This document shows, in pieces, positions 1 to 64,000 of a stretch of DNA of 64,000 bases. Both the position numbers and the translations under genes were made by a program. Origin of the DNA: Ectothiorhodospira lacustris (GTDB taxonomy: Bacteria > Pseudomonadota > Gammaproteobacteria > Ectothiorhodospirales > Ectothiorhodospiraceae); NCBI RefSeq assembly GCF_022227845.1, contig NZ_JAJNQN010000015.1, forward strand, positions 1 through 64,000, in the 5' to 3' direction. Within the stretch, counting starts at the first letter, position 1. The number at the start of each line of letters is the position of its first letter. The notes beneath the pieces were generated by a model. That model saw only the letters and a program-made list of their open reading frames with translations. It searched no databases and was not told where the DNA came from.

Positions 1-32
1 CAGAGGCGCAATATCCGGTCGAGGGATGCCCC

Positions 33-626
33 TTACCGCGGCCCGCCCAGACGCGTCAGCAGCGAGGTGAGCGCCTGGCCCCGATGACTGCGCCGGTTCT
101 TTTCCTCGGCGCTGATCTGCGCCGCTGTCAGTCCCAACTCCGGCACCAGAAACACCGGGTCGTAGCCGTGTCCGCCATCTCCCGCCGGTCGCAGGGCCAC
201 GGCCCCCTCCCAGGTCCCTTCGCAGAGGATCGGCGAAGGATCCCGGGCATGGCGCAGAAAGGCGATGATGCAGCGAAAGCGGGCGGTGCGCCGACCTTCC
301 GGAACCCCTTTCAGGGCTTCCAGCAGTTTGCTGTTGTTCTGCCCCGCTGCGGCGCCGGGGCCGGCGTAACGGGCCGAGTAGATCCCGGGTGCCCCGTCCA
401 GGGCGTCCACCTCGATCCCCGAATCATCGGCCATGGCCGGCAGACCGGTCTGTTCGGCGGCATTGCGGGCCTTGAGGATGGCATTTTCCACAAAGCTCAG
501 CCCGGTTTCCTCGGCTTCCCTGACCTGGAAATCGGACTGGGGCAGGACTTCATGGCCGCTGCCGGCCAGCAGATCCGCAAATTCCCTGACCTTGCCGGCA
601 TTGCCGGTGGCGAGCACGATTTTCAT
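33..626 (-). CDS. rdgB: RdgB/HAM1-family XTP/dITP diphosphatase
   Basis: Hydrolyses non-canonical purine nucleoside triphosphates (XTP, dITP, ITP) to monophosphates and pyrophosphate, keeping deaminated purines out of DNA and RNA; cytosolic. The 197-residue length is normal for the family. Visible signatures are the N-terminal nucleotide-binding start [15 protein letters not shown] (residues 2-16), [14 protein letters not shown] (44-57) and the acidic metal-binding stretch [22 protein letters not shown] (from about 66). It lies 117 bases downstream of rph on the same strand, a common pairing in gammaproteobacteria, and is probably co-transcribed with it. The ATG start agrees with the usual [10 protein letters not shown]-terminus. 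Nothing unusual. Confidence 0.96.
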
Positions 627-686
627 TCTTGGCTCCGAAACGCAATACGGTAGGCGTCGTCAGTCATCTTTCGCGGCCGGGGGCCG

Positions 687-714
687 CTCCCACAGAGGCC
701 CATGCCCGTGGGAG
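687..714. repeat. Short GC-rich inverted repeat between rph and rdgB
   Basis: CTCCCAC (687-693) pairs with GTGGGAG (708-714). No U-tract follows on either strand, so it looks more like a REP-type hairpin than a terminator. It lies in the 117-base rph-rdgB gap and might stabilise or separate the two messages. Confidence 0.4.
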
Positions 715-743
715 TCGGTCTGCCAGCCCCCATTAGGGTGAGC

Positions 744-1460
<717 letters not shown>

Positions 1461-1809
1461 GGGGGACTCCTGAATTGGGCAAATGGCCGGGGATTATACC
1501 CGTCCCGCTCATCCTGATGTAGGGCGGTCTGCGGTCTACCGGCTTGTTCCGAGTGGGGCAGCGAGCCGGGCCTTCGGTGCGGACGGACAGGTAGATCATT
1601 TATACTCTCCATAAGAAGCAGCTTTGCTTAGAATGTATCCAGGAGGGGTATGAGCGGCCCGGTCCTCCCGCGTATGCGGTCGGTGGCTGAAGGTTGCGTC
1701 CGTTAGATACAGCGGGTAAACCGATGGATGGTTGCTGACGACGTGTGCCGGGATGAGAGATGAGATGGTCTGGCCATTAAGAGGATCTGACACGACCGTA
1801 AGGCTGGCC
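1461..1809. other. Leader region between rph and the TonB receptor gene
   Basis: A 349-base divergent intergenic region. It holds a TATACT element (1601-1606) that could be a -10 box without a convincing -35, and an AGGAGG sequence (1641-1646) followed by an 18-codon open frame (1650-1706). A CCTCC stretch inside that frame could pair with the AGGAGG. I see no recognisable cobalamin, TPP or c-di-GMP riboswitch core and no Fur box. Confidence 0.4.
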
Positions 1810-3804
1810 ATGCTCCGTTTTGAACCGCGCTCATGCATGGCGTCCATGCCTGCGCATGCCGCCGGCCCGCGTGGCGTGTCTGCAGGGTGGGGTGCCGGTT
1901 TGGCTGTCCTGATGGCCGGGGCATGTCTCCCTGTTGCCGCCGATGATCTGACCGCCCTGGAGCAGGACTATTTCATGGACCTTCCGGTGGCCCTTACGGC
2001 CACCCGCCTGCAGCAGCCCCTGATAGAAGCGCCCGCATCGGTCACCGTGATCGATCGCCAGTGGCTGGAAAGGAGCCAGGCACGCAACCTGGCGGAGGTG
2101 CTCAGAATGGTCCCGGGTTTTCTGGTGGGGAGAAATAACGGCAACCGCCCGATCGTCACTTATCATGGGCTGGGTGAGCAGTTCGTGCGCCAGTTGCAGG
2201 TTCTGGTGGACGGCCGATCCATCTATACCCCCACCAACGGCGGTGCCCAGTGGGGCAGCCTGGGGTTGAGTCCCGATGATATCGAGCGTATCGAGATCAT
2301 CCGCGGGCCGAATTCCGCAGCCTACGGTTCCAACTCCTTTTTTGCCATCATCAACATCCTGACCCGTCATCCGGCCGAGACTCAGGGGCAGCGGGTGGTC
2401 ACCCGCCTGGGCTCCCAGGGCATCCGGGATCTGCGGATACGCCATGGGGGCATCACCCCTCAGACCGCCTACCGGCTGACCTACCATCACCAGGAAGACG
2501 ACGGCTTTCGCGGTAAGCGGGATCAGCGCCGGCTGGATACGGTAGATGCGCGCATCGACTGGACGCTTTTGCCGGGCATCACCCTGATCAGCCATCTCGG
2601 GGCCTCTCAGGCGCAGAAGGGGTCCGAGGGGGTCGTCAGCCGCATAAATCCCCCTCGCACTTTCGAGCGGCAGATGGAACACGTGCATCTTGAACTCCAC
2701 GACAGCCGTGACACCGATGCCACCTATCGGCTGCAGTACTACTATCAGCACAGCGATCTGACCGATGAATACATTGCTCTGGACGTGCAGGACAATCCCT
2801 TCGCCACCAATCGTAATTCCCGCTCCCGGCGCCACGACGTGGAACTGGAGTCCCATCTGAGGGCTTCTCATGCCACCCGCTTGGTCTGGGGTGTGGGTGC
2901 GCGTCTGGACAGTTCCGAATCACCCTATTTCTTCGATGCCCCGGGTTGGGTGAGTAATCGGATTTACCGTGCATTCGGCAATCTGGAGTGGTCGCCCGAT
3001 CCTCGCTGGCTGGTGAACCTGGGCGGCATGTACGAGCACAACGACATCACCGGTGATGACCTGATGCCTCGGGCGGCCCTGGTCTACATGCCCGACGAGT
3101 CCCACAGCTTCCGGCTGGTGGCCTCCAGGGCGATCCGCACCCCCAGTCTGGTGGAAGAAAAGGTGCGTACCGCCGACGGTGCCATCGCCTCCGCCGGCGG
3201 CCTGGCACCCGAGGTGATCCGTTCTCTGGAGCTGGGGTATCAAGGTCAGTGGGCCGATGGCCGCCTGGTCACCGACATCAAGTTGTTCCGGAACCGGCTG
3301 CATGACCTGATCCAGGTCCCCTACAAGGTGCTGCACGGCATCGAGCCGGAGGGAGAATTCGTCAATGCCGGCGGCATGATCCTGCAGGGTGTCGAGACCC
3401 AGGTGGCTTATCGCCCGGGCTCCCGGGTGTGGCTGCATGGGGGGCTGTCCCTGCTGTCCAGTCGTAGCAGCGATCGTGAAGCCCGCCTGCAGGTCGAGTC
3501 GGTGCCGGCCCACATCGTCAACCTGGCCCTGTCGTTCGCCCCGACCGAACCCTGGCTCCTGACCGCCGAGTATTACCACTACGGTTCGTTGCGGTGGAAC
3601 GATGACCCGACCGGTCCCGCCATCGACGCCAGCGACGGTTTCCTGGACCTGCACCTGCGTCGTGATCTGGGGGGGCGGGTGCAGGCGGCCCTATCTCTGA
3701 CCGATGTCCTGGCACGGGGGTACGATACGCGCCCGCAAGGTTCGTTGATCAAGCCGAACCGCCGCAGTGCCGAGGCCTATGTCAGTCTCCGGGTGGATTT
3801 CTGA
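1810..3804 (+). CDS. TonB-dependent outer membrane receptor
   Basis: Predicted outer-membrane gated channel powered by TonB/ExbBD. A signal peptide (hydrophobic run GLAVLMAGACLPVAA) precedes a plug domain starting near LTATRLQQPLIEAPASVTVI, with plug motifs VLVDGRSIYT and DIERIEIIRGPNSAAYG. A beta-barrel follows and the protein ends in Phe (LRVDF), as expected of outer-membrane barrels. About 664 residues, normal for a BtuB/FepA-like receptor. I chose the ATG at 1810 because TAAGG lies 7 bases upstream; in-frame starts at 1732 (TTG), 1753, 1765 and 1837 remain possible. The substrate is unknown: no Fur box or cobalamin riboswitch is visible and neighbouring genes give no hint. Confidence 0.88.
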   Translation: MLRFEPRSCMASMPAHAAGPRGVSAGWGAGLAVLMAGACLPVAADDLTALEQDYFMDLPVALTATRLQQPLIEAPASVTVIDRQWLERSQARNLAEVLRMVPGFLVGRNNGNRPIVTYHGLGEQFVRQLQVLVDGRSIYTPTNGGAQWGSLGLSPDDIERIEIIRGPNSAAYGSNSFFAIINILTRHPAETQGQRVVTRLGSQGIRDLRIRHGGITPQTAYRLTYHHQEDDGFRGKRDQRRLDTVDARIDWTLLPGITLISHLGASQAQKGSEGVVSRINPPRTFERQMEHVHLELHDSRDTDATYRLQYYYQHSDLTDEYIALDVQDNPFATNRNSRSRRHDVELESHLRASHATRLVWGVGARLDSSESPYFFDAPGWVSNRIYRAFGNLEWSPDPRWLVNLGGMYEHNDITGDDLMPRAALVYMPDESHSFRLVASRAIRTPSLVEEKVRTADGAIASAGGLAPEVIRSLELGYQGQWADGRLVTDIKLFRNRLHDLIQVPYKVLHGIEPEGEFVNAGGMILQGVETQVAYRPGSRVWLHGGLSLLSSRSSDREARLQVESVPAHIVNLALSFAPTEPWLLTAEYYHYGSLRWNDDPTGPAIDASDGFLDLHLRRDLGGRVQAALSLTDVLARGYDTRPQGSLIKPNRRSAEAYVSLRVDF

Positions 3805-3933
3805 CTTCATCACATGTGTAAGCCGGGCCACCATGCGCCGAGCGCAGATGGATCGCTTGCCGGGGCCTCGAACCCGGAGCCGGGTATGGATGCGCTACAA
3901 TCAACGCCACATTCGAGACCGCAAGGACACCCC

Positions 3934-4800
3934 ATGATCCGCAGCATGACCGGATTCGCACGATGTGAATCTTCCGGCGATATCGGCACCCTGGCCTGGG
4001 AGCTGCGCAGCGTCAACCACCGCTACCTGGACGTGAGCACGCGTCTGCCCGATGAGTTGCGCGCCCTGGAGGGTCCGGTACGTGAGCGGGTCAACGCCCG
4101 CCTGGGTCGGGGCAAGGTGGAGTGCAATCTGCGCTTTCGCAAGGCGGACACCACCGACAGCACCCTGGAGATCAACGACGACCTGGCCAAGGAACTCATC
4201 ACCAAGGTGGTCAAGGTGGAGCACTGGATGATGAACGCCGCCCGCATGAGTGCCATGGAGATCCTGCGCTGGCCCGGCGTGGTACGCCAGTCCGAGCCCG
4301 ACCTGCAGCCGGTGCATACCTCCGCCCTGAACCTCCTGGATGAGGCCCTGGATGCCCTGATCGAGCACCGCGCCCGTGAAGGTGCCCATATTCACAGTCT
4401 GCTGGAAAGCCGCTGCCGGGCTATCACCGAACAGGTGGCCCAGGTACGCGCCCGTCGCCCGGAGGTGGTGACGGCCCTGAGGGAACGCCTGCGTACCCGC
4501 ATCAGTGAGCTGGGGGTGGATCTGGAGCCCGGACGGCTGGAGCAGGAACTGGCCCTCCAGGCTCAGAAGCTGGACGTGGCCGAGGAGCTGGACCGTCTGG
4601 ACGGCCATGTAAAGGAAGTACTGGCCTGTCTGCAGCGGGATGAACCGGTGGGGCGACGGCTGGATTTCCTCATGCAGGAGTTCAACCGGGAGGCCAATAC
4701 CCTGGGTTCCAAGGCCAACGACATGGAAACCACCCAGGCCTCGGTAGAGCTGAAGGTGCAGATCGAACAGATGCGGGAGCAGATCCAGAACATCGAATGA
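3934..4800 (+). CDS. yicC: YicC family endoribonuclease
   Basis: YicC-family protein of 288 residues; family members are reported as endoribonucleases affecting small RNA stability. The family hallmarks are the N-terminal MIRSMTGFAR and the C-terminal RLDFLMQEFNREANTLGSKA. The ATG at 3934 follows GCAAGGAC, a good ribosome-binding site, and gives the canonical N-terminus; the frame stays open upstream but that part has no family resemblance. It is divergent from rph across the inserted TonB receptor gene. Role in this organism is inferred from homology only. Confidence 0.93.
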   Translation: MIRSMTGFARCESSGDIGTLAWELRSVNHRYLDVSTRLPDELRALEGPVRERVNARLGRGKVECNLRFRKADTTDSTLEINDDLAKELITKVVKVEHWMMNAARMSAMEILRWPGVVRQSEPDLQPVHTSALNLLDEALDALIEHRAREGAHIHSLLESRCRAITEQVAQVRARRPEVVTALRERLRTRISELGVDLEPGRLEQELALQAQKLDVAEELDRLDGHVKEVLACLQRDEPVGRRLDFLMQEFNREANTLGSKANDMETTQASVELKVQIEQMREQIQNIE

Positions 4801-4845
4801 GATCGTGCCGTTCTCCAGTCAACCCGGTGCCGACCCGCCATCCCC

Positions 4846-5064
4846 GTGCAGCATTTTCACTTCAACCTCAGCATCTCTCGCGACGACTACCTGCGCTACT
4901 ACAGCGGCGCGGCCTCTGCGGTAGTGGCCATGTCCCGGGAGGGGAGAACGGTGCGTTTTCCGGCCTCTGCACTGCGTCCGTTCGTGCTGCATGATGGGGT
5001 TCATGGCCGCTTTCGGCTCACGGTTGACGACCAGTTCAAACTTCTGTCACTGGAACGTCTCTGA
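4846..5064 (+). CDS. DUF2835 family small protein
   Basis: A 72-residue cytosolic protein with GTG start and sequence QHFHFNLSISRDDYLRYYSG, then VRFPASALRPFV and a C-terminal FKLLSLERL. This matches the DUF2835 family of short proteins found mainly in gammaproteobacteria, which has no assigned function. It starts 45 bases after yicC and may be read from the yicC message. No membrane segment or metal motif is visible. Confidence 0.85.
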   Translation: MQHFHFNLSISRDDYLRYYSGAASAVVAMSREGRTVRFPASALRPFVLHDGVHGRFRLTVDDQFKLLSLERL

Positions 5065-5077
5065 GAGGCCGCTTCCC

Positions 5078-5107
5078 CTTGAAATCCTCCACGGCGAACC
5101 TATATCT
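5078..5107 (+). promoter_or_regulatory. Sigma-32-like heat-shock promoter for hsp20
   Basis: CTTGAAA (5078-5084), a 14-base spacer, then CCTATATCT (5099-5107) closely resembles the RpoH consensus (CTTGAAA, 13-17 bases, CCCCATNT). It lies about 60 bases upstream of the Hsp20 start and fits heat-shock control of hsp20 and the following DnaJ-like gene. Confidence 0.7.
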
Positions 5108-5164
5108 GCTCACGAAAGGGGCTCACAGCCCAAACCGACGAGCCGTGAACAGGAGGACGTTATC

Positions 5165-5596
5165 ATGTTGACCCGTTATGAACCCTGGAGTCTTCTGAAT
5201 CAGTTGTCCCGTGAGCTTGATCGCCTGCACGGGGGCGGTTACGGCGGCGAGGAGACCGCCGCCGCCGCCGATTGGGTGCCGGCCGTGGATATCCGGGAAG
5301 AAAAGGACGCCTATGTCCTGCATGCGGATGTCCCCGGCGTGGACCCCAAGGACATCCAAATCCACATGGAGAACAGCGTGCTCACCATCAGCGGCGAGCG
5401 CAAGGCCGAGACCAAGGAAGAGCGGGAGAACTACAAGCGTGTGGAGCGCATCCGCGGCAGCTTCTTCCGCCGTTTCAGCCTGCCGGATACCGCCGATGCG
5501 GAGCGTATCTCCGCCCGCAGCGTGAACGGTGTGCTGGAGGTCCGCATCCCCAAGCAGGAGAAGGTCCAGCCCCGTCGCATTTCCGTGGAAGGCTGA
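5165..5596 (+). CDS. Hsp20/alpha-crystallin small heat-shock protein
   Basis: ATP-independent holdase that binds unfolding proteins in the cytosol. The protein has 143 residues: a short N-terminal arm (MLTRYEPWSLLNQLSRELDRL), an alpha-crystallin domain from about residue 38 (WVPAVDIREEKDAYVLHADVPGV) through VNGVLEVRIPK, and a C-terminal IXI-like RRISVEG. The ATG at 5165 follows an AGGAGG site; upstream in-frame codons lack family similarity. The sigma-32-like promoter just upstream and the DnaJ-like co-chaperone 86 bases downstream support a stress-response unit. Confidence 0.94.
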   Translation: MLTRYEPWSLLNQLSRELDRLHGGGYGGEETAAAADWVPAVDIREEKDAYVLHADVPGVDPKDIQIHMENSVLTISGERKAETKEERENYKRVERIRGSFFRRFSLPDTADAERISARSVNGVLEVRIPKQEKVQPRRISVEG

Positions 5597-5682
5597 TGTC
5601 CGTCGACGGTTTTTTCCCGTGACACCCACTTTGCGCCGCGTTCCCACGCGGCGCACTTGCTTTCGGAGTATCCTGACGGGCC

Positions 5683-6624
5683 ATGGAATACAAAGACTAT
5701 TACACGGTGCTCGGGGTGGAACGTACCGCCACCCAGGACGAGATCAAGAAGGTCTATCGTCGCCTTGCCCGCAAGTTTCACCCGGACGTAAGCAAGGAGC
5801 CCAATGCCGAGGAACGGTTCAAGGCGGTGAATGAGGCCTACGAGGTCCTGGGCGATCCGGAGAAGCGCAAAACCTACGATCAACTGGGTAGCCACTGGCG
5901 CCCGGGGCAGGATTTTCGCCCGCCGCCGGATTTTGACGCCTGGTTCGGGGGGAGGGGCGGTGGCCGTGCCGGTGGTTTTTCCGGTGACTTCCATGATGGC
6001 TTCACCCAGAGCGATTTTTCCGAATTCTTCGAGGCCTTGTTCGGTCGGCAGGGCGCCCAGCGAACCCGCGGCCACCGTACCCAGCGCGGCTTTACCGGCC
6101 GGGGCGAGGATAGGAGTGCCCGCATCCGTCTGGATCTGGAACGCGCCGTCAAAGGCGGCGCCGTCTCCGTGCGTGCCGGCGACCGGACCCTGCAGGTGAA
6201 GGTCCCGGCCGGTGTTACCGAGGGTCAGCGCATTCGCTTGACGGGGCAGGGCACCCCGGGCGCCGGCGGCGGACCGGCGGGTGATCTGTATCTGGAGGTC
6301 CATATCAAACCCCATCCCTACTTCCGTTTGGAAGGACGGGATGTCCATCTGGATCTGCCGATTACCCCCTGGGAAGCGGCCCTGGGGGCGACGGTGAGCG
6401 TGCCCACCCTGGAGGGGCGGGTGGATATGAAGATCCCCGCCGGCTCACAGTCCGGCCGCCGTTTGCGGCTCAAGGGGCGCGGTCTGCCGGGGGCCCCGCC
6501 GGGGGACCAGTACCTGGTGTTGCAGATCCACACGCCGCCCGCCGACGAGAAGGCCGCCCGATCCTTGTACGAACGCATGAGCAAGGAAATGCCTTTCGAC
6601 CCCAGGGCGCACCTGAAGTCCTGA
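5683..6624 (+). CDS. cbpA: CbpA-type DnaJ co-chaperone
   Basis: Type II J-domain protein that stimulates DnaK and, in E. coli CbpA, binds curved DNA. Domains: J-domain at residues 3-70 with the catalytic HPD (KFHPDVS), a Gly/Phe-rich linker with GGRGGGRAGGF, and two beta-sandwich substrate-binding domains (about 135-305). The four CXXCXGXG zinc motifs of DnaJ proper are absent. At 313 residues it matches CbpA. It follows hsp20 and is probably co-regulated by the upstream heat-shock promoter. In E. coli a cbpM modulator follows; none is present here. Confidence 0.92.
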   Translation: MEYKDYYTVLGVERTATQDEIKKVYRRLARKFHPDVSKEPNAEERFKAVNEAYEVLGDPEKRKTYDQLGSHWRPGQDFRPPPDFDAWFGGRGGGRAGGFSGDFHDGFTQSDFSEFFEALFGRQGAQRTRGHRTQRGFTGRGEDRSARIRLDLERAVKGGAVSVRAGDRTLQVKVPAGVTEGQRIRLTGQGTPGAGGGPAGDLYLEVHIKPHPYFRLEGRDVHLDLPITPWEAALGATVSVPTLEGRVDMKIPAGSQSGRRLRLKGRGLPGAPPGDQYLVLQIHTPPADEKAARSLYERMSKEMPFDPRAHLKS

Positions 6625-6758
6625 ATGGCCCCGTGGCCGAAATTGCCGCGAAGGATGATGGGATGGCGATGGTCGGTATTGAACCCGAAGGCTTACCGAC
6701 AGTCTCAATGGAGGCCCTGGCAGACCCTTTGTTTTCACTGCTGCGTAGGCCCCTTTGT

Positions 6759-6830
6759 CGTCACTCCCGCGTAGGCGGGAGCCCAGGATTTTCAGCCCGT
6801 GACTGGATTCCCGCATTCGCGGGAATGACG
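6759..6830. repeat. Dispersed double-hairpin repeat (copy E)
   Basis: Two hairpin cores in inverted arrangement, CGTCACTCCCGC..GCGGGAGCCCAG and CTGGATTCCCGC..GCGGGAATGACG. The same design recurs near 14.0, 54.3, 58.1 and 61.2 kb. It occupies the 273-base gap between cbpA and the protease gene; the terminal inverted repeats seen in other copies are not clear here. Confidence 0.75.
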
Positions 6831-6897
6831 GGATGGAAACGTGCCAGGGAAGCGCGGGGCGTTCCTTTCAAGCAACTCAGTGTCTTGACGATTCGCC

Positions 6898-8289
6898 ATG
6901 AGAACGAAACACCTTCATCCGTTGCACAAACCTCTCTTGTGGCCCCTCCTGCTGGTACTCCTGCTGGGCCTGAGCCTGCCGGCGGCCGCCCGTCTGCCGG
7001 TAGAAGTGGATGGCGAACCCCTGCCGTCCCTGGCCCCCATGCTGGAGCGGACCATCCCCGGTGTGGTGAACCTGGCCACCCGGGGCCGGGTGCAGGAACG
7101 GGTCAGCCCCCTGTTCGATGACCCCTTCTTCCGCCGTTTTTTCGACCTGCCTCAGGCCCCTCGGGAGCGTCAGACCCAGGGACTGGGCTCCGGCGTGATC
7201 CTGGACGCGGGCAGAGGCTTCATCCTCACCAATGACCACGTGATCCGGAATGCCGATGAAATCGTGGTTACGCTCCATGATGGCCGCCGCCTGGATGCAA
7301 AGGTGATCGGTACCGACCAGGCCACCGACCTGGCGGTGCTGCAGGTGGAGGCCGAGGGCCTCAAGGCACTCCCGGCTGCCGATTCCGATGCCCTGAAGGT
7401 GGGGGATTTCGTGGTGGCCATCGGCAACCCCTTCGGTCTGGGACAGACCGTGACCTCGGGCATCGTCAGCGCCCTGGGGCGGACCGGGCTGAGCGTGGAG
7501 GCCTATGAGGATTTCATCCAGACCGATGCCTCCATCAATCCCGGCAATTCCGGCGGCGCACTGGTGAACCTGCGGGGTGAACTGGTAGGGATCAACTCCG
7601 CCATCCTGACCCGCGGCGGCGGCAATATCGGTATCGGTTTCGCCATTCCGGTGAACATGGCCCTGCAGGTGATGGATCATCTGGTGGAGTATGGTGAGGT
7701 GCGGCGCGGGCGTCTGGGCGTGTCGGTGCAGGACCTTACTCCGGATCTGGCTCGGGCCTTCGGCATCGAGCAGACCCGTGGGGCGGTCATCGCCCGGGTG
7801 GAGCCGGCTTCGCCGGGGGCCCGGGCCGGGCTCAAGGAGGGCGATGTGGTCACCCGGGTGAACGGGCGTGCCGTTCGCAACGCCGCCGAGCTGCGCAACG
7901 CCATCGGGTTGCTGCGGGTGGGGGCCACCGTGGAACTGGAGGTGCTGCGAGACAAACGTTCCCGTGTGATCCGGGCTCAGGTGAGTGAGATCCAGGCCTC
8001 CAGCCTGGACGGTGGCCGCATCAGTCCCCGTCTGGAGGGGGCCGCCCTGGGGGCGATTCAGGAAGACTCACCTTTGTACGGTGCGGTGGAGGGCGTCTTG
8101 GTGGCTCGGGTGGCGCCGGGTTCGCCGGCCGCCCGTGCCGGCCTCAGGCCGGGTGACCTGATCCTTTCGGTGAACCGTCGCCCGGTCACCAGCCTGGAGG
8201 AAGTCAGGCAGGCCGCCGGTACCGGCGGACAACGACTACTGCTGAATCTGCGCCGCGATAGCAGCGCCTTCTTCCTGCTGCTGCAGTAG
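6898..8289 (+). CDS. degQ: DegP/DegQ (Do) family periplasmic serine protease
   Basis: HtrA-type protease/chaperone for misfolded envelope proteins. A signal peptide (LLLVLLLGLSLPAAA, ending near residue 31) is followed by a trypsin-like domain with catalytic triad H114 (LTNDHVI), D144 (ATDLAVL) and S218 (NPGNSGGAL), then two PDZ domains starting near GRLGVSVQDL and EGVLVARVAPGSP. The 463-residue length and two PDZ domains fit DegQ/MucD. ATG at 6898 gives a complete signal peptide. It stands alone between a repeat and the convergent moaE. Which of DegP, DegQ or MucD it corresponds to cannot be settled here. Confidence 0.93.
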   Translation: MRTKHLHPLHKPLLWPLLLVLLLGLSLPAAARLPVEVDGEPLPSLAPMLERTIPGVVNLATRGRVQERVSPLFDDPFFRRFFDLPQAPRERQTQGLGSGVILDAGRGFILTNDHVIRNADEIVVTLHDGRRLDAKVIGTDQATDLAVLQVEAEGLKALPAADSDALKVGDFVVAIGNPFGLGQTVTSGIVSALGRTGLSVEAYEDFIQTDASINPGNSGGALVNLRGELVGINSAILTRGGGNIGIGFAIPVNMALQVMDHLVEYGEVRRGRLGVSVQDLTPDLARAFGIEQTRGAVIARVEPASPGARAGLKEGDVVTRVNGRAVRNAAELRNAIGLLRVGATVELEVLRDKRSRVIRAQVSEIQASSLDGGRISPRLEGAALGAIQEDSPLYGAVEGVLVARVAPGSPAARAGLRPGDLILSVNRRPVTSLEEVRQAAGTGGQRLLLNLRRDSSAFFLLLQ

Positions 8290-8307
8290 GCCTGACAACC
8301 GTTCCCC

Positions 8308-8745
8308 CTACATGCCGGGCGTGCTGCTCTTCACCCAGCGGTTCTGTCCGCTTTGCAGGCGCTCCTGTTTCCAGAAAGGAGCCCTGGACTTGAGGGCTTC
8401 CATGAGGAACCGGCAGGACTCGAAGGCCGCCTGACGATGGGCCGACCAGACAGCGGTGAGGACGATGGGGTCGCCGGGGTGTACCCGGCCCACCCGATGG
8501 GCGATCAGCACGTCTTCCAGTGGCCACTGTTCCCGGGCCTCCTGCTCGATGGCCTCCAGCTGACGCTCGGTCATGCCGGGATAGTGTTCCAGGGTCATGG
8601 CCTGGACGTCATCACCCTCATTGAAGTCGCGCATGGTCCCCACGAAGACGGCCGTGGCGCCGAACTGGCCCGCGGTCAGAGCCTGTTGGTGCCGGATCAG
8701 CGTACCCCAGGGGTCCAGGGCGTCGGCAAAGAGATGAACGGCCAC
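8308..8745 (-). CDS. moaE: Molybdopterin synthase catalytic subunit MoaE
   Basis: Large subunit of molybdopterin synthase, which inserts dithiolene sulfur from thiocarboxylated MoaD into cyclic pyranopterin monophosphate. The 145-residue protein shows GATAVFVGTMRDFNEGD, LEHYPGMTERQLEAIE and the lysine-rich active-site end ALKSRAPFWKQE. It lies 4 bases downstream of moaD on the same strand, consistent with the MoaD2-MoaE2 complex being made from one message. moaC is divergent from the pair. Confidence 0.96.
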   Translation of the reverse strand: MAVHLFADALDPWGTLIRHQQALTAGQFGATAVFVGTMRDFNEGDDVQAMTLEHYPGMTERQLEAIEQEAREQWPLEDVLIAHRVGRVHPGDPIVLTAVWSAHRQAAFESCRFLMEALKSRAPFWKQERLQSGQNRWVKSSTPGM

Positions 8746-8749
8746 GGCA

Positions 8750-8983
8750 TCAGCCCCCCGTCACCGGCGGGAAGAAGGCCACTTCGTCACCCTCCTGCAC
8801 GGGATGATCGGCCGCGGCATATTCCTGATTCACGGCGATCAGCGTCCCGGGGGGCAGGGGGCGTCCTTCCTGGGCGCGCCGCCAGACATCCAGGGCGCAG
8901 TGGACGCCCGCGGCATCCATCTCTTCCCGGGCGCGCCCCGCGGACTCTCGCAGGGAGGCAAAATAGCGAACAGTGACGGTCAC
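8750..8983 (-). CDS. moaD: Molybdopterin synthase sulfur carrier MoaD
   Basis: Ubiquitin-like sulfur carrier of 77 residues. It begins MTVTVRYFASLRE and ends with the diagnostic Gly-Gly (FFPPVTGG), which is adenylated by MoeB and thiocarboxylated. Directly precedes moaE. Translation starts at an ATG at the end of the 96-base region shared with the divergent moaC. Confidence 0.95.
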   Translation of the reverse strand: MTVTVRYFASLRESAGRAREEMDAAGVHCALDVWRRAQEGRPLPPGTLIAVNQEYAAADHPVQEGDEVAFFPPVTGG

Positions 8984-9079
8984 GTAGCGAGATACTCCGG
9001 TTTTCAGCGAGGTCGATGTTTACCTGTGGGGGCGGGCCTGAGACCATGGGTGCCATCCCCGTCATAAGGATAGTCCAGC

Positions 9080-9574
9080 ATGCCCGGATTGACCCACTTC
9101 AACGCGGCCGGCCACGCCCATATGGTGGATGTGGGCGGCAAGGACAGCACCCATCGGGTGGCCGTGGCCGAGGGACGCATCGTCATGTCCCCTGATACCC
9201 TGGTGCTGATCCGTGGCGGAGGCTATCGCAAGGGGGATGTCCTGGGCATCGCCCGGGTGGCCGGGATCATGGCCGGTAAGAAGACCGCCGAGCTGATCCC
9301 TCTGTGCCATCCCCTGGCCCTGACCCGGCTGGAGGTGGAACTGGACACCACGGATCAGCCGCCTGCGGTACATTGCCGGGTGACGGCGGAAACGCGAGGA
9401 CCCACCGGGGTGGAGATGGAGGCCCTGACGGCGGTTCAGGTGGCTCTGCTCACCGTGTATGACATGTGCAAGGCCGTGGACCGGGGCATGGTGATGGAGG
9501 GTATCCGTCTGTTGCACAAGGCCGGTGGCCGGTCCGGTGACTGGCATCTCGATCCCGCCGGTTTGCAGGTGTAG
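9080..9574 (+). CDS. moaC: Cyclic pyranopterin monophosphate synthase MoaC
   Basis: Converts the MoaA product (3',8-cyclo-7,8-dihydro-GTP) to cyclic pyranopterin monophosphate in molybdenum cofactor synthesis. The 164-residue length is usual. Motifs: start [37 protein letters not shown] and MCKAVDRGM with the catalytic Lys/Asp. An AAGGA ribosome-binding site is 9 bases before ATG 9080. moaA is not in the window. Confidence 0.96.
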
Positions 9575-9597
9575 TGCCGTCGTGATCATCCCGGTTG

Positions 9598-10047
9598 TCA
9601 GCGCTGCATCAGCCGTATGGAGTTGGCCAGCTGGCGCACCCGTCGCTTGATCTCCTCGCGGCAGCGACGGTATGCATCAAGATCCGGGCCGTTGTCTCCC
9701 TGCATCCGTGGGTCATCCAGGGGCCAGTTCTTGCTGATGAAACTGTCCCCCCGGGGCGCGGGCAGCCGGGTCGGGTCGGGGGTCAGGGTGACGATGAGAT
9801 CGGCCCATTCCAGCACCGCCGCGTCCAGATCCCTGGGCCTCAGTGCCGAGGTGTCCGTGCCATCCTCCTCCAGTACCGCCAGGGTCCTGTCGTCCGGGTC
9901 GCCGGCGCGCATGCCCACGGAACGCACTTCGGCCAGATCGGCCAGGTATGCACGGGCACAGGCCTCCGCCATCAGGGTCCGGGCGGTATTGGTCGGACCC
10001 AGGAACAGGATATGAGGCTTGCGTCGCAGATTCGATGCGTTTGTCAT
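9598..10047 (-). CDS. Low-molecular-weight phosphatase/ArsC-fold protein lacking the catalytic cysteine
   Basis: 149 residues with the fold signature of low-molecular-weight tyrosine phosphatases and thioredoxin-coupled arsenate reductases: an N-terminal beta-strand and loop PHILFLGPTNTARTLMAE, and a downstream acid loop NWPLDDPRM like the WxxDDP loop of ArsC. The active-site loop is normally CX5R(S/T). Here the arginine (R23) and the Thr after it remain, but the nucleophilic cysteine position is G17. It is therefore unlikely to work as a phosphatase or cysteine-based reductase and may be a binding or regulatory protein. It stands alone, convergent with moaC. Function unknown. Confidence 0.8.
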   Translation of the reverse strand: MTNASNLRRKPHILFLGPTNTARTLMAEACARAYLADLAEVRSVGMRAGDPDDRTLAVLEEDGTDTSALRPRDLDAAVLEWADLIVTLTPDPTRLPAPRGDSFISKNWPLDDPRMQGDNGPDLDAYRRCREEIKRRVRQLANSIRLMQR

Positions 10048-10158
10048 GCAGGATCACCTGCAGGGGCGGGGGAACCCTGCGTCTCTTGATCGACCACGTT
10101 ACACTGCAACAGTGGCAAGACCCAATACGTACTCCGACCCAAATGAGGTATGTACCCG

Positions 10159-12332
10159 ATGAAATGGATCAAACGTGCCCTGATGGCCGTGGCGCTCGTG
10201 CTGGTGCTGTTCGTGGCCCTGCTGATCTTCCTGCTGGCCACCTTCGATCCCAACGCCTACAAGGATCGCATCAGCACCGCCGTCCAGGAACAGACCGGCC
10301 GGGAACTCACCATCAGCGGCGACATCGGGCTGTCCATCTTCCCGCGCCTGGCCCTGGCGTTAGGGGAAACCACCCTGGCCAACGGGGAAGGCTTCCCCGA
10401 TGACCACTTCGCTCGCATCCGGGAAGTGGATGTGGCAGTCGCCATGCTGCCCCTGCTGCGTCGTGAACTCCAGGTGGAACGGGTGCGTCTGGAAGGGCTG
10501 GATCTGAATCTGGCACGGGATGCCCGGGGGCGCAGCAACTGGGACGATCTGCTGAAAGACGTGGACGCCCCGGAGGTGTCCGCAGAGACGCCGCCTTCGG
10601 AGTCGGATGCCCTCCCGTCGGCCCTGAGGGGGTTGGACATTGCCGGCATTGAGGTCATTGACGCCCGGGTACGCTGGCGTGACGCCCAGGCGGGTACCGA
10701 TCTGGTGGTGGACCCCTTCAATCTGACCCTGGGCCGTCTGCGTCTGGGGCAGGAGACCCCGCTGGAACTTACCTTCCAGACCCGGCTGGGAGAGCCGGCC
10801 CTGACGGCGGTCACCGACCTGTCGGCCCTGTTGTATTTGGATGTGGCCAATCAACGCTATGGCCTGCGGCGCCTGACGGCAACATTGGATGCCCGCGGCG
10901 AGACCCTGCCGGCCCCCATCCTGGCACGCCTTGAAGGGGATCTGTGGGCGGACCTGCGCAACGACACGGCCACGCTGGAACGGTTGACCGTAACCGCCTT
11001 CGACACCCAGCTCACCGGCCTGATGAAGGTGGAGTCACTCACCGATGAACCCCGTGTGCACGGCGAGCTGCGCAGCGGTCGCATCAATCCCCGCCAATTG
11101 ATGCAGGCCCTGGGCATGGAAGAACCCGAGACCGCCAATCCCGACGTACTCAAGAATGCCGCCCTGGACCTGGGCTTTGTGATGCAGGGGGAGCGTCTGG
11201 ATCTGAGCCAGCTCATGGTCACCCTGGACGAGACCACCCTGACGGGGCGGGCCACCGTCAGTGGTTTTGCCACGCCCGCCATCAACCTGTCCCTGCAGGT
11301 GGATCGCATCAATCTGGATCATTACCTGCCGCCCGCCGAGGACAGACCCGCGCCCGGTGCGGGTCAGGTACCGGCTCCCCGGGACGGCTGGCCGGAGGAA
11401 ACCATCGACCTGCCGCTGGCACTGTTGCGGCCGCTGAACCTCAGCGGCGATCTGGGCATCGGCCGACTGGTGGTCGGCAACCTGCACCTGTCCGACGTGG
11501 TGCTGGAGCTGCGTGCCCGGGACGGCCAGGTGGAGCTGCGTCCCTTCCGCGCCGCGCTGTATGACGGTCGGGTGGAAGGTGCTCTGGGGCTGGATGCCCG
11601 GGGGGAGATCCCCCGTTTCCAGGCCCGCAGCAATTTGCAAGGGGTGCGCATGGGCAATTTGCTCCAGGACCTCACCGGCGAGGCACCGATGGTCACCGGC
11701 ACTGCCAACCTGCGGCTTGACCTGAACAGCCGCGGCGATTCGGTCAAGGCCCTGATCGCCGGCCTCAATGGCGATGGGGATCTGCGCTTTGCCGATGGTG
11801 CGGTGAAAGGGATCAATGTGGCCCAGATCATCCGCGACGCGGAAGGTCGGTTGCGGGGGCGTGCCGTCGAGCCGACCGACGAACCGGTGCAGACCGACTT
11901 CACCGAGCTGACCGGCAGTTTCAGGATCAACAACGGGGTGGTTGATAATCAGGACCTGCAGGCGTCCTCGCCGCTGTTGCGGGTGCGTGGGCGGGGCACC
12001 GTGGATCTGAACCGGGAGCGGCTGGACTACCGTCTGGATACCGGCCTGGTGGCCACCCTGGAGGGGCAGGGGGGGCGTTCCCTGGATGACCTGCGCAACG
12101 TGAATCTGCCCATCACCATCCGCGGCACGTTCAGCGAACCCCGTTTCGGTCTGGACCTGGCCGGCGTGGTCAGCGGACGGCTGGATCAGGAGCGGGAGCG
12201 GCTGGAGCAGCAGGTGCAGGAGCGGGTGGAAGAAAAGGTTCAGCCCTTGATCGACCAGCAGCGTGACCGGGTGCAGCAGGAAGCGGACCGTATCCGCGAT
12301 CAGCTGGGCGACCGTCTACTGGATCGGCTCCG

Positions 12333-12336
<4 letters not shown>
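10159..12336 (+). CDS. AsmA family inner-membrane/periplasmic protein
   Basis: AsmA-like protein of about 725 residues. A single N-terminal membrane anchor (ALVLVLFVALLIFLLATF) is followed by the family start FDPNAYKDRISTAVQEQTGRELTI and a large repetitive periplasmic part; a C-terminal AsmA-type region (ITIRGTFSEPRFGLDLAGVV) leads into a charged coiled-coil tail rich in Glu, Arg and Gln. AsmA relatives are linked to lipid transport and outer-membrane homeostasis. I prefer ATG 10159 because GAGG lies 10 bases upstream; ATG 10150 is too close to that site. The stop overlaps the mutY start. Confidence 0.9.
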
Positions 12337-13430
<1,094 letters not shown>

Positions 13431-13699
13431 CGAGGCCGAGGGGCTGGATTTTGCGCCCTATCCCGGTGACCTGGGCAAGAAAATCTACGACAACGTCTCC
13501 AAGGAGGCGTGGCAGAAGTGGATCCGGCATCAGACCATGCTCATCAACGAGTACCGGTTGGCCACGGTTGATCCCAAGGCCCGCAAGTTCCTGGAAGAAG
13601 AGATGGAAAAATTCTTCTTCGGCGAGGGAGCCAGCATGCCGGAAGGCTACGTGGATCCCACCAAGTAGGAAAAAATCACGTGGGTTGGTTTCAGGGGGC

Positions 13700-13728
13700 T
13701 TGACGAAAGCGCCTGATGCCGCTTTAAT
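13700..13728 (+). promoter_or_regulatory. Sigma-70 promoter for tRNA-Phe
   Basis: TTGACG (13700-13705), a 17-base spacer and TTTAAT (13723-13728). A leader hairpin CCGCACC/GGTGCGG (13740-13760) lies between it and the tRNA. Confidence 0.6.
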
Positions 13729-13775
13729 ACGCAACTTCGCCGCACCGCAGTTTGGTGCGGTGAAAAAGACAAAAA

Positions 13776-13851
13776 GGCCAGGTAGCTCAGTTGGTAGAGC
13801 AGGGGATTGAAAATCCCCGTGTCGGCGGTTCGATTCCGTCCCTGGCCACCA
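13776..13851 (+). tRNA. tRNA-Phe (GAA)
   Basis: A 76-nt cloverleaf with acceptor stem GGCCAGG/CCTGGCC, D-loop AGCTCAGTTGGTAGAGC, anticodon GAA within GATTGAAAATC, T-loop GGTTCGATTCC and encoded 3' ACCA. Own promoter upstream and a rho-independent terminator directly downstream. Confidence 0.98.
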
Positions 13852-13859
13852 TACAAAAA

Positions 13860-13890
13860 CCCCGGCTGCTTGGCTGCCGGGGTTTTTTTT
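13860..13890 (+). terminator. Rho-independent terminator after tRNA-Phe
   Basis: CCCCGGC (13860-13866) pairs with GCCGGGG (13876-13882), followed by eight T residues. Confidence 0.9.
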
Positions 13891-13941
13891 CGTCTGCGCC
13901 GCTACAAAAAGACGCTATGCTAGGGAACGACGGAGAACCTC

Positions 13942-14203
13942 CTGAGGATGTTCTGAACCCGTCATTGCCGTGTATGGGCAGGTGGTTCCCTGGTCTGAAC
14001 AGGTCATTCCCGCGAATGCGGGAATCCAGTCACGAGTCGGAAAGGCCTGGGCTCCCGCCTTCGCGGGAGTGACGACGGGGAGCCTTCGCGGGGGTGATGA
14101 CGAGACGCCCTTGCGGAGGTTACGACGAGACGCTCTTGCGGGGGTGATGACGAGACGTCCTCGCGGGAGTGACGGCAAGGGACTTTTTCAAAACTTCCCT
14201 AAA
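13942..14203. repeat. MITE-like repeat with degenerate tandem arm (copy A)
   Basis: Left end GAGGATGTTCTGAAC and right end GGACTTTTTCAAAACTTCCC are imperfect inverted copies of the consensus end TTAAGGATGTTCTGAACAAGTC. The interior holds the double hairpin core GTCATTCCCGCGAATGCGGG..GCGGGAGTGACG (about 14003-14073) and then four degenerate units of about 27-28 bases, each carrying TTGCGGGGGTGATGACGAGA-like sequence (14074-14173). It fills the gap between tRNA-Phe and the diguanylate cyclase gene. Confidence 0.75.
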
Positions 14204-14225
14204 GGCCTGACGGGAGCAGAATGTT

Positions 14226-15536
14226 GTGGATTGGCCGCTTATGGAAAAAGCTGCAACCGGGGCAATGGCCGTTTTCCGGAACCTGCCGTTGCCGTTGCTC
14301 AGTGTGGATATCGACGGGACCATCCTTGAGGCCAACCCCTCGGCGCGTGATCGTCTGGCCCTGCCGGAAGATCGCAGTCAGTGGCCTGATCTGACCCATT
14401 TCCTGTTCTCTCTGAATGTTGCCGGGCTGGCGGATCTGATGGAGAGTTGCTGCACCCTGTCTCGTCCCCAGCAGCTCAGAGCACAATGCCGGGATGCCAA
14501 TGGTCACAAGTTCGAGGTCCTTGTGCACCTGAATCGTCTGGATGCGGATTCGGATCGACACTTCCTGTGTGTGCTGACCGAGGTCAATGAGTCCCGGGAT
14601 GAGTCCCCGGGTCTGCCCTCTCCCTGGGCGGATGGTCTGACGGAAAGCTCGCTGCGTTGGCGCTTTGCCCTGTTTGGTGCCGGTGACGGGGTCTGGGACT
14701 GGGACCTGGAGTCTAATGACGTGGTCTACTGTGCCCGTTTTCGGCAGATCATCGGGTTCTCGGATGCGGAACTGGACAAGAGCTTCGAACAGTGGGTGAG
14801 TCTGGTGCATCCGGATGACTTGAGGGGGTTTTCCGGCGCCCTGCAGGATCATTTGCAGGGGGACTCTTCCCACTATATGTGTGAATTTCGCATGCGCTGC
14901 AAGGATGGAGGGTGGAAGTGGGTGCTGGCGCGGGGCCGTGTTGCCCGCCGGGATGAGGGTGGCCGGCCCCTGCGCGTGGTGGGGACCCTTTCGGACATCG
15001 GCGCCCGCAAGAAACTGGAATCCGAATTGCGCCGCATGGCCACCACGGATTTTCTGACCGGGCTTTTCAATCGCCGTCACTTCATCGCCCGTATGACCGA
15101 TGAACTGGCCCGCGTTCGGCGCCGACCGCATCAGCCCTCGACCTTACTGATGGTGGATCTGGATTACTTCAAGAACATCAATGATACCTATGGGCATTCC
15201 TCCGGTGATCTGGTGTTGCAGCACTTTGCCGATATCCTGCAAAGTTGCCTGCGCAGGATGGATCTGCCCGCCCGTACCGGCGGTGAAGAGTTTGCGATCC
15301 TGCTGCCGGGGACCACGGAGCAGGAGGCTCTGGTTCTGGCGGAACGCCTTCGCCGCAAGGTGAAATCCACCCCGGCCGTGACACCGGGGGCCATCATTGC
15401 GATGACCGTGAGCATTGGTATCACGCGGCTCAGCCCTGAAGACGGTAGTCCGGACGCGAGCTTGAGCCGGGCCGACGAGGCCCTTTACAAGGCCAAGCAC
15501 AATGGCCGGAATCAGGTGGCTCTGGCCCCGTTCTGA
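14226..15536 (+). CDS. PAS-domain diguanylate cyclase (GGDEF)
   Basis: Synthesises c-di-GMP from two GTP. The 436 residues comprise an N-terminal PAS-like region (about 15-115, LPLLSVDIDGTILEANPSA), a second PAS/PAC module (about 145-265, ending VVGTLSDIGARKKLE) and a GGDEF domain with active-site GGEEF near residue 352 and an upstream inhibitory RXXD site (RRMD, five residues before GGEEF). No membrane segments, so a cytosolic sensor. The GTG at 14226 has GGGAG nine bases upstream; ATG 14241 is the alternative. The ligand is unknown. It lies 4.4 kb from the exopolysaccharide locus, a common target of c-di-GMP. Confidence 0.92.
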   Translation: MDWPLMEKAATGAMAVFRNLPLPLLSVDIDGTILEANPSARDRLALPEDRSQWPDLTHFLFSLNVAGLADLMESCCTLSRPQQLRAQCRDANGHKFEVLVHLNRLDADSDRHFLCVLTEVNESRDESPGLPSPWADGLTESSLRWRFALFGAGDGVWDWDLESNDVVYCARFRQIIGFSDAELDKSFEQWVSLVHPDDLRGFSGALQDHLQGDSSHYMCEFRMRCKDGGWKWVLARGRVARRDEGGRPLRVVGTLSDIGARKKLESELRRMATTDFLTGLFNRRHFIARMTDELARVRRRPHQPSTLLMVDLDYFKNINDTYGHSSGDLVLQHFADILQSCLRRMDLPARTGGEEFAILLPGTTEQEALVLAERLRRKVKSTPAVTPGAIIAMTVSIGITRLSPEDGSPDASLSRADEALYKAKHNGRNQVALAPF

Positions 15537-15594
15537 CCTGTTGATTATTTATCCCATGTGCGGGACGACAGGCCCTTTCCCGAAGGGGGAAACC

Positions 15595-16341
15595 ATGCGC
15601 TGTGCCGAACCCGGATTGCTCGTACCCGCCTGGCCGGCACCGGCCGGTGTGCGTTCGATCTCGACGACCCGCGCCGGGGGCGTCAGCCGGCCCCCGTTTG
15701 ACGACTTCAATCTGGGCCTGAATAACGGGGATGACCCGAAGGCCGTGATCCACAATCGCCGTCTGCTGAGGCAGCGCCTGGGTCTGCCCCGCGAGCCGTG
15801 CTGGCTTCATCAGGTGCATGGCATCCGCGTGGTGGAAACCAGTTGTTGCGGTGATCAGCCAGCGGCGGACGCGGTGGTTGCCTTTGCACCGGGGCCGCCC
15901 TGCGTGGTGATGACGGCGGACTGCCTGCCGGTATTGTTCTGTGACCACGCCGGCACCCGGGTGGGGGCGGCCCACGCCGGCTGGCGGGGGCTGGCCGGCG
16001 GGGTGCTGGAGGCCACGGTTGAGGCCCTGGGCTGCCCGCCCGGGGAACTGATGGCCTGGCTGGGGCCCTGCATCGGTCCCGGCGCCTTCGAGGTGGGAGA
16101 CGAGGTGCGGGCCGCCTTTCTGCAGCAGGATCCGGGCGCCCATGACGCCTTTGCGCCGTCCTCGACAGGGCGCTGGCTGGCGGATCTGCGGATGCTGGCA
16201 CGACGACGGTTGTCGGCCTGCGGCCTACGCAGCATTCAGGCGGAAACCGCCTGCACCTTCAGTGACGCGCGCCGTTTCTATTCCTTTCGCCGGGACGGGG
16301 AGACCGGGCGCATGGCCACGCTCATCTGGTTGGTGGACTGA
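15595..16341 (+). CDS. pgeF: Polyphenol oxidase family / purine nucleoside phosphorylase YfiH (PgeF)
   Basis: LACC1/YfiH-family enzyme of 248 residues. Family members have been reported as copper oxidoreductases, purine nucleoside phosphorylases, and peptidoglycan editing factor. The metal-site motifs WLHQVHGIRVV, TADCLPVLFCD, AHAGWRGLAGGVLEATV and GPCIGPGAFEVG are intact. The ATG at 15595 has AGGGGGA just upstream and gives the expected N-terminus. Its last 20 bases overlap the convergent lytic transglycosylase gene. Confidence 0.93.
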   Translation: MRCAEPGLLVPAWPAPAGVRSISTTRAGGVSRPPFDDFNLGLNNGDDPKAVIHNRRLLRQRLGLPREPCWLHQVHGIRVVETSCCGDQPAADAVVAFAPGPPCVVMTADCLPVLFCDHAGTRVGAAHAGWRGLAGGVLEATVEALGCPPGELMAWLGPCIGPGAFEVGDEVRAAFLQQDPGAHDAFAPSSTGRWLADLRMLARRRLSACGLRSIQAETACTFSDARRFYSFRRDGETGRMATLIWLVD

Positions 16342-16978
16342 GGGTTATCCCGGCCTCCGGGCGCAGGTATTGGTACTGCTCCATCACACGTATGATGTAT
16401 TGACGGGTTTCGGCAAACGGTGGCACACCACCATGGCGCTCCACGGCACCCGGGCCGGCATTATAGGCGGCCAGAGCCAGGGTCACGTCATGGTCGAAGC
16501 GTTCCAGCATCCGCGCGAAATAGGTGACGCCGCCGCGGATGTTCTCGGCGGCATCAAAGGCATTGCTCACGCCCAGCTCCCGGGCGGTGCCCGGCATCAA
16601 TTGCATCAGGCCCTCTGCGCCCACCCGGGAGACGGCGTGGCGATCGAAACAGGATTCCACCATGATGATGGCCCGAATCATCTCCTCGTCGACCCCATGA
16701 TGGCGCGCGTAATGGCGGATGGTGAGCAGATGATCCAGGGCGCGCTGATTCATGATGGTGCGGGTCACGCCACGGCAGGCATGGGAGGCGGTGGGGCGGC
16801 CATAGCGCCCCACAAAGGTATAGTCCGGGCCCATGTCGCGCCGGTCCGTGAACAAAGGGGTGCCGTCCCGGTCCCTGTAGATGTAGATATCCGCGCCCAG
16901 ACCGATGGGCAGGCAGAGGGCAAGCACTGATATTGTCAGTGCCGCCGGTTTGCCCCATCGTCGGAGGAAGCGATGCAT
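16322..16978 (-). CDS. DUF4124-SLT lytic transglycosylase
   Basis: Predicted periplasmic peptidoglycan-cleaving enzyme of 218 residues. A signal segment (ALTISVLALCLPIGLG, about 13-28) precedes a short DUF4124-like stretch (IYIYRDRDGTPLFTDRRD) and a family 1 SLT domain with catalytic Glu108 (IIMVESCF), GLMQLMPGTARELGV and AAYNAGPGAVERHGG. Convergent with pgeF (20-base overlap) and divergent from birA across a 57-base gap. MltC/Slt-type activity is inferred from the motif set. Confidence 0.92.
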   Translation of the reverse strand: MHRFLRRWGKPAALTISVLALCLPIGLGADIYIYRDRDGTPLFTDRRDMGPDYTFVGRYGRPTASHACRGVTRTIMNQRALDHLLTIRHYARHHGVDEEMIRAIIMVESCFDRHAVSRVGAEGLMQLMPGTARELGVSNAFDAAENIRGGVTYFARMLERFDHDVTLALAAYNAGPGAVERHGGVPPFAETRQYIIRVMEQYQYLRPEAGITLSPPTR

Positions 16979-17035
16979 TGTGTTTGGACCTCTCTGCGCA
17001 GATCATAATGGATAACCTAAAAACCGGCACCACGC

Positions 17036-18028
17036 ATGTCTGGTCATTCATTCACCGATAATCGCCCGGTTTTTCCGGACGGCCTGCTCAGGGCGCTTGC
17101 CCGGCGGTCCGCCTGGCCCCGGGCGGAACTGGCGCAGCATCTGTCCATTGCGGAGTCCGAGGTTGAAGCGGGGTTGGATATCCTGGACTCCCTGGGCCTT
17201 GCATTGCTGAGGACGGAGGCCCGAGTGGGCCTTCGGGATCCGCTGGAGTTGCTGGATGAGGCGCGCATCAGGGCGGCCGGCACCGGCGGTGACCGCGGCC
17301 TGAAGCTACACGTCCTGGAACAGGTGGACTCCACCAATACCCGGTTGGCGCAGATGCGCCGCCAGGGGATGGCACCGCCGATGGCCTGTGTGGCCGATAT
17401 CCAGTGGGCCGGGCGCGGACGTCGGGGACGGCAGTGGCTCATGCCGCCGGGCTCCGGGCTGCCCTTGTCCATCCTCTGGGATATCCACCACTGGCCTGTA
17501 CCGGACCCCACCATCACCCTGGCGACGGGGGTGGTGGTCATCCGGGTGCTGGAAAGCCTGGGTGCCCGGGGGCTGAGCCTGAAATGGCCCAATGACATCC
17601 TGGTCCATGGCCGCAAGCTGGGGGGCATCCTGGTGGAAGGGCACGCCCAGGCAGGTTCTGGGGCCGGTTTGATCCTGGGTCTGGGACTGAATCTGCGTCT
17701 GCCCGAAGGCTTGCCCATCGATCAGCCCTATGGCGATCTACAGGGCGCCGGCCTGGATCCGGCTGTGTCCCGCAATGTCCTGGCCGCCAGGCTCTTGGAG
17801 GCCTTGACCGACATGCTTATCGCCTATCCCGACCCCGGCTTTGCCGCCTACCGGGCGCAGTGGTTGGCCCATGATGCCTGCGCCGGCCGGTCGGTGGTGG
17901 TCCGGGGAACCCGCACCCTGGAGGGTACAGGGTGCGGTGTGGATGCCGGTGGGCGGTTGCGGGTGCTGACCGCGGGGGGCATGGAGCTTGTGGAGGCGGG
18001 GGAGGTCAGCTTGCGGGCCGATCCATGA
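17036..18028 (+). CDS. birA: Bifunctional biotin ligase / biotin operon repressor BirA
   Basis: Activates biotin to biotinyl-AMP and attaches it to AccB; also a DNA-binding repressor. The 330 residues contain an N-terminal winged helix (LARRSAWPRAELAQHLSIAE), the biotinyl-AMP loop AGRGRRGRQW, KWPNDILV, KLGGILVE and a C-terminal SH3-like domain (VVVRGTRTLEGTGCGV). Its substrate accB lies 30 kb away in this window. ATGA overlap with coaX indicates an operon. No biotin operator was recognised. Confidence 0.95.
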   Translation: MSGHSFTDNRPVFPDGLLRALARRSAWPRAELAQHLSIAESEVEAGLDILDSLGLALLRTEARVGLRDPLELLDEARIRAAGTGGDRGLKLHVLEQVDSTNTRLAQMRRQGMAPPMACVADIQWAGRGRRGRQWLMPPGSGLPLSILWDIHHWPVPDPTITLATGVVVIRVLESLGARGLSLKWPNDILVHGRKLGGILVEGHAQAGSGAGLILGLGLNLRLPEGLPIDQPYGDLQGAGLDPAVSRNVLAARLLEALTDMLIAYPDPGFAAYRAQWLAHDACAGRSVVVRGTRTLEGTGCGVDAGGRLRVLTAGGMELVEAGEVSLRADP

Positions 18029-18780
18029 AACTGCTGCTGGACGGGGGTAACACCCGTGTCAAATGGAGCTGCTGGGAAGCGGGCGTGCCGGGAGCTTCCG
18101 GGGGGGTGGCCCACGGCGGGAGCGACTGGGCGGATCTTCCGCGCCGTCTTGATGCCGCCCTGGGATCGGTCACGCCCGAGGCGGTCTGGGTGGTGGAGGT
18201 GCTTGGGCATGATTTTCGGTGCGCCTGTCGTGAATTGTGCGAGGTTCGAGGCTGGCCTGTCCCGCGCTTCTTTTCATCGGATCCTGCCCTGCATGGGATT
18301 TACAGCGACTATCTTGAGCCGGCCCGGCTCGGGCTGGATCGCTACGCGGCCATGGCCGGTGCCAGGGCGCTGGGACATGAAACCGCCATCATCGTGGACT
18401 GCGGCACGGCGGTGACCCTGGACCTGCTGGTACCGGAAGGGCGACATCGGGGCGGCCTGATCCTGCCGGGGCTGGGACTTATGCGTCGCAGCCTGGGACG
18501 GGCACCGGGGGTGGCCGGCATGACCGAGGGGAAGGATGATTGCCACGTGGCGGTCTGTACGGCCGACGCGGTGGCCTCGGGGACGCTGCAAGGTCTGGCG
18601 GCCGCTATTGCGCATCTGAGTCGTGGACTGCTCAAGAACATGGGCGCTGACGGCGTTGCTCCGGCTCGATTGCTCACCGGTGGCGATGCCCGGCACCTTC
18701 AACCCCTGCTGGATGACGACTGGTCCGTGGAGCCGCACCTGGTATTTCGGGGGTTGGCCCACGTGGCGGATCGCGATTGA
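18025..18780 (+). CDS. coaX: Type III pantothenate kinase CoaX
   Basis: First step of coenzyme A synthesis: ATP-dependent phosphorylation of pantothenate, by the type III enzyme. The 251 residues show the ASKHA phosphate loop LLLDGGNTRVKW, GLDRYAAMAGARALG, the second phosphate motif VDCGTAVTLDLL and GGLILPGLGLM. ATG 18025 overlaps the birA stop (ATGA). birA-coaX is a conserved pair in pseudomonads and relatives. Confidence 0.95.
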   Translation: MKLLLDGGNTRVKWSCWEAGVPGASGGVAHGGSDWADLPRRLDAALGSVTPEAVWVVEVLGHDFRCACRELCEVRGWPVPRFFSSDPALHGIYSDYLEPARLGLDRYAAMAGARALGHETAIIVDCGTAVTLDLLVPEGRHRGGLILPGLGLMRRSLGRAPGVAGMTEGKDDCHVAVCTADAVASGTLQGLAAAIAHLSRGLLKNMGADGVAPARLLTGGDARHLQPLLDDDWSVEPHLVFRGLAHVADRD

Positions 18781-19412
18781 TGCGGTGGCTGTTTCTGCTA
18801 TTGCTGATGCTGAACCTGGCGTATCTGCTGTATGGACCGGCACGGCCTGCGTCGGAGCACGCTCTGGAGCCGGTGCCAATGCAGCAGCGCGCCGACATTC
18901 CCCTGCTTCGGTTGCTGAGTGAAGGCGTGCCTTCCACGGATGGGATATCGCAGGCAGGGAGGGCTGCCTGCGTCAGCCTGGGACCCTTCAGTACCCCCCG
19001 GGCGGCCGCTCCCTTGCAGGCCCTGCTATCGGGCGAAGGCTTGTTATACCGTGTGCGGCCCATGGTCGAGTCCATGCCCCTGTCCTACTGGGTGGTGCTT
19101 GAGCCCACTGACGGCCGAGCCGGGGCGCAGGCGGCCATGGCAATGCTGGCGGCCCGGGGGATGAATGATCATTTCATCATCACCGACGGTCCCCATCGGG
19201 ATGGCCTGTCACTGGGGCTGTTCTCCGAGCACGCCAGGGCCTTGAGACGCCTGGAGCAGGTGCGCGGGATCGGGCTGGAGCCCGTCATTGAGACGCGCTA
19301 CCGGGATGTGACCCTGTACTGGGTCGAGGTGGATGTCTCCTTGCAAATGCTTGGGGCGTTGCTTCCAGGGTTGCCCGAGGGCATTTTGCTGGTGGAGCGG
19401 ACGTGTCGGTAA
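18780..19412 (+). CDS. SPOR-domain-like membrane-anchored protein
   Basis: A 210-residue protein with an N-terminal membrane anchor (WLFLLLLMLNLAYLLYG) and a periplasmic region containing CVSLGPFSTPRAAAPLQALL and YWVVLEPT, then a second similar half (LSLGLFSEHARALRRLEQV). These resemble SPOR domains, which bind denuded septal peptidoglycan. ATG 18780 overlaps the coaX stop (TGATG), so it is the third gene of the birA operon, as in Pseudomonas. A cell-division role is inference. Confidence 0.8.
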   Translation: MRWLFLLLLMLNLAYLLYGPARPASEHALEPVPMQQRADIPLLRLLSEGVPSTDGISQAGRAACVSLGPFSTPRAAAPLQALLSGEGLLYRVRPMVESMPLSYWVVLEPTDGRAGAQAAMAMLAARGMNDHFIITDGPHRDGLSLGLFSEHARALRRLEQVRGIGLEPVIETRYRDVTLYWVEVDVSLQMLGALLPGLPEGILLVERTCR

Positions 19413-19503
19413 ATTGCCTTGGGACCTTGCCTGAAAGCCGGTGAGGGATACCCAATCACTGCACGTGATGGTAGAGTTCACCTGTTGTCTTAACGTGGGC
19501 AAG

Positions 19504-19579
<76 letters not shown>

Positions 19580-19777
19580 TCTTGGTATGATTTTTCCTTG
19601 CCCAAAGGTGCGGACCTTACATGGAGCTGCGGCCCACCCGTTGACCTTATGCCTCCCGTATGCTCCCCTTGTGCCTCCCGTCAGCCGTTCAAGCTGCTCG
19701 AATGGCCTGCTCCGGTTCGTCTGCCCCTTAGACACTGTCAAAAAAATCGACTATCCTCAGCCGTAGGGCTTGAAAAG

Positions 19778-19816
19778 TGTGAGCTGCGTCACATAGTATG
19801 TGTGACACACGTCATA
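19778..19816 (+). promoter_or_regulatory. Two tandem CRP/FNR-family-like operator sites
   Basis: Site 1 TGTGAGCTGCGTCACA (19778-19793) is a perfect TGTGA-N6-TCACA box. Site 2 TGTGACACACGTCATA (19801-19816) matches 9 of the 10 conserved positions. Centres are 23 bases apart. If TATAAG (19815-19820) is the -10, site 1 is centred near -41.5 (class II activation) and site 2 overlaps the -10. The regulator could be CRP, Vfr or a c-di-GMP-responsive Clp-type protein. Confidence 0.65.
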
Positions 19817-19839
19817 TAAGTCCGTGGCATGGTGTAAAG

Positions 19840-19867
19840 GACGGCAGGTATCGACATACCTACCGTC
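19840..19867 (+). promoter_or_regulatory. 5'-leader hairpin of the sugar transferase gene
   Basis: GACGG-C-AGGTAT, loop CGAC, ATACCT-A-CCGTC: an 11-pair stem with one internal mismatch, about 55 bases before the start codon. No T-run follows, so not a terminator. It could be a protein-binding or mRNA-stability element. Confidence 0.5.
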
Positions 19868-19922
19868 ACTCCAGGATCAGGTTGATCACCGCGTGTCACC
19901 CAAGCAAGAGAGAGGTTTGGGT

Positions 19923-21473
19923 ATGGGCAATCCAGCAGAAAATAGGGTGTTGGCTACCGTCGTCGACAGCGCAGAATATGAAGTTCAACCTCAACCCGGC
20001 GTTCGTAACACATCCCACAGTGGGCTGAGTTCGGCTACGGCGGGGATAAAGCGGCCGGTCAGGGTCAGGCACGGTCATATCAATATCCTCGGACGGGATA
20101 TCTCCACCCCGGTCATTTTCCTGGCCTCCGCCGAGGCCCTGGTCTTCGGCCTGGCACTTCTGGCCGCCTGTTTCATCAAACTTCCGTTTCCACCGCCCCT
20201 CCCGGCCGTATTGGACATCATCTGGTCCCTGCAGATGCTGGCCTTTGTTGTGCTGGGCATGGTGGGTATGCTGAGTATGGGCCTTTACCGACGGGGATTC
20301 CGCGGTGGCGCCAACGCAGTGGTACTACGGATCCTGGGCGCCGCCCTGCTGTCGGTCGCCATGATGTCCATGCTCTTTTATGTCTTTCCGGACCTGTACT
20401 TTGGTCGTGGCATCATGGCCATCGCCATGGGCCTGGCCATTCCCGGCATATTGGTCACCCGTTTCGGCATTTTCCGGCTGCTGGCTCACGATGCCTTCAA
20501 GCGGCGGGTGCTGGTACTGGGGGCGGGGGAGTCTGCCCAACTGTTCAATCGCCTGCGGCGCAAGTCCGATCAGGTGGGTTTCATCCTCGTGGGGTTTGTG
20601 CCCAGACCCGGGGAAAAGACCAAGGTGGCCAGTGATTCCACGCTGAGGCTGGACACCCCGTTACCCGAGTTCGTGCGCAGTCATCACGTGGACGATCTTG
20701 TCATCGCCTATGATGATCCCCGCGGCGGCTTTCCGGCGGAGGAGTTGATGCATTGCAAGATGCAGGGTCTGCATGTGCTGGACATCGCCGACTTCTTCGA
20801 GCGGGAGGCGGGTTTGCTCAAGCTGGATATCTTGCGTCCCTCCAGCATGATCTTCGGACGGGGCTTTCGCCAGACCCTCTATCAGCAGTATGCCAAGCGC
20901 GCACTGGACGTGGTCACCAGTCTGGCCATGCTGGCCTTTGTCTGGCCCTTCATGCTGATCTGTGCCGTCGCCGTCATGATCGAGAGCAAGGGGCAGGGTT
21001 CGGTCGTCTTCCGCCAGGTGCGCACCGGGCAGCATGGCAAGCCCTTCACGCTGTTCAAGTTCCGCAGCATGATCATGGATGCTGAGAAGGACGGCGTGGC
21101 CCGCTGGGCCCAGAAATCCGATCCCCGGGTCACCCGCTTTGGTGCCTTCATGCGCAAGACACGACTGGATGAGTTGCCCCAACTCATCAACGTGCTGCGC
21201 GGCGACATGAGCTTCGTCGGTCCACGGCCCGAGCGCCCCGAGTTTGTGGAACAACTGGGCGGCAAACTCCCCTATTATCACCATCGCCACTGGGTCAAGC
21301 CGGGGCTCACCGGTTGGGCCCAGATCCATTACCCATACGGGGCCTCCGAGAAGGATGCCTTCGAGAAGCTCAAATACGATCTTTATTATGTGAAGAATCA
21401 GAGCATGTCCCTGGATCTGCTGACCATTGTCCAGACCGTGGAAGTCGTTCTCTGGGGCAGAGGCTCGCGCTGA
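19923..21473 (+). CDS. PEP-CTERM-system-associated sugar transferase (EpsB/WcaJ-like)
   Basis: Membrane polyprenyl-phosphate sugar-1-phosphate transferase that starts exopolysaccharide repeat-unit synthesis. 516 residues from ATG 19923 (GAGAGG upstream); the frame is open back to 19824 but without family resemblance. Four to five membrane spans lie at about 55-170, a CoA-binding-like Rossmann region at about 190-320 (RRVLVLGAGESAQLFNRLRR), and the C-terminal catalytic domain starts KRALDVVTSLAMLAF and contains VVFRQVRTGQHGKPFTLFKF, TRLDELPQLINVL and GPRPERPEFV. It resembles the EpsB subfamily of exosortase/PEP-CTERM loci, fitting prsK and prsR next door. The CRP-like boxes probably control it. 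Confidence 0.9.
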   Translation: MGNPAENRVLATVVDSAEYEVQPQPGVRNTSHSGLSSATAGIKRPVRVRHGHINILGRDISTPVIFLASAEALVFGLALLAACFIKLPFPPPLPAVLDIIWSLQMLAFVVLGMVGMLSMGLYRRGFRGGANAVVLRILGAALLSVAMMSMLFYVFPDLYFGRGIMAIAMGLAIPGILVTRFGIFRLLAHDAFKRRVLVLGAGESAQLFNRLRRKSDQVGFILVGFVPRPGEKTKVASDSTLRLDTPLPEFVRSHHVDDLVIAYDDPRGGFPAEELMHCKMQGLHVLDIADFFEREAGLLKLDILRPSSMIFGRGFRQTLYQQYAKRALDVVTSLAMLAFVWPFMLICAVAVMIESKGQGSVVFRQVRTGQHGKPFTLFKFRSMIMDAEKDGVARWAQKSDPRVTRFGAFMRKTRLDELPQLINVLRGDMSFVGPRPERPEFVEQLGGKLPYYHHRHWVKPGLTGWAQIHYPYGASEKDAFEKLKYDLYYVKNQSMSLDLLTIVQTVEVVLWGRGSR

Positions 21474-21512
21474 CAGCGGTCAGCCTTCACGCTCCCCCGC
21501 AGGCATCGTTCT

Positions 21513-21552
21513 CCCTCACCCCGACCCTCTCCCACGCGGGCGGGGAGGAGGG
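21513..21552. repeat. CCCTCACCCC-ACCCTCTCCC-type dispersed repeat
   Basis: CCCTCACCCCGACCCTCTCCC followed by GGGCGGGGAGGAGGG. A related element is seen at 58305-58343 and a variant near 48456-48492. In this copy its right edge lies immediately before the prsK ribosome-binding site. Confidence 0.55.
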
Positions 21553-21571
21553 ATGACCATGGAGGTTTCCC

Positions 21572-23704
21572 GTGTCCCTGGGCGTGACCGGATACGCCAT
21601 CGCCGCCACCGGCTTTTTCGCTCTGCTGGCCGTGCTGCTGATCGGCTGGCAGCGCCGCCTGCAGGGCGCCTTGCTGATCCTGGCCGCCGCTGCCGGCATC
21701 CTCTGGGCGCTGACCCTGGCCGCCCAGGCCGCTTGGCCCGAACGCATCCCCCTGTTCCTTGCTTTCCCCGCCGAACTGCTCCGGGATGCGGCCTGGATCG
21801 GATTTCTCTGGGGGTTGCTCTGGCAGGCACGCCCCGGCACGCCCTCATCCCCGGCAGACGCCGCGAATACTGATCCGGGTCGTCCTCTCATCTTGCTGGG
21901 TGTGGCGGCATTGCTGCTGATCCTGGGGCTATCCATCTACCTGCTGCTCCATTCCATGCTGCCGGAGGCCTGGATGCGCGGGGATGTCCTCCTCGGCGGC
22001 AAGCTCTTGCTGACCCTCATTGCCCTGTTGCTGGTGGAACAGATCTACCGCAATACTTCCCGGGAGGGGCGGTGGGCGATCAAATATCTGTGTCTCGGTG
22101 TGGGAGGCATCTATCTGTTCGATTTTTACATGTACGCCGAGTCCCTGCTGTTTCGCAACGTGGATGCGGGTCTGTGGGAGGCGAGGGGATTCATCAACGC
22201 TTTGGTAGTGCCCCTGATCGCCGTGTCTGCCGCCCGCAATCCCCGGTGGTCCCTGGATGTCTATGTCTCTCGGGGCATGGTCTTCCACACAGCCACCCTG
22301 TTGGGGGCCGGTGTCTATCTACTGCTGATGGCGGCGGCAGGCTACTATCTGCGGGTCTTCGGCGGTGAATGGGGCAAGGTATTCCAAGTCGTATTCCTGT
22401 TTGCTGCCCTGGTGAGCCTGTTGGCGCTGGCTGCCTCCGGGCGCCTGCGCGCTCAGTTCAAGGTCTTTGTCAGCAAACACTTTTTTAACTACAAGTACGA
22501 CTATCGGGAAGAGTGGCTGCGTTTCATCTCCACCCTGGCCGACGAGACCCGGCATGAGGCCCTGCCCACCCGGGTGATCCGCGCCCTGGCGGATATCGTC
22601 GACAGCCCCGGTGGGCAGCTGTGGATGCGCAGCGGCGGTCGGCATTTCACCCAGATGGCCCAGATCAACATGGCCGAGGCCGGCCACCATGCCGAGCCGA
22701 TGGACGGCAGTCTGGCCTGCTATCTGCTGGACACGGGCTGGGTGCTGGACGTGGAGGAATGCCGGTCCGAACCCCACCGCCATCCCGATCTGCGGCTGCC
22801 GGACTGGATACGGCACAGTGAACGGATCTGGCTGCTGATTCCATTGAAACAAGGGCAGGAATTGCTGGGCTTCGTGGTGCTGCTGCCCCCCAGGGCCCAC
22901 CGCACCATGAACTGGGAGGACCGGGACCTGCTCAAGACCGCCGGGCTTCAGGCCGCCAGCCATCTGGCCCAGATGCAGGCCCTGCAGGCCCTGTCCGAGG
23001 CCCGGCAGTTCGAGGCCTTCAACCGGCTGTCCGCCTATGTGGTGCATGACCTGAAGAACCTGATCGCCCAGCTGTCCCTGGTGGTCAGCAATGCCCGACG
23101 CCATGGCGACAATCCGGCCTTTCTCAAGGATGCCATCGGCACGGTGGAAAACGCCGTGGAGCGCATGAACAAGCTCATGCTGCAGTTGCGTACCGGAGAT
23201 CCGGGGCGTGACATGGCGCCGGTGGATGTGGCACTTCTGGCCGCCCGCGCCGTGGCGCAGGCTCAGGGGCGTGCACCGATGCCGGAACTGGCTCACAATG
23301 GAGCGCCGATCCCGGTATTGGCTGACCCGGAGAGATTGCTGTCCGTGATGAATCATCTGATCCAGAATGCCCAGGAAGCCACGCCGCCCGAGGGCGAGGT
23401 GAGGCTCAATCTCCGGCGTGACAGCCGCCAGGCTTACCTGGAGATCCGCGACAGCGGCACCGGCATGACGGCCGAGTTCATCCGCGAACGCCTGTTCCGG
23501 CCCTTTGATACCACCAAGGGACTCACCGGCATGGGCATCGGCGCCTATGAAAGCCGTGAATTCGTTCGCGCCCTGGGGGGGGATCTGGAGGTGTGGAGCG
23601 AACCGGGCGTGGGGTCGCGATTCCGGATCAGTATTCCTTTGGCCCAGGAACAAGAAGAAGCCCCTCTCCCGCTCGCAGAAAAGCAACCAGACCACGGCCA
23701 GTGA
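21572..23704 (+). CDS. prsK: PEP-CTERM system histidine kinase PrsK
   Basis: Sensor kinase of the exosortase-associated two-component system. 710 residues: eight or so N-terminal membrane segments (about 5-290), a GAF-like region (about 330-480), the dimerisation/phosphoacceptor helix with VVHDLKNLIAQLSLVV (about 491), and an ATPase domain with N-box HLIQNAQEA, DSGTGM and GMGIGAYESREFV. The GTG at 21572 has GGAGG six bases upstream. prsR starts 12 bases after its stop. The membrane N-terminus presumably reads an envelope or exopolysaccharide signal; its identity is unknown. Confidence 0.92.
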   Translation: MSLGVTGYAIAATGFFALLAVLLIGWQRRLQGALLILAAAAGILWALTLAAQAAWPERIPLFLAFPAELLRDAAWIGFLWGLLWQARPGTPSSPADAANTDPGRPLILLGVAALLLILGLSIYLLLHSMLPEAWMRGDVLLGGKLLLTLIALLLVEQIYRNTSREGRWAIKYLCLGVGGIYLFDFYMYAESLLFRNVDAGLWEARGFINALVVPLIAVSAARNPRWSLDVYVSRGMVFHTATLLGAGVYLLLMAAAGYYLRVFGGEWGKVFQVVFLFAALVSLLALAASGRLRAQFKVFVSKHFFNYKYDYREEWLRFISTLADETRHEALPTRVIRALADIVDSPGGQLWMRSGGRHFTQMAQINMAEAGHHAEPMDGSLACYLLDTGWVLDVEECRSEPHRHPDLRLPDWIRHSERIWLLIPLKQGQELLGFVVLLPPRAHRTMNWEDRDLLKTAGLQAASHLAQMQALQALSEARQFEAFNRLSAYVVHDLKNLIAQLSLVVSNARRHGDNPAFLKDAIGTVENAVERMNKLMLQLRTGDPGRDMAPVDVALLAARAVAQAQGRAPMPELAHNGAPIPVLADPERLLSVMNHLIQNAQEATPPEGEVRLNLRRDSRQAYLEIRDSGTGMTAEFIRERLFRPFDTTKGLTGMGIGAYESREFVRALGGDLEVWSEPGVGSRFRISIPLAQEQEEAPLPLAEKQPDHGQ

Positions 23705-23716
23705 GGCACCCAGACG

Positions 23717-25090
23717 TTGACCGGAAGCACTCAGCAAAATCCCGTACTTCTCCTGGTGGAGGACGACCCCGGCCTGCTCAGTCAGCTGCGCTGGTGTTTT
23801 GACGACTTCGAGGTCCTGACCGCTCAGAACCGGGAGGAGGCCATTGCCCAGTTGCGTCGCGGCGAACCCTCCGTGGTCACCCTGGACCTGGGTCTGCCGC
23901 CGGATCCGGGCGGTGCCACCGAAGGTCTTGCCACCTTGGAGCAGATCCTCTCCCTGGCCCCGGAGACCAAGGTGATCGTGGTCACCGGCAACAACGACCG
24001 CGACAACGCCGTCAAGGCCGTGGCCCTGGGGGCCTACGATTTCTACCAGAAGCCGGTGGACGCGGACATCCTCAATCTCATCGTCAGGCGTGCTCACCGC
24101 CTGTTCGAACTGGAAGCGGAAAACCGCCGCCTGTCGGCCCGCCAGGCCACCGAACCCCTGCCGGGCCTCATTGCCGCCAGCCCGGAGATGCTCAAGGTCT
24201 GCCGCACCGTGGAAAAGGTGGCGCCCACCGATGCTACTACCCTGCTGCTGGGCGACAGCGGCACCGGCAAGGAAGTGATTGCCCAGGCCCTCCATGGGCT
24301 GAGTCGCCGCAATAAAGGCCCCTTCGTGGCCATCAACTGCGCCGCCATCCCGGAAAACCTGCTGGAAAGCGAACTGTTCGGCTATGAAAAAGGCGCCTTC
24401 ACCGGTGCCGTCAAGCAGACCCGGGGCAAGATCGAGTACGCCGACGGCGGCACCCTGTTCCTGGACGAAGTGGGCGACCTGCCCATGCCTCTGCAGGCCA
24501 AGCTGCTGCGGTTTTTGCAGGAGCGGGTCATCGAGCGCATCGGCGGCCGGGGAGAGATCCCCGTGGACGTACGGGTGGTCTGTGCCACCCACCAGGACCT
24601 TTCCACCCTCATTGCCGAGGACCGGTTCCGCGAGGACCTGTTCTACCGTATCAGTGAAATCACCATCCATATCCCGGCCCTGAAGGATCGTATCGGTGAC
24701 GCCCACCTGCTGGCCCGTGTGCTGTTGGAACGATTTGCCGGCAAGCAGGGGCGTACCATGCGCGGTTTCTCACAGGATGCCCAGAGCGCCATCGAACGCC
24801 ATGACTGGCCGGGCAACGTGCGGGAACTGGAAAATCGCATCAAGCGGGCGGTGATCATGGCCGAAGGCAACCAGGTGACGGCGGAGGATCTGGAACTGTC
24901 GGCCGACGGCGAAGACCCGCTCATGCTCAACCTGCGTCGGGTACGCGACGAGGCGGAAGGCAAGGCGGTGCGGCGGACATTGCAGATGGTGGGGGGCAAT
25001 ATCTCCCGGGCGGCTGAACTGCTGGGGGTGAGCCGGCCGACGCTATATGATTTGTTGAAGAAGCATGATTTAGGCAAAGAGGATGCCTGA
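23717..25090 (+). CDS. prsR: PEP-CTERM-box response regulator PrsR (sigma-54 activator)
   Basis: NtrC-type regulator, cognate of PrsK. 457 residues: receiver domain (1-125; phosphoacceptor Asp in TLDLGLPP, conserved Lys in YQKPVDAD), AAA+ domain (about 150-380) with Walker A GDSGTGKEV, sigma-54-contacting GAFTGA and Walker B GGTLFLDEVGDLP, and a C-terminal Fis-type helix-turn-helix (GGNISRAAELLGVSRPTLYDLL). TTG start with GAGG ten bases upstream. In exosortase genomes this family activates sigma-54 promoters of PEP-CTERM genes. A matching sigma-54 site is present before the PEP-CTERM gene at 36 kb. Confidence 0.93.
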   Translation: MTGSTQQNPVLLLVEDDPGLLSQLRWCFDDFEVLTAQNREEAIAQLRRGEPSVVTLDLGLPPDPGGATEGLATLEQILSLAPETKVIVVTGNNDRDNAVKAVALGAYDFYQKPVDADILNLIVRRAHRLFELEAENRRLSARQATEPLPGLIAASPEMLKVCRTVEKVAPTDATTLLLGDSGTGKEVIAQALHGLSRRNKGPFVAINCAAIPENLLESELFGYEKGAFTGAVKQTRGKIEYADGGTLFLDEVGDLPMPLQAKLLRFLQERVIERIGGRGEIPVDVRVVCATHQDLSTLIAEDRFREDLFYRISEITIHIPALKDRIGDAHLLARVLLERFAGKQGRTMRGFSQDAQSAIERHDWPGNVRELENRIKRAVIMAEGNQVTAEDLELSADGEDPLMLNLRRVRDEAEGKAVRRTLQMVGGNISRAAELLGVSRPTLYDLLKKHDLGKEDA

Positions 25091-25183
25091 ATCCGGCGTG
25101 CCCTACGATGGCGCCGGCCTGGACGCCGGATCCCTCGGCGCCCTTGTGCCGGATGTGGTCGAGCCGGTGCTCTATAAGGTGCT

Positions 25184-26452
25184 CTACAAAAGTGACCTGA
25201 TCTGTCTTTCGAAGCGCAGGCCGGTGTCATGTTCCGCTACGATCCTGGCCCACGTTTGGGCGTTTTCCGCATAGTCGGGCACCTCAAGCAGTTGACTCGC
25301 CAGTCTGGCGATTCCCTCGGGAGAGACCTGTCCGGCGCGCATCCGTGTCCCCGTGCCGGATTTTTCAACACACATCATGTTTAGGTACTGATCCATGTTG
25401 TCGGCAATCCCGAGGATCGGCACGCCGGCGGCTAGCGCCTGCTGGGTGGAAAGGCTACCGCCGTTACAGATCATCAGCGATGATCGGGCCGCGGCCTCAA
25501 TGCCCGGCAGGAAATCGGCAGTCAGGGCGTTGTCGGGGAGGTCGTTCAGGGTGCGGCCGGAGGTGGCGGCAATGACGGTTACGGGCAGGGCGGCCAGACC
25601 CTGCAGGATGCGGGGCAGGATCCGCTGATCCCCGGAACTGCCCAGGGCGACGTAGACGATGGGGCGGTCCTCCGGCAGCGTGTCCCACCAGTCGGGTCTG
25701 GGACTGTCCGGCGACCAGAGTATCGGACCAAGCCACTGATGGTTGGCCGGTAGGGAAGTGGTCGGCACAAATGCCGGGATGTCCGCATAGAGTGTCAGGT
25801 CAGCGTCCGTGTAAGCCTTCTGCAGGCTGCCGCCCAGGCTGGGTAGCCCGTATTCCCTGCGGATGGTATTGAGCCCCTGGGCATGCAGGGCAAAGATCGT
25901 GGGCTGTAGCCTGGAGAAAAACCACTCGGACAGCCCGACCCCGAACACCCGGGTGATCGGATGTTCGGGTAGCGGAAATTTCAGGCGTGAGTAGGGGGAC
26001 CAGTAGGCGTTGGTGATGGTGACGTAAGGCACCTTGCAAAGGCGCGCGCTGATGCCCAGGGAGATCCGGAAGTCTCCCACGACAAGGTCCGGTCGAGTGG
26101 ATTCCAGTAGTTCAAGATCCGAGCGTACGTAGTCTCGCAGGGTAGGCTTGTCGTAAACCGCTTTGCCCTTGGCAAGGTTTTCCAGAAAATCCCTCGAAGG
26201 AATCGTCCGCAGGGGGCGCAGATCCCCGGGCAGGGCATCGAAAAGTTTCAGGTAGCGGTCATCACAGGCAAATATGATCTGGTAGCGGGCAGGATCCAGG
26301 CCACGGGCCATCACCATGGGGCGCACCACATGGGCCAGAGTGACGGATTCACCGACGAACAGGATGCGTTTCCTGTCCGCCTGGTGGTGTGCCGGCATTT
26401 TACTTTCCATCCCTGGACTGTGTGTTTTATCGGGATGGAAGATCGCGGTCAT
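25184..26452 (-). CDS. UGT/MGT-type glycosyltransferase (GT1-like)
   Basis: 422 residues with the two-domain GT-B architecture: N-terminal RILFVGESVTLAHVVRPMVMARGL (acceptor side) and C-terminal nucleotide-sugar motif IVYVALGSSGDQRIL, DFLPGIEAAARSSLMICNGGSLSTQQALAAGVPILGI. This resembles macrolide/rhamnosyl/steryl glycosyltransferases that decorate lipids and small molecules rather than polysaccharide polymerases. The ATG at 26452 overlaps the stop of the ThiF-nitroreductase gene (ATGA), so it is the third gene of the operon starting at 29300. Acceptor and sugar unknown; an N-acyl amino acid derivative is my inference. Confidence 0.85.
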   Translation of the reverse strand: MTAIFHPDKTHSPGMESKMPAHHQADRKRILFVGESVTLAHVVRPMVMARGLDPARYQIIFACDDRYLKLFDALPGDLRPLRTIPSRDFLENLAKGKAVYDKPTLRDYVRSDLELLESTRPDLVVGDFRISLGISARLCKVPYVTITNAYWSPYSRLKFPLPEHPITRVFGVGLSEWFFSRLQPTIFALHAQGLNTIRREYGLPSLGGSLQKAYTDADLTLYADIPAFVPTTSLPANHQWLGPILWSPDSPRPDWWDTLPEDRPIVYVALGSSGDQRILPRILQGLAALPVTVIAATSGRTLNDLPDNALTADFLPGIEAAARSSLMICNGGSLSTQQALAAGVPILGIADNMDQYLNMMCVEKSGTGTRMRAGQVSPEGIARLASQLLEVPDYAENAQTWARIVAEHDTGLRFERQIRSLL

Positions 26453-28446
26453 GAAGTAATTTTGTCGTGTCCGGAAGTCTTGAGCAATTTTGACAGGGGC
26501 AGGCGCAGGGACCGTGCCGCCGGATTGGGACCGTAGCCGACCCGGCCCATGAAGACTCCCTGGTGTACCGCGGTCTCGCCCGCCAGGGCCTGCAGATCCC
26601 GGGTCAGCCTGACGGCCCGCTCGATGGATTTGGGCACGCGGCTGAATTCTACCTGTTCATGCACATAGGATGCGAAGATCAGCGGCGTCATCTCCGGCTG
26701 GAATTGCAGGCCCAGTCGGGTTGCGGTCAGCCAGAAACGCTGCATGGCCCGGCCACCGGCAATGTAGTCGTCCATGGTGGTCAGCGGCTGTCTGGATACG
26801 ATGATGAAATGCGCCCCGCAATTCAGGGCCGGGAGCAGGTCCATCTGCAGTCTTGGCAGCAGGGTGCCTCCCAGGTAGCGGTTGAGGAAATGAACCCGTT
26901 GCCAACTGGCCAGTGCCCAGCGCATCAGCTTCAACCCCAGGGGGTCCATGCCCAGGGCCTGATCGGGGATGCGCTCGGTGCTGTACTGCGCATTCCAGTC
27001 GATGATGCTGCTGTGGACCGGATAGGCCTCGGGGGTGGTCAGGCGGATCAGGGCGTTATCCCACAGCAGCCTGGCCATGCGGCGACGTTCTTTGGGCTCT
27101 TGCAGCCAGACTACGTCATGCTCCGGGCCCGCCGCCGCTTCCAGCGCGGCACGATGACGGGATGTAAGGGGGCGGCGCTGCATGGATCGGCGCTGGGTAC
27201 TACGGGCCGCAATGAAGGGTGCCAGGGGATGGCTTCGTGCCGGGCTTTCGATCAGTTGCACGTCGAATGTGGGCCGGTTTTCAGGCGCATCCAGCCGTCG
27301 CTGGATGTCGCAACGAAATCCATGGGTAGCGGCGGCGATGTCCAGGGTTTCCAGCAATCCGCCCAGCGCGATCTGGCTGGCACGGCCCCGCAGGTCGTAG
27401 ATCACATGGTCACGGGTGTCGTGGCCGTGAATGGTGAAGCGGGTGTCGTCGTGAATCTCGAAACGCCAGGGCTGGGTGTTGTCGCCGCTGGGGGCCCAGC
27501 GGGCCTGGGAGAGGATGGTAGCCAGCGGCTTGGGCAGTTCGGGTGTGGCTGCGTCCGTGGATGCCTGTGTCTGGGTTGACAGTAGACGCGCCACCTGTCG
27601 GTAGCCGAGTTTGCATTTCAGGGTCTGCAGGGGGCCTCGGTTGCCCCAGTGCAGGCGGCCCCGGCGATACCGCGGGCGGTAGGCATCGAATACATGATAG
27701 TAGGGAGCCGGATGAATCGGCCCCCTGTTCAGCAGGATCTTCACCGCCTCGGTTCCGGTGACGCCGGCGCAGAGCTGACAGGCCATGATGGTGGAGGGAC
27801 CGCGTTTTTCAGCCAGATTCAGGCGTTGCGGGTCGACCAGATAATCACGATGGAAGCCTGACGGCGTGAGGCCCACCAGGAAGTTCACATATTGCTGTTC
27901 CACCGACAGCCCCGCCATGCGGAAATAATCCTCAAAACTCATGCCATCCGGGGTGAATATCAAATAGGCGGTACCCATGCCGATGGGGCCCGCGGTGATG
28001 GCGGGGATGCCCAGTTCGCGGCATCGGGCAAAGACTTGCGCACGTATCTGGGGAGCAAAAAAATCCAGCCCGTCCACGAACAGATCCACGCCCTCCAGAA
28101 AGGCATCGAGATTGTCCCCCTGTACACCCTCATTGAATACCTTCAGGTCCAGGGCCGGGTTGATGTCCTTGGCCATGTGCGCCAGCACTTCCGCCTTGGG
28201 GTGATCCAGGGTGCTTGTCATGGCCCCTGCCTGACGGTTGAAGTTGGCCTGCTCAAAGACATCCAGGTCGGCAATATGGAAGGCGCCGATGCCCAGTCTG
28301 GTCAGGGTGAGCAGGTGCGTACCGCCCACACCGCCCATGCCGGCGATGGCGATGCGCTTGCTTTTCAGCAGGATCTGTTCCGTTTCGGTGAGCCAGCCCA
28401 AGTTGCGTGAAAAGGCCGTCTGGTAATCGAAGTCCGATACGCTCAT
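26449..28446 (-). CDS. ThiF/E1-like and nitroreductase-like fusion protein (Rv1355c type)
   Basis: 665 residues. The N-terminal ThiF/MoeB/E1 adenylating fold has the nucleotide loop AGMGGVGGTH (35-44), acidic DLD (60-62) and ATP-contacting NFNRQ (68-72). Only one CXXC (CQLC, 223-226) is seen rather than the two zinc pairs of MoeB. From about 310 a nitroreductase-like FMN domain begins with ARWAPSGDNTQPW (315-327) and runs to the end. The architecture resembles mycobacterial Rv1355c. It suggests carboxylate adenylation coupled to a flavin-dependent redox step. It lies between an N-acyl amino acid synthase (20 bases upstream) and a glycosyltransferase (4-base overlap). The reaction is unknown. 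Confidence 0.85.
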   Translation of the reverse strand: MSVSDFDYQTAFSRNLGWLTETEQILLKSKRIAIAGMGGVGGTHLLTLTRLGIGAFHIADLDVFEQANFNRQAGAMTSTLDHPKAEVLAHMAKDINPALDLKVFNEGVQGDNLDAFLEGVDLFVDGLDFFAPQIRAQVFARCRELGIPAITAGPIGMGTAYLIFTPDGMSFEDYFRMAGLSVEQQYVNFLVGLTPSGFHRDYLVDPQRLNLAEKRGPSTIMACQLCAGVTGTEAVKILLNRGPIHPAPYYHVFDAYRPRYRRGRLHWGNRGPLQTLKCKLGYRQVARLLSTQTQASTDAATPELPKPLATILSQARWAPSGDNTQPWRFEIHDDTRFTIHGHDTRDHVIYDLRGRASQIALGGLLETLDIAAATHGFRCDIQRRLDAPENRPTFDVQLIESPARSHPLAPFIAARSTQRRSMQRRPLTSRHRAALEAAAGPEHDVVWLQEPKERRRMARLLWDNALIRLTTPEAYPVHSSIIDWNAQYSTERIPDQALGMDPLGLKLMRWALASWQRVHFLNRYLGGTLLPRLQMDLLPALNCGAHFIIVSRQPLTTMDDYIAGGRAMQRFWLTATRLGLQFQPEMTPLIFASYVHEQVEFSRVPKSIERAVRLTRDLQALAGETAVHQGVFMGRVGYGPNPAARSLRLPLSKLLKTSGHDKITS

Positions 28447-28466
28447 TCTGCTTCCCCAGGTGGTAC

Positions 28467-29300
28467 TTAAGGCTGGTTTTTCATGTCAAGGCCCATGGGG
28501 TGGTCTCCTGCACGGATCATGGTGCCCAGTTCATCCTGGGCCAGATTGTCGCGCAAGGTTGCCTCCACCCGGTCGTACAGCTGTCGCATGTCCGAGTTGA
28601 AGCCCTGCACGATGCCTTCGGCCCGAATGTAGTAGGCCGTGCGGGTGCCGTGATAGTCAGTGGGTTCACCGATCTGCTCCAGAGGGATGCCCATGCGCAT
28701 CAGGAGTTTCGCAAGCCAGTGCTCCACCATGATGAACATGTTGGGGCGGCCCACCAGCAAGGCAATGGCGGGGGAGGCGCAGATCATGGCCATGCTGACC
28801 AGGGGGTAGGTACGCATCTCCTCTTCGGAGGGCAGATCGAGCTTGTCGGGCAGGGCACCGATGCGGGTTTCGGCTTCCCTGGGGCGTCTGCGGAACTCGG
28901 GGTGTGCCGCCAAGCGGGAAATTTCACACAGCGTGTCCCTGGGCGTGCGGCGTGGGTGTCGGGGATTGCCGGGGGCCAGGCTGGCTTGGCAGTACTTTTC
29001 CAGCGGCATCATGCCATCGGGATCTTTCAGCGTGGGCAGGACGACCCGCACACAACCGGCGACGATCTCCTCGTCTGCCATCCGCTTTTCCTTGTTGTCG
29101 CCCTGGTAGATCGCCATGCAGTGGAGCGACTGGATATCGAAGCTGTCGCGCTCCAGGCCATCGGGGCAGTCATCGGGGTTTTCAAACCCGAATTCCTTCA
29201 CGTAGACGTCATATCTTGCCCGTTGTACGGCTCGGAGTTGTTCCGGGGTGCGGGCGAAATCGAGGCGGAAATACTTGAAGAAGTGGTCAATGGCTAGCAT
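28467..29300 (-). CDS. PEP-CTERM/exosortase-associated N-acyl amino acid synthase
   Basis: 277-residue GNAT-related acyltransferase of the autoinducer-synthase-like fold. Signatures: RYDVYVKEFGFEN (about 29-41), LERDSFDIQSLHCMAIYQG, and the core EISRLAAHPEFRRRPRE. Relatives from exosortase-containing bacteria make long-chain N-acyl amino acids from acyl-ACP and an amino acid. First gene of a three-gene operon with the ThiF-nitroreductase fusion and a glycosyltransferase. A second, diverged copy is encoded divergently at 29653. The substrate amino acid cannot be read from sequence. Confidence 0.88.
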   Translation of the reverse strand: MLAIDHFFKYFRLDFARTPEQLRAVQRARYDVYVKEFGFENPDDCPDGLERDSFDIQSLHCMAIYQGDNKEKRMADEEIVAGCVRVVLPTLKDPDGMMPLEKYCQASLAPGNPRHPRRTPRDTLCEISRLAAHPEFRRRPREAETRIGALPDKLDLPSEEEMRTYPLVSMAMICASPAIALLVGRPNMFIMVEHWLAKLLMRMGIPLEQIGEPTDYHGTRTAYYIRAEGIVQGFNSDMRQLYDRVEATLRDNLAQDELGTMIRAGDHPMGLDMKNQP

Positions 29301-29652
29301 GGGGCGGTTTCATAGGTAAGGCGTGAATGGGCAGGTTCGGTGCGGTGATCGACCCCTTCTGAAATCCTGCTACGTATCGAACGAGTATATACCCGCCCGG
29401 AAAGTTACGCCGTCTCCAGTATCCAGGTGGGCGTTTTTCCGGTCGATGCCCGTGCGATGGTTTGCGGTGTATCTGGGAGTGAGAGCAGCTCACGACCCTC
29501 TCCGACGGGGGAACCCCGGCGGAGGTCTAATAGATCATCCGGGAATTAGCCTCTTCCCTGGTAGCTTTTCCGATCTGTGATCTACGTTTGGCTTGCAAGG
29601 GGGTCATCTGACTACACTCAATGCGCCCTTAAATTACGCAAAGTTGACCAAA
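29301..29652. other. Divergent control region between the two N-acyl amino acid synthase genes
   Basis: 352 bases without a convincing gene. It contains a weak sigma-54-like match on the plus strand (GGGCAGG-N4-GTGCG, 29329-29344) but far from the start at 29653, and a GGGGG stretch near 29600 that does not position well for that ATG. No CRP or Fur box seen. Confidence 0.35.
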
Positions 29653-30522
29653 ATGATCGAGAATGACTACGAAGTTGTCGTTGCCGACACGAGGGAGACG
29701 CGTCGTATTCACCACCGGATCCGGTATCAGGTGTATTGCCTGGAAACCGGGTTTGAAGACCCCGCGGCGCATCCGGATGGAGAGGAGAGGGACCTCTGGG
29801 ATGAGCATTCGGTTCATTTCCTGGTTCGACATCTGCCTTCGGGGCAATGGATAGGTACCATGCGGCTTGTGCCCCGTTTGGCGGGTGGGTTACCTTTCCA
29901 GAGGCTTATGGGTGATCAAGGATGCGGTGATCTTGGCCGTATTGACGGACGGGCATGGGAAATCTCCCGTGTATGTGTGCCATCCCGATTCCGTCGCCAG
30001 CAACAGCCCGGGGAGTCGGCGACCCATAAATATAGCCGGCAGAGCGCAAACCATGCACACGAGGATGGCATTTCCTTGGGCAGATCAGGTCATGGCGGAA
30101 AAAGTCGTCCGCCTTACTTCTGGTCAGCTGGCCTGGATGGTGGAGAGTGCCTAGACTCAAGGGTATGGCGCGGAAGCATGGACGTTCGTGAATATCCTTT
30201 AAAAACAGTGATATGCTCGATAAATGATGAGGTTGGCATGGAAAAGGTGGATGGCGCTGCAGTCATCTGGGCAATGTTTAAGGCCGCCATCAGCTATTCG
30301 ACTAGGAAAGACGCGGCTTCGCTGTATTTTCTCGTAAGGCCTGCACTTGCCCGTATCGTCCAGCGTGGCGGTTTTTCAATCCATCGGGTCGGAGGGCCTT
30401 GCCAGTATCGTGGGGTGCGTTTCGCATACCGGGCAAACTTGCAGGAGCCAGCCAATATGCTATGTTCCGGAGATAAGGCCAGTGTCGGCGGGGCAATGCC
30501 GGTGATGCAGGCTTCCTCGTGA
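29653..30522 (+). CDS. Second N-acyl amino acid synthase-like acyltransferase
   Basis: 289 residues from ATG 29653, same family as the divergent gene at 28467-29300: RIRYQVYCLETGFEDP, EERDLWDEHSVHFLVRH, WIGTMRLVPRLAGGLPFQRL and the core WEISRVCVPSRFRR, then a C-terminal part ending in ARIVQRGGFSIHRVGGPCQYRG. It is only distantly similar to its neighbour, so likely different in substrate. The ribosome-binding site is weak and the frame is open to 29593 (TTG). It precedes prsT by 218 bases. Confidence 0.8.
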   Translation: MIENDYEVVVADTRETRRIHHRIRYQVYCLETGFEDPAAHPDGEERDLWDEHSVHFLVRHLPSGQWIGTMRLVPRLAGGLPFQRLMGDQGCGDLGRIDGRAWEISRVCVPSRFRRQQQPGESATHKYSRQSANHAHEDGISLGRSGHGGKSRPPYFWSAGLDGGECLDSRVWRGSMDVREYPLKTVICSINDEVGMEKVDGAAVIWAMFKAAISYSTRKDAASLYFLVRPALARIVQRGGFSIHRVGGPCQYRGVRFAYRANLQEPANMLCSGDKASVGGAMPVMQASS

Positions 30523-30740
30523 CTCGTGTACGCTTAAATGTGCGGCGCACCCTGTTTCCCTTTAGTTTGATCTGGCGGATTGAGTCTTTGGGGCGATCAA
30601 GTTGAAAATGCGGCTGTTCTGAGCCGCTCGGTATGTTAAAAATTGTGTAAGAATCATTTCTTTCAGCGATGTTATTCAATGGCCCATTTGAGTGGTCCGG
30701 TTGCTTAGGTTTTTGTTCAACTGAGGTGAGGCTCCATTTG

Positions 30741-33551
30741 GTGACTAAAAATCCTGCAAAGAGTGTTTCAAAGGGTGTTTTTTCTTCCACGTATGCACTA
30801 ATTCTCACGGTCGCAGTTTTGCTGTCCGCCGTGGGGTGTGGCCAGGGAATTGATTCTGCACAAAACCATGTCAATCGTGGGATTGAGTTCGAAAAAACCT
30901 TTGACTGGAGATCGGCCTCGATCGAGTATCGAAACGCATTGCAGAAGGATCCAGGCCATGCGGAAGGACGCTACCGCTTGGCGACGACCATGATGAAAAT
31001 GGGGGACTATGCCTCGGCTGAGGCAGAGTTCAGGCGCGCTCGGGATCTTGGATATGATCCGGATCAGATAAGGCTGCTACTGCTTGAAGTGCTTCTGGAG
31101 CAAGAGCGATTCGGTTTAATCATGGATGAAATCAGGAGCATCGAAGAAACGCCTGATCACCAGAAGCCCATGCTTGAAGCTTATCGTGGGTTGGCGCTTC
31201 TGGGTATTGGTAATATTGATGCGGGTGAACTTGCGCTTCGCCAGGCGCTGGAGATGGATGCCAGCCTTTCAAAGGCCCACCTCGGATTGAGTCTCGTTGA
31301 GTTGCGAGTGAATCGTGACGCTAACTCAGCACGAGAACGGATTAACAAGGCTATTGAAGCAGACCCCGGCACATCGCATGGTTGGCGAATGCTCGGCGAA
31401 CTTGAACAAGTGTTGGGTCGCCATGAAGAAGCTGAACATGCTTTCAGCAAGGCCATTGAGATTCAAGGTAATGTGATTCTTAATCTGGCTAGGCGCGCAC
31501 TTTCCCGGGTTCAACTGGGCAGGCTTGCAGATGCTCGTAGCGATCTGGACATTGTTGCATCAAGTGGACTGGCAGGTCATTATTTTGTGAGCTACGTTGA
31601 TGGCTTGGTTTATTTTAACGAAGGTAGATATCAAGACGCTGTCAGATCTTTTGAGGCTAGCTACAATGCTTCACCATCCCATGTGCCTACCCGCATTTAC
31701 CTGGCGACAACACGCATGCGTCTGGGGCAGATGGAGCAGGCGCGTCTGCATGCCCGATGGCTGTATGCGAATGTCCCGGATTTGCCTGTTGCAGGACACC
31801 TGCTGGGCGTGGTGCGTTACACGAGTGGTGAATACGAAGCGGCGCGAGATTTTCTGGAAGTACTACTTGCTCAAGCGCCTGATGATGTGGAAATTTTGAG
31901 CCTTTTGGGCCAGATAGCGCTTAAGGGCGAAGATCCTGAAAAAGCCGCGCAGTACTTTTCCCGTGCACTGGCGATCCGACCCGGATCCCATGAACTTCAG
32001 CGCATGCTGATGATTTCCAGGTTTGGGTCGACTGGTTTTCTTGATGACGAACTACCGACCCAGACTACAACAGGTGAAGAGCGGACATATTCTCACCAGT
32101 TCACGAGGGCGCTTCACTCATTTAACTCAAATGATTTCGAGGGGGCACTGCTGGCCGCGCAACAGCTTCACGAGAGATATCCCGATAGGGTTGACCCGGT
32201 CAATCTCATAGCAGCAGTTCATTTTGCACTTGGTGACTGGGATGCCGGAAAACTGCATTTGAGAAAGGTGCTTGAGTACAGACCGAATGACTTCAATACG
32301 TTGATGAATCTGGCTAGAGTTGAACTCTCTTCCGGTAATCTTGAGCAGGCTAGGGTTTTGCTCTCGGATCTGGGGGTACGTCATCCGGGTGATGAAAATC
32401 TGACCCTTTTGAGATACCGATTAGAGGAAGAGGCGGGCGGCACCAATGCTATTTTGGTGCTGGAGGATGCGCTGAAAAGTAATCCTCAGGCTGGGATGGT
32501 GAGATCACGACTTGCAAATCACCATCTGGAAGCTGGAAATCTTAGGGAGGCACTGGCGCTCACCGATGATGTCGATCGAAGCGCGCTGGTAAATTACCCG
32601 GTGCTGCTCGAAATACAAGGGAAAGCAGAAATGCAGCTGGGAAATATTGATGAGGCAATCCAGAGCTTCGGTGAATGGGTTGCAATTGCGCCCAGCTCGC
32701 CAGAGGCGAGATTATTTTATGCGGATAGCCTGGCAAGATCGGGTCGCCTAGATGAGTCTCAGGCGATCATAGCAGAAGCACTTGAATTGGCCCCGCTTCA
32801 TCTGGGAATTCGTATTGCACATATCAAGATGCTTGCGGCCTCAGGAGAGGCAGCGCGTGCTGAAGCTGAACTTACCGCACTTCGTACGGATTTCGGTGAT
32901 CACCCTGAGATAATGGGTGTCGAGGGTTGGTATGCCTTAGTTGTGAGGGATTTAAGCCGGGCTGAAACAGCCCTCCGGTCGGCCTTGAAGCAAAGCCCTA
33001 ATGCTGAATTGGTAATGCTCTTGAGTAATGCGCTCTGGCTGAAAAATGATTATACGGATGCCATCTTTGTGATGCAGGAATGGGTGGACTCAAACCCCGC
33101 TGATATTGGCTTACTTATGCAGTTGGCAGGTGCATATGTGGCACTAGATAATGAGACTCAGGCGATCTCTGTGTATCAGCGTGTCTTGGTGCTGCAACCT
33201 AACGCGGTCCCGGTCTTGAACAACTTGGCGTGGCTGAACAAGGCTAGGGATCTGGGGCAGGCCAAGCATTATGCCGAAAGAGCAATCTCTCTCGCCCCTG
33301 ATGATCCCTTCGTTTTAAGTACTGTGGGCATGATTAGACTTGAGGAGGGCGATGATGAAGCTTCTTATCGATACTTGCGTGAGGCTGTTGAACGTGCGCC
33401 CGATAATCTTGAAATTCGCCTGAATTTGAGCAAGGTACTTGTTGCAAGAAAATCATTTGACCAAGCGCGTGATTCCTTAGGCTCGATCATCGAGGAAGGG
33501 CAGGGAGGGGCGGTTGTTGAAGAGGCTAAGGCGTTGCTTGAGGCGTTGTAG
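30741..33551 (+). CDS. prsT: PEP-CTERM system TPR-repeat lipoprotein PrsT
   Basis: About 936 residues. A lipoprotein signal with lipobox ending at Cys33 (LLSAVGC) is followed by some 20 tetratricopeptide repeats, e.g. AEGRYRLATTMMKMGDYASAEAEF, through to the C-terminus. The family is a marker of exosortase/PEP-CTERM loci and is thought to scaffold exopolysaccharide export or assembly at the envelope. The GTG at 30741 has GAGG nine bases upstream and gives a compact signal peptide; the frame is open to 30669. The DNA is noticeably less GC-rich than prsK/prsR. Convergent with the glycosyltransferase gene at 33627. Confidence 0.92.
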   Translation: MTKNPAKSVSKGVFSSTYALILTVAVLLSAVGCGQGIDSAQNHVNRGIEFEKTFDWRSASIEYRNALQKDPGHAEGRYRLATTMMKMGDYASAEAEFRRARDLGYDPDQIRLLLLEVLLEQERFGLIMDEIRSIEETPDHQKPMLEAYRGLALLGIGNIDAGELALRQALEMDASLSKAHLGLSLVELRVNRDANSARERINKAIEADPGTSHGWRMLGELEQVLGRHEEAEHAFSKAIEIQGNVILNLARRALSRVQLGRLADARSDLDIVASSGLAGHYFVSYVDGLVYFNEGRYQDAVRSFEASYNASPSHVPTRIYLATTRMRLGQMEQARLHARWLYANVPDLPVAGHLLGVVRYTSGEYEAARDFLEVLLAQAPDDVEILSLLGQIALKGEDPEKAAQYFSRALAIRPGSHELQRMLMISRFGSTGFLDDELPTQTTTGEERTYSHQFTRALHSFNSNDFEGALLAAQQLHERYPDRVDPVNLIAAVHFALGDWDAGKLHLRKVLEYRPNDFNTLMNLARVELSSGNLEQARVLLSDLGVRHPGDENLTLLRYRLEEEAGGTNAILVLEDALKSNPQAGMVRSRLANHHLEAGNLREALALTDDVDRSALVNYPVLLEIQGKAEMQLGNIDEAIQSFGEWVAIAPSSPEARLFYADSLARSGRLDESQAIIAEALELAPLHLGIRIAHIKMLAASGEAARAEAELTALRTDFGDHPEIMGVEGWYALVVRDLSRAETALRSALKQSPNAELVMLLSNALWLKNDYTDAIFVMQEWVDSNPADIGLLMQLAGAYVALDNETQAISVYQRVLVLQPNAVPVLNNLAWLNKARDLGQAKHYAERAISLAPDDPFVLSTVGMIRLEEGDDEASYRYLREAVERAPDNLEIRLNLSKVLVARKSFDQARDSLGSIIEEGQGGAVVEEAKALLEAL

Positions 33552-33626
33552 TCGTGTGTGTTCTTATGTTTCAATGTAATCTCGGTATCACAAGTGATGC
33601 TTGTGGTCTACACTTTTTAAAATGGC

Positions 33627-34841
33627 CTAAAAATCCAGTTTTTCTATGGTATCAGCTGCTAGTGAAGGGGCGTCCCATTCTTGAATATGCTTTGAAAATT
33701 TCAGCGCGGAATTGCGTTGTTCGTTTGATTCCAAGGTATCTGAAATGGCCTGCAAGAGAATCTCTGGGCCGGATTTCTTCACTTGCTTGAGAGTAAGGTT
33801 TTGACCTAAGCCTAATTGATGGACTCGCTTGCCTCCATAGTTTTGCTCTGCATGGGTGGATACAACAACACATGGGAGTCCATGTGAGAGCGCTTGATAA
33901 AGCGTCCCGTTTCCTCCATGGCAGCAGACGAGATTGCAGTACGGAAGGAGCTTTTCTGTGTTCACATATTTCTCCAGATAAACTCCTCCCGGTAATGCAT
34001 GTCTTTCATCCAGATCTGCGCCGCCCCCGGCAATGATGAATTGAATGCCGTCCCGGGTTAATGTTTCTAGTTTGTTGACAAGATCAATCAGTCCTTCGCT
34101 GCCAAGGCTCAAATAGACTACCGGTCGCTCAGGGTCCATCTGCTCGAGGCATGTGGGCGCGGGAAGCGTGTTTCTCCATGTGAGCGGCCCTATGAAATGG
34201 TAGTCTGCCGGTAATTTTTTTGCGGGATTGAATTGCGGAATGTCTGCCAGCAATGAAAGATGGCTGCCAGCCTCGTGTTCATATGCAAAAAGCGTGGATA
34301 AACCATAACGTTTTCGAATACGGTTCAGGCCTCCCATGACAATGCGGTCATATATGATTTTTTCGATGATGTTTTCCACTGCATCTGCCGTTTCCCAGAG
34401 AATCGAATTCTCCCTTCCGCTCCACTGCCTGTAACTAAAAAAAGGAATGCTCCTATAATTGCTCATGTGCGTGTTCAATATTGCTATGGAAGGAATGCCT
34501 GCTTTTTCAGCTGAAGTTCGTGCAGTAGGTCTGTTATCGATCAGCACCAGTTCAGGCTTGTACGCATGATATAGTGACCGTTCTGCATTCATGAAGCCTT
34601 CCAGTTCTTTTTCCTTGTAAAGCTCCCAAAGCCTCTGTGTGCGTACGGCTTGTACAATCCGCTCAGCGGAAATATAGGGGAGTTCTTTGAACTCGAATCC
34701 ATCTCTTTCGACCAGTTGCAGATATTTGCCCTGTCCGGCGAAGAGGATTTCATGTCCGCGTTTCTGAAGAATCTTTGCAACCTCCAGTAGCCTGGAAACA
34801 TGGGCAAGGGCATGGGCATTGGGCAGGGCCAGTATTTTCAT
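33627..34841 (-). CDS. UGT/MGT-type glycosyltransferase (second copy)
   Basis: 404 residues with GT-B layout: start MKILALPNAHALAHVSRLLEVA, and donor-site region RPVVYLSLGSEGLIDLV, EKLLPYCNLVCCHGGNGTLYQALSHGLPCVVVS. Same superfamily as the gene at 25184 but diverged and far more AT-rich, so a separate acquisition or older paralogue rather than a recent duplication. It is alone on its strand, divergent from the hexapeptide acyltransferase across 185 bases. Acceptor unknown; small-molecule or lipid glycosylation is likely from the family. Confidence 0.85.
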   Translation of the reverse strand: MKILALPNAHALAHVSRLLEVAKILQKRGHEILFAGQGKYLQLVERDGFEFKELPYISAERIVQAVRTQRLWELYKEKELEGFMNAERSLYHAYKPELVLIDNRPTARTSAEKAGIPSIAILNTHMSNYRSIPFFSYRQWSGRENSILWETADAVENIIEKIIYDRIVMGGLNRIRKRYGLSTLFAYEHEAGSHLSLLADIPQFNPAKKLPADYHFIGPLTWRNTLPAPTCLEQMDPERPVVYLSLGSEGLIDLVNKLETLTRDGIQFIIAGGGADLDERHALPGGVYLEKYVNTEKLLPYCNLVCCHGGNGTLYQALSHGLPCVVVSTHAEQNYGGKRVHQLGLGQNLTLKQVKKSGPEILLQAISDTLESNEQRNSALKFSKHIQEWDAPSLAADTIEKLDF

Positions 34842-35026
34842 TGGTGTACTTACTCGATGGCAAGGAAGGATTTTGATCTCAAAACTGGGCGTAGTACGCA
34901 GCCATTGCGCTACCTTGCTTTAATATGATGCGTTCGTCAACAGGATGCTTCCAGAATATGTCGGTTCGGTGGGTTTGTATGGCTGATATAAAGTGAGTGG
35001 CCTGTGTCAATGATTAAGGGTGGTTT

Positions 35027-35683
35027 ATGAGACCTATCACTATTAAACAGATTGCGGTTTTTCTCGTGCTTTTCGGGCTGGCAGTATGCCTTGGGAGTTT
35101 AACGGTGTGGATGATGCTCGGGAGTATGCCGCTGGGGGATTTTCGAGGTGTCATACTCATAATTTCTGGTGTTGTATTCATTTATCTATGGTCGTTTTTG
35201 ATCTATAGAATATTTCTTTGGCGCGTACCTCTTGGTGTTGGGAAGATCCTGCCCGGCTCTAGGGAGGAGTTCTCTGCTCAAGTTAATATTCTGTTCTATC
35301 TTGTCTTGTTTAATTCGCTTATTAGAACCCATTTCATTCCTGTGCCCGTGATGCGACTTGTATATCAGGCCCTAGGGACCCGAATGGGGAAAAATAGTTA
35401 CAGCGCGGGAGTGATTCTTGATCCCCCGCTTACCGAGATCGGTTCAGATACTATCATCGGTCATGGTGCGGTGCTCTTCAGTCATGCGATCGAAGGCGAC
35501 AGATTCGAATTAGCTTCAATTCGGCTCGGCAATAATGTGACCATCGGTGCGACCGCGGTGATTATGTCAGGTGTGAATGTCGGTGACCGTGCGATAGTGT
35601 CGGCGGGTTCCGTCGTGCTTAAGCACACTCAGATCGGGCCCGGTGAAATATGGGGTGGTGTTCCAGCTAGAAGACTCCGTTAG
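35027..35683 (+). CDS. Membrane-anchored hexapeptide-repeat acyltransferase
   Basis: 218 residues with two N-terminal membrane segments (IAVFLVLFGLAVCLGSLTVW; VILIISGVVFIYLWSFLIY) and a C-terminal left-handed beta-helix of hexapeptide repeats (IGSDTIIGHGAVLFSHA, LGNNVTIGATAVIMSGVNVGDRAIVSAGSVV), ending GGVPARRLR as in many O-acetyltransferases. It probably transfers an acetyl or acyl group to a sugar or lipid-linked product at the membrane. Neighbours are a glycosyltransferase and a PEP-CTERM protein. Start is the first ATG of the frame. Confidence 0.82.
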   Translation: MRPITIKQIAVFLVLFGLAVCLGSLTVWMMLGSMPLGDFRGVILIISGVVFIYLWSFLIYRIFLWRVPLGVGKILPGSREEFSAQVNILFYLVLFNSLIRTHFIPVPVMRLVYQALGTRMGKNSYSAGVILDPPLTEIGSDTIIGHGAVLFSHAIEGDRFELASIRLGNNVTIGATAVIMSGVNVGDRAIVSAGSVVLKHTQIGPGEIWGGVPARRLR

Positions 35684-35688
35684 GCGGA

Positions 35689-35750
35689 CCCTTTGTGCAT
35701 CGGGTAGCGAGGCGACGTTACCGCCGCCCCGCTACCCGACCCCTTTGTGC
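35689..35750. repeat. Inverted repeat flanked by 10-base direct repeats
   Basis: Direct repeats CCCTTTGTGC (35689-35698 and 35741-35750) flank a hairpin TCGGGTAGCG (35700-35709) / CGCTACCCGA (35730-35739) with an inner GGCG/CGCC stem. It starts six bases after the acyltransferase stop, so it may act as a terminator, but there is no long T-run. The layout of hairpin plus target-duplication-like repeats resembles a tiny insertion. Confidence 0.6.
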
Positions 35751-36007
35751 CCGGTTCGGTAAGTTCCACCCCGTGGAATGCGTGCTTGGTTGGCTGTGTC
35801 GGAAGAATTTACGAATTCAGTTGCCCAATCAAGGCATGGCGGTGGTTTTTTTCTTTATATTTCTGATTTTTATAAATTTTTTATTTCTGGCTCGGAATGT
35901 GCTTCAGTTTTATCCCAAGAGTGTTTTGCTTGGAGAACCGGCTTAACCTCAATTGCTCAGATTGTTGCTGAGTGGTCTGACTCGAATCACTTGTTAGGAG
36001 ATTGACA
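35751..36007 (+). other. Upstream region of the PEP-CTERM gene
   Basis: AT-rich leader carrying the sigma-54 site (35888-35904) and an AGGAG ribosome-binding site (35996-36000). A short open frame (35695-35946) overlaps it, has no recognisable features and was not called. Confidence 0.5.
35888..35904 (+). promoter_or_regulatory. Sigma-54 (-24/-12) promoter of the PEP-CTERM gene
   Basis: TGGCTCG-GAAT-GTGCTT matches TGGCACG-N4-TTGCW at nearly every key base. The invariant GG (35889-35890) and GC (35901-35902) have the required 12-base register. It is about 105 bases upstream of the PEP-CTERM start, and the sigma-54 activator PrsR is encoded in the same locus. Confidence 0.8.
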
Positions 36008-36994
36008 ATGACTGTTAAACGATCGGCCTTGGCCACCGCAATCGCAGGGTGCTTGGTGGTGGGTGTGTCTTCCCCTGTAGCCGCTGCTGTCTATGCCGGC
36101 TCCAAGCTGGATATTTCGGATTTTCGAATTGTAATTACCGCGCCGCCCCAGGACGTCATTATTGGAGATAACTATACGTTTTCGACCAATGCTGACGCCA
36201 CTTTGAATGGCGCTACCATTGGTGATTTCAACCAGTGTGTAGGCGGTACCTGCGGCGTTGCCAATCCTGTTATCACCTCTGTGGCAAGTGTGCCTGGTGC
36301 GCAGCGCTTGGCAGGAGACTTTACTATCTTTGGGCCTGGGCTCGGCAATAGTTACTCGACCGCAGCTTCGGAAATCACTACTTCGGAGTTAACTTCTGCG
36401 GGAGCGGATCCCAGCCGTGTGCAGCAGATTTCCGAAGTGAGTGTGGTCGGGACGGGTGCGGGTGCGGCAGATACTTCTGTTGACTCCGAAACCAAGCTGG
36501 AGTTCAACTTTACCATCGGTCAAACAGCGGATTTGTTACTGAACTTTACCGCCTACTCATTCATGCGGACTTTTATTGATACCCTGGATGCGCTGAGTTT
36601 TAATGCTCAGGTGCGTCAAGCTTTTACCCTTGGTCTTGAAGGTGACGGCCTTATGGAAGGTTTGTCGTGGACCCCCACGGGCGCTAACTTTGTGGCAGGA
36701 TGTTTCCCGGGCGATGTTCCTGCCGGAGTTTCATGCACGGCCCTCGACGGTTTCAATCTTAACTCTTCCTTTGGCTTGCCTGCCGGCGTGCCGCCGCTGG
36801 ACACCGAGAGAGAGCGGACGGGTGACTTTGCCTTATCCATACTTGGACTCGGTGCTGGGAATTATACCTTGACCATTGGGGCAACCACTTTTGCCTCCGT
36901 CCGCCAGGAAGTGCCTGAGCCGGGTGTTTTGGCATTGTTTGGCCTTGGGCTTGCCTTCCTTGGTTTTGCCGCTAATCGCAGACGGTTCTCATGA
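36008..36994 (+). CDS. PEP-CTERM sorting-signal protein
   Basis: 328-residue secreted protein. Signal peptide MTVKRSALATAIAGCLVVGV..AAA; a Ser/Thr/Asn/Gly-rich, Cys-poor middle typical of exosortase substrates; and a C-terminal PEP-CTERM tail of VPEPGVLALFGLGLAFLGF followed by NRRRFS (from about residue 302). An exosortase would recognise Pro-Glu-Pro, cut near it and leave the protein at the surface or in the matrix. ATG 36008 has AGGAG seven bases upstream. A sigma-54 promoter precedes it and a strong terminator follows, so it is a single-gene unit. Function of the mature domain is unknown. Confidence 0.92.
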   Translation: MTVKRSALATAIAGCLVVGVSSPVAAAVYAGSKLDISDFRIVITAPPQDVIIGDNYTFSTNADATLNGATIGDFNQCVGGTCGVANPVITSVASVPGAQRLAGDFTIFGPGLGNSYSTAASEITTSELTSAGADPSRVQQISEVSVVGTGAGAADTSVDSETKLEFNFTIGQTADLLLNFTAYSFMRTFIDTLDALSFNAQVRQAFTLGLEGDGLMEGLSWTPTGANFVAGCFPGDVPAGVSCTALDGFNLNSSFGLPAGVPPLDTERERTGDFALSILGLGAGNYTLTIGATTFASVRQEVPEPGVLALFGLGLAFLGFAANRRRFS

Positions 36995-37026
36995 TGTAAG
37001 TCGGGTAGATGCTTGATGGAGTTTCA

Positions 37027-37058
37027 AGGGACTCAGGGATGAGTCCCTTTTTATTTTT
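37027..37058 (+). terminator. Rho-independent terminator after the PEP-CTERM gene
   Basis: AGGGACTC (37027-37034) pairs with GAGTCCCT (37041-37048), followed by TTTTATTTTT. Confidence 0.9.
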
Positions 37059-37119
37059 AGAGGTTGGTTTATGTCTCAGGAAATATTTGAGCTTGATGGT
37101 GCGAACAAGAAGTCCGACT

Positions 37120-40100
37120 CTACGATGGATGTTTATTTGAGTTAATAAATTCATTCGTGATTCGGCGCAATGCCAACGCTCTTGCGTCGTTAGGTGCTAA
37201 GCGACTGCCATGGTCTAAATAGCGTCTGAGACGCATCATATAACCTTCATCCCAGCCTATTTTATTTTTCATGTAAAGCAAAAGTGCTTGAGCCTCACAC
37301 AAGTGGAAAGTACTTGACTCCGGTGCCAGTCGTGCCCCTCTTTCGAAAATTCGAATGGCCGATTCATAATCGCTCTTCATCATGGCATGACGGCCAGCGT
37401 TATATAGTTCACGCAGCGTGGAATCCTTCCCCACCTTCTCAAGGTCAGGATTTTTCCCAAGCTGGGAAGCTCCTGCAAGAGCGCCTTGCTTCAGTAATTG
37501 CAGAATCAGGCTTGGATTGAGGCTCCTGCCATCCTGGATGATGGGAAGGGCTGGGACTTCACTCAGGGCGTCCTCCTTTTTGGCGGGTCGCACCACGAGG
37601 CTATACATGACGGGGATGACAAAAAGAGTCAGGATGGTTGATACCATAAGTCCCCAGACGATGGCGCTGGCAAGTGGCCCCCATATGAGCGATTTTCCAC
37701 CTAAGCCGATGGCCAGCGCGAATAGACCCGCGATGGTTGTTGTAGAAGTGATGACGATGGGGATAAGGCGACGACGTGCCGCAAAGAATGCTGCATGCAT
37801 GATCGACATGCCTCGTCTTTGCCGGTCGTTGGCGGCGGAAATGAGAACGATGGCATTATTCACGGCAATGCCCGCTAGAGCGACTACGCCATATAATGTA
37901 AATACACTGAGTGGATTTTGTGTGGCCAGTAATCCCAAAAGAACTCCTGTCAGTGCCATCGGTACCACGGCGATTACAATCAAGGGTTGTATGTAGCTAC
38001 GAAACTGTGTGCCGAGGATGAGGTAGATCAGTAGTAATCCAAGCATAAAAAGCCAAGTGATCGCTTCTATGCTTTCTAGAATATCATCAAAGTCACCGGA
38101 CAGATCCAGGTCGACATTTGGGTGGCGATCAGCGTAAAGATCGCGCCAGTCATTAATTATTCTTCGGTTGACACTGGCCACGTCCATGATTTTTTCATCT
38201 ACGCTTGCTTCCACGGTAATGGTGCGGCGGAGGTTAAAGTGCCTGATATTGCCTTCCCCCCGAGTGATTTCATGGGTGACCAGCGCTCCCAGTAGGATGT
38301 TGCCTCCTTCCGGCAGGCTTACTGGGGTATGCAGAAAGCTATCTATATTTCTGAGGGCTTCGGGGGTGGCGCGCACGCGGACATTGAGTGTTTCTCCTCT
38401 ATCCCGCATGCTCGCAACTACCTCGCCATCCGTGAATAGCCTTAGGTCGCGAACCACTTGTGCCGGATTGAGTCCTGCGCGCATTATTGCGTCCGGATTC
38501 AACTGCAATGAGAGCTCCATTTGTCCTGCGAATGCGTCGTCAGTAACGTCATAAGCCGCCGGGATATCACTTAATATGTTCATAACATGGTCGGCGGCTT
38601 CACGAAGTTCCGCCATGTCATTGCCGCGTACTTTGATGCTGACAGGCTTTCCTAGTGGCGGGGCGCCCGTAACCTGTCTTTCCAGGCCGATCGACGTGGG
38701 TCCAGGTATCTCGGCGGCAGATTTACGGGCAATCTCCATGACGGCATCTATGCTGCGCCCGTTCCTCCGCTGAGGATGTAGACTAACCATGATCTGACCG
38801 ACGGAACCAGCATAGAAATCCTCTCGCATCGTGAACTGCACGCCGGCATAGCTGATGATTGAATTGAGTTCACCTGACAGGAACTTGTCGGAAATAGCCC
38901 CTTCAATTTTAAGTGTGGCTTGCAGTGTCCTCTCAATGGGCGTAGCCGAGGGCATGTTCACGTTGATATAGAATAGTCTAGCTGAATCAGTTGCAAAAAA
39001 TTCCGTACGAATCAGGCCCGTGATCACGCTTGTAAGTGCAAGGAGCAGGAGTAGCGTAACTGAAGAAAGGGCTAGTTTTGGGTGCCGCAAGGCTTGAACG
39101 AGCAGCCTTGCATACCCTGTGCGTCCCCTGCGTATGATAGTTTGCCGTAACCGGCCGCTTCGGGTCATGGCATCCGGTTTGGGGCGCGAAGTAATGATAT
39201 GGTTGGGAAGCATCCAGAACACTTCTAGGAGGCTGAGCAGCAGTGCAACAGCGACAACGATGGGGGCGACTCTCATGAAGTCGCCTAGTACTCCCGGTAC
39301 CAGCATAAGGGGTAAAAAAGCGGCGATAGTAGTCAGTACGGCAGCTATTACGGGCGCCGCAACTTCATGAAGCGCGTCAAGAGCAGCTTGCAGTGGCGGC
39401 ATCCCCGATTGAACTCGGTAATGAATCGCTTCAGCGACCACCACCGTGTCATCGACCAGCATGCCCAGTACAATCACCAGTCCGAGCAGGACGATGATAT
39501 TCAAGGTTTGACCGATCAGGCCAAGGATCAGAAATGTTCCAGCCAGGGCGAAGACAACGCTCAGGCAGGTGGCAAAGGCAATTCGGGAGCCGAGGAGTAG
39601 CCATGTTGTAAACAGAACGAACAGTAATCCGAGCGCGGCATTACGCTCCATGGTGGCGATTGCCACGCGTGTTGCCAGTGTCTGGTCGTCCAGAAGTACC
39701 ATTTCAACGCCGGTAGCCGTGCTTAACCGCTTGTTATAATCACGCAGGTAGCCGTTGATTTCCTCGAGTAACTCAATGGAGTTGACATCGTCTTTCTTAA
39801 ATATCGTCAAGATGATTGCGGGCTGATTCTGAAATCTGGCTAAATGATCCGGATCTTCCTTGCCGCGAAGGACCTCTGCCACGCTCCTTAGCGGAATTTC
39901 ACCATGGCGGGATATCAAGGGGAGATTGGCCAGGTATTCAGGGTCATTATCCGTCCCTCGAAGCCTGACAAGCCATTCCTGTTCGCCAAGACCAATGCGC
40001 CCGGCGGCGAGGTCGCGAAAATAGGCTTGGACGGTGTCGGCGATATCCGACGGTGTCAGCCCAAGGCCCATCATTGCGGAGGGTTCAAAGAGAACCTGAA

Positions 40101-40647
40101 GCTCCGGTTCCTGCAGGCCGATGGTATCAATACGGTCAATACCTGCGTGTCGTTCAAGGTCCTGCTGGATCAGCTGCGCCTGAAAGCGCAGGTTTTCGTC
40201 TTGCCCCTTGCCGACTACGGCGATCAGAGTGGTTGGAAAAGCGTTGGCGCTGGACGCTGTGGTGATGCGAGGGCGCCTTGCCTCCAGGGGCAGAATTGAT
40301 TCCACATTCTGGACTTCACGGCGAATATCTCGCACACGTTCTTCAAAGACACGATCTCTGATGTTTTCGAAGCGAACCAAGACCAAGGAGATGTCCTGTC
40401 GACTGGTGCTGGAGATGAAGCGGATGTCGGAGACTCGTTCCAGCGCACCCTCTATGACATCCGTGATCTGTTGCTCGATGTCCGAGGCGGAAGCCCCTGG
40501 CATGAACGTCTGAATGCCGACCCAGTTCAGATTGACAGTGGGATCCTGTTGGCGAGGCAGGCCAAGATAGGAGACTAGGCCGAGAAGCAGGGCAACAAGA
40601 AAAACCGCATTGGCAAGGAAGTGGTTTTCCAAAAAACTGCGAAGCAT
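37120..40647 (-). CDS. RND-family efflux permease with C-terminal TPR extension
   Basis: Inner-membrane proton-driven exporter of the AcrB/HAE-like superfamily, 1175 residues. Start MLRSFLENHFLANAVFLVALLLG; proton-relay motif VLGMLVDDTVVVAEAI in the fourth membrane helix; second-half GIAVNNAIVLISAAND; about twelve membrane spans ending at VIPMYSLVV-like sequence near residue 1040. About 130 cytosolic residues follow, absent from classical RND pumps, with a TPR-like helix pair (LYNAGRHAMMKSDYESAIRIFERGARLAPE). The adaptor gene lies 12 bases upstream. Cargo is unknown; the locus suggests a lipid-like or N-acyl amino acid product. Confidence 0.9.
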   Translation of the reverse strand: MLRSFLENHFLANAVFLVALLLGLVSYLGLPRQQDPTVNLNWVGIQTFMPGASASDIEQQITDVIEGALERVSDIRFISSTSRQDISLVLVRFENIRDRVFEERVRDIRREVQNVESILPLEARRPRITTASSANAFPTTLIAVVGKGQDENLRFQAQLIQQDLERHAGIDRIDTIGLQEPELQVLFEPSAMMGLGLTPSDIADTVQAYFRDLAAGRIGLGEQEWLVRLRGTDNDPEYLANLPLISRHGEIPLRSVAEVLRGKEDPDHLARFQNQPAIILTIFKKDDVNSIELLEEINGYLRDYNKRLSTATGVEMVLLDDQTLATRVAIATMERNAALGLLFVLFTTWLLLGSRIAFATCLSVVFALAGTFLILGLIGQTLNIIVLLGLVIVLGMLVDDTVVVAEAIHYRVQSGMPPLQAALDALHEVAAPVIAAVLTTIAAFLPLMLVPGVLGDFMRVAPIVVAVALLLSLLEVFWMLPNHIITSRPKPDAMTRSGRLRQTIIRRGRTGYARLLVQALRHPKLALSSVTLLLLLALTSVITGLIRTEFFATDSARLFYINVNMPSATPIERTLQATLKIEGAISDKFLSGELNSIISYAGVQFTMREDFYAGSVGQIMVSLHPQRRNGRSIDAVMEIARKSAAEIPGPTSIGLERQVTGAPPLGKPVSIKVRGNDMAELREAADHVMNILSDIPAAYDVTDDAFAGQMELSLQLNPDAIMRAGLNPAQVVRDLRLFTDGEVVASMRDRGETLNVRVRATPEALRNIDSFLHTPVSLPEGGNILLGALVTHEITRGEGNIRHFNLRRTITVEASVDEKIMDVASVNRRIINDWRDLYADRHPNVDLDLSGDFDDILESIEAITWLFMLGLLLIYLILGTQFRSYIQPLIVIAVVPMALTGVLLGLLATQNPLSVFTLYGVVALAGIAVNNAIVLISAANDRQRRGMSIMHAAFFAARRRLIPIVITSTTTIAGLFALAIGLGGKSLIWGPLASAIVWGLMVSTILTLFVIPVMYSLVVRPAKKEDALSEVPALPIIQDGRSLNPSLILQLLKQGALAGASQLGKNPDLEKVGKDSTLRELYNAGRHAMMKSDYESAIRIFERGARLAPESSTFHLCEAQALLLYMKNKIGWDEGYMMRLRRYLDHGSRLAPNDARALALRRITNEFINSNKHPS

Positions 40648-40659
40648 GGCGCACTCCGG

Positions 40660-41721
40660 TCAGCGGGGTACGATGCGGACGGAATCTCCATCGCGCAACG
40701 CGAATCTGCCGTCAATGATCAATGGCGTATCAATAGGAAGATTGAGCGGTGGTGGCTGCCCCTCCCGGATTCCCTCAAGTGGGATGAACCGCGCTTCCCC
40801 GTCTGCAACGGAAAAGACACCTAGGCGATCATTCCTGCGCACCAGTAGGTCAGCTGGTGCATGAATTTGGTGTGAGACCCACTCAATTCGACCCACTTGA
40901 CCGGGTCGCGCTCTGTGCTCGGTGAACCTAAAGCGTACCGTGACACTGCGCAGACGTTCGTCCACCATGGGCAGTTCGGCCCGGATATCGACTGGGTAAA
41001 CCTCTCCGTCAGCTACAAACCTGATCGCACCGGATGACACAAGCGTCGGTAGATCCTGCTGCTGGATATTACCGCTGACCTCCAGTTCCTGCAGGTCGAG
41101 AATACGCGCGATGACTGTGCCTGCTTGGGCCAGCTCCCCGACGCTGCCTACCCGTTCAATGACCACTGCCGTAAAGGGGGCGCGAATTTCACACCGATTC
41201 ACCCTGCGCTGGGCGGTGCGTTCTGCCGCCTGCAGTCGGGACACTTCGGCGCGGTTTCGTTTGGCCTGCGCATCACGCTCGTTGAGCACCTCTGCGGAGA
41301 GTGCCTGTGAACGCGCCAACTGCTGTGCCCTTTGAAGCTGGAAATCAGAAAATTCGGCATTAGCACGGGCGGCTTGGGATAAGGCCCTCGCCTGTTGAAG
41401 AGCGAGGGTATGTTCCTCGCAATCCAGGCGTGCCAAGACGGTGCCGGCATCGACCTCTTCACCGGCACGAACCGTGATCTCCTGAATAACGCCGTTGATC
41501 TCGGCGCTTACGCGGGTGTCGTTCAGGCTGACAGTGCTGGCAGGGGCGCTGTGCACAGGGAAAAAACCCACTTCTCCGAGGGTTTGGGTGGTGATGGGGC
41601 GGGAGAATTCGCTCGAAGCGTTGAGAAGGGGAGGTGTCAGCCAGAGGCACGTTAGCATAAACAGCAGTAATAACCGTGTTCTGCTTAACTTCATGCGCCC
41701 CGATAGTCGAATAATGAACAT
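40660..41721 (-). CDS. HlyD/RND periplasmic adaptor subunit
   Basis: Membrane-fusion protein partner of the RND permease 12 bases downstream. A signal peptide (LLLLFMLTCLWLTPPLL) precedes a biotinyl-lipoyl-like first half (VSAEINGVIQEITVRAGEEVDAGTVLARLD), an alpha-helical hairpin (LQQARALSQAARANAEFSDF through AERTAQRRV), a second lipoyl half (CEIRAPFTAVVIERVGSVGELAQAG) and a beta-barrel domain. The start is uncertain: ATG 41721 or 41694, both giving a signal peptide; the frame is open to 41763. No outer-membrane factor gene is adjacent. Confidence 0.87.
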   Translation of the reverse strand: MFIIRLSGRMKLSRTRLLLLFMLTCLWLTPPLLNASSEFSRPITTQTLGEVGFFPVHSAPASTVSLNDTRVSAEINGVIQEITVRAGEEVDAGTVLARLDCEEHTLALQQARALSQAARANAEFSDFQLQRAQQLARSQALSAEVLNERDAQAKRNRAEVSRLQAAERTAQRRVNRCEIRAPFTAVVIERVGSVGELAQAGTVIARILDLQELEVSGNIQQQDLPTLVSSGAIRFVADGEVYPVDIRAELPMVDERLRSVTVRFRFTEHRARPGQVGRIEWVSHQIHAPADLLVRRNDRLGVFSVADGEARFIPLEGIREGQPPPLNLPIDTPLIIDGRFALRDGDSVRIVPR

Positions 41722-42141
41722 GGTATCCCGCGCCCTCTGATAAAGCTTGCTGGCAATGGTCAATCATACTCCATTACATCGAATCTGCGATTTTCCGGTG
41801 TCGGCAGCTGTTTTTAGGACTGGAGAGCGGTCTGTCGGTCATTTTGACGTCTGGTGGAGAATGTTGGCGCCAAACTTTCCCTCTCATAGAGGCGGGTTTT
41901 TTATGTTATTGTTTTTTATGGGCTTTATTTTTTTTGGCTGAAGTTTCCGGATTTCCCTCACGCTGCGAGCGCCAGTAGCCGCGAGATCAGGGTATTTTGT
42001 GGTGATTTTGACGAATCCGGGCAACGGATACCAAAATATAGTGGACCCCGATATCTAGACAGCAGTTTAAGCTCTGAGTGGGGGGCTGGAAACGGCGGTC
42101 CAAGCGCTCTGGAGATTGGTGGGGGCGGTGCCGAGACTACG
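41722..42141 (+). other. Upstream region of the second PEP-CTERM gene with a leader-like remnant
   Basis: 420 bases. The reading frame of the downstream PEP-CTERM gene stays open back to a stop at 41887-41889 but contains no ATG. In another frame a hydrophobic start MLLFFMGFIFFG (41904-41941) looks like a signal peptide and hits a stop. Only near-miss sigma-54 sites were found (GG and GC 11 bases apart near 41860). Confidence 0.5.
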
Positions 42142-42780
42142 GTGATCACCAACGGTGACGCGATCACTAATGTATGGATTACTCACGAGAATAATCCGAT
42201 TTTCGAGACTTCCGGCCCCTTTCTGGAATCCGTCAATATACTCTCGACCTTGACTCTGACCCCGGATCCATTCGGTGGTGCAGCAACGACGCTCACGTTC
42301 CCCGTCACTTTTTACGAAACACCGAATGCGGCCAATCCGTGTGCCGATGGTACTGCAAACAATCAGGGTGTGAATGTAAATGGTTGCGCCGATATTTTCG
42401 TGATCGATCAGGATACCCTTGATGTCATGTTTGAATACGAAGGCTACTGGTATGGTTTGAGCTTCTTTGGCGGGATCCTTGCCGCTGGCATTGCACCAGA
42501 GTCCGATATTTCGGCAAGTGCCTTGGGGCTGACGCCGGGGCTGGATGTGCTGAGTGATGCGGCTTGCTCCAGTGTGGCGACGGCAACTGGCAATATTGTG
42601 CCTTCGGGTTGCCGTGGATGGTTGACGCCGGAGGAGCAGACCACCACTTTCCTGTTTGCCACCAGCATCCTCGCACTGGATCCGTCCCCTGTGCCCGAGC
42701 CGGCAACGATTGCTCTGATGGGGTTTGGGTTGGGCATGCTGGGCATGATGTATCGCAGAAGGGACAGATTCTCTGTCTGA
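42142..42780 (+). CDS. THxN-type PEP-CTERM protein, probably 5'-damaged
   Basis: 212 residues from a GTG with no good ribosome-binding site. The sequence contains WITHENNPI, resembling the THxN motif of a PEP-CTERM subfamily, and ends with a complete sorting tail VPEPATIALMGFGLGMLGM plus YRRRDRF. No signal peptide is present in this frame, which an exosortase substrate needs. The open frame extends upstream to 41890 without a start codon and the leader-like sequence is in another frame. I read this as a gene broken near its 5' end by a frameshift, or one with a sequence error. A terminator follows. Confidence 0.6.
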   Translation: MITNGDAITNVWITHENNPIFETSGPFLESVNILSTLTLTPDPFGGAATTLTFPVTFYETPNAANPCADGTANNQGVNVNGCADIFVIDQDTLDVMFEYEGYWYGLSFFGGILAAGIAPESDISASALGLTPGLDVLSDAACSSVATATGNIVPSGCRGWLTPEEQTTTFLFATSILALDPSPVPEPATIALMGFGLGMLGMMYRRRDRFSV

Positions 42781-42789
42781 TGCTATTGT

Positions 42790-42815
42790 ACGGGGTCTGT
42801 AATGGGCCCCGTTTT
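42790..42815 (+). terminator. Rho-independent terminator after the THxN PEP-CTERM gene
   Basis: ACGGGGTC (42790-42797) pairs with GGCCCCGT (42805-42812, one G-U), followed by TTT. It separates the accessory locus from the convergent fis gene. Confidence 0.7.
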
Positions 42816-42821
42816 CAGAAC

Positions 42822-43073
42822 TCACGCCAACCCATATTGCCTTAACTTCTTTCGCAACGTCCCCCGGTTCAACCCCAGATACTGCGCCGCCCGGCTCTGG
42901 TTGCCGTCGCAGTGCCTGAGCACGGAGGCCAGCAGGGGGCGCTCCACTTCTTCCATCACCAGTCGATAGACGTTGTCCGGCTCGTGGCCGTCCAGGTGGG
43001 CAAAATAGTCGTCCAGGGCCTGGTGCACGGCCTTGGCCAGGGTTTCGCTCTCTCCCTTGACCTCGTGATTCAT
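42822..43073 (-). CDS. fis: DNA-binding protein Fis
   Basis: Nucleoid-associated growth-phase regulator, 83 residues from ATG 43073. C-terminal helix-turn-helix LLASVLRHCDGNQSRAAQYLGLNRGTLRKKLRQYGL is characteristic of Fis. The ATG overlaps the dusB stop (ATGA), reproducing the conserved dusB-fis operon of gammaproteobacteria. In many relatives purH follows; here the PEP-CTERM locus does. Confidence 0.95.
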   Translation of the reverse strand: MNHEVKGESETLAKAVHQALDDYFAHLDGHEPDNVYRLVMEEVERPLLASVLRHCDGNQSRAAQYLGLNRGTLRKKLRQYGLA

Positions 43074-44056
43074 GCGGCAATTTCCTCGCCTTGGGGGAGC
43101 GACTGGAAGTAGCGGGTGATCAGCTGTTGCTGAGTGGCACGATCCGGGGCGCGCAGGATGCGGGGGCGCCAATCGGCGGCGCCGGGGCGGCCGTCCAGGT
43201 ACCAGCCGATGTGCTTGCGGGCGGTACGCACCCCCAGGCTTTCCCCGTAGAAATCGTACATCCGGCCCAGATGGGCCTGCAGCAGGTCATGGACCTGGGC
43301 CGGGGTGGGATCGGGCAGATGCTTGCCGTGGGTCAAGTGGTGCTGGATCTGCCGGAACAGCCAGGGACGGCCCTGGGCGCCGCGGCCGATCATGAGGGCG
43401 TCGGCGCCGGTGATCTCCAGTACCCGCCGGGCCTGCTCGGGGGTGCGGATGTCGCCGTTGGCGATGATGGGGATGTCCACCGCCTGCCTGACCCGGGTGA
43501 TGGCCTGGTAGTCCACGGTCCCCTTGAAGCCGCAGGCGCGGGTGCGGCCGTGGACGGTGAGGGCCAGGATGCCGTGATCCCGGGCCAGACGGGCGATGTC
43601 GGGGGCATTGATGTGATCCCGGTCGACGCCGAGGCGGATCTTGAGGGTGACGGGCACCGGCACGGCGGCGACGACAGCCGCCAGGATGCGGGCCACCCGG
43701 GGCGGGTCGGCCAGCAGGGCGGCACCGGCGCTGCGGTTGACCACCTTGCGGGCGGGACAGCCCATGTTGATGTCGATGATCTGGGCGCCCAGCTCGACGG
43801 CGGCCCGGGCGGCCTCGGCCATCATGTCGGGGTCATAGCCGGCGATCTGGACGCTGCGGGGGCCGATCTCGCCCTCCTGGTCCAGGCGCAGGCGGGACTT
43901 GGTGGTCCCCCACAGGCTCATGTCCGAGTGGACCATTTCCGAGACCGCCAGACCGGCACCTTGCTGTCGGCACAATTGACGGAAGGGGCGGTCGGTGATG
44001 CCCGCCATGGGCGCGAGGATCAGTGGCGGGTCGACGGTGTAGGGTCCGATATGCAT
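43070..44056 (-). CDS. dusB: tRNA-dihydrouridine synthase B
   Basis: FMN enzyme reducing uridine to dihydrouridine in the tRNA D-loop; 328 residues. TIM-barrel motifs LILAPMAGITDRPFRQL (12-28), catalytic Cys100 in DINMGCPARKVVNRSAG, LTVHGRTRACGFKG, IIANGDIRTPEQA and MIGRGAQGRPW. The DusB assignment rests on the overlap with fis. Confidence 0.95.
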   Translation of the reverse strand: MHIGPYTVDPPLILAPMAGITDRPFRQLCRQQGAGLAVSEMVHSDMSLWGTTKSRLRLDQEGEIGPRSVQIAGYDPDMMAEAARAAVELGAQIIDINMGCPARKVVNRSAGAALLADPPRVARILAAVVAAVPVPVTLKIRLGVDRDHINAPDIARLARDHGILALTVHGRTRACGFKGTVDYQAITRVRQAVDIPIIANGDIRTPEQARRVLEITGADALMIGRGAQGRPWLFRQIQHHLTHGKHLPDPTPAQVHDLLQAHLGRMYDFYGESLGVRTARKHIGWYLDGRPGAADWRPRILRAPDRATQQQLITRYFQSLPQGEEIAA

Positions 44057-44161
44057 GGGTCTTGAAGGGCGTGATGCGTGGTTTGCGCCGGACCAACCAT
44101 GATACCCAGTGGGGGGCAGGGTATAAAGCCCTTGTTCCCGGGCGGGGCAGGGATATGTTGT

Positions 44162-45040
44162 TCAGGGGGCGAGGAATCGGAATTCATAGGACACCGCCGC
44201 GGGTCCCGGATCCCCCACATCCAGGCGGATGTCCGCCGGTTGTGACGGCGGCATGAGTCCTTCCGGGGGGTGGACCAGATAGGTCTCGGGGGCAAAGCGC
44301 CGTGCCGCCATCGGGTTGCCCATGATGTCCATGAAGATCATCTCCAGGATCGGCCAGGGCTGATGGAAGTCGGCCCGGTTTTCCAGGCGGCCGGTGATCA
44401 TCAGGGCGCCGGGATGACCGGGATGGCTGTGTACCTGACGGCTGATCAGGTGCAGTGAGGCGGGGTCGGTGCGCGGCGGCAACGGGCAGCCCAGCAGGTC
44501 GCAGGCCTGGCGTACCCAGGGTTCCAGCTCGGGATGTGCCAGTAACTGTTCGCGTTCCTCGTAGGCCAGCTGGGCCATCAGGGCCAGGATCAGAAACAGG
44601 CAGGCCAGGCCCCAGGCCAGGGTGCTGCGCAGGGAACGACGGGGTGGGTGCGCGACGGTCAGGTCATCCTTTAGGACGGCCGGGATCATGGCGGGGGTCG
44701 TCGGGACCGAGGTGGGTGCAATATCCCGGGTCTCGTTCCCGGGTGGTCGTCGCCGCGGTGGTTCAGGGGAAGCGTCGGGGGCACCAGGACCCGGTTTGTC
44801 ACGGGCGACGGCGCGGGGCGCCTCTGCGTCCTGGAGGGAGACGCCGAACGCGCCCAGGTTCAGCTTGCGGGGGCGTTCTCCGAAGTCCGGCTGAGCCAGG
44901 TCCTCCACGGGTTCGTTCTGGGTGGTCCGGATATCGAATACCTGACCGCAGTCGCCGCATCTCACCTGGCCGCCCCAGGCCTCCCGTTCCGCATCGCTGA
45001 CGTGGAACCGGTGCCGGCAATGGGGGCAGCAGGTGAGCAT
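44162..45040 (-). CDS. Zinc-ribbon / DUF3426 membrane protein
   Basis: 292 residues. An MJ0042-type zinc ribbon at the N-terminus (CCPHCRHRF and RCGDCGQVF), a low-complexity Pro/Arg linker, one membrane span (LAWGLACLFLILALMAQLAYEE, about 140-160) and a periplasmic DUF3426 domain ending YEFRFLAP. Function unknown. Five bases downstream of prmA, as in other gammaproteobacteria. Confidence 0.88.
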   Translation of the reverse strand: MLTCCPHCRHRFHVSDAEREAWGGQVRCGDCGQVFDIRTTQNEPVEDLAQPDFGERPRKLNLGAFGVSLQDAEAPRAVARDKPGPGAPDASPEPPRRRPPGNETRDIAPTSVPTTPAMIPAVLKDDLTVAHPPRRSLRSTLAWGLACLFLILALMAQLAYEEREQLLAHPELEPWVRQACDLLGCPLPPRTDPASLHLISRQVHSHPGHPGALMITGRLENRADFHQPWPILEMIFMDIMGNPMAARRFAPETYLVHPPEGLMPPSQPADIRLDVGDPGPAAVSYEFRFLAP

Positions 45041-45045
45041 GAGGG

Positions 45046-45933
45046 TCAGGTGATGTCGCTGCGCCGGACGCCCTGCAACAGCGTCCAGCCGTCCTGCTGA
45101 TCGGCCACGCTCATCTCGAACCAGGAGTCATGGGCGGAAGCGACTTCTTCGGCCTGGCGGTCCAGCAGTCCGGCGAGGATGATGTGTCCTCCCGCCCGGG
45201 TGCGTCGACCCAGGGCCGGGGCGAGGGCGATCAGAGGGCCGGCCAGGATGTTGGCCATGGTCAGGTCAAAACGGAGTTCGTCCGGCAGGGCGTCGGGCAG
45301 CGCCGCATGCAGTCGTTCCGGGGCGATACCGTTGCGCTGGGCGTTCTCCCGGGTGGCGGTCATGGCCTGAGGGTCGATGTCCACGCCCCAGGCATGACGG
45401 GCGCCCAAGGCCAGGGCGCCGATGGCCAAGATGCCCGAGCCGCAGCCGTAATCCAGGACTTCTTGGTCCACGGGGCTGTGCCGGTCCAACCAGCCCAGGC
45501 ACATGGCCGTGGTGGGATGGGTGCCGGTGCCGAAGGCCAGGCCCGGGTCCAGGCGGATGTTGACCGCCTGTGGGTCCGGTGCCTCGTGCCAGGTGGGGAC
45601 GATCCACAGGCGCCGCCCGAAGCGGATGGGCTTGAAGTCATCCATGCAGGCCCGCACCCAGTCCTGATCCGGCAAGATCTCGTGGTGGATGCGGGACGGC
45701 TCCAGACCGAGTCCCTGGGACAGGGCGGCGGTGAGGGCGGGGATGTCCGCCTCGGCGGCAAACAGCCCGGTCACCAGGGTATCCGGCCATAGGGGGGTTT
45801 CCCCCGGCAGGGGTTCCAGCAGGGGGAAATCCCCGGCATCCCGCAGCATCACCGAGATGGCCCCCAGGTCCAGCAGGGCGTCTTCCACGGTCTCGGTTTG
45901 CTCGGCTGCGGCCGGAATGGTGATCTGAATCAT
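45046..45933 (-). CDS. prmA: Ribosomal protein L11 methyltransferase PrmA
   Basis: SAM-dependent methyltransferase that trimethylates lysines and the N-terminus of ribosomal protein L11. 295 residues: an N-terminal substrate-recognition domain, then the methyltransferase domain with GLAFGTGTHPTTAMCL, SAM loop VLDYGCGSGILAIGALALG and catalytic-region NILAGPLIALAP. Overlaps the accC stop by one base (TGATG). Confidence 0.96.
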   Translation of the reverse strand: MIQITIPAAAEQTETVEDALLDLGAISVMLRDAGDFPLLEPLPGETPLWPDTLVTGLFAAEADIPALTAALSQGLGLEPSRIHHEILPDQDWVRACMDDFKPIRFGRRLWIVPTWHEAPDPQAVNIRLDPGLAFGTGTHPTTAMCLGWLDRHSPVDQEVLDYGCGSGILAIGALALGARHAWGVDIDPQAMTATRENAQRNGIAPERLHAALPDALPDELRFDLTMANILAGPLIALAPALGRRTRAGGHIILAGLLDRQAEEVASAHDSWFEMSVADQQDGWTLLQGVRRSDIT

Positions 45934-47279
45934 CAGCTCTGTGCCTTGAGTTTCTTTTCCAGATAGTGGATGTCCGTGCCGCCGTTCTGGAAGGCCACGT
46001 CATTGATCAGATCCCGGTGCAGGGGGATGTTGGTCTTGATGCCCTCGATCACGATCTCCGCCAGGGCCCCGCGCATGCGCGACAGGGCGATCTCCCGGGT
46101 GGCCCCGTAGCTGATGAGCTTGCCGATCATGGAGTCGTAGTAGGGCGGCACCTTGTAGCCGTTATAGATGTGGGTATCCACGCGGATGCCCGGACCGCCG
46201 GGGGCGTGGTACTGGCTGATGGTGCCCGGGGAGGGCATGAAGGTGGTCGGGTCTTCCGCATTGATGCGGCATTCGATGGAATGGCCCTGTATCTTGACCT
46301 GATCCTGGGTGAAGCTCAGCGGTTCGCCGGCGGCCACGCGGATCTGCTCCCGTACGATGTCGATACCGGTCACCATCTCGGTCACCGGGTGTTCCACCTG
46401 CACGCGGGTGTTCATCTCGATGAAGAAGAACTCCCCGTCCTCGAACAGGAACTCGAAGGTGCCCGCGCCCCGGTAACCGATCCGACGGCAGGCGTCGGCG
46501 CAGCGTTCGCCGATGGTGTGACGCTGTTCCTCGGTGATGCCGGGGGCCGGGGCCTCCTCGATCACCTTCTGGTGGCGGCGCTGCATGGAGCAGTCCCGCT
46601 CCCCCAGGCTGACGGCGTTGCCGTGTTCGTCGGCGATCACCTGGATCTCCACGTGCCGGGGCCGTTCCAGGTACTTTTCCATGTAGACGGTGGGGTTGTT
46701 GAAGGCCGAGGCCGCCTCGTTGCGGGTCAGGGAGATGGCGTTGATGAGGGCACCGTCGGAGTGCACCACCCGCATGCCGCGGCCGCCGCCGCCGCCGGAG
46801 GCCTTGATGATGACCGGATATCCGATCTTGCGTGCCAGTTCCAGGTTGGCCTCCGGGTCTTCCCCGAGGGCGCCGCCGGAGCCGGGGACGCAGGGGACGC
46901 CGGCGGCGATCATGGCGTCCTTGGCGGAGACCTTGTCACCCATCAGGCGGATGGTCTCGGCCCGGGGGCCGATGAAGACGAAGCCGCTGGATTCCACCCG
47001 TTCGGCAAAGTCGGCGTTTTCCGACAGGAAGCCGTAGCCGGGGTGGATGGCCTCGGCATCGGTGACCTCGGCGGCGCTGATGATGGCGGGGATGTTGAGA
47101 TAGCTCTCGATGGAGCGGGCCGGGCCGATACACACCGACTCGTCCGCCAGACGCACGTGCTTGAGATCCCGGTCCGCGTCGGAATGCACCGCCACGGTCT
47201 TGATACCCATCTCGCGACAGGCCCGCAGGATCCGTAGGGCGATCTCACCCCGGTTGGCAATCAGTATCTTGTTGAACAT
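45933..47279 (-). CDS. accC: Biotin carboxylase subunit of acetyl-CoA carboxylase
   Basis: ATP-dependent carboxylation of the biotin on AccB, first step of fatty acid synthesis. 448 residues, as usual. N-terminus [23 protein letters not shown]-grasp glycine loop [29 protein letters not shown] and [16 protein letters not shown]. Twenty bases downstream of accB. Confidence 0.98.
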
Positions 47280-47299
47280 GTGCTTGTTCGGCCCCGCGG

Positions 47300-47761
47300 T
47301 CAGTCAATGATGAACATGGGCTGGCCGTATTCCACCGGCTGTCCGTTTTCCACCAGGATGGCCTTGATCACGCCCGCCTTGTCGGCCTCGATCTGGTTGA
47401 GCATCTTCATGGCCTCGATGATGCACAGGGTATCACCGGCGTTCACCGACTGGCCCGCTTCCACAAAGGCGCGGGCGCCGGGGGTGGGGGCGCGGTAGAA
47501 GGTGCCCACCATGGGGGCGGTGACCTGGTGGCCGGAGGGCAGGGCGGCAGGCTTGTCTTCCACGGTGGCGGGCGTCGCCGGTGCGGCGGCGGGCGCGGCG
47601 CCGGGAACCATGTACTGTTGGGGCGGCATCATGAAGGCGGTGCCGCTGTTGGGGGCTGCCCGGGTAATGCGGACCGATTCTTCACCTTCCTGGATCTCGA
47701 TCTCGTTGATGCCGGATTCTTCCAGCAGTTCGATCAGTTTCTTGATTTTTCTGATATCCAT
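47300..47761 (-). CDS. accB: Biotin carboxyl carrier protein AccB
   Basis: Carries biotin between AccC and the carboxyltransferase. 153 residues: N-terminal [23 protein letters not shown], an Ala/Pro-rich linker ([13 protein letters not shown]) and a C-terminal biotinyl domain with the acceptor lysine in [14 protein letters not shown]. Biotinylated by BirA, encoded at 17 kb. Confidence 0.97.
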
Positions 47762-47767
47762 GGCGTC

Positions 47768-48211
47768 TCAGCTTCGGTTGGTCAGTTGCATGGCGGCCTG
47801 CAGCGCCAGCGCATACCCCTGGGGGCCCAGGCCGATGATGACACCGGCGGCCACGTCGGACAGGTAGGAGTGGTGGCGGAAGGACTCGCGGGCAAATGTG
47901 TTGGACAGATGAACTTCAATGAACGGAATGGCCACGCCCAGCAGGGCGTCGCGCAGGGCGATGCTGGTATGGGTATAGGCGCCCGGATTGATCAGGATGC
48001 AGTTCACGCCTTGATGGCGGGCGGCGTGGATGCGATCGATCAGGGCGTGCTCCGCGCTGGACTGGAAGGCGTCCAGGTCATGGCCGGCCTGCCGGGCCTG
48101 TTCGGTCAGTGCCTGAACGATGTCGTCCAGGGTCCGGTTGCCGTACACGCCGGGTTCACGGGTGCCGAGCAGGTTCAGGTTGGGACCGTTGAGCAGCAGG
48201 AACTGGGCCAT
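47768..48211 (-). CDS. aroQ: Type II 3-dehydroquinate dehydratase
   Basis: Third shikimate-pathway enzyme, 147 residues from ATG 48211 ([20 protein letters not shown]). Active-site Tyr in [49 protein letters not shown]. The frame is open upstream to 48298 without family sequence. First gene of aroQ-accB-accC-prmA, the standard order; accB follows after six bases. Confidence 0.97.
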
Positions 48212-48525
48212 GGGCTTCACAACATCGCGAGGACTGGAAAATGCCGGGCCTTGCGGGGTGAAACCGCGGTCAGACGCAGGAAAGGTGAATACCCCCAAGG
48301 TGCAAGGGATTGTGCCTCAAGGGTGGGGTGGTGTCCAGGGTTTGAACCGAATTATGGGTTTTTTGCCGAAGTTTACGGCATGTTCTAATAATTTTCCGAG
48401 AGGTTTTGTGGGATGCTTCGCCGCCTGACTCTCATGCATCTTGATGGCGATGCCCCCCTCATCCCCGGCCCTTCTCCCCCAGGGGGAGAAGGGAGTGTCT
48501 GTGGCTGAACCTGGGTTCGTTCACG
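48212..48525. other. Intergenic region upstream of aroQ with repeat hairpin
   Basis: 314 bases. Contains a perfect 12-base palindrome CCCTTCTCCCCC/GGGGGAGAAGGG (48468-48492, one-base centre) preceded by CCCCCCTCATCCCCGG, a variant of the CCCTCACCCC repeat family. It probably also holds the aroQ-accBC promoter, which I could not define. Confidence 0.5.
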
Positions 48526-49095
48526 TTAAAGCAGCGGCTTCAACTCTCGCTCCAGCGTCGCCCGGGTCAGTTCACCTGCATGGATATACCGGATTCGCCC
48601 CTCTCGGTCCAGCAGCACACTGTAGGGCAGGCTGCCGAAGCGGTTGCCGTAGCGGCGTGCCACCTCCATGGCAGTGTCCTCACCGATCAGCACCGGGAAA
48701 TTCACCATATAGGTATCCATGAAGTCCTGCACCGCCTGGTGTTCGTCGATGGCCACGGCCACGATGGTGAAACCGGCGGCCTCATGGTCTTCCTGCATTT
48801 CCACGAAGGTGGGTATCTCCTTGCGACAGGGCGGGCACCAGGTGGCCCAGAAGTTGACCAGCACCACCTGATTATCCCATTCGGCGATGGTGCGCTCCCG
48901 GCCCTGCATGTCGGGCAGGGTAAAGTCGGGGCGCTGTTGACCCAGCATCCCGGACCCGGTGAGTTCGCCGTCGGCTTGCTTGCCGGAGGAGAACAGGCTG
49001 AAACCGAAGCCGGCCGCGGTGCCGGAGATCAGGGCGAGCGCCAGCAGGACCGGTAGCAGATAACGGCGCGAAGGACCGGATTGTGGTGATGACAT
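48526..49095 (-). CDS. TlpA-family membrane-anchored thiol:disulfide oxidoreductase
   Basis: 189 residues. N-terminal membrane anchor (YLLPVLLALALISGTAAGFGF) and a periplasmic thioredoxin fold with VNFWATWCPPCRKEIP (Cys87, Cys90) and the cis-proline region FGSLPYSVLLD. Likely a reductant for cytochrome c maturation or other periplasmic thiols, fed by DsbD, whose gene ends two bases upstream. Confidence 0.92.
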   Translation of the reverse strand: MSSPQSGPSRRYLLPVLLALALISGTAAGFGFSLFSSGKQADGELTGSGMLGQQRPDFTLPDMQGRERTIAEWDNQVVLVNFWATWCPPCRKEIPTFVEMQEDHEAAGFTIVAVAIDEHQAVQDFMDTYMVNFPVLIGEDTAMEVARRYGNRFGSLPYSVLLDREGRIRYIHAGELTRATLERELKPLL

Positions 49096-49097
49096 GC

Positions 49098-50900
49098 TCA
49101 GGATCTCCCCAGGGCGCGGAGCAGATGGTCGGTGAACTGACGGGCGTTCATGTAGCCTACCACCCGTTCATGGGCTAACTCCTGTCCCTGCCCATCATAG
49201 AAGACCAGGGCCGGTGGTCCGAACAGGTTGAAGGCCTGCATCAGTTGCCGGTGATCGCCGGTATTGGCGGTGACGTCGGCCTTGAGCAGGCGCACCCCGG
49301 ACAGGGCCTGGGCCACGTCGCCGTCCTGGAAGGTGGTGCGTTTCATGCGCACGCAGTCCACACACCAGTCGGCATAGAAGTCCAGCATCACCGGCTGACT
49401 CAGTTCCCGGGCCTGGGCCAGCTCCCGTTCCAGGTCCGCCAGACTGTCCACCGGGCGAAACGGCAGTTCGGCCTGGACCGTTGCCGAGGTGCCGGTGGTG
49501 ATGCCGCTCAAGGGCCGCAGTATGTCCCGACCGCCGGAGGCGGCACCGATCATGACCAAGATCCCGTAGATCAGGATCACCAGACCCAGCCCCTTCCACA
49601 GCACCCGCCAGCCGCCGGCGTTCTCGGGCAGGGATCTCACCGCGCCCATGTAGACGGCGGAAACGATGAGCAGGGTGGCCCACAGGAACAGGGCGACCTG
49701 GGCGGGCACCACCCGCTCCAGCAGCCAGATGCCCATGGCCAGCAGCAGCACGCCGAACACGGCCTTGACCGTATCCATCCAGGCGCCGGCCCGGGGCAGC
49801 AACTTGCCGGCGGAGGTGCCGATGATGAGTAGCGGCAGGCCCATGCCCATGCTCAGGGAGAACAGGGCCAGACCGCCGAGCACCGCATCACCGGTCTGGC
49901 TGATGTAGATCAGGGCCCCCACCAGAGGGGCGGTGACGCAGGGGCCGACGATCAGGGCCGAGAGAAAGCCCATGATGGCGGCGCCGATGAGGGTCCCTCT
50001 CTGCTGTTTGCCGGACAGGGCGGACAGGCGAGTCTGGATGCCGGAGGGCATCTGCAGCTCATAAAAGCCGAACATGGCCAGGGCCAGGGCGACGAAGACG
50101 GCCACGAAGCCGCCGATGATCCAGGGGTTCTGGAAGGCCGCCTGGAGGTTGGCCCCCGCCAGGCCGGCGATCACCCCGGCCACGGTGTAGGTCAGCGCCA
50201 TGGCCAGGACGAAAACCAGGGAGATGAAGAAGGCCTTGCGGGTGGTGAGATCCTTCTGGCCCACGATGATGTTGGACAGGATGGGGATCATGGGTAAGAC
50301 GCAGGGGGTAAAGGTCAGCAACAGGCCGAAACCGAAGAACACCAGAGCCACCAGCCAGATGCGTCCATCCGCCAACTGGGCGGCGATGCGGTCCTGTTCC
50401 GTCACGGGCGGGCCGTCTGCCGCAGGCCGGGGTTCCAGGGCCTGGGGGCCGCGGATGTCGGTGAGATCCAGGCTGACGGTCTGGAAATGGGGGGGGTAGC
50501 ACACCCCGATGTCGGCACAGCCCTGGGAGCGGGCCTTGAGGGTCAGCGTGTCAGGGGCATCCTCGCCGCGCAGGAGGGGGATGTGGATGCGGATGTCATA
50601 TCGGTAGGTTTCCACCTGGCCGAAGAATTCGTCTTCCTTGATGACGCCGGCGGGGCGGCGGGGCTCGCCCAGTTCGATGCCCTCGGTCTGCGACTCGAGC
50701 CGGAACTGGGCGCCGTAGAGGTAGTAGCCCTCGGCGATGCGCCAGTGGGCCACCGCCGTGTCTTCATCTTCCAGATAGGCATCGAAGGCGAAGGCCTTGT
50801 CCGGAGGCAGGAGTTCGTCCCCCATGCCGAACTGGGCGAGAGCGGGGAGGGCCGGCAGCAGCAGTGCCAGCAGCAGGAATCGCAGTGAGCGTCGCATCAT
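49098..50900 (-). CDS. dsbD: Thiol:disulfide interchange protein DsbD
   Basis: Moves electrons from cytosolic thioredoxin to the periplasm. 600 residues: signal peptide, N-terminal DsbD-alpha domain with Cys pair in SQGCADIGVCYPP, eight-helix membrane core with TFTPCVLPMIPILS and IVGPCVTAPLVGALIY, and C-terminal thioredoxin domain with DFYADWCVDCVRMK. Overlaps cutA by four bases. Confidence 0.96.
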   Translation of the reverse strand: MMRRSLRFLLLALLLPALPALAQFGMGDELLPPDKAFAFDAYLEDEDTAVAHWRIAEGYYLYGAQFRLESQTEGIELGEPRRPAGVIKEDEFFGQVETYRYDIRIHIPLLRGEDAPDTLTLKARSQGCADIGVCYPPHFQTVSLDLTDIRGPQALEPRPAADGPPVTEQDRIAAQLADGRIWLVALVFFGFGLLLTFTPCVLPMIPILSNIIVGQKDLTTRKAFFISLVFVLAMALTYTVAGVIAGLAGANLQAAFQNPWIIGGFVAVFVALALAMFGFYELQMPSGIQTRLSALSGKQQRGTLIGAAIMGFLSALIVGPCVTAPLVGALIYISQTGDAVLGGLALFSLSMGMGLPLLIIGTSAGKLLPRAGAWMDTVKAVFGVLLLAMGIWLLERVVPAQVALFLWATLLIVSAVYMGAVRSLPENAGGWRVLWKGLGLVILIYGILVMIGAASGGRDILRPLSGITTGTSATVQAELPFRPVDSLADLERELAQARELSQPVMLDFYADWCVDCVRMKRTTFQDGDVAQALSGVRLLKADVTANTGDHRQLMQAFNLFGPPALVFYDGQGQELAHERVVGYMNARQFTDHLLRALGRS

Positions 50901-51217
50901 GAGTCGGTGTTGTCGTCTATCCAGCGCAGGTAGCCTTCCAGGCCGTGGGTGATTGGAACCGCGATGATCTCCGGAAGTTCATAGGGGTGCAGGGCCTGGA
51001 TGGTCCTTTGCAGGGTGTCGAAGCCGTCGGCGCGGGACTTGATGAGCAGAATATGTTCGGCGTCTTCCTGGATTTCGCCTTCCCAGACATAGACGGAGGT
51101 GGCCGCCGGCAGGATGCTGACGCAGGCGGCCAGGCGTCGCCTGACCAACTCGCCGGCAAGCTCACGGGCGCGGACGGGGTCGTTGAGGGTGGTGAGGATC
51201 AATAGTTTGTCGCTCAT
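50897..51217 (-). CDS. cutA: Divalent cation tolerance protein CutA
   Basis: Small trimeric PII-like protein of 106 residues. Conserved ACVSILPAATSVYVWEGEIQED, LLIKSRADGFD and HPYELPEIIAVPI. Historically linked to copper tolerance; true function unsettled. Overlaps dsbD (ATGA), the common cutA-dsbD pairing. Confidence 0.95.
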   Translation of the reverse strand: MSDKLLILTTLNDPVRARELAGELVRRRLAACVSILPAATSVYVWEGEIQEDAEHILLIKSRADGFDTLQRTIQALHPYELPEIIAVPITHGLEGYLRWIDDNTDS

Positions 51218-51298
51218 GGGTGGCCCTTTTCAGATCGGAAAAATGTTCGGATCGGAAGATGCATCGGTCCTCCCTTCTCCCCCGACCCCCGCACATCA

Positions 51299-52081
51299 TC
51301 AGGGCAAGACCACCACCGCCGTCAACCCGGCCCGCAGCCCGAGCGCTTCCGGTGGTGAAAACACCACCTCCAGCCTGAAGCGGGGCAAGGACTCGTTCAC
51401 TGGCTCCAGTCCCAGTCCCAGCACGCGCCCGGCGAGGGGCCGATCCCCCACACGTACCTCCACCTCCGTGCCGGGCGAGAGCCTGTCAAGCAGAGCGGCC
51501 TCCACGTCTGCCACCGCCAGCATGCGCCCATCCGCCGCCAGAGTCACCAGCGGCTGTACCCGCAGGGCGTTGTGTACCACTTGGCCGGGGGCAACATGCC
51601 GGGCGATCACCCGGGCGTCCATGGGGGCCGTCACCCGGGCATGTTCCAGATCCAGCCGCACCCGGGTCAGGGCCGCCTGCGCCGCCTGATGTTCCGCCTC
51701 GGCCATGCGCTGGGCAATCTCGGCCAGGGCCAGTTCCCGCTCAGAGATGAGGGTGCGGTCGTACATCTCCCGGGTTCGCTCGTGCTCCCGGCGGGCTTCG
51801 TCCCGGGCCAGTCGCAGCCGGTGCTCCTGGGCGCGGGCCTGTTGTTCCTCCGCCTGCAGGGCGCGGGTGTCCATCTCCACCAGGGGTTGGCCCTGTCGCA
51901 CCCGGTCCCCCGGGTTTACCAGCACTTTGGTGACGGTGCCGGAGATGGGAGTGCCCAGTTCCAGGCGGTCGGCCCAGGCCAGTCGGGCGGGGACCTCCTC
52001 GGCCTGGAGTGCCGGTGCCGTGACCGTCAGCGCCAGCAGGAATAAGATGACCAGGCTGGGGCGAGTCTTGGAACGCATCAC
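51299..52081 (-). CDS. Periplasmic adaptor subunit (HlyD/RND type)
   Basis: 260 residues. Signal peptide (LVILFLLALTVTAPALQA), lipoyl half GTPISGTVTKVLVNPGDRVRQGQPLVEMD, helical hairpin rich in Glu/Arg/Ala, second lipoyl half ARVTAPMDARVIARHVAPGQ and a barrel domain. It is short because the membrane-proximal domain is reduced. It overlaps the outer-membrane factor gene by four bases, but no pump gene follows; cutA is 81 bases downstream. Confidence 0.85.
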   Translation of the reverse strand: MMRSKTRPSLVILFLLALTVTAPALQAEEVPARLAWADRLELGTPISGTVTKVLVNPGDRVRQGQPLVEMDTRALQAEEQQARAQEHRLRLARDEARREHERTREMYDRTLISERELALAEIAQRMAEAEHQAAQAALTRVRLDLEHARVTAPMDARVIARHVAPGQVVHNALRVQPLVTLAADGRMLAVADVEAALLDRLSPGTEVEVRVGDRPLAGRVLGLGLEPVNESLPRFRLEVVFSPPEALGLRAGLTAVVVLP

Positions 52082-53406
52082 GAATCATCCTCCTGCATGG
52101 CCGCGGGTGAAAATGGCCCCGGTGCCAGTGGGTCTGCCGTGGCCTGCCCGGTCAGGAGGGCCAGGCGTGCCCAGGCCAGGGCGAGCTGAAACTCCGTGCC
52201 GGCGGTGAACAGCATGGCCTCCGACTGCCGGGTCATGGCATCGCCCAGGTCCGTGGCCACTTCCATTTCATAGAGACTGCGGCTGCGATCCAGGTACAGG
52301 TCCCGGTAATCCGCCTGCACCCGAGCTTGTTCCCGCTGGATCTTGAGGCGCTGGATCTCCAGCCAGGTCTCCAACACCGCCTGGCGCAGGGACAGGTCGA
52401 AATCCTGCAGGCGGGCGCGGGCCTCATGCAGGCCGGCCTGTTCTCGGGCCGTGCGAGCACCCACCCGGCCCCCGTCGTAGAGGGGGATGTCCAGCACCAG
52501 CCCCAGGGCAAGGGGGTTGCGGTCGCCGCCGAACTCCCGCTGCCACCAGGCCGCCTGAGCCTCGGCGCTCAGGGTGGGCCTGCGCTCCGCCCGCTCCGCG
52601 CCCACCCGGGCCATGGCCGCCTCCACCGTCATGTGCAGGGCCTGGCGTCGAGGGTTGTGGTCCCGGGACAGTGTCCAGAGGATTTCGACATCCGGTAACT
52701 CCCGGTCGTTGCCCGCCAGGGCCGGGGTACGCAGACGCCCCGGTACCTGATCCGGCCGTCCCAGCAGGGCCGCCAGGCGCTGGCGGGCGATGCGTGTCTG
52801 CTGCCAGCTGGCCAGTCGCTGTAGTCGGGCTGCCTGGTATTGGCTTTCCTGTGCCATCAGGTTGATATCCGAGATCTGTCCCAGGCCATGGCGTTCCCGC
52901 AGGCGGTTGAGTTCCACGAAGGCCACCGCCATGGCCTCGTTGTCCCGGGTGTAGGTCAGGTCCGCCAGCAGTACCTCGAAGAAGCCCTGCATGATCCGCA
53001 GGCGATGATCGGCCAGGACATGATCCTGTTCCCGCTCCCGGGACAGCACGGCGGATTCGGCGGCCGCCAGGTGATGGCGGCTGCGACCGAAGTCGTGGAG
53101 GGTCTTGCGACCGTGGAGGATGGCCCGGGAGTCGTCATGATCCTGCATCGGTGCCAGGTCATTGGGTTCGACCCAACGTGGGTTGAGCTGCAGGCCCAGT
53201 GCCAGATCGTTGCGGCTTGCGGCCACCCGGTGCTCGGCCCGTGCGGTGTCAAGCTCGGCACGGGCCAGGGCGAGGCGGGGATGTGCCGGGTCGGCCAGGG
53301 CCAGGGCGTCCTCCAGGGTCAGGGGCGAGGGCAGGGGGGTATCGGCACCGGCTGCCGCGCCGGGGAGGCACAGCGCGATCAGCAGGGGCAGAATACGTCG
53401 GCTCAT
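52078..53406 (-). CDS. TolC-family outer membrane efflux protein
   Basis: 442 residues from ATG 53406 (signal peptide RRILPLLIALCLPGAAAGA). Two repeats of long alpha-helical hairpins and barrel segments, e.g. LTLEDALALADPAHPRLALARAEL, typical of outer membrane factors; C-terminal RLALLTGQATADPL. ATGA overlap with the upstream thioredoxin gene (53403) and with the adaptor (52081) makes a tight operon. The frame is open to 53496 but lacks a signal peptide there. Confidence 0.87.
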   Translation of the reverse strand: MSRRILPLLIALCLPGAAAGADTPLPSPLTLEDALALADPAHPRLALARAELDTARAEHRVAASRNDLALGLQLNPRWVEPNDLAPMQDHDDSRAILHGRKTLHDFGRSRHHLAAAESAVLSREREQDHVLADHRLRIMQGFFEVLLADLTYTRDNEAMAVAFVELNRLRERHGLGQISDINLMAQESQYQAARLQRLASWQQTRIARQRLAALLGRPDQVPGRLRTPALAGNDRELPDVEILWTLSRDHNPRRQALHMTVEAAMARVGAERAERRPTLSAEAQAAWWQREFGGDRNPLALGLVLDIPLYDGGRVGARTAREQAGLHEARARLQDFDLSLRQAVLETWLEIQRLKIQREQARVQADYRDLYLDRSRSLYEMEVATDLGDAMTRQSEAMLFTAGTEFQLALAWARLALLTGQATADPLAPGPFSPAAMQEDDS

Positions 53407-53966
53407 AGCCCCCGTGCCTGTTCCTGACGCTCGCGCCGGTAGCGGCTGAAGGGTTGCTCCCGATATTGTCCCTCGACCACGTATTCGCCGAACCAAAGGA
53501 ATTCCTCGGTCCCCGCGGTAGGGCCGGTCAGACGGGCAATGGGCCGGCCATTGAGGTCAAAGAACTGGAACACCGGTGTGGCCCGGACCCGGTTGTCCTG
53601 AAAGGCCCATTCCCTCTGGGTGGTGACATTGCCCTGGAAGTCCGTGATCTCGATGGCCCCTTCCACGTCCACCGCAAAGGCCGCGAAGTGCTCACGGTAA
53701 TAGTCCTGGACCTCGGGCTGGTTGAGCACGGTGTCCTTCATGCGGTGGCAGAAGGGGCACTCGTCCATCTCGAAGAAGATCAGCACCGCCTTCTTGCCTG
53801 CCCCCCGGGCGGTGTCCAGTTCTTCCTGGAAATCCCCGAAGGTGAACTGGAAGAAGTGCTCGTAAGGGTCTTTTTCCAACGCGCGCAGGGACAGGCTCCA
53901 CAGCAGCGTCAGCAGGCACAGGCCCGTGCCGAGCAATACCCTTGGCAGTGATCCGATAACGGGCAT
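53403..53966 (-). CDS. Periplasmic thioredoxin-fold protein (SoxW-like)
   Basis: 187 residues from ATG 53966, which has GGAGG six bases upstream. An N-terminal membrane/signal segment (VLLGTGLCLLTLLWSLSL) precedes a thioredoxin fold with active-site ECPFCHRMK (Cys70, Cys73), GKKAVLIFFEM before it and RATPVFQFFDLNGR (cis-Pro) after. First gene of the operon with the TolC-like and adaptor genes. Perhaps it keeps exported substrates or metal ligands reduced; inference only. Confidence 0.85.
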   Translation of the reverse strand: MPVIGSLPRVLLGTGLCLLTLLWSLSLRALEKDPYEHFFQFTFGDFQEELDTARGAGKKAVLIFFEMDECPFCHRMKDTVLNQPEVQDYYREHFAAFAVDVEGAIEITDFQGNVTTQREWAFQDNRVRATPVFQFFDLNGRPIARLTGPTAGTEEFLWFGEYVVEGQYREQPFSRYRRERQEQARGL

Positions 53967-54126
53967 GGCCGGCCTCCAGGCTTCATATTTCCAATTGAGA
54001 TAAGTCGATAACCTTGTTTTACCCAATCCCGGGGGTGGCTGGCAAGTGGGTGTTTCCAGACCGAGATCCCGAAGAACGAGAACGGTATGCCTTGAATTCA
54101 TGGGGGCGGGCCGCCAAAGTGACCCT

Positions 54127-54466
54127 TTGGATATTCTGAACAAGTCTTTTCCGCATCAGCGGGCATCCAGGGGCGCTCGGCGCTTGAACCCAGGGCCTCG
54201 CTCGTCATTCCCGCGCAAGCGGGAGTCTAGGTCAGGAAGCGGGCATGGCCTCGGAGTGGTCCACCGGCCGTCATTCCCGCACAGACGGGATCCAGGTGGT
54301 CAAGGCCGCGATGGATTCCGGGTGTCGTCATTCCCGCGCAAGCGGGAATCCAGTCGCGGGCTGGAAATTCTGGGCTCCCGCTTTCGCGGGAGTGACGGCA
54401 GGGGACGCTTGCGGTGGCGGCAGAGAACGCTTGCAGTGGCGGCAAAGTTGGCTTGTTCAGTGTTTG
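54127..54466. repeat. MITE-like repeat (copy B)
   Basis: Left end TTGGATATTCTGAACAAGTC (54127-54146), right end GGCTTGTTCAGTGTTTGC (54450-54467), inverted with respect to each other. Inside are hairpin cores CGTCATTCCCGCGCAAGCGGG, CGTCATTCCCGCACAGACGGG, and a third copy with CTCCCGCTTTCGCGGGAGTGACGG. It fills most of the 575-base gap between the thioredoxin-fold gene and fxsA; the remainder shows nothing recognisable. Confidence 0.75.
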
Positions 54467-54541
54467 CTTTTCATTTGTCGGTGCCTCCGATCATGGGTCG
54501 GTGTATCCGACGCTCATCCACCACACACGGATATCACCATC

Positions 54542-55057
54542 ATGCCTGTCTTTCCCATCCTGTTGTTGCTGTTCTTCACCATCCCCCTGATCGAGATCTT
54601 CGTGCTCATCAAGGTGGGCGGGATCATCGGTGTCTGGGCCACCGTCGGCCTGGTCATCCTCACCGCCGTGATCGGGGCCTACCTGCTCAAGCAGCAGGGC
54701 ATCGCCACCCTGACTCGGGTCCAGCGCACCATGGACCAGGGGCAGTTGCCGGCCCGGGAACTGGTGGAAGGATTCTTCCTGGTCATCGGCGGTGCCCTGC
54801 TGCTGACCCCCGGCTTCTTTACCGACGCCATCGGCTTTGCCTGCCTGATTCCCCTCACCCGTCAACTGCTGGCGGCCTGGATGATCCGGCGCGGGGTTTT
54901 CGCCGCCCATACCCATGTCCGTGCTCAGTACCAGGCCCAAGGCCGGCAGCCGCCGGGTCAGGAGCAGCGTGGGCGCACCATCGAGGGAGAATGGGAGCGG
55001 GAAGAGCCGGTGCGTCCCGAAGAGGAGCCTCCGGAGCACAAGCGGGGCCAAGAGTAA
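54542..55057 (+). CDS. fxsA: FxsA family membrane protein
   Basis: 171 residues with membrane helices (FPILLLLFFTIPLIEIFVLIK; VWATVGLVILTAVIGAYLL; VIGGALLLTPGFFTD) and a hydrophilic acidic tail. FxsA in E. coli reduces exclusion of phage T7 by F plasmids; its cellular role is unclear. The fxsA-groES order is conserved. ATG 54542 has only a weak ribosome-binding site. Confidence 0.9.
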   Translation: MPVFPILLLLFFTIPLIEIFVLIKVGGIIGVWATVGLVILTAVIGAYLLKQQGIATLTRVQRTMDQGQLPARELVEGFFLVIGGALLLTPGFFTDAIGFACLIPLTRQLLAAWMIRRGVFAAHTHVRAQYQAQGRQPPGQEQRGRTIEGEWEREEPVRPEEEPPEHKRGQE

Positions 55058-55070
55058 TTGCGCCTGCCCC

Positions 55071-55098
55071 TTGACATCCGGAAGTCCGCCCCTATTAT
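55071..55098 (+). promoter_or_regulatory. groESL promoter
   Basis: TTGACA (55071-55076), 16 bases, TATTAT (55093-55098): strong sigma-70 type. CTTGACA with CCCCTATTA (from 55089) also fits sigma-32, so dual control is possible. Confidence 0.75.
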
Positions 55099-55124
55099 TG
55101 GCACTCACCAAGGGGGAGTGCTAA
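55098..55124 (+). promoter_or_regulatory. CIRCE operator (HrcA binding site)
   Basis: TTGGCACTC, nine bases, GAGTGCTAA. One mismatch from the CIRCE consensus TTAGCACTC-N9-GAGTGCTAA. It starts at the last base of the -10 box, ideally placed for HrcA repression of groESL. hrcA itself is not in the window. Confidence 0.93.
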
Positions 55125-55187
55125 CAGCCCCTGGGATCAGACACAGTCACAGTCAATCCAAAACCTGCTTCTAAGGAGTCAAGGCCC

Positions 55188-55478
55188 ATGAATATCCGTC
55201 CATTGCATGATCGGGTGATCATCAAGCGCATGGAAGAAGAGCGCACCAGCCCCGGCGGCATCGTGATCCCCGACAGCGCTGCCGAGAAGCCGATCCGCGG
55301 CGAAGTGGTCGCCGTGGGTAAGGGCAAGAGCCTGGAGAATGGCGAAGTGCGCCCGCTGGACCTGAAGGTGGGTGACAAGGTGCTGTTCGGCAAGTACTCC
55401 GGTACCGAAGTCAAGGTGGACGGTCAGGAGCTCCTCGTCATGCGCGAGGAAGACGTGATGGCCGTCATCGAAGGCTGA
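55188..55478 (+). CDS. groES: Co-chaperonin GroES
   Basis: 96-residue lid of the GroEL folding chamber. [28 protein letters not shown] with the mobile loop, and [29 protein letters not shown] precedes the ATG. First gene of groESL under CIRCE and a heat-shock-compatible promoter. Confidence 0.98.
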
Positions 55479-55481
55479 TAG

Positions 55482-57173
<1,692 letters not shown>

Positions 57174-57225
57174 GCCCTGCAGTCTGAAAAGACCGCAGTG
57201 AATGCCGTCTTTCCATGACGGCAAG

Positions 57226-57252
57226 CAAAGCCCCGCTTCGTGCGGGGCTTTG
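57226..57252 (+). terminator. Rho-independent terminator after groEL
   Basis: CAAAGCCCCGC/GCGGGGCTTTG with loop TTCGT, followed by a T-rich stretch TGTTT. Confidence 0.88.
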
Positions 57253-57321
57253 TGTTTAGGTTTAATATTGTTGCTGTGGCGTCGCCACGCTATCCGCCCC
57301 ATTTTCAGGAGAACACACGAT

Positions 57322-57954
57322 ATGCGTAAGACAACTTTCGCCGGCACTTTGATACTGGCCTCGTCCCTGCTGGCGGCCGGGACGTCGATGGCCTTTGCGG
57401 ACGTCGGCTTTGCCTCGGATCCGCGCGGTACCGTCGTGCGTGATGGTTCCGGTGAGTGTGTACGTACGCCCCGCTGGAGCACGGATCGCGCCATTGAAGG
57501 CTGTGCCGGGTATGTCGCCCCTGCGCCGGAACCGCGTGTAGAGCGTGCCCCGCCGCCGGCCCCCGCGGCCCCCGCGCCGGAGCCTGTCTATGAAACCATC
57601 ACCTTGGGCTCCGAAGTGCTGTTTGCCATCGGTAGCCATCAGCTGAACCCGGCTGCCACCAGCGAACTGAACCGGGTGGCCGATCGGATTCGCCAGGCCG
57701 GTTCCCGTCTGGAGCGGGTGGTGATCAGTGGTCACACCGACAACACCGGTTCCAGGGCACTGAACGAGCGTCTGTCCAAGGACCGTGCCGAGTCCGTCAA
57801 GCGTTTTATGGTGGAGCGCGGCATCCCGGCTCGCCAGATGGAAACTGCCGGTTATGCCTATGACCGTCCGGTGGCCTATAACACCACTGCAGAAGGCCGT
57901 ACCGCCAACCGGCGCGTCGAGATCCGCATCGAGATGACCGAGCGGGTCAACTAA
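57322..57954 (+). CDS. OmpA-C-domain outer membrane/periplasmic protein
   Basis: 210 residues from ATG 57322 (AGGAG upstream). Signal peptide (LILASSLLAAGTSMAFA), a short region with paired Cys, a Pro/Ala/Glu-rich linker (APEPRVERAPPPAPAAPAPEP) and an OmpA peptidoglycan-binding domain (about 100-205) with FAIGSHQLNPAATSELNRVA, SGHTDNTGS and NRRVEIRI. No eight-stranded barrel is present, so it is a short OmpA-like protein tethering peptidoglycan. It stands alone behind the groEL terminator. Confidence 0.88.
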   Translation: MRKTTFAGTLILASSLLAAGTSMAFADVGFASDPRGTVVRDGSGECVRTPRWSTDRAIEGCAGYVAPAPEPRVERAPPPAPAAPAPEPVYETITLGSEVLFAIGSHQLNPAATSELNRVADRIRQAGSRLERVVISGHTDNTGSRALNERLSKDRAESVKRFMVERGIPARQMETAGYAYDRPVAYNTTAEGRTANRRVEIRIEMTERVN

Positions 57955-57960
57955 GTCAAG

Positions 57961-58301
57961 GGGATACTGAACAAGTCCCTTGTCGCCGGTTTGTTTTTTT
58001 TTGTCGTCACTTTGTTTTCTTGGCGTCACTCCCTCTCCTTGCCGTCACTCCCGCGAAAGCGGGAGTCCAGGGGTTTCCAGCAGGTTCCCTCTTGGATTCC
58101 CGCTTTCGCGGGAATGACGTACTCATGAGTGGAATGACGTGCTCACGGGAGGGAATGACGTACTCATGAGTGGAATGACGTGCTCACGGGAGGGAATGAC
58201 GTACTCATGAGTAGAATGATGTGCTCACGGTAGGGAATGACGTGCTCATGAGTAGAATGATGTGCTCATGGGTGGGAAGGACTTGTTCAGGACGTGCATT
58301 A
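57961..58301. repeat. MITE-like repeat with tandem arm expansion (copy C)
   Basis: Perfect 12-base inverted ends CTGAACAAGTCC (57967-57978) and GGACTTGTTCAG (58279-58290). Inside are a T-rich stretch, the double hairpin core (58043-58119) and then a 20/21-base tandem array (58111-58280) with about eight GGAATGACGTGCTCATGAGT-like units, pairing into a 41-base higher-order unit. The array is an expansion of the right arm of the core. Confidence 0.85.
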
Positions 58302-58304
58302 AAG

Positions 58305-58343
58305 CCCCTCTCCCCTTGTGGGAGAGGGGTTGGGGTGAGGGGA
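58305..58343. repeat. CCCCTCTCCC-type hairpin repeat before copA
   Basis: CCCCTCTCCC (58305-58314) pairs with GGGAGAGGGG (58320-58329), followed by TTGGGGTGAGGGG. Same family as 21513-21552, in opposite orientation. Confidence 0.7.
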
Positions 58344-58416
58344 GAACGACCACAGGAGTTTCCATCGATCCCGCTCAGGTATTAATCTGGACACCGGTCC
58401 TCTTCCGGCAAGCATC

Positions 58417-60891
58417 ATGTCCAGTACCCGTCGTACTTCCCCACATACACTGATCCTGCCCATCACGGGCATGGGCTGTGCCGCCTGCGTCACGCGGGTG
58501 GAAGATGCCCTGAAACCTCTTCCGGGCGTCGATACCGTCAGCGTTAACCTGGCCACTGAAAAGGCCTCCGTCACCACTTCGACTTCCCCCGATGTCGCCG
58601 CTCTGGTCCAGGCCATCCGCAAATCCGGTTATGACGTGGCCTTCGATACCCTGACCCTGGCCGTCTCCGGGATGAGCTGCGCCGCCTGCAGCAGCCGCGT
58701 GCAGAACCTGCTGGAGCGGACTCCGGGCGTGCTGGAGGCCAGCGTCAATCTGGCCACCGGTCAGGCCCGGGTCCGCATCCCTGCCGGCGCCCTCTCCGCC
58801 GCGGACCTGGCCCGGCGTATCACCGAGGCCGGCTACGAGAGCCGGGTCCACGAAGCCGGGCCGGATCGGGAAGATCGGGAGCGGGTAGCCCGCAAGCAGG
58901 AACTGTCCCGGCTGCGCCGTGCCTTGATCCTGGCGGCTGTCCTCACCCTGCCGGTGCTGGTGCTGGACATGGGGGGACATTTCTTTCCTGCCTTCCATCA
59001 CATGGTGCATGGGACTCTGGGTACCCAGACCGTGTACCTGCTGTTCTTTCTGCTGGCCACCGGGGTGCAGTTCGGTCCGGGGCTGCGTTTCTATCGCAAG
59101 GGCGCCCCGGCCCTGGTCCGGGGCGCGCCGGACATGAACTCCCTGGTCATGCTGGGGACTTCCGCCGCCTATGGCTATTCCGTGGTGGCCACCTTCCTGC
59201 CCGGGGTCCTGCCGGCGGGGTCGGTGCATGTCTACTACGAGGCCTCCACGGTGATCATCACCCTGGTGCTGCTGGGGCGCTATTTGGAGGCTCGTGCCAA
59301 GGGCGCCACCTCGGAGGCCATCCGCAAGCTCATGGGACTGCGTCCCCGCACCGCCCGAGTTTGGCGTGACGGCGACTGGGCCGAGGTGGATGTGGATCAG
59401 GTGCAGCCCGATGACCGGGTCCAGGTGCGGCCCGGAGAGCGCATTCCCGTGGATGGGGTGGTGGAGGAGGGGCGGTCCTGGGTGGACGAGTCCATGATCA
59501 CCGGCGAGCCGGTGCCGGTGGACAAACAGATCGGCGCCGCCCTGGTGGGCGGCACCATCAATGGCCAGGGGGCCTTGACCCTGAAGGCACAGCGGGTGGG
59601 CTCGGACACCGTGCTGGCCCAGATCATCCGCATGGTGGAGTCTGCCCAGGCTGCCCGGCTCCCGATCCAGAACCTGGTGGATCAGGTGACCCGGTATTTC
59701 GTCCCGGCGGTGATGGGGATTGCCCTGGTCACGTTCCTGGTCTGGTTCTTCTTCGGTCCCGCACCGGCGCTCACCCTGGCGCTGGTGAACGCAGTGGCCG
59801 TCCTCATCATCGCCTGCCCCTGTGCCATGGGGCTGGCCACACCTACCTCCATCATGGTGGGCACCGGCAAGGGAGCGGAGATGGGCGTACTGTTCCGGGG
59901 CGGTGACGCCCTGCAGTCCCTGCGGGATGTGCAGGTGGTGGCCCTGGACAAGACCGGCACCCTGACCCAGGGGCGCCCCGAGCTGACCGGGGTCTCGGTG
60001 CTGGGGGAGTGGGATGAGGCCGAGGTCCTGACCCTGGCAGCGGCCCTGGAGGCCCGCTCGGAGCATCCTTTGGCCCAGGCTGTGGTGCGTGGTGCCCGGG
60101 AGCGGGGGCTGACCCTGCCGGAGGTGGAACATTTCGACTCCTTGAGCGGACGCGGACTCCAGGGCCGGGTGAAGGGCCGTGAGATGGTCATCGGCTCTCC
60201 TCGTTTTCTGGCTGAATCGAACATTGATATTGCCGGTACCGAGGCATCCGTGGCCCACCTGGCGGGGCAGGGTGTAACCCCGGTGCTGGTGGCGTTGGGC
60301 GGTCGGCCGGCTGCCCTGCTGGGGATCTCCGATCCGCTCAAGCCATCGGCGGTGGCCGCTGTGGCCCGTCTCAAATCTTTGGGGCTCAAGGTGGTGATGG
60401 TCACCGGCGATGATGAGCGCACGGCCCGGGCGGTGGCTCGGGATCTGGGGATTGACGAGGTAGTGGCACAGGTGTTGCCGGAAGGGAAAGTGGAGGCGGT
60501 GCAGCGCCTGCGGGCTTCGGGCATGAAGGTGGCCTTCGTGGGCGACGGCATCAATGACGCCCCGGCCCTGGCGGCGGCGGATGTGGGTCTGGCCATCGGT
60601 TCCGGCACGGATGTGGCCATGGAGTCGGCCTCGGTGGTACTCATGTCCGATGACCTGCGTCACGTGGCCCACGCCATTGCCTTGTCCCGGGCCACCATCC
60701 GCAACATCCAGCAGAATCTGTTTTGGGCCTTTGCCTATAACGCCACCTTGTTGCCGGTGGCCGCCGGGGTGCTGTATCCCTTCTTCGGGCTGCTGCTGTC
60801 GCCGATGTTCGCGGCGGCAGCCATGTCCCTGTCGTCGGTCTCGGTACTGAGCAACGCGCTGCGGCTCAAGCGTTTTCGGCCGGCAGCATGA
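58417..60891 (+). CDS. copA: Copper-translocating P-type ATPase CopA
   Basis: Exports Cu(I) from the cytosol. 824 residues with two N-terminal heavy-metal-binding domains (GMGCAAC with Cys21/Cys24; GMSCAAC with Cys88/Cys91), eight membrane helices, the ion-channel CPC ([14 protein letters not shown]), phosphorylation site [16 protein letters not shown], and hinge [16 protein letters not shown]. No CueR-type operator was convincingly found upstream. It is a single-gene unit flanked on both sides by near-identical dispersed repeats (copies C and D). Confidence 0.96.
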
Positions 60892-60906
60892 ATGTGCAGA
60901 AATCAG

Positions 60907-60934
60907 TTGACATGATAATGAGAAAGATTATTAT
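60907..60934 (+). promoter_or_regulatory. Sigma-70 promoter overlapping a Fur-box-like sequence
   Basis: TTGACA (60907-60912), 16 bases, TATTAT (60929-60934). The spacer and -10 contain GATAATGAGAAAGATTATT (60914-60932), 15 of 19 identical to the Fur consensus GATAATGATAATCATTATC. No coding sequence follows before the terminator at 60975. Confidence 0.75.
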
Positions 60935-60940
60935 TTAAGG

Positions 60941-60999
60941 TGTGTGTCGCATTTCTCCTCTTCTCGCACGCTTGGGGCCGGATATCCGGCCCTTTTTTT
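60941..60999 (+). ncRNA. Candidate Fur-regulated small RNA (about 59 nt)
   Basis: Predicted transcript from about 60941 to the T-run at 60993-60999. Stem-loop 1: GTGTGT (60942-60947) with GCACGC (60966-60971), presenting an 18-base pyrimidine-rich loop that includes TTTCTCCTCTTCTC, able to pair with Shine-Dalgarno sequences. Stem-loop 2: palindrome GGGCCGGATATCCGGCCC (60975-60992) followed by seven T, a strong intrinsic terminator. There is no start codon with a usable open frame. It lies 49 bases after copA. Not recognised as a known RNA family. Confidence 0.6.
60975..60999 (+). terminator. Intrinsic terminator of the candidate small RNA
   Basis: GGGCCGG-ATAT-CCGGCCC followed by TTTTTTT. 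It would also stop copA read-through. Confidence 0.9.
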
Positions 61000-61046
61000 A
61001 TGCAGGACATGTCTTCAAGGAACTGCTGACCCTCCCCCAGCCTCCG

Positions 61047-61106
61047 TTCGTGCGGTTCGTGCGGTTCGTGCGGTTCGTGCGGTTCGTGCGGTTCGTGCGG
61101 TTCGTG
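61047..61106. repeat. Nine-base tandem repeat (TTCGTGCGG)
   Basis: Six perfect copies (61047-61100) plus a partial seventh (TTCGTG, 61101-61106). It is in non-coding DNA between the candidate small RNA and repeat copy D. Confidence 0.95.
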
Positions 61107-61170
61107 CCCTTTGCTGTCATTCCTGCCCCCTGTCGTTACTCCTTCTTCCGTGGTCACGCCTTCCCTCCGT

Positions 61171-61329
61171 CGTCACCCCCGCGAAAGCGGGAGCCCAGGC
61201 GTTTCCAGCAGGCTCCCTCTGGATTCCCGCTTTCGCGGGAATGACGTGCCCATAGGCGGGAATGAGGTGCCCATGGGTGCGAGTGACGCGCTCATGGACG
61301 GAAATGAGTCTGTTTAGAACATCCTTAAA
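61171..61329. repeat. MITE-like repeat with tandem arm (copy D)
   Basis: Double hairpin core CGTCACCCCCGCGAAAGCGGG..CCCGCTTTCGCGGGAATGACG (61171-61246), then about four 20/21-base degenerate units (GGAATGAGGTGCCCATGGGT-like) and a right end GTCTGTTTAGAACATCCTTAAAC (61309-61331). A matching left end is not clear. Its core and spacer are almost identical to copy C on the other side of copA. Confidence 0.75.
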
Positions 61330-61367
61330 CTCATGCCATTTTTTAATAAGGCTGATAAAGTTTATGC

Positions 61368-63086
61368 ATGGATTTGACTAACCAGATCATCTTCTTCGGC
61401 AGCCTCATTCTGTTGGGCAGCGTCCTTTCCAGCGTCATCACGCGACGCCTGGGGGTGCCCCTGTTGCTGGTGTTCCTGTTCATCGGGATGCTCCTCGGCG
61501 AGCAGGGACCGGGCGGGATCGAATTCGAAGACATCCAGATGGCCCACCTCTTCGGTAGCCTGGCCCTGGCCATCATCCTCTTTGACGGCGGCATGCGCAC
61601 CACCATCGACAGCTTCCGGGTGGGACTGCGTCCGGCCCTGGGGTTGGCCACCATCGGGGTGATCATCACCGCCGGCATCACCGGCGCCTTCGCGGCCTGG
61701 TGGCTGGAGATCGACTGGATGCTGGGCTTCCTGCTGGGGGCCATCGTCGGTTCCACCGATGCCGCCGCCGTGTTTTCCCTGCTGCATTCCCAGGGCCTGG
61801 AACTGAAGCAGCGCGTGGGCTCCACCCTGGAGATCGAGTCCGGCTCCAACGACCCTATGGCCATTTTCCTCACCATCGTGCTCATCGAACTGCTGGTGGG
61901 CGGGCACGGCAACATGGGGCTCACCGTGCTGTGGGAGTTCATTCGTCAGATGGGGCTGGGTGCCCTGGTGGGTATTCTGGGTGGCCTGGGGCTGGTCTGG
62001 CTCATCAATCGACTGGAGATCTCCCAGGGCCTCTATCCTCTGGTGGCCCTGGCGGGCGGATTGACCATCTTCGGCCTGGCGTCGGTTTTGCAGGGCAGTG
62101 GCTTTCTGGCCATCTATCTGGCGGGGCTGGTGGTGGGGAACCGGCCCATGCAGGCCTCCCAGTACGTGAATCGCTTCCATGACGGGATCGCCAGCCTGGC
62201 CCAGATCGGCATGTTCCTGATGCTGGGGCTGCTGGTGACCCCCTCGGAACTGATGCCCGTGGCCGTGGATGCCCTGTTGATTGCCGCCGTGCTGATCCTG
62301 GTGGCCCGTCCACTGGCGGTCTGGCTGTGCCTGCTGCCCTTCAACTTTCCATGGCGCGAGCAGGTCTTTGTGGGCTGGGTGGGGCTGCGGGGGGCCGTGC
62401 CCATCATCCTGGCGTTGTTTCCCATGCTGGCGGGGATCGAGGCGGCGGGGATGCTGTTCAACATCGTCTTCTTCGTGGTCATCATCTCCCTGCTGGTCCA
62501 GGGGTGGAGCATCACGCCGGTGGCTCGCTGGCTGCGGCTGGAGGTGCCGCCTACCACCCATGTGGTGCAGCGGGTGGAGCTGAATATCCCCGGTCAGCAG
62601 GAACTGGAACTGGTGGCCTACCGGCTGGCGGAGAACACGCCGGTGGTGCGGGAAAAATGGACCAGCTTCACCTTGCCCCGAAGCGTGCGGGTGGTGGCCC
62701 ACATGCGGGATAAGATCCTGCTGGACGCGTTGAACATGCTGGACTTGCGAGCAGGGGATTACCTCTATCTGCTGGCCTCGCCGGACGACCTGCCGATCCT
62801 GGATCGTTTGTTCGTGGCCAGCTCGGCACCGGAACGTTTGTCTGAGCGCAAGTTCTTCGGCGAATTCGTACTCAACGGTTATGCCAAGATGGATGACCTG
62901 TCTCTGGTCTACGGGCTCAAGCTGCCGGAGTCCACCAAAGGCATGACGTTGGAGACATTCATCCTGAATCGCCTGAACACCCAGCCGGTCGTGGGGGACC
63001 GGCTGCAATGCGGCGAGGTAGAACTGGTGGTGCGGGAAATGTCGGGGGACCGGATTGCCCGGGTGGGCCTGAAGCTCAGCCGCTGA
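61368..63086 (+). CDS. cvrA: K+/H+ antiporter of the CPA1 NhaP2/CvrA type
   Basis: Inner-membrane potassium/proton antiporter, 572 residues. Twelve or so membrane helices with LALAIILFDGGMRT, the ion-binding-region GAIVGSTDAAAVFSLL and GSTLEIESGSNDPMA, then a C-terminal TrkA_C-like and CorC-like cytosolic region (QELELVAYRLAENTPVV; LVVREMSGDRIARVGL). Sequence and length follow E. coli CvrA closely. The ribosome-binding site before ATG 61368 is weak. The gene begins 39 bases after the edge of repeat copy D. Confidence 0.94.
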   Translation: MDLTNQIIFFGSLILLGSVLSSVITRRLGVPLLLVFLFIGMLLGEQGPGGIEFEDIQMAHLFGSLALAIILFDGGMRTTIDSFRVGLRPALGLATIGVIITAGITGAFAAWWLEIDWMLGFLLGAIVGSTDAAAVFSLLHSQGLELKQRVGSTLEIESGSNDPMAIFLTIVLIELLVGGHGNMGLTVLWEFIRQMGLGALVGILGGLGLVWLINRLEISQGLYPLVALAGGLTIFGLASVLQGSGFLAIYLAGLVVGNRPMQASQYVNRFHDGIASLAQIGMFLMLGLLVTPSELMPVAVDALLIAAVLILVARPLAVWLCLLPFNFPWREQVFVGWVGLRGAVPIILALFPMLAGIEAAGMLFNIVFFVVIISLLVQGWSITPVARWLRLEVPPTTHVVQRVELNIPGQQELELVAYRLAENTPVVREKWTSFTLPRSVRVVAHMRDKILLDALNMLDLRAGDYLYLLASPDDLPILDRLFVASSAPERLSERKFFGEFVLNGYAKMDDLSLVYGLKLPESTKGMTLETFILNRLNTQPVVGDRLQCGEVELVVREMSGDRIARVGLKLSR

Positions 63087-63094
63087 CTGTGCCG

Positions 63095-64000
63095 TTACCC
63101 CAGCAGGGACTTGAGGTTGTTCAGATGGGCCTTCCCCGTCAGCCGGACTTCTTCCGGGTCCGGGGGGGTGGCATCGGGCCATTCCATGTGCTCTGCGGGC
63201 AGTTCCGCCAGGAAACGGCTTGGCTCGCAGTCCACCGTCTCGCCGAAACGGGTGCGCCGACAGGCATAGGTCAGGGTCAGGGCCTTCCTGGCCCGGGTGA
63301 TGCCCACGTAGGCCAGGCGCCGTTCCTCCTCCAGGGTATCCTCTTCCAGGCTGACCCGATGGGGCAGCAGTTCTTCCTCCATACCCACCAGGAAGACGCA
63401 GGGAAACTCCAGCCCTTTGGCTGCGTGCAGGGTCATCAGATGCACCCCGTCGGCCTCGGTTTCGCCGCCGGCCCGGTCCAGGATATCCATCAGGGTCATG
63501 TGGGCCACGATTTCACCGATGTTCTTGCCATCGCCGGTCCCTTCCTTGGCCAGCCGCCCCATCCAGTCCAGCACCTCCTGCACGTTTTCCATGCGTTTAG
63601 AGGCCGCCTTGGGATTGGGGCTCTGGTCCAGCAGCCAGGTTTCGTAGTTCATCTCTTCCACCAGGGTACGGGCGACGGTGGCAGGGTCGCCCTGAGACGC
63701 TGCCTGGGACTTGTCCTGCAACCACTGGGCAAAGGCCTGCAGCCGCTCCGCCGCCCGGGCGGAAAGGGCCTCCGTCAGGCCGAATTCGAAACAGGCGGTG
63801 AACAGGCTGACGTGGCGGCGACCGGCATACTCTCCCAGTTTTTCCAGGGTGGCGGCCCCGATCTCCCGTCGCGGCACATTGACGATGCGCAGGAAGGCGC
63901 TGTCGTCATCGGGGTTGGCCAGCAGGCGCAGGTAGGCCAGGATGTCTTTCACTTCCGCCTTCTCGAAGAAGGACTGGCCGCCGCTGACTTTGTAGGGAAT
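63095..64000 (-). CDS. rep: ATP-dependent DNA helicase Rep, C-terminal part (runs off the window)
   Basis: Superfamily 1A 3'-5' helicase helping replication forks past obstacles. The visible 302 residues start in frame at the window edge (PYKVSGGQSFFEKAEVKDIL), continue with DDSAFLRIVNVPRREIG, motif V/VI regions VHLMTLHAAKGLEFPCVFLVGM and EERRLAYVGITRARKALTLTYA, and end with a Rep-like tail SRFLAELPAEHMEWP..HLNNLKSLLG. Rep rather than UvrD is favoured by that tail. The N-terminal ATPase half lies beyond base 64000. Convergent with the antiporter. Confidence 0.93.
   Translation of the reverse strand: MPYKVSGGQSFFEKAEVKDILAYLRLLANPDDDSAFLRIVNVPRREIGAATLEKLGEYAGRRHVSLFTACFEFGLTEALSARAAERLQAFAQWLQDKSQAASQGDPATVARTLVEEMNYETWLLDQSPNPKAASKRMENVQEVLDWMGRLAKEGTGDGKNIGEIVAHMTLMDILDRAGGETEADGVHLMTLHAAKGLEFPCVFLVGMEEELLPHRVSLEEDTLEEERRLAYVGITRARKALTLTYACRRTRFGETVDCEPSRFLAELPAEHMEWPDATPPDPEEVRLTGKAHLNNLKSLLG

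Follow-up and report, generated by a model that had tools for sequence, protein, structure and literature searches.

Gene organization of the locus

The window, i.e., the whole stretch of 64,000 nucleotides analyzed in this study, comes from a genome of the genus Ectothiorhodospira and contains three genes on the minus strand: an N-acyl amino acid synthase with a role like that of OxzA/TrzA (28467-29300; 277 aa), a protein in which an E1/ThiF domain is fused to a flavin domain (26449-28446; 665 aa), and a GT-B glycosyltransferase of family 1 and of the small-molecule type, called GT1 here (25184-26452; 422 aa). The synthase and the fusion are separated by a 20-base gap, and the fusion and GT1 overlap by four bases (ATGA); the tight packing claimed in a preliminary description of this DNA is hence borne out by the gene calls. 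Its domain calls (TIGR03694, ThiF and nitroreductase, and the UDPGT/EryCIII-like families in our matches) and its reading of the genes as an operon were also right.

On the plus strand, we found PrsK, an XrtA/PEP-CTERM histidine kinase (21572-23704; 823 bits), the PEP-CTERM response regulator PrsR, whose gene converges on the operon (23717-25090; 732 bits), another, divergent N-acyl amino acid synthase of TIGR03694 (29593-30522; 133 bits with the cut-off of 112), and PrsT, a PEP-CTERM TPR lipoprotein (30669-33551; 518 bits). These are followed by a second family-1 glycosyltransferase, GT2 (33627-34841, minus strand), a hexapeptide-repeat acyl/acetyltransferase (35027-35683, plus strand), and an AcrB-type RND transporter (37120-40647) adjoined by a HlyD-type periplasmic adaptor (40660-41763), both on the minus strand. 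Two plus-strand genes encode PEP-CTERM-like proteins with tails read by eye as VPEP...NRRRFS (36002-36994) and VPEP...RRRDRFSV (42142-42780), which we take to be the PEP-CTERM motif. The exosortase of this genome is not at the locus but on another contig (C2; 240.6 bits). GT1, GT2, and the hexapeptide transferase gene form a single cluster in a related locus (L056), and a homologue of the AcrB-type transporter is near the fusion in all four other regions of the same genus with a full-length fusion. As for regulation, sigma-54 control by PrsR was considered and rejected; namely, TGGCACN5TTGCW with up to two mismatches gave 37 matches against 36.7 expected, and none was in the intergenic region 29301-29592.

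Pairing of the synthase with the E1 domain

N-acyl amino acid synthases were reportedly linked to exosortase (PEP-CTERM) loci by Craig et al. in 2011. The synthase at this locus scored 175.2 bits against the exosortase-associated acyltransferase family TIGR03694 (cut-off, 111.95) and has a conserved Glu in the motif CEISRLA. A profile of the synthase family and FeeM-like relatives (18 rows including the synthase itself, with Asp at the Glu site in two) matched FeeM (2g0b) with 69 bits, and the Glu was aligned with that at around position 96 of the FeeM chain, which we equate with Glu95, allowing for a shift of one in the numbering. In PMC4897644, Glu95 of FeeM and Glu103 of Nas354 are the catalytic residues, the link of these synthases to PEP-CTERM loci is cited, and their physiological role is called unclear.

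Among 321 sampled genomes of the class, that of the window included and at most three candidates being scored in each, TIGR03694 was above the cut-off in 24 of the 32 genomes with this E1 family versus 39 of the 321 overall (Fisher p = 2e-19). In 80 named loci, a synthase of the FeeM or TIGR03694 type adjoins E1 in 54, i.e., it has the same direction and lies upstream at a distance below 600 bp in 40 and is divergent and adjacent in 14, and is present elsewhere in the locus in ten; these counts rely on profiles whose training drew in part on these loci and supersede a BLAST count (36 loci). The profile search did not find a synthase in the other 16 loci, six of which have less than 6 kb upstream (L057, L059, L060, L069, L071, and L090) and eight of which are from Janthinobacterium. 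The synthase and E1, described before as members of one unit, do therefore co-occur. Also, a single protein of 974 aa on a Nitratidesulfovibrio plasmid, within an XrtA/PEP-CTERM locus, joins FeeM, ThiF, and nitroreductase parts.

The general homology of the E1 domain to ThiF/MoeB would be consistent with activation of a protein or sulfur carrier, with the flavin domain serving cofactor biosynthesis. Nonetheless, the genome has separate ThiF-family genes on other contigs (C12 and C16), E1 is often paired with N-acyl amino acid synthases and the Acg-type oxidase, and the triple fusion exists; we hence rejected this housekeeping role as highly improbable.

Domains, folds, and conserved residues of the fusion

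The fusion is composed of an E1/ThiF cyclase domain (residues 1-290; 27577-28446) followed by an Acg-type flavin oxidase domain of the nitroreductase superfamily (residues 301-665; 26452-27546), both on the minus strand and in the same order as in oxazolone synthetases. It scored 129 bits against ThiF (PF00899), 32 bits against Nitroreductase (PF00881; cut-off, 23.5), and 128 bits against the Acg-type family NF047509, which is under the cut-off of 199. The E1 family NF006077 (PRK08223) gave 421.4 bits, above the curated cut-off of 266, whereas the Rv1355c/TrzS family NF005901 gave 198.4 bits, below the curated cut-off of 476; the fusion is therefore considered to belong to another subfamily and not to be the equivalent of TrzS.

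In a protein-only prediction (pLDDT 89.4), the fusion would adopt the ThiF/MoeB/AclA (E1) and Acg folds. Of the structures with an E1 fold, AclA (9egb), for which our literature search gave no match, has the highest Z, and the model of the flavin domain was aligned with Acg (2ymv) over 297 residues (Z 28.9, rmsd 3.0). In all of the 52 aligned fusions, GxGGxG, D62, NxR71Q, K84, and D125/D128 of the E1 domain and W317, S320-N323, Q325, W327, R468, and Q583 of the flavin domain are invariant, and the E1 residues that presumably bind ATP are intact upon alignment with TcdA and ThiF. Among these invariant residues, D125/D128, R468, and Q583 are at plausible places for D217, R540, and Q651 of TrzS, as matched by likely position only. 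One natural variant, L041 (G007), has a degenerate E1 site. The adenylating and flavin domains named in the preliminary description are thus recovered in the predicted structure, with conserved ATP-site and flavin-domain residues. With regard to a zinc site of the MoeB type, only one CxxC-like pair (C223/C226) was noted in the fusion. One scan of viral contigs confirmed no close relatives.

Linkage of GT1 to the fusion

GT1 was above the cut-off against PF06722 and PF00201, the UDPGT/EryCIII-like C-terminal domains, and H41 and D127, a His-Asp dyad whose role is presumed here, are invariant in 25 aligned rows. Its predicted model (pLDDT 88.9) is similar to enzymes that glycosylate small aglycones, including CalG1 and OleD, with CalG1 (3oth) as the best match (TM 0.72).

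Close relatives of GT1, defined by 40% identity or more and 300 bits, are present in ten of the 321 genomes; at E 1e-10 alone, 14 genomes match, and the four dropped (G053, G059, G112, and G295; 27-31% identity) include one, G112, that has E1 without the flavin domain. When a close flavin domain is taken as 200 bits or more, GT1 is present in nine of the 18 genomes with E1 and a close flavin domain and absent from the other nine, while it is found in none of the 14 genomes with E1 but without a close flavin domain and in one of the remaining 289. No flavin relative was found at E 1e-5 in ten of those 14 genomes; a diverged one is within 3 kb of E1 in three (G173, G179, and G167) and far off in one (G291). 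Counted by family, GT1 is present in 6 of 14 versus 1 of about 161 (p = 6e-7), where the number of families was approximated as 175, the highest label seen. In one genome (G330; 85% complete), GT1 is present and E1 was not found.

In eight of the 80 named loci, which are spread over five tree regions and include a planctomycete, the fusion is followed immediately by GT1; GT1 is unseen in 48 of the 80, many of which are short. It is adjacent in three of the nine full-length fusions in the sample of relatives, our own fusion counted. Three of the loci (L054, L055, and L058) stem from genomes that also appear as G003, G006, and G002, respectively, and counts were not summed across samples; L069 and L071 have identical rows labelled as different families and are hence probably contamination. 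The linkage of the glycosyltransferase to the other two genes, as first described, is accordingly real but partial in all three samples.

GT1 might instead be an enzyme of the neighbouring exopolysaccharide or PEP-CTERM locus, next to a plain operon for an oxazolone or an N-acyl dehydro-amino acid. Indeed, GT1 and E1 are on different contigs in six of the nine genomes with both, and in one of the genomes (G321) they are probably truly apart because the assembly has only nine contigs. Some copies of GT1 are near PrsR and not E1 (the distance to PrsR is around 6 kb in both G127 and G354 and around 14 kb in G321), so that GT1 could serve exopolysaccharide, and hexapeptide transferase homologues are within 130 bp of GT1 in seven of the ten named loci having both. 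Even among PrsR-positive genomes, nonetheless, GT1 tracks E1 with the close flavin domain (7 of 15 versus 1 of 72; p = 8e-6). Together with its absence from genomes having E1 without that domain and the recurrent adjacency to the fusion, this leads us to regard the neighbouring-enzyme explanation as unlikely.

The distribution of a methyltransferase also argues against that explanation. In the 80 loci, the methyltransferase is present in eight, none of which has GT1 (p = 0.013); in four, a gap of 13-26 bp separates it from the fusion or from the split partner of the fusion. This mutual exclusion was spotted post hoc in those loci and then checked in the 321 genomes and the host genus: the methyltransferase is in five genomes, none with GT1, and four of the five have E1, always within 1.7 kb, two of these (G179 and G353) being without a close flavin domain. 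Genome-wide in the host genus, GT1 is in three of ten genomes and the methyltransferase in a different one. The triad is carried, for instance, by E. haloalkaliphila (L055), and the methyltransferase by an E. shaposhnikovii strain (L058). Both states occur inside two genera.

Proposed pathway and its significance

We read the operon, with a probability of about 0.62, as a pathway for a sugar-capped oxazolone lipid. The triad very probably makes a lipid of a fatty acid and an amino acid with an oxazolone ring, by chemistry that is already known. GT1 probably adds a sugar to that lipid, a step of which we found no description. First, the TIGR03694 synthase would N-acylate an amino acid with a fatty acyl chain; the amino acid is most likely aromatic, and tyrosine is favoured because a later step needs a hydroxyl. 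Second, E1 would adenylate the carboxylate, on which the amide oxygen closes to give an oxazolone (azlactone). Third, the fused Acg-type domain would desaturate the side chain with O2 to an arylidene oxazolone, or hydrolysis may alternatively give an N-acyl dehydro-amino acid. These three steps are established in print for relatives and would apply here by analogy, while the genes, domains, conserved residues, predicted folds, and genome linkage were observed in this study. Fourth, we infer that a sugar is attached to the product by GT1, the phenol being the probable site; in relatives, methylation would take the place of this step. Another sugar may come from GT2 and an O-acyl group from the hexapeptide transferase, and the AcrB-type pump is a candidate exporter of the product. 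The order proposed in the preliminary description (N-acylation, activation of the carboxylate with ATP, a flavin step, and sugar transfer) is judged sound in its logic, with the activation read as cyclization and the flavin step as desaturation. In our best reading, the PEP-CTERM programme would include a glycosylated lipid built on either an acyl-oxazolone or an N-acyl dehydro-aromatic amino acid.

The end product may instead be an open N-acyl dehydro-tyrosine of the kyonggic acid, thalassotalic acid, or stieleriacine type and its glycoside, with E1 forming the ring only transiently or activating the acid in some other way. Two Massilia loci (L131 and L132) have a FeeM-type synthase, E1, and flavin genes, and the published producers of those three compounds share the gene set with no oxazolone observed (PMC12479983). 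Isolable oxazolones were, however, reported from OxzB, TrzS, and TyzB (PMC10404671, PMC12856293), and we consider an open product somewhat unlikely.

An oxazolone could also be a reactive acyl donor passed onto a sugar, polysaccharide, or PEP-CTERM protein and not an end product. Azlactones are electrophiles, and the locus is one of exopolysaccharide and protein sorting. This role appears quite improbable, since no acceptor or transferase was identified and oxazolones elsewhere are extracted as free lipids (PMC12856293).

Returning to the capped oxazolone lipid, we tentatively suggest that acyl-oxazolone lipids capped by glycosylation or methylation might form an undescribed class that is widespread in PEP-CTERM bacteria. 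Exported by RND or MMPL pumps, these lipids would be a small-molecule branch dedicated to the XrtA/exopolysaccharide programme and act, for example, as a surface lipid or biofilm signal. Oxazolone lipids would thereby be tied to PEP-CTERM N-acyl amino acid synthases, with a cap that, within each of two genera, changes from sugar to (probably) methyl among members; this gives a specific product prediction, for which cultured purple sulfur bacteria could be examined by mass spectrometry. Also, many annotations as “ThiF family adenylyltransferase” in PEP-CTERM loci could be renamed.

Comparison with known systems

The oxazolone synthetase OxzA/OxzB was reportedly described by de Rond et al. in 2021 in Pseudoalteromonas rubra. 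As described in PMC10404671 and PMC12856293, OxzA/OxzB has the same two-gene core of an N-acyltransferase and a ThiF-nitroreductase fusion; compared with that description, the present locus differs in the TIGR03694-type synthase, the PEP-CTERM surroundings, and the glycosyltransferase in the operon. Likewise, TrzA/TrzS (Rv1356c/Rv1355c), which makes tryptazolones, has a fused ThiF-FDO protein downstream of the acyltransferase, and Acg (2ymv) is the closest flavin structure for both TrzS and our fusion, albeit of another subfamily (PMC12856293); that paper, with no occurrence of “glycos”, mentions no glycosyltransferase and names the physiological role of oxazolone lipids as unresolved. In both OxzB and TrzS, activation is cyclization and the flavin step is desaturation (PMC10404671, PMC12856293). 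The mycobacterial TyzA/TyzB/TyzC for tyrazolones carries the same three activities but on separate polypeptides, where ThiF uses ATP to cyclize the N-acyl amino acid and desaturation is the task of the flavin domain (PMC10404671). An MmpL gene flanks tyz, and MMPL genes are present in 8 of 20 regions from relatives and 6 of 80 named loci.

The coupling had been called uncharacterized, which does not hold for the E1-nitroreductase part, i.e., the architecture of OxzB and TrzS, but stands for the glycosyltransferase, of which no description was found; the oxazolone-synthetase core is thus already known, and the proposed capping by GT1 is the new part. The stieleriacine, kyonggic acid, and thalassotalic acid clusters share the N-acyl amino acid synthase, ThiF, and nitroreductase with our operon, and PMC12479983 has no occurrence of “glycosyltransferase”. 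The Stieleria cluster has a methyltransferase, i.e., methylation in place of the glycosylation proposed here.

Organization of the operon and predicted structure of the fusion

The preliminary description of three packed minus-strand genes was confirmed by their coordinates, spacing and domain matches. A Pfam/NCBIfam search assigned TIGR03694 to the N-acyl amino acid synthase (29300-28467), ThiF and Nitroreductase to the E1-flavin fusion (28446-26449), and UDPGT/EryCIII-like domains to the family-1 glycosyltransferase, GT1 (26452-25184); a 20-base gap separates the first two genes, and the last two overlap at ATGA. Within the window, the operon is surrounded by an XrtA/PEP-CTERM locus with PrsK, PrsR, PrsT and PEP-CTERM-like proteins, together with a second TIGR03694 gene, a second glycosyltransferase, a hexapeptide transferase, and an AcrB-type pump and adaptor; the exosortase of the genome was found on a different contig. 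The second synthase (29593-30522) is divergent from the operon, and such synthase pairs appear repeatedly in relatives. Among the 80 named loci (i.e., the best 80 of 334 confirmed relatives in GTDB genomes), the closest relative of the fusion is from Ectothiorhodospira shaposhnikovii beta1 (96%).

The proposed union of an adenylating and a flavin domain is supported by the structure predicted from a 52-row alignment (mean pLDDT 89.4), in which an E1-type fold within residues 5-271 (AclA 9egb, Z 27.4; ThiF, 26.6; ATP-bound MoeB, 24.6) is joined to an Acg-type fold at residues 304-660 (2ymv; Z 28.9, rmsd 3.0, 297 aligned). Invariant in 52 of 52 fusions are the glycine motif, D62, N70-R71-Q72, K84, D125 and D128 in the E1 part, and W317, S320-N323, Q325, W327, R468 and Q583 in the flavin part. 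Judged by likely position, D125/D128, R468 and Q583 may be the counterparts of D217, R540 and Q651 in TrzS. In a fusion from the same genus (genome G007, L041:8867-10882), the E1 part lacks G38, G39, D60, D62, N68, N70, Q72, K84 and D128, and D322 is the sole change among 13 sites examined in the flavin part; judging from these residues, the two steps would have been separated by nature in this protein. As for the synthase, its family profile matched FeeM (2g0b) with 69 bits, and an aligned Glu is taken as the catalytic Glu95, with the chain numbering offset by one.

Linkage of the synthase and the E1 family

In the best 80 of the 334 loci, a FeeM-/TIGR03694-type synthase was adjoining and co-directional in 40, adjoining but divergent in 14, at another place in the locus in 10 and undetected in the remaining 16. 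In eight Janthinobacterium loci (L073, L075, L076, L083, L085, L102, L104 and L122), the E1 and flavin genes are split with no recognised synthase nearby, and a GT1-like gene lies ~2.3 kb off in seven. The claimed association of synthase and E1 holds in an even sample of the class (321 genomes, own included; E1 at ≥200 bits, next score <90): E1 was found in 32 genomes, TIGR03694 in 39 and both in 24 (p = 2e-19), at ≤5 kb from each other in 18 of the 24.

A tblastn search of plasmids matched 7 of 72,556 records, among them Nitratidesulfovibrio vulgaris proteins belonging to the fusion's family. On the N. vulgaris plasmid pDsulf-L2-1, a single 974-residue protein (L135:5062-7986, NZ_CP116248.1 38642-41566; 34% identical) has the order FeeM-ThiF-Nitroreductase and lies in an XrtA/PEP-CTERM locus with PEP-CTERM proteins and a TIGR03013 XrtA-system glycosyltransferase, which belongs to another family than GT1. 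Also, a Sedimenticola protein (L077:8747-9967) combines a FeeM-type synthase with a cyclic-nucleotide-binding domain directly 5' of the E1-flavin fusion, and on a Rhodococcus plasmid (L134:816-3699), an N-acyltransferase gene of the GNAT type and one for ThiF flank an IS256 transposase.

Glycosyltransferase and methyltransferase

Relatives of GT1 (≥40% identity, 300 bits) occurred in 10 of the 321 genomes: 9 of 18 with E1 and a close flavin domain (≥200 bits), none of the 14 that have E1 without a close flavin domain (in three of these, a diverged relative of the flavin domain lies near E1), and 1 of 289 without E1. The association is also seen among the 87 PrsR-positive genomes (7/15 with E1 and close flavin domain vs 1/72; p = 8e-6) and by family (6/14 vs 1/~161; p = 6e-7). 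GT1 and E1 are on separate contigs in six of the nine genomes that have both, which counts against the model, and are <10 kb apart only in our genome (G000), G286 (2.4 kb) and G067 (7 kb). Among the best 80 of 334 loci, GT1 was ≤~10 kb from the fusion in 32 and directly 3' on the same strand in eight (L054, L055, L056, L096, L098, L099, L105 and L109), with the whole synthase-fusion-GT1 order in one direction in six (all but L056 and L105). The eight, including Phycisphaera and Marinobacterium, are spread over five parts of a quick fusion tree with many weak forks. When read from the first start, the GT1 ORF overlaps by 205 bases in L098 and L109, which is probably a start-codon artefact.

A methyltransferase, first noticed in a relative region (L036:12104-13036), has homologues in 8 of the best 80 of 334 loci; it starts 13-26 bp past the E1-flavin unit in four, lies 1.2-1.6 kb past it in three, and is ~8 kb upstream in L077. 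E1-flavin loci with the methyltransferase and no GT1 were L036, L058, L072, L077, L088, L095, L113, L119 and L129. GT1 was found in none of the eight loci among the best 80 of 334 (p = 0.013; p = 0.011 for the 56 loci with ≥8 kb of 3' flank). In the 321-genome sample, the methyltransferase was found in five genomes (34-67% identity), none with GT1; four have E1, every time ≤1.7 kb away, and two of these (G179 and G353) have no close flavin domain. Both states occur within two genera: in the whole genomes of ten Ectothiorhodospira, GT1 was in three (G000, G003 and G006), the methyltransferase only in G002 and neither in the other six, and in genus g26, GT1 was in G067 and G321 and the methyltransferase in G214. 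In the simplest reading, sugar and methyl would be alternative cappings of one small molecule. Given that stieleriacines are described with a methyl on the tyrosine ring (PMC12479983) and that the N-acyl oxazolones described so far derive from aromatic amino acids (PMC12856293), we infer that the phenol of tyrosine would be the favoured capping site.

Candidate export genes

An RND pump homologue (≥40% identity) is nearby in 4 of 20 relative regions, namely all four same-genus regions with full-length fusion, and in 7 of the best 80 of 334 loci; MMPL and LolA-like genes are in 8 of the 20 and 6 of the 80. In Mycobacterium tuberculosis, mmpl9 flanks tyz (PMC10404671), and the product may be transported by such pumps. 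The loci of E1-only relatives (L042:8410-12599, L044, L047 and L049-L053) contain genes for an MMPL transporter and for LolA-like proteins, a set resembling lipid-export genes, and DUF1302 proteins were present in both such loci checked for them.

Comparison with known oxazolone-type enzymes

OxzAB is reportedly from De Rond et al. 2021. The fusion scores above the cut-off of NF006077 and far under that of the TrzS model NF005901, and is thus of the TrzS kind but of another subfamily. According to PMC10404671 and PMC12856293, a ThiF-nitroreductase fusion beside an N-acyltransferase is an already published enzyme type, in which OxzB, TrzS and the split TyzB/TyzC turn N-acylated aromatic amino acids into oxazolones through ATP-dependent cyclisation, with an O2-dependent desaturation. 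The pathway first proposed (N-acylation, ATP activation, flavin step and sugar) is broadly right and, for the most part, already known. The same gene set is tied to N-acyl dehydrotyrosines in PMC12479983, where no oxazolone is reported for them. Among the papers listed in searches of the open literature, none connected oxazolone-type synthesis with a glycosyltransferase or with PEP-CTERM; PMC12856293 contains neither "glycos" nor "PEP-CTERM", and PMC10404671 neither "glycosyl" nor "exosortase". THIF-type genes do already appear, by fold names only, in the table of an exopolysaccharide/PEP-CTERM cluster from Rubrivivax (PMC3684757). Relative to the known oxazolone-type systems, the novel traits would be the proposed capping by a sugar (or methyl) and the location within a PEP-CTERM locus.
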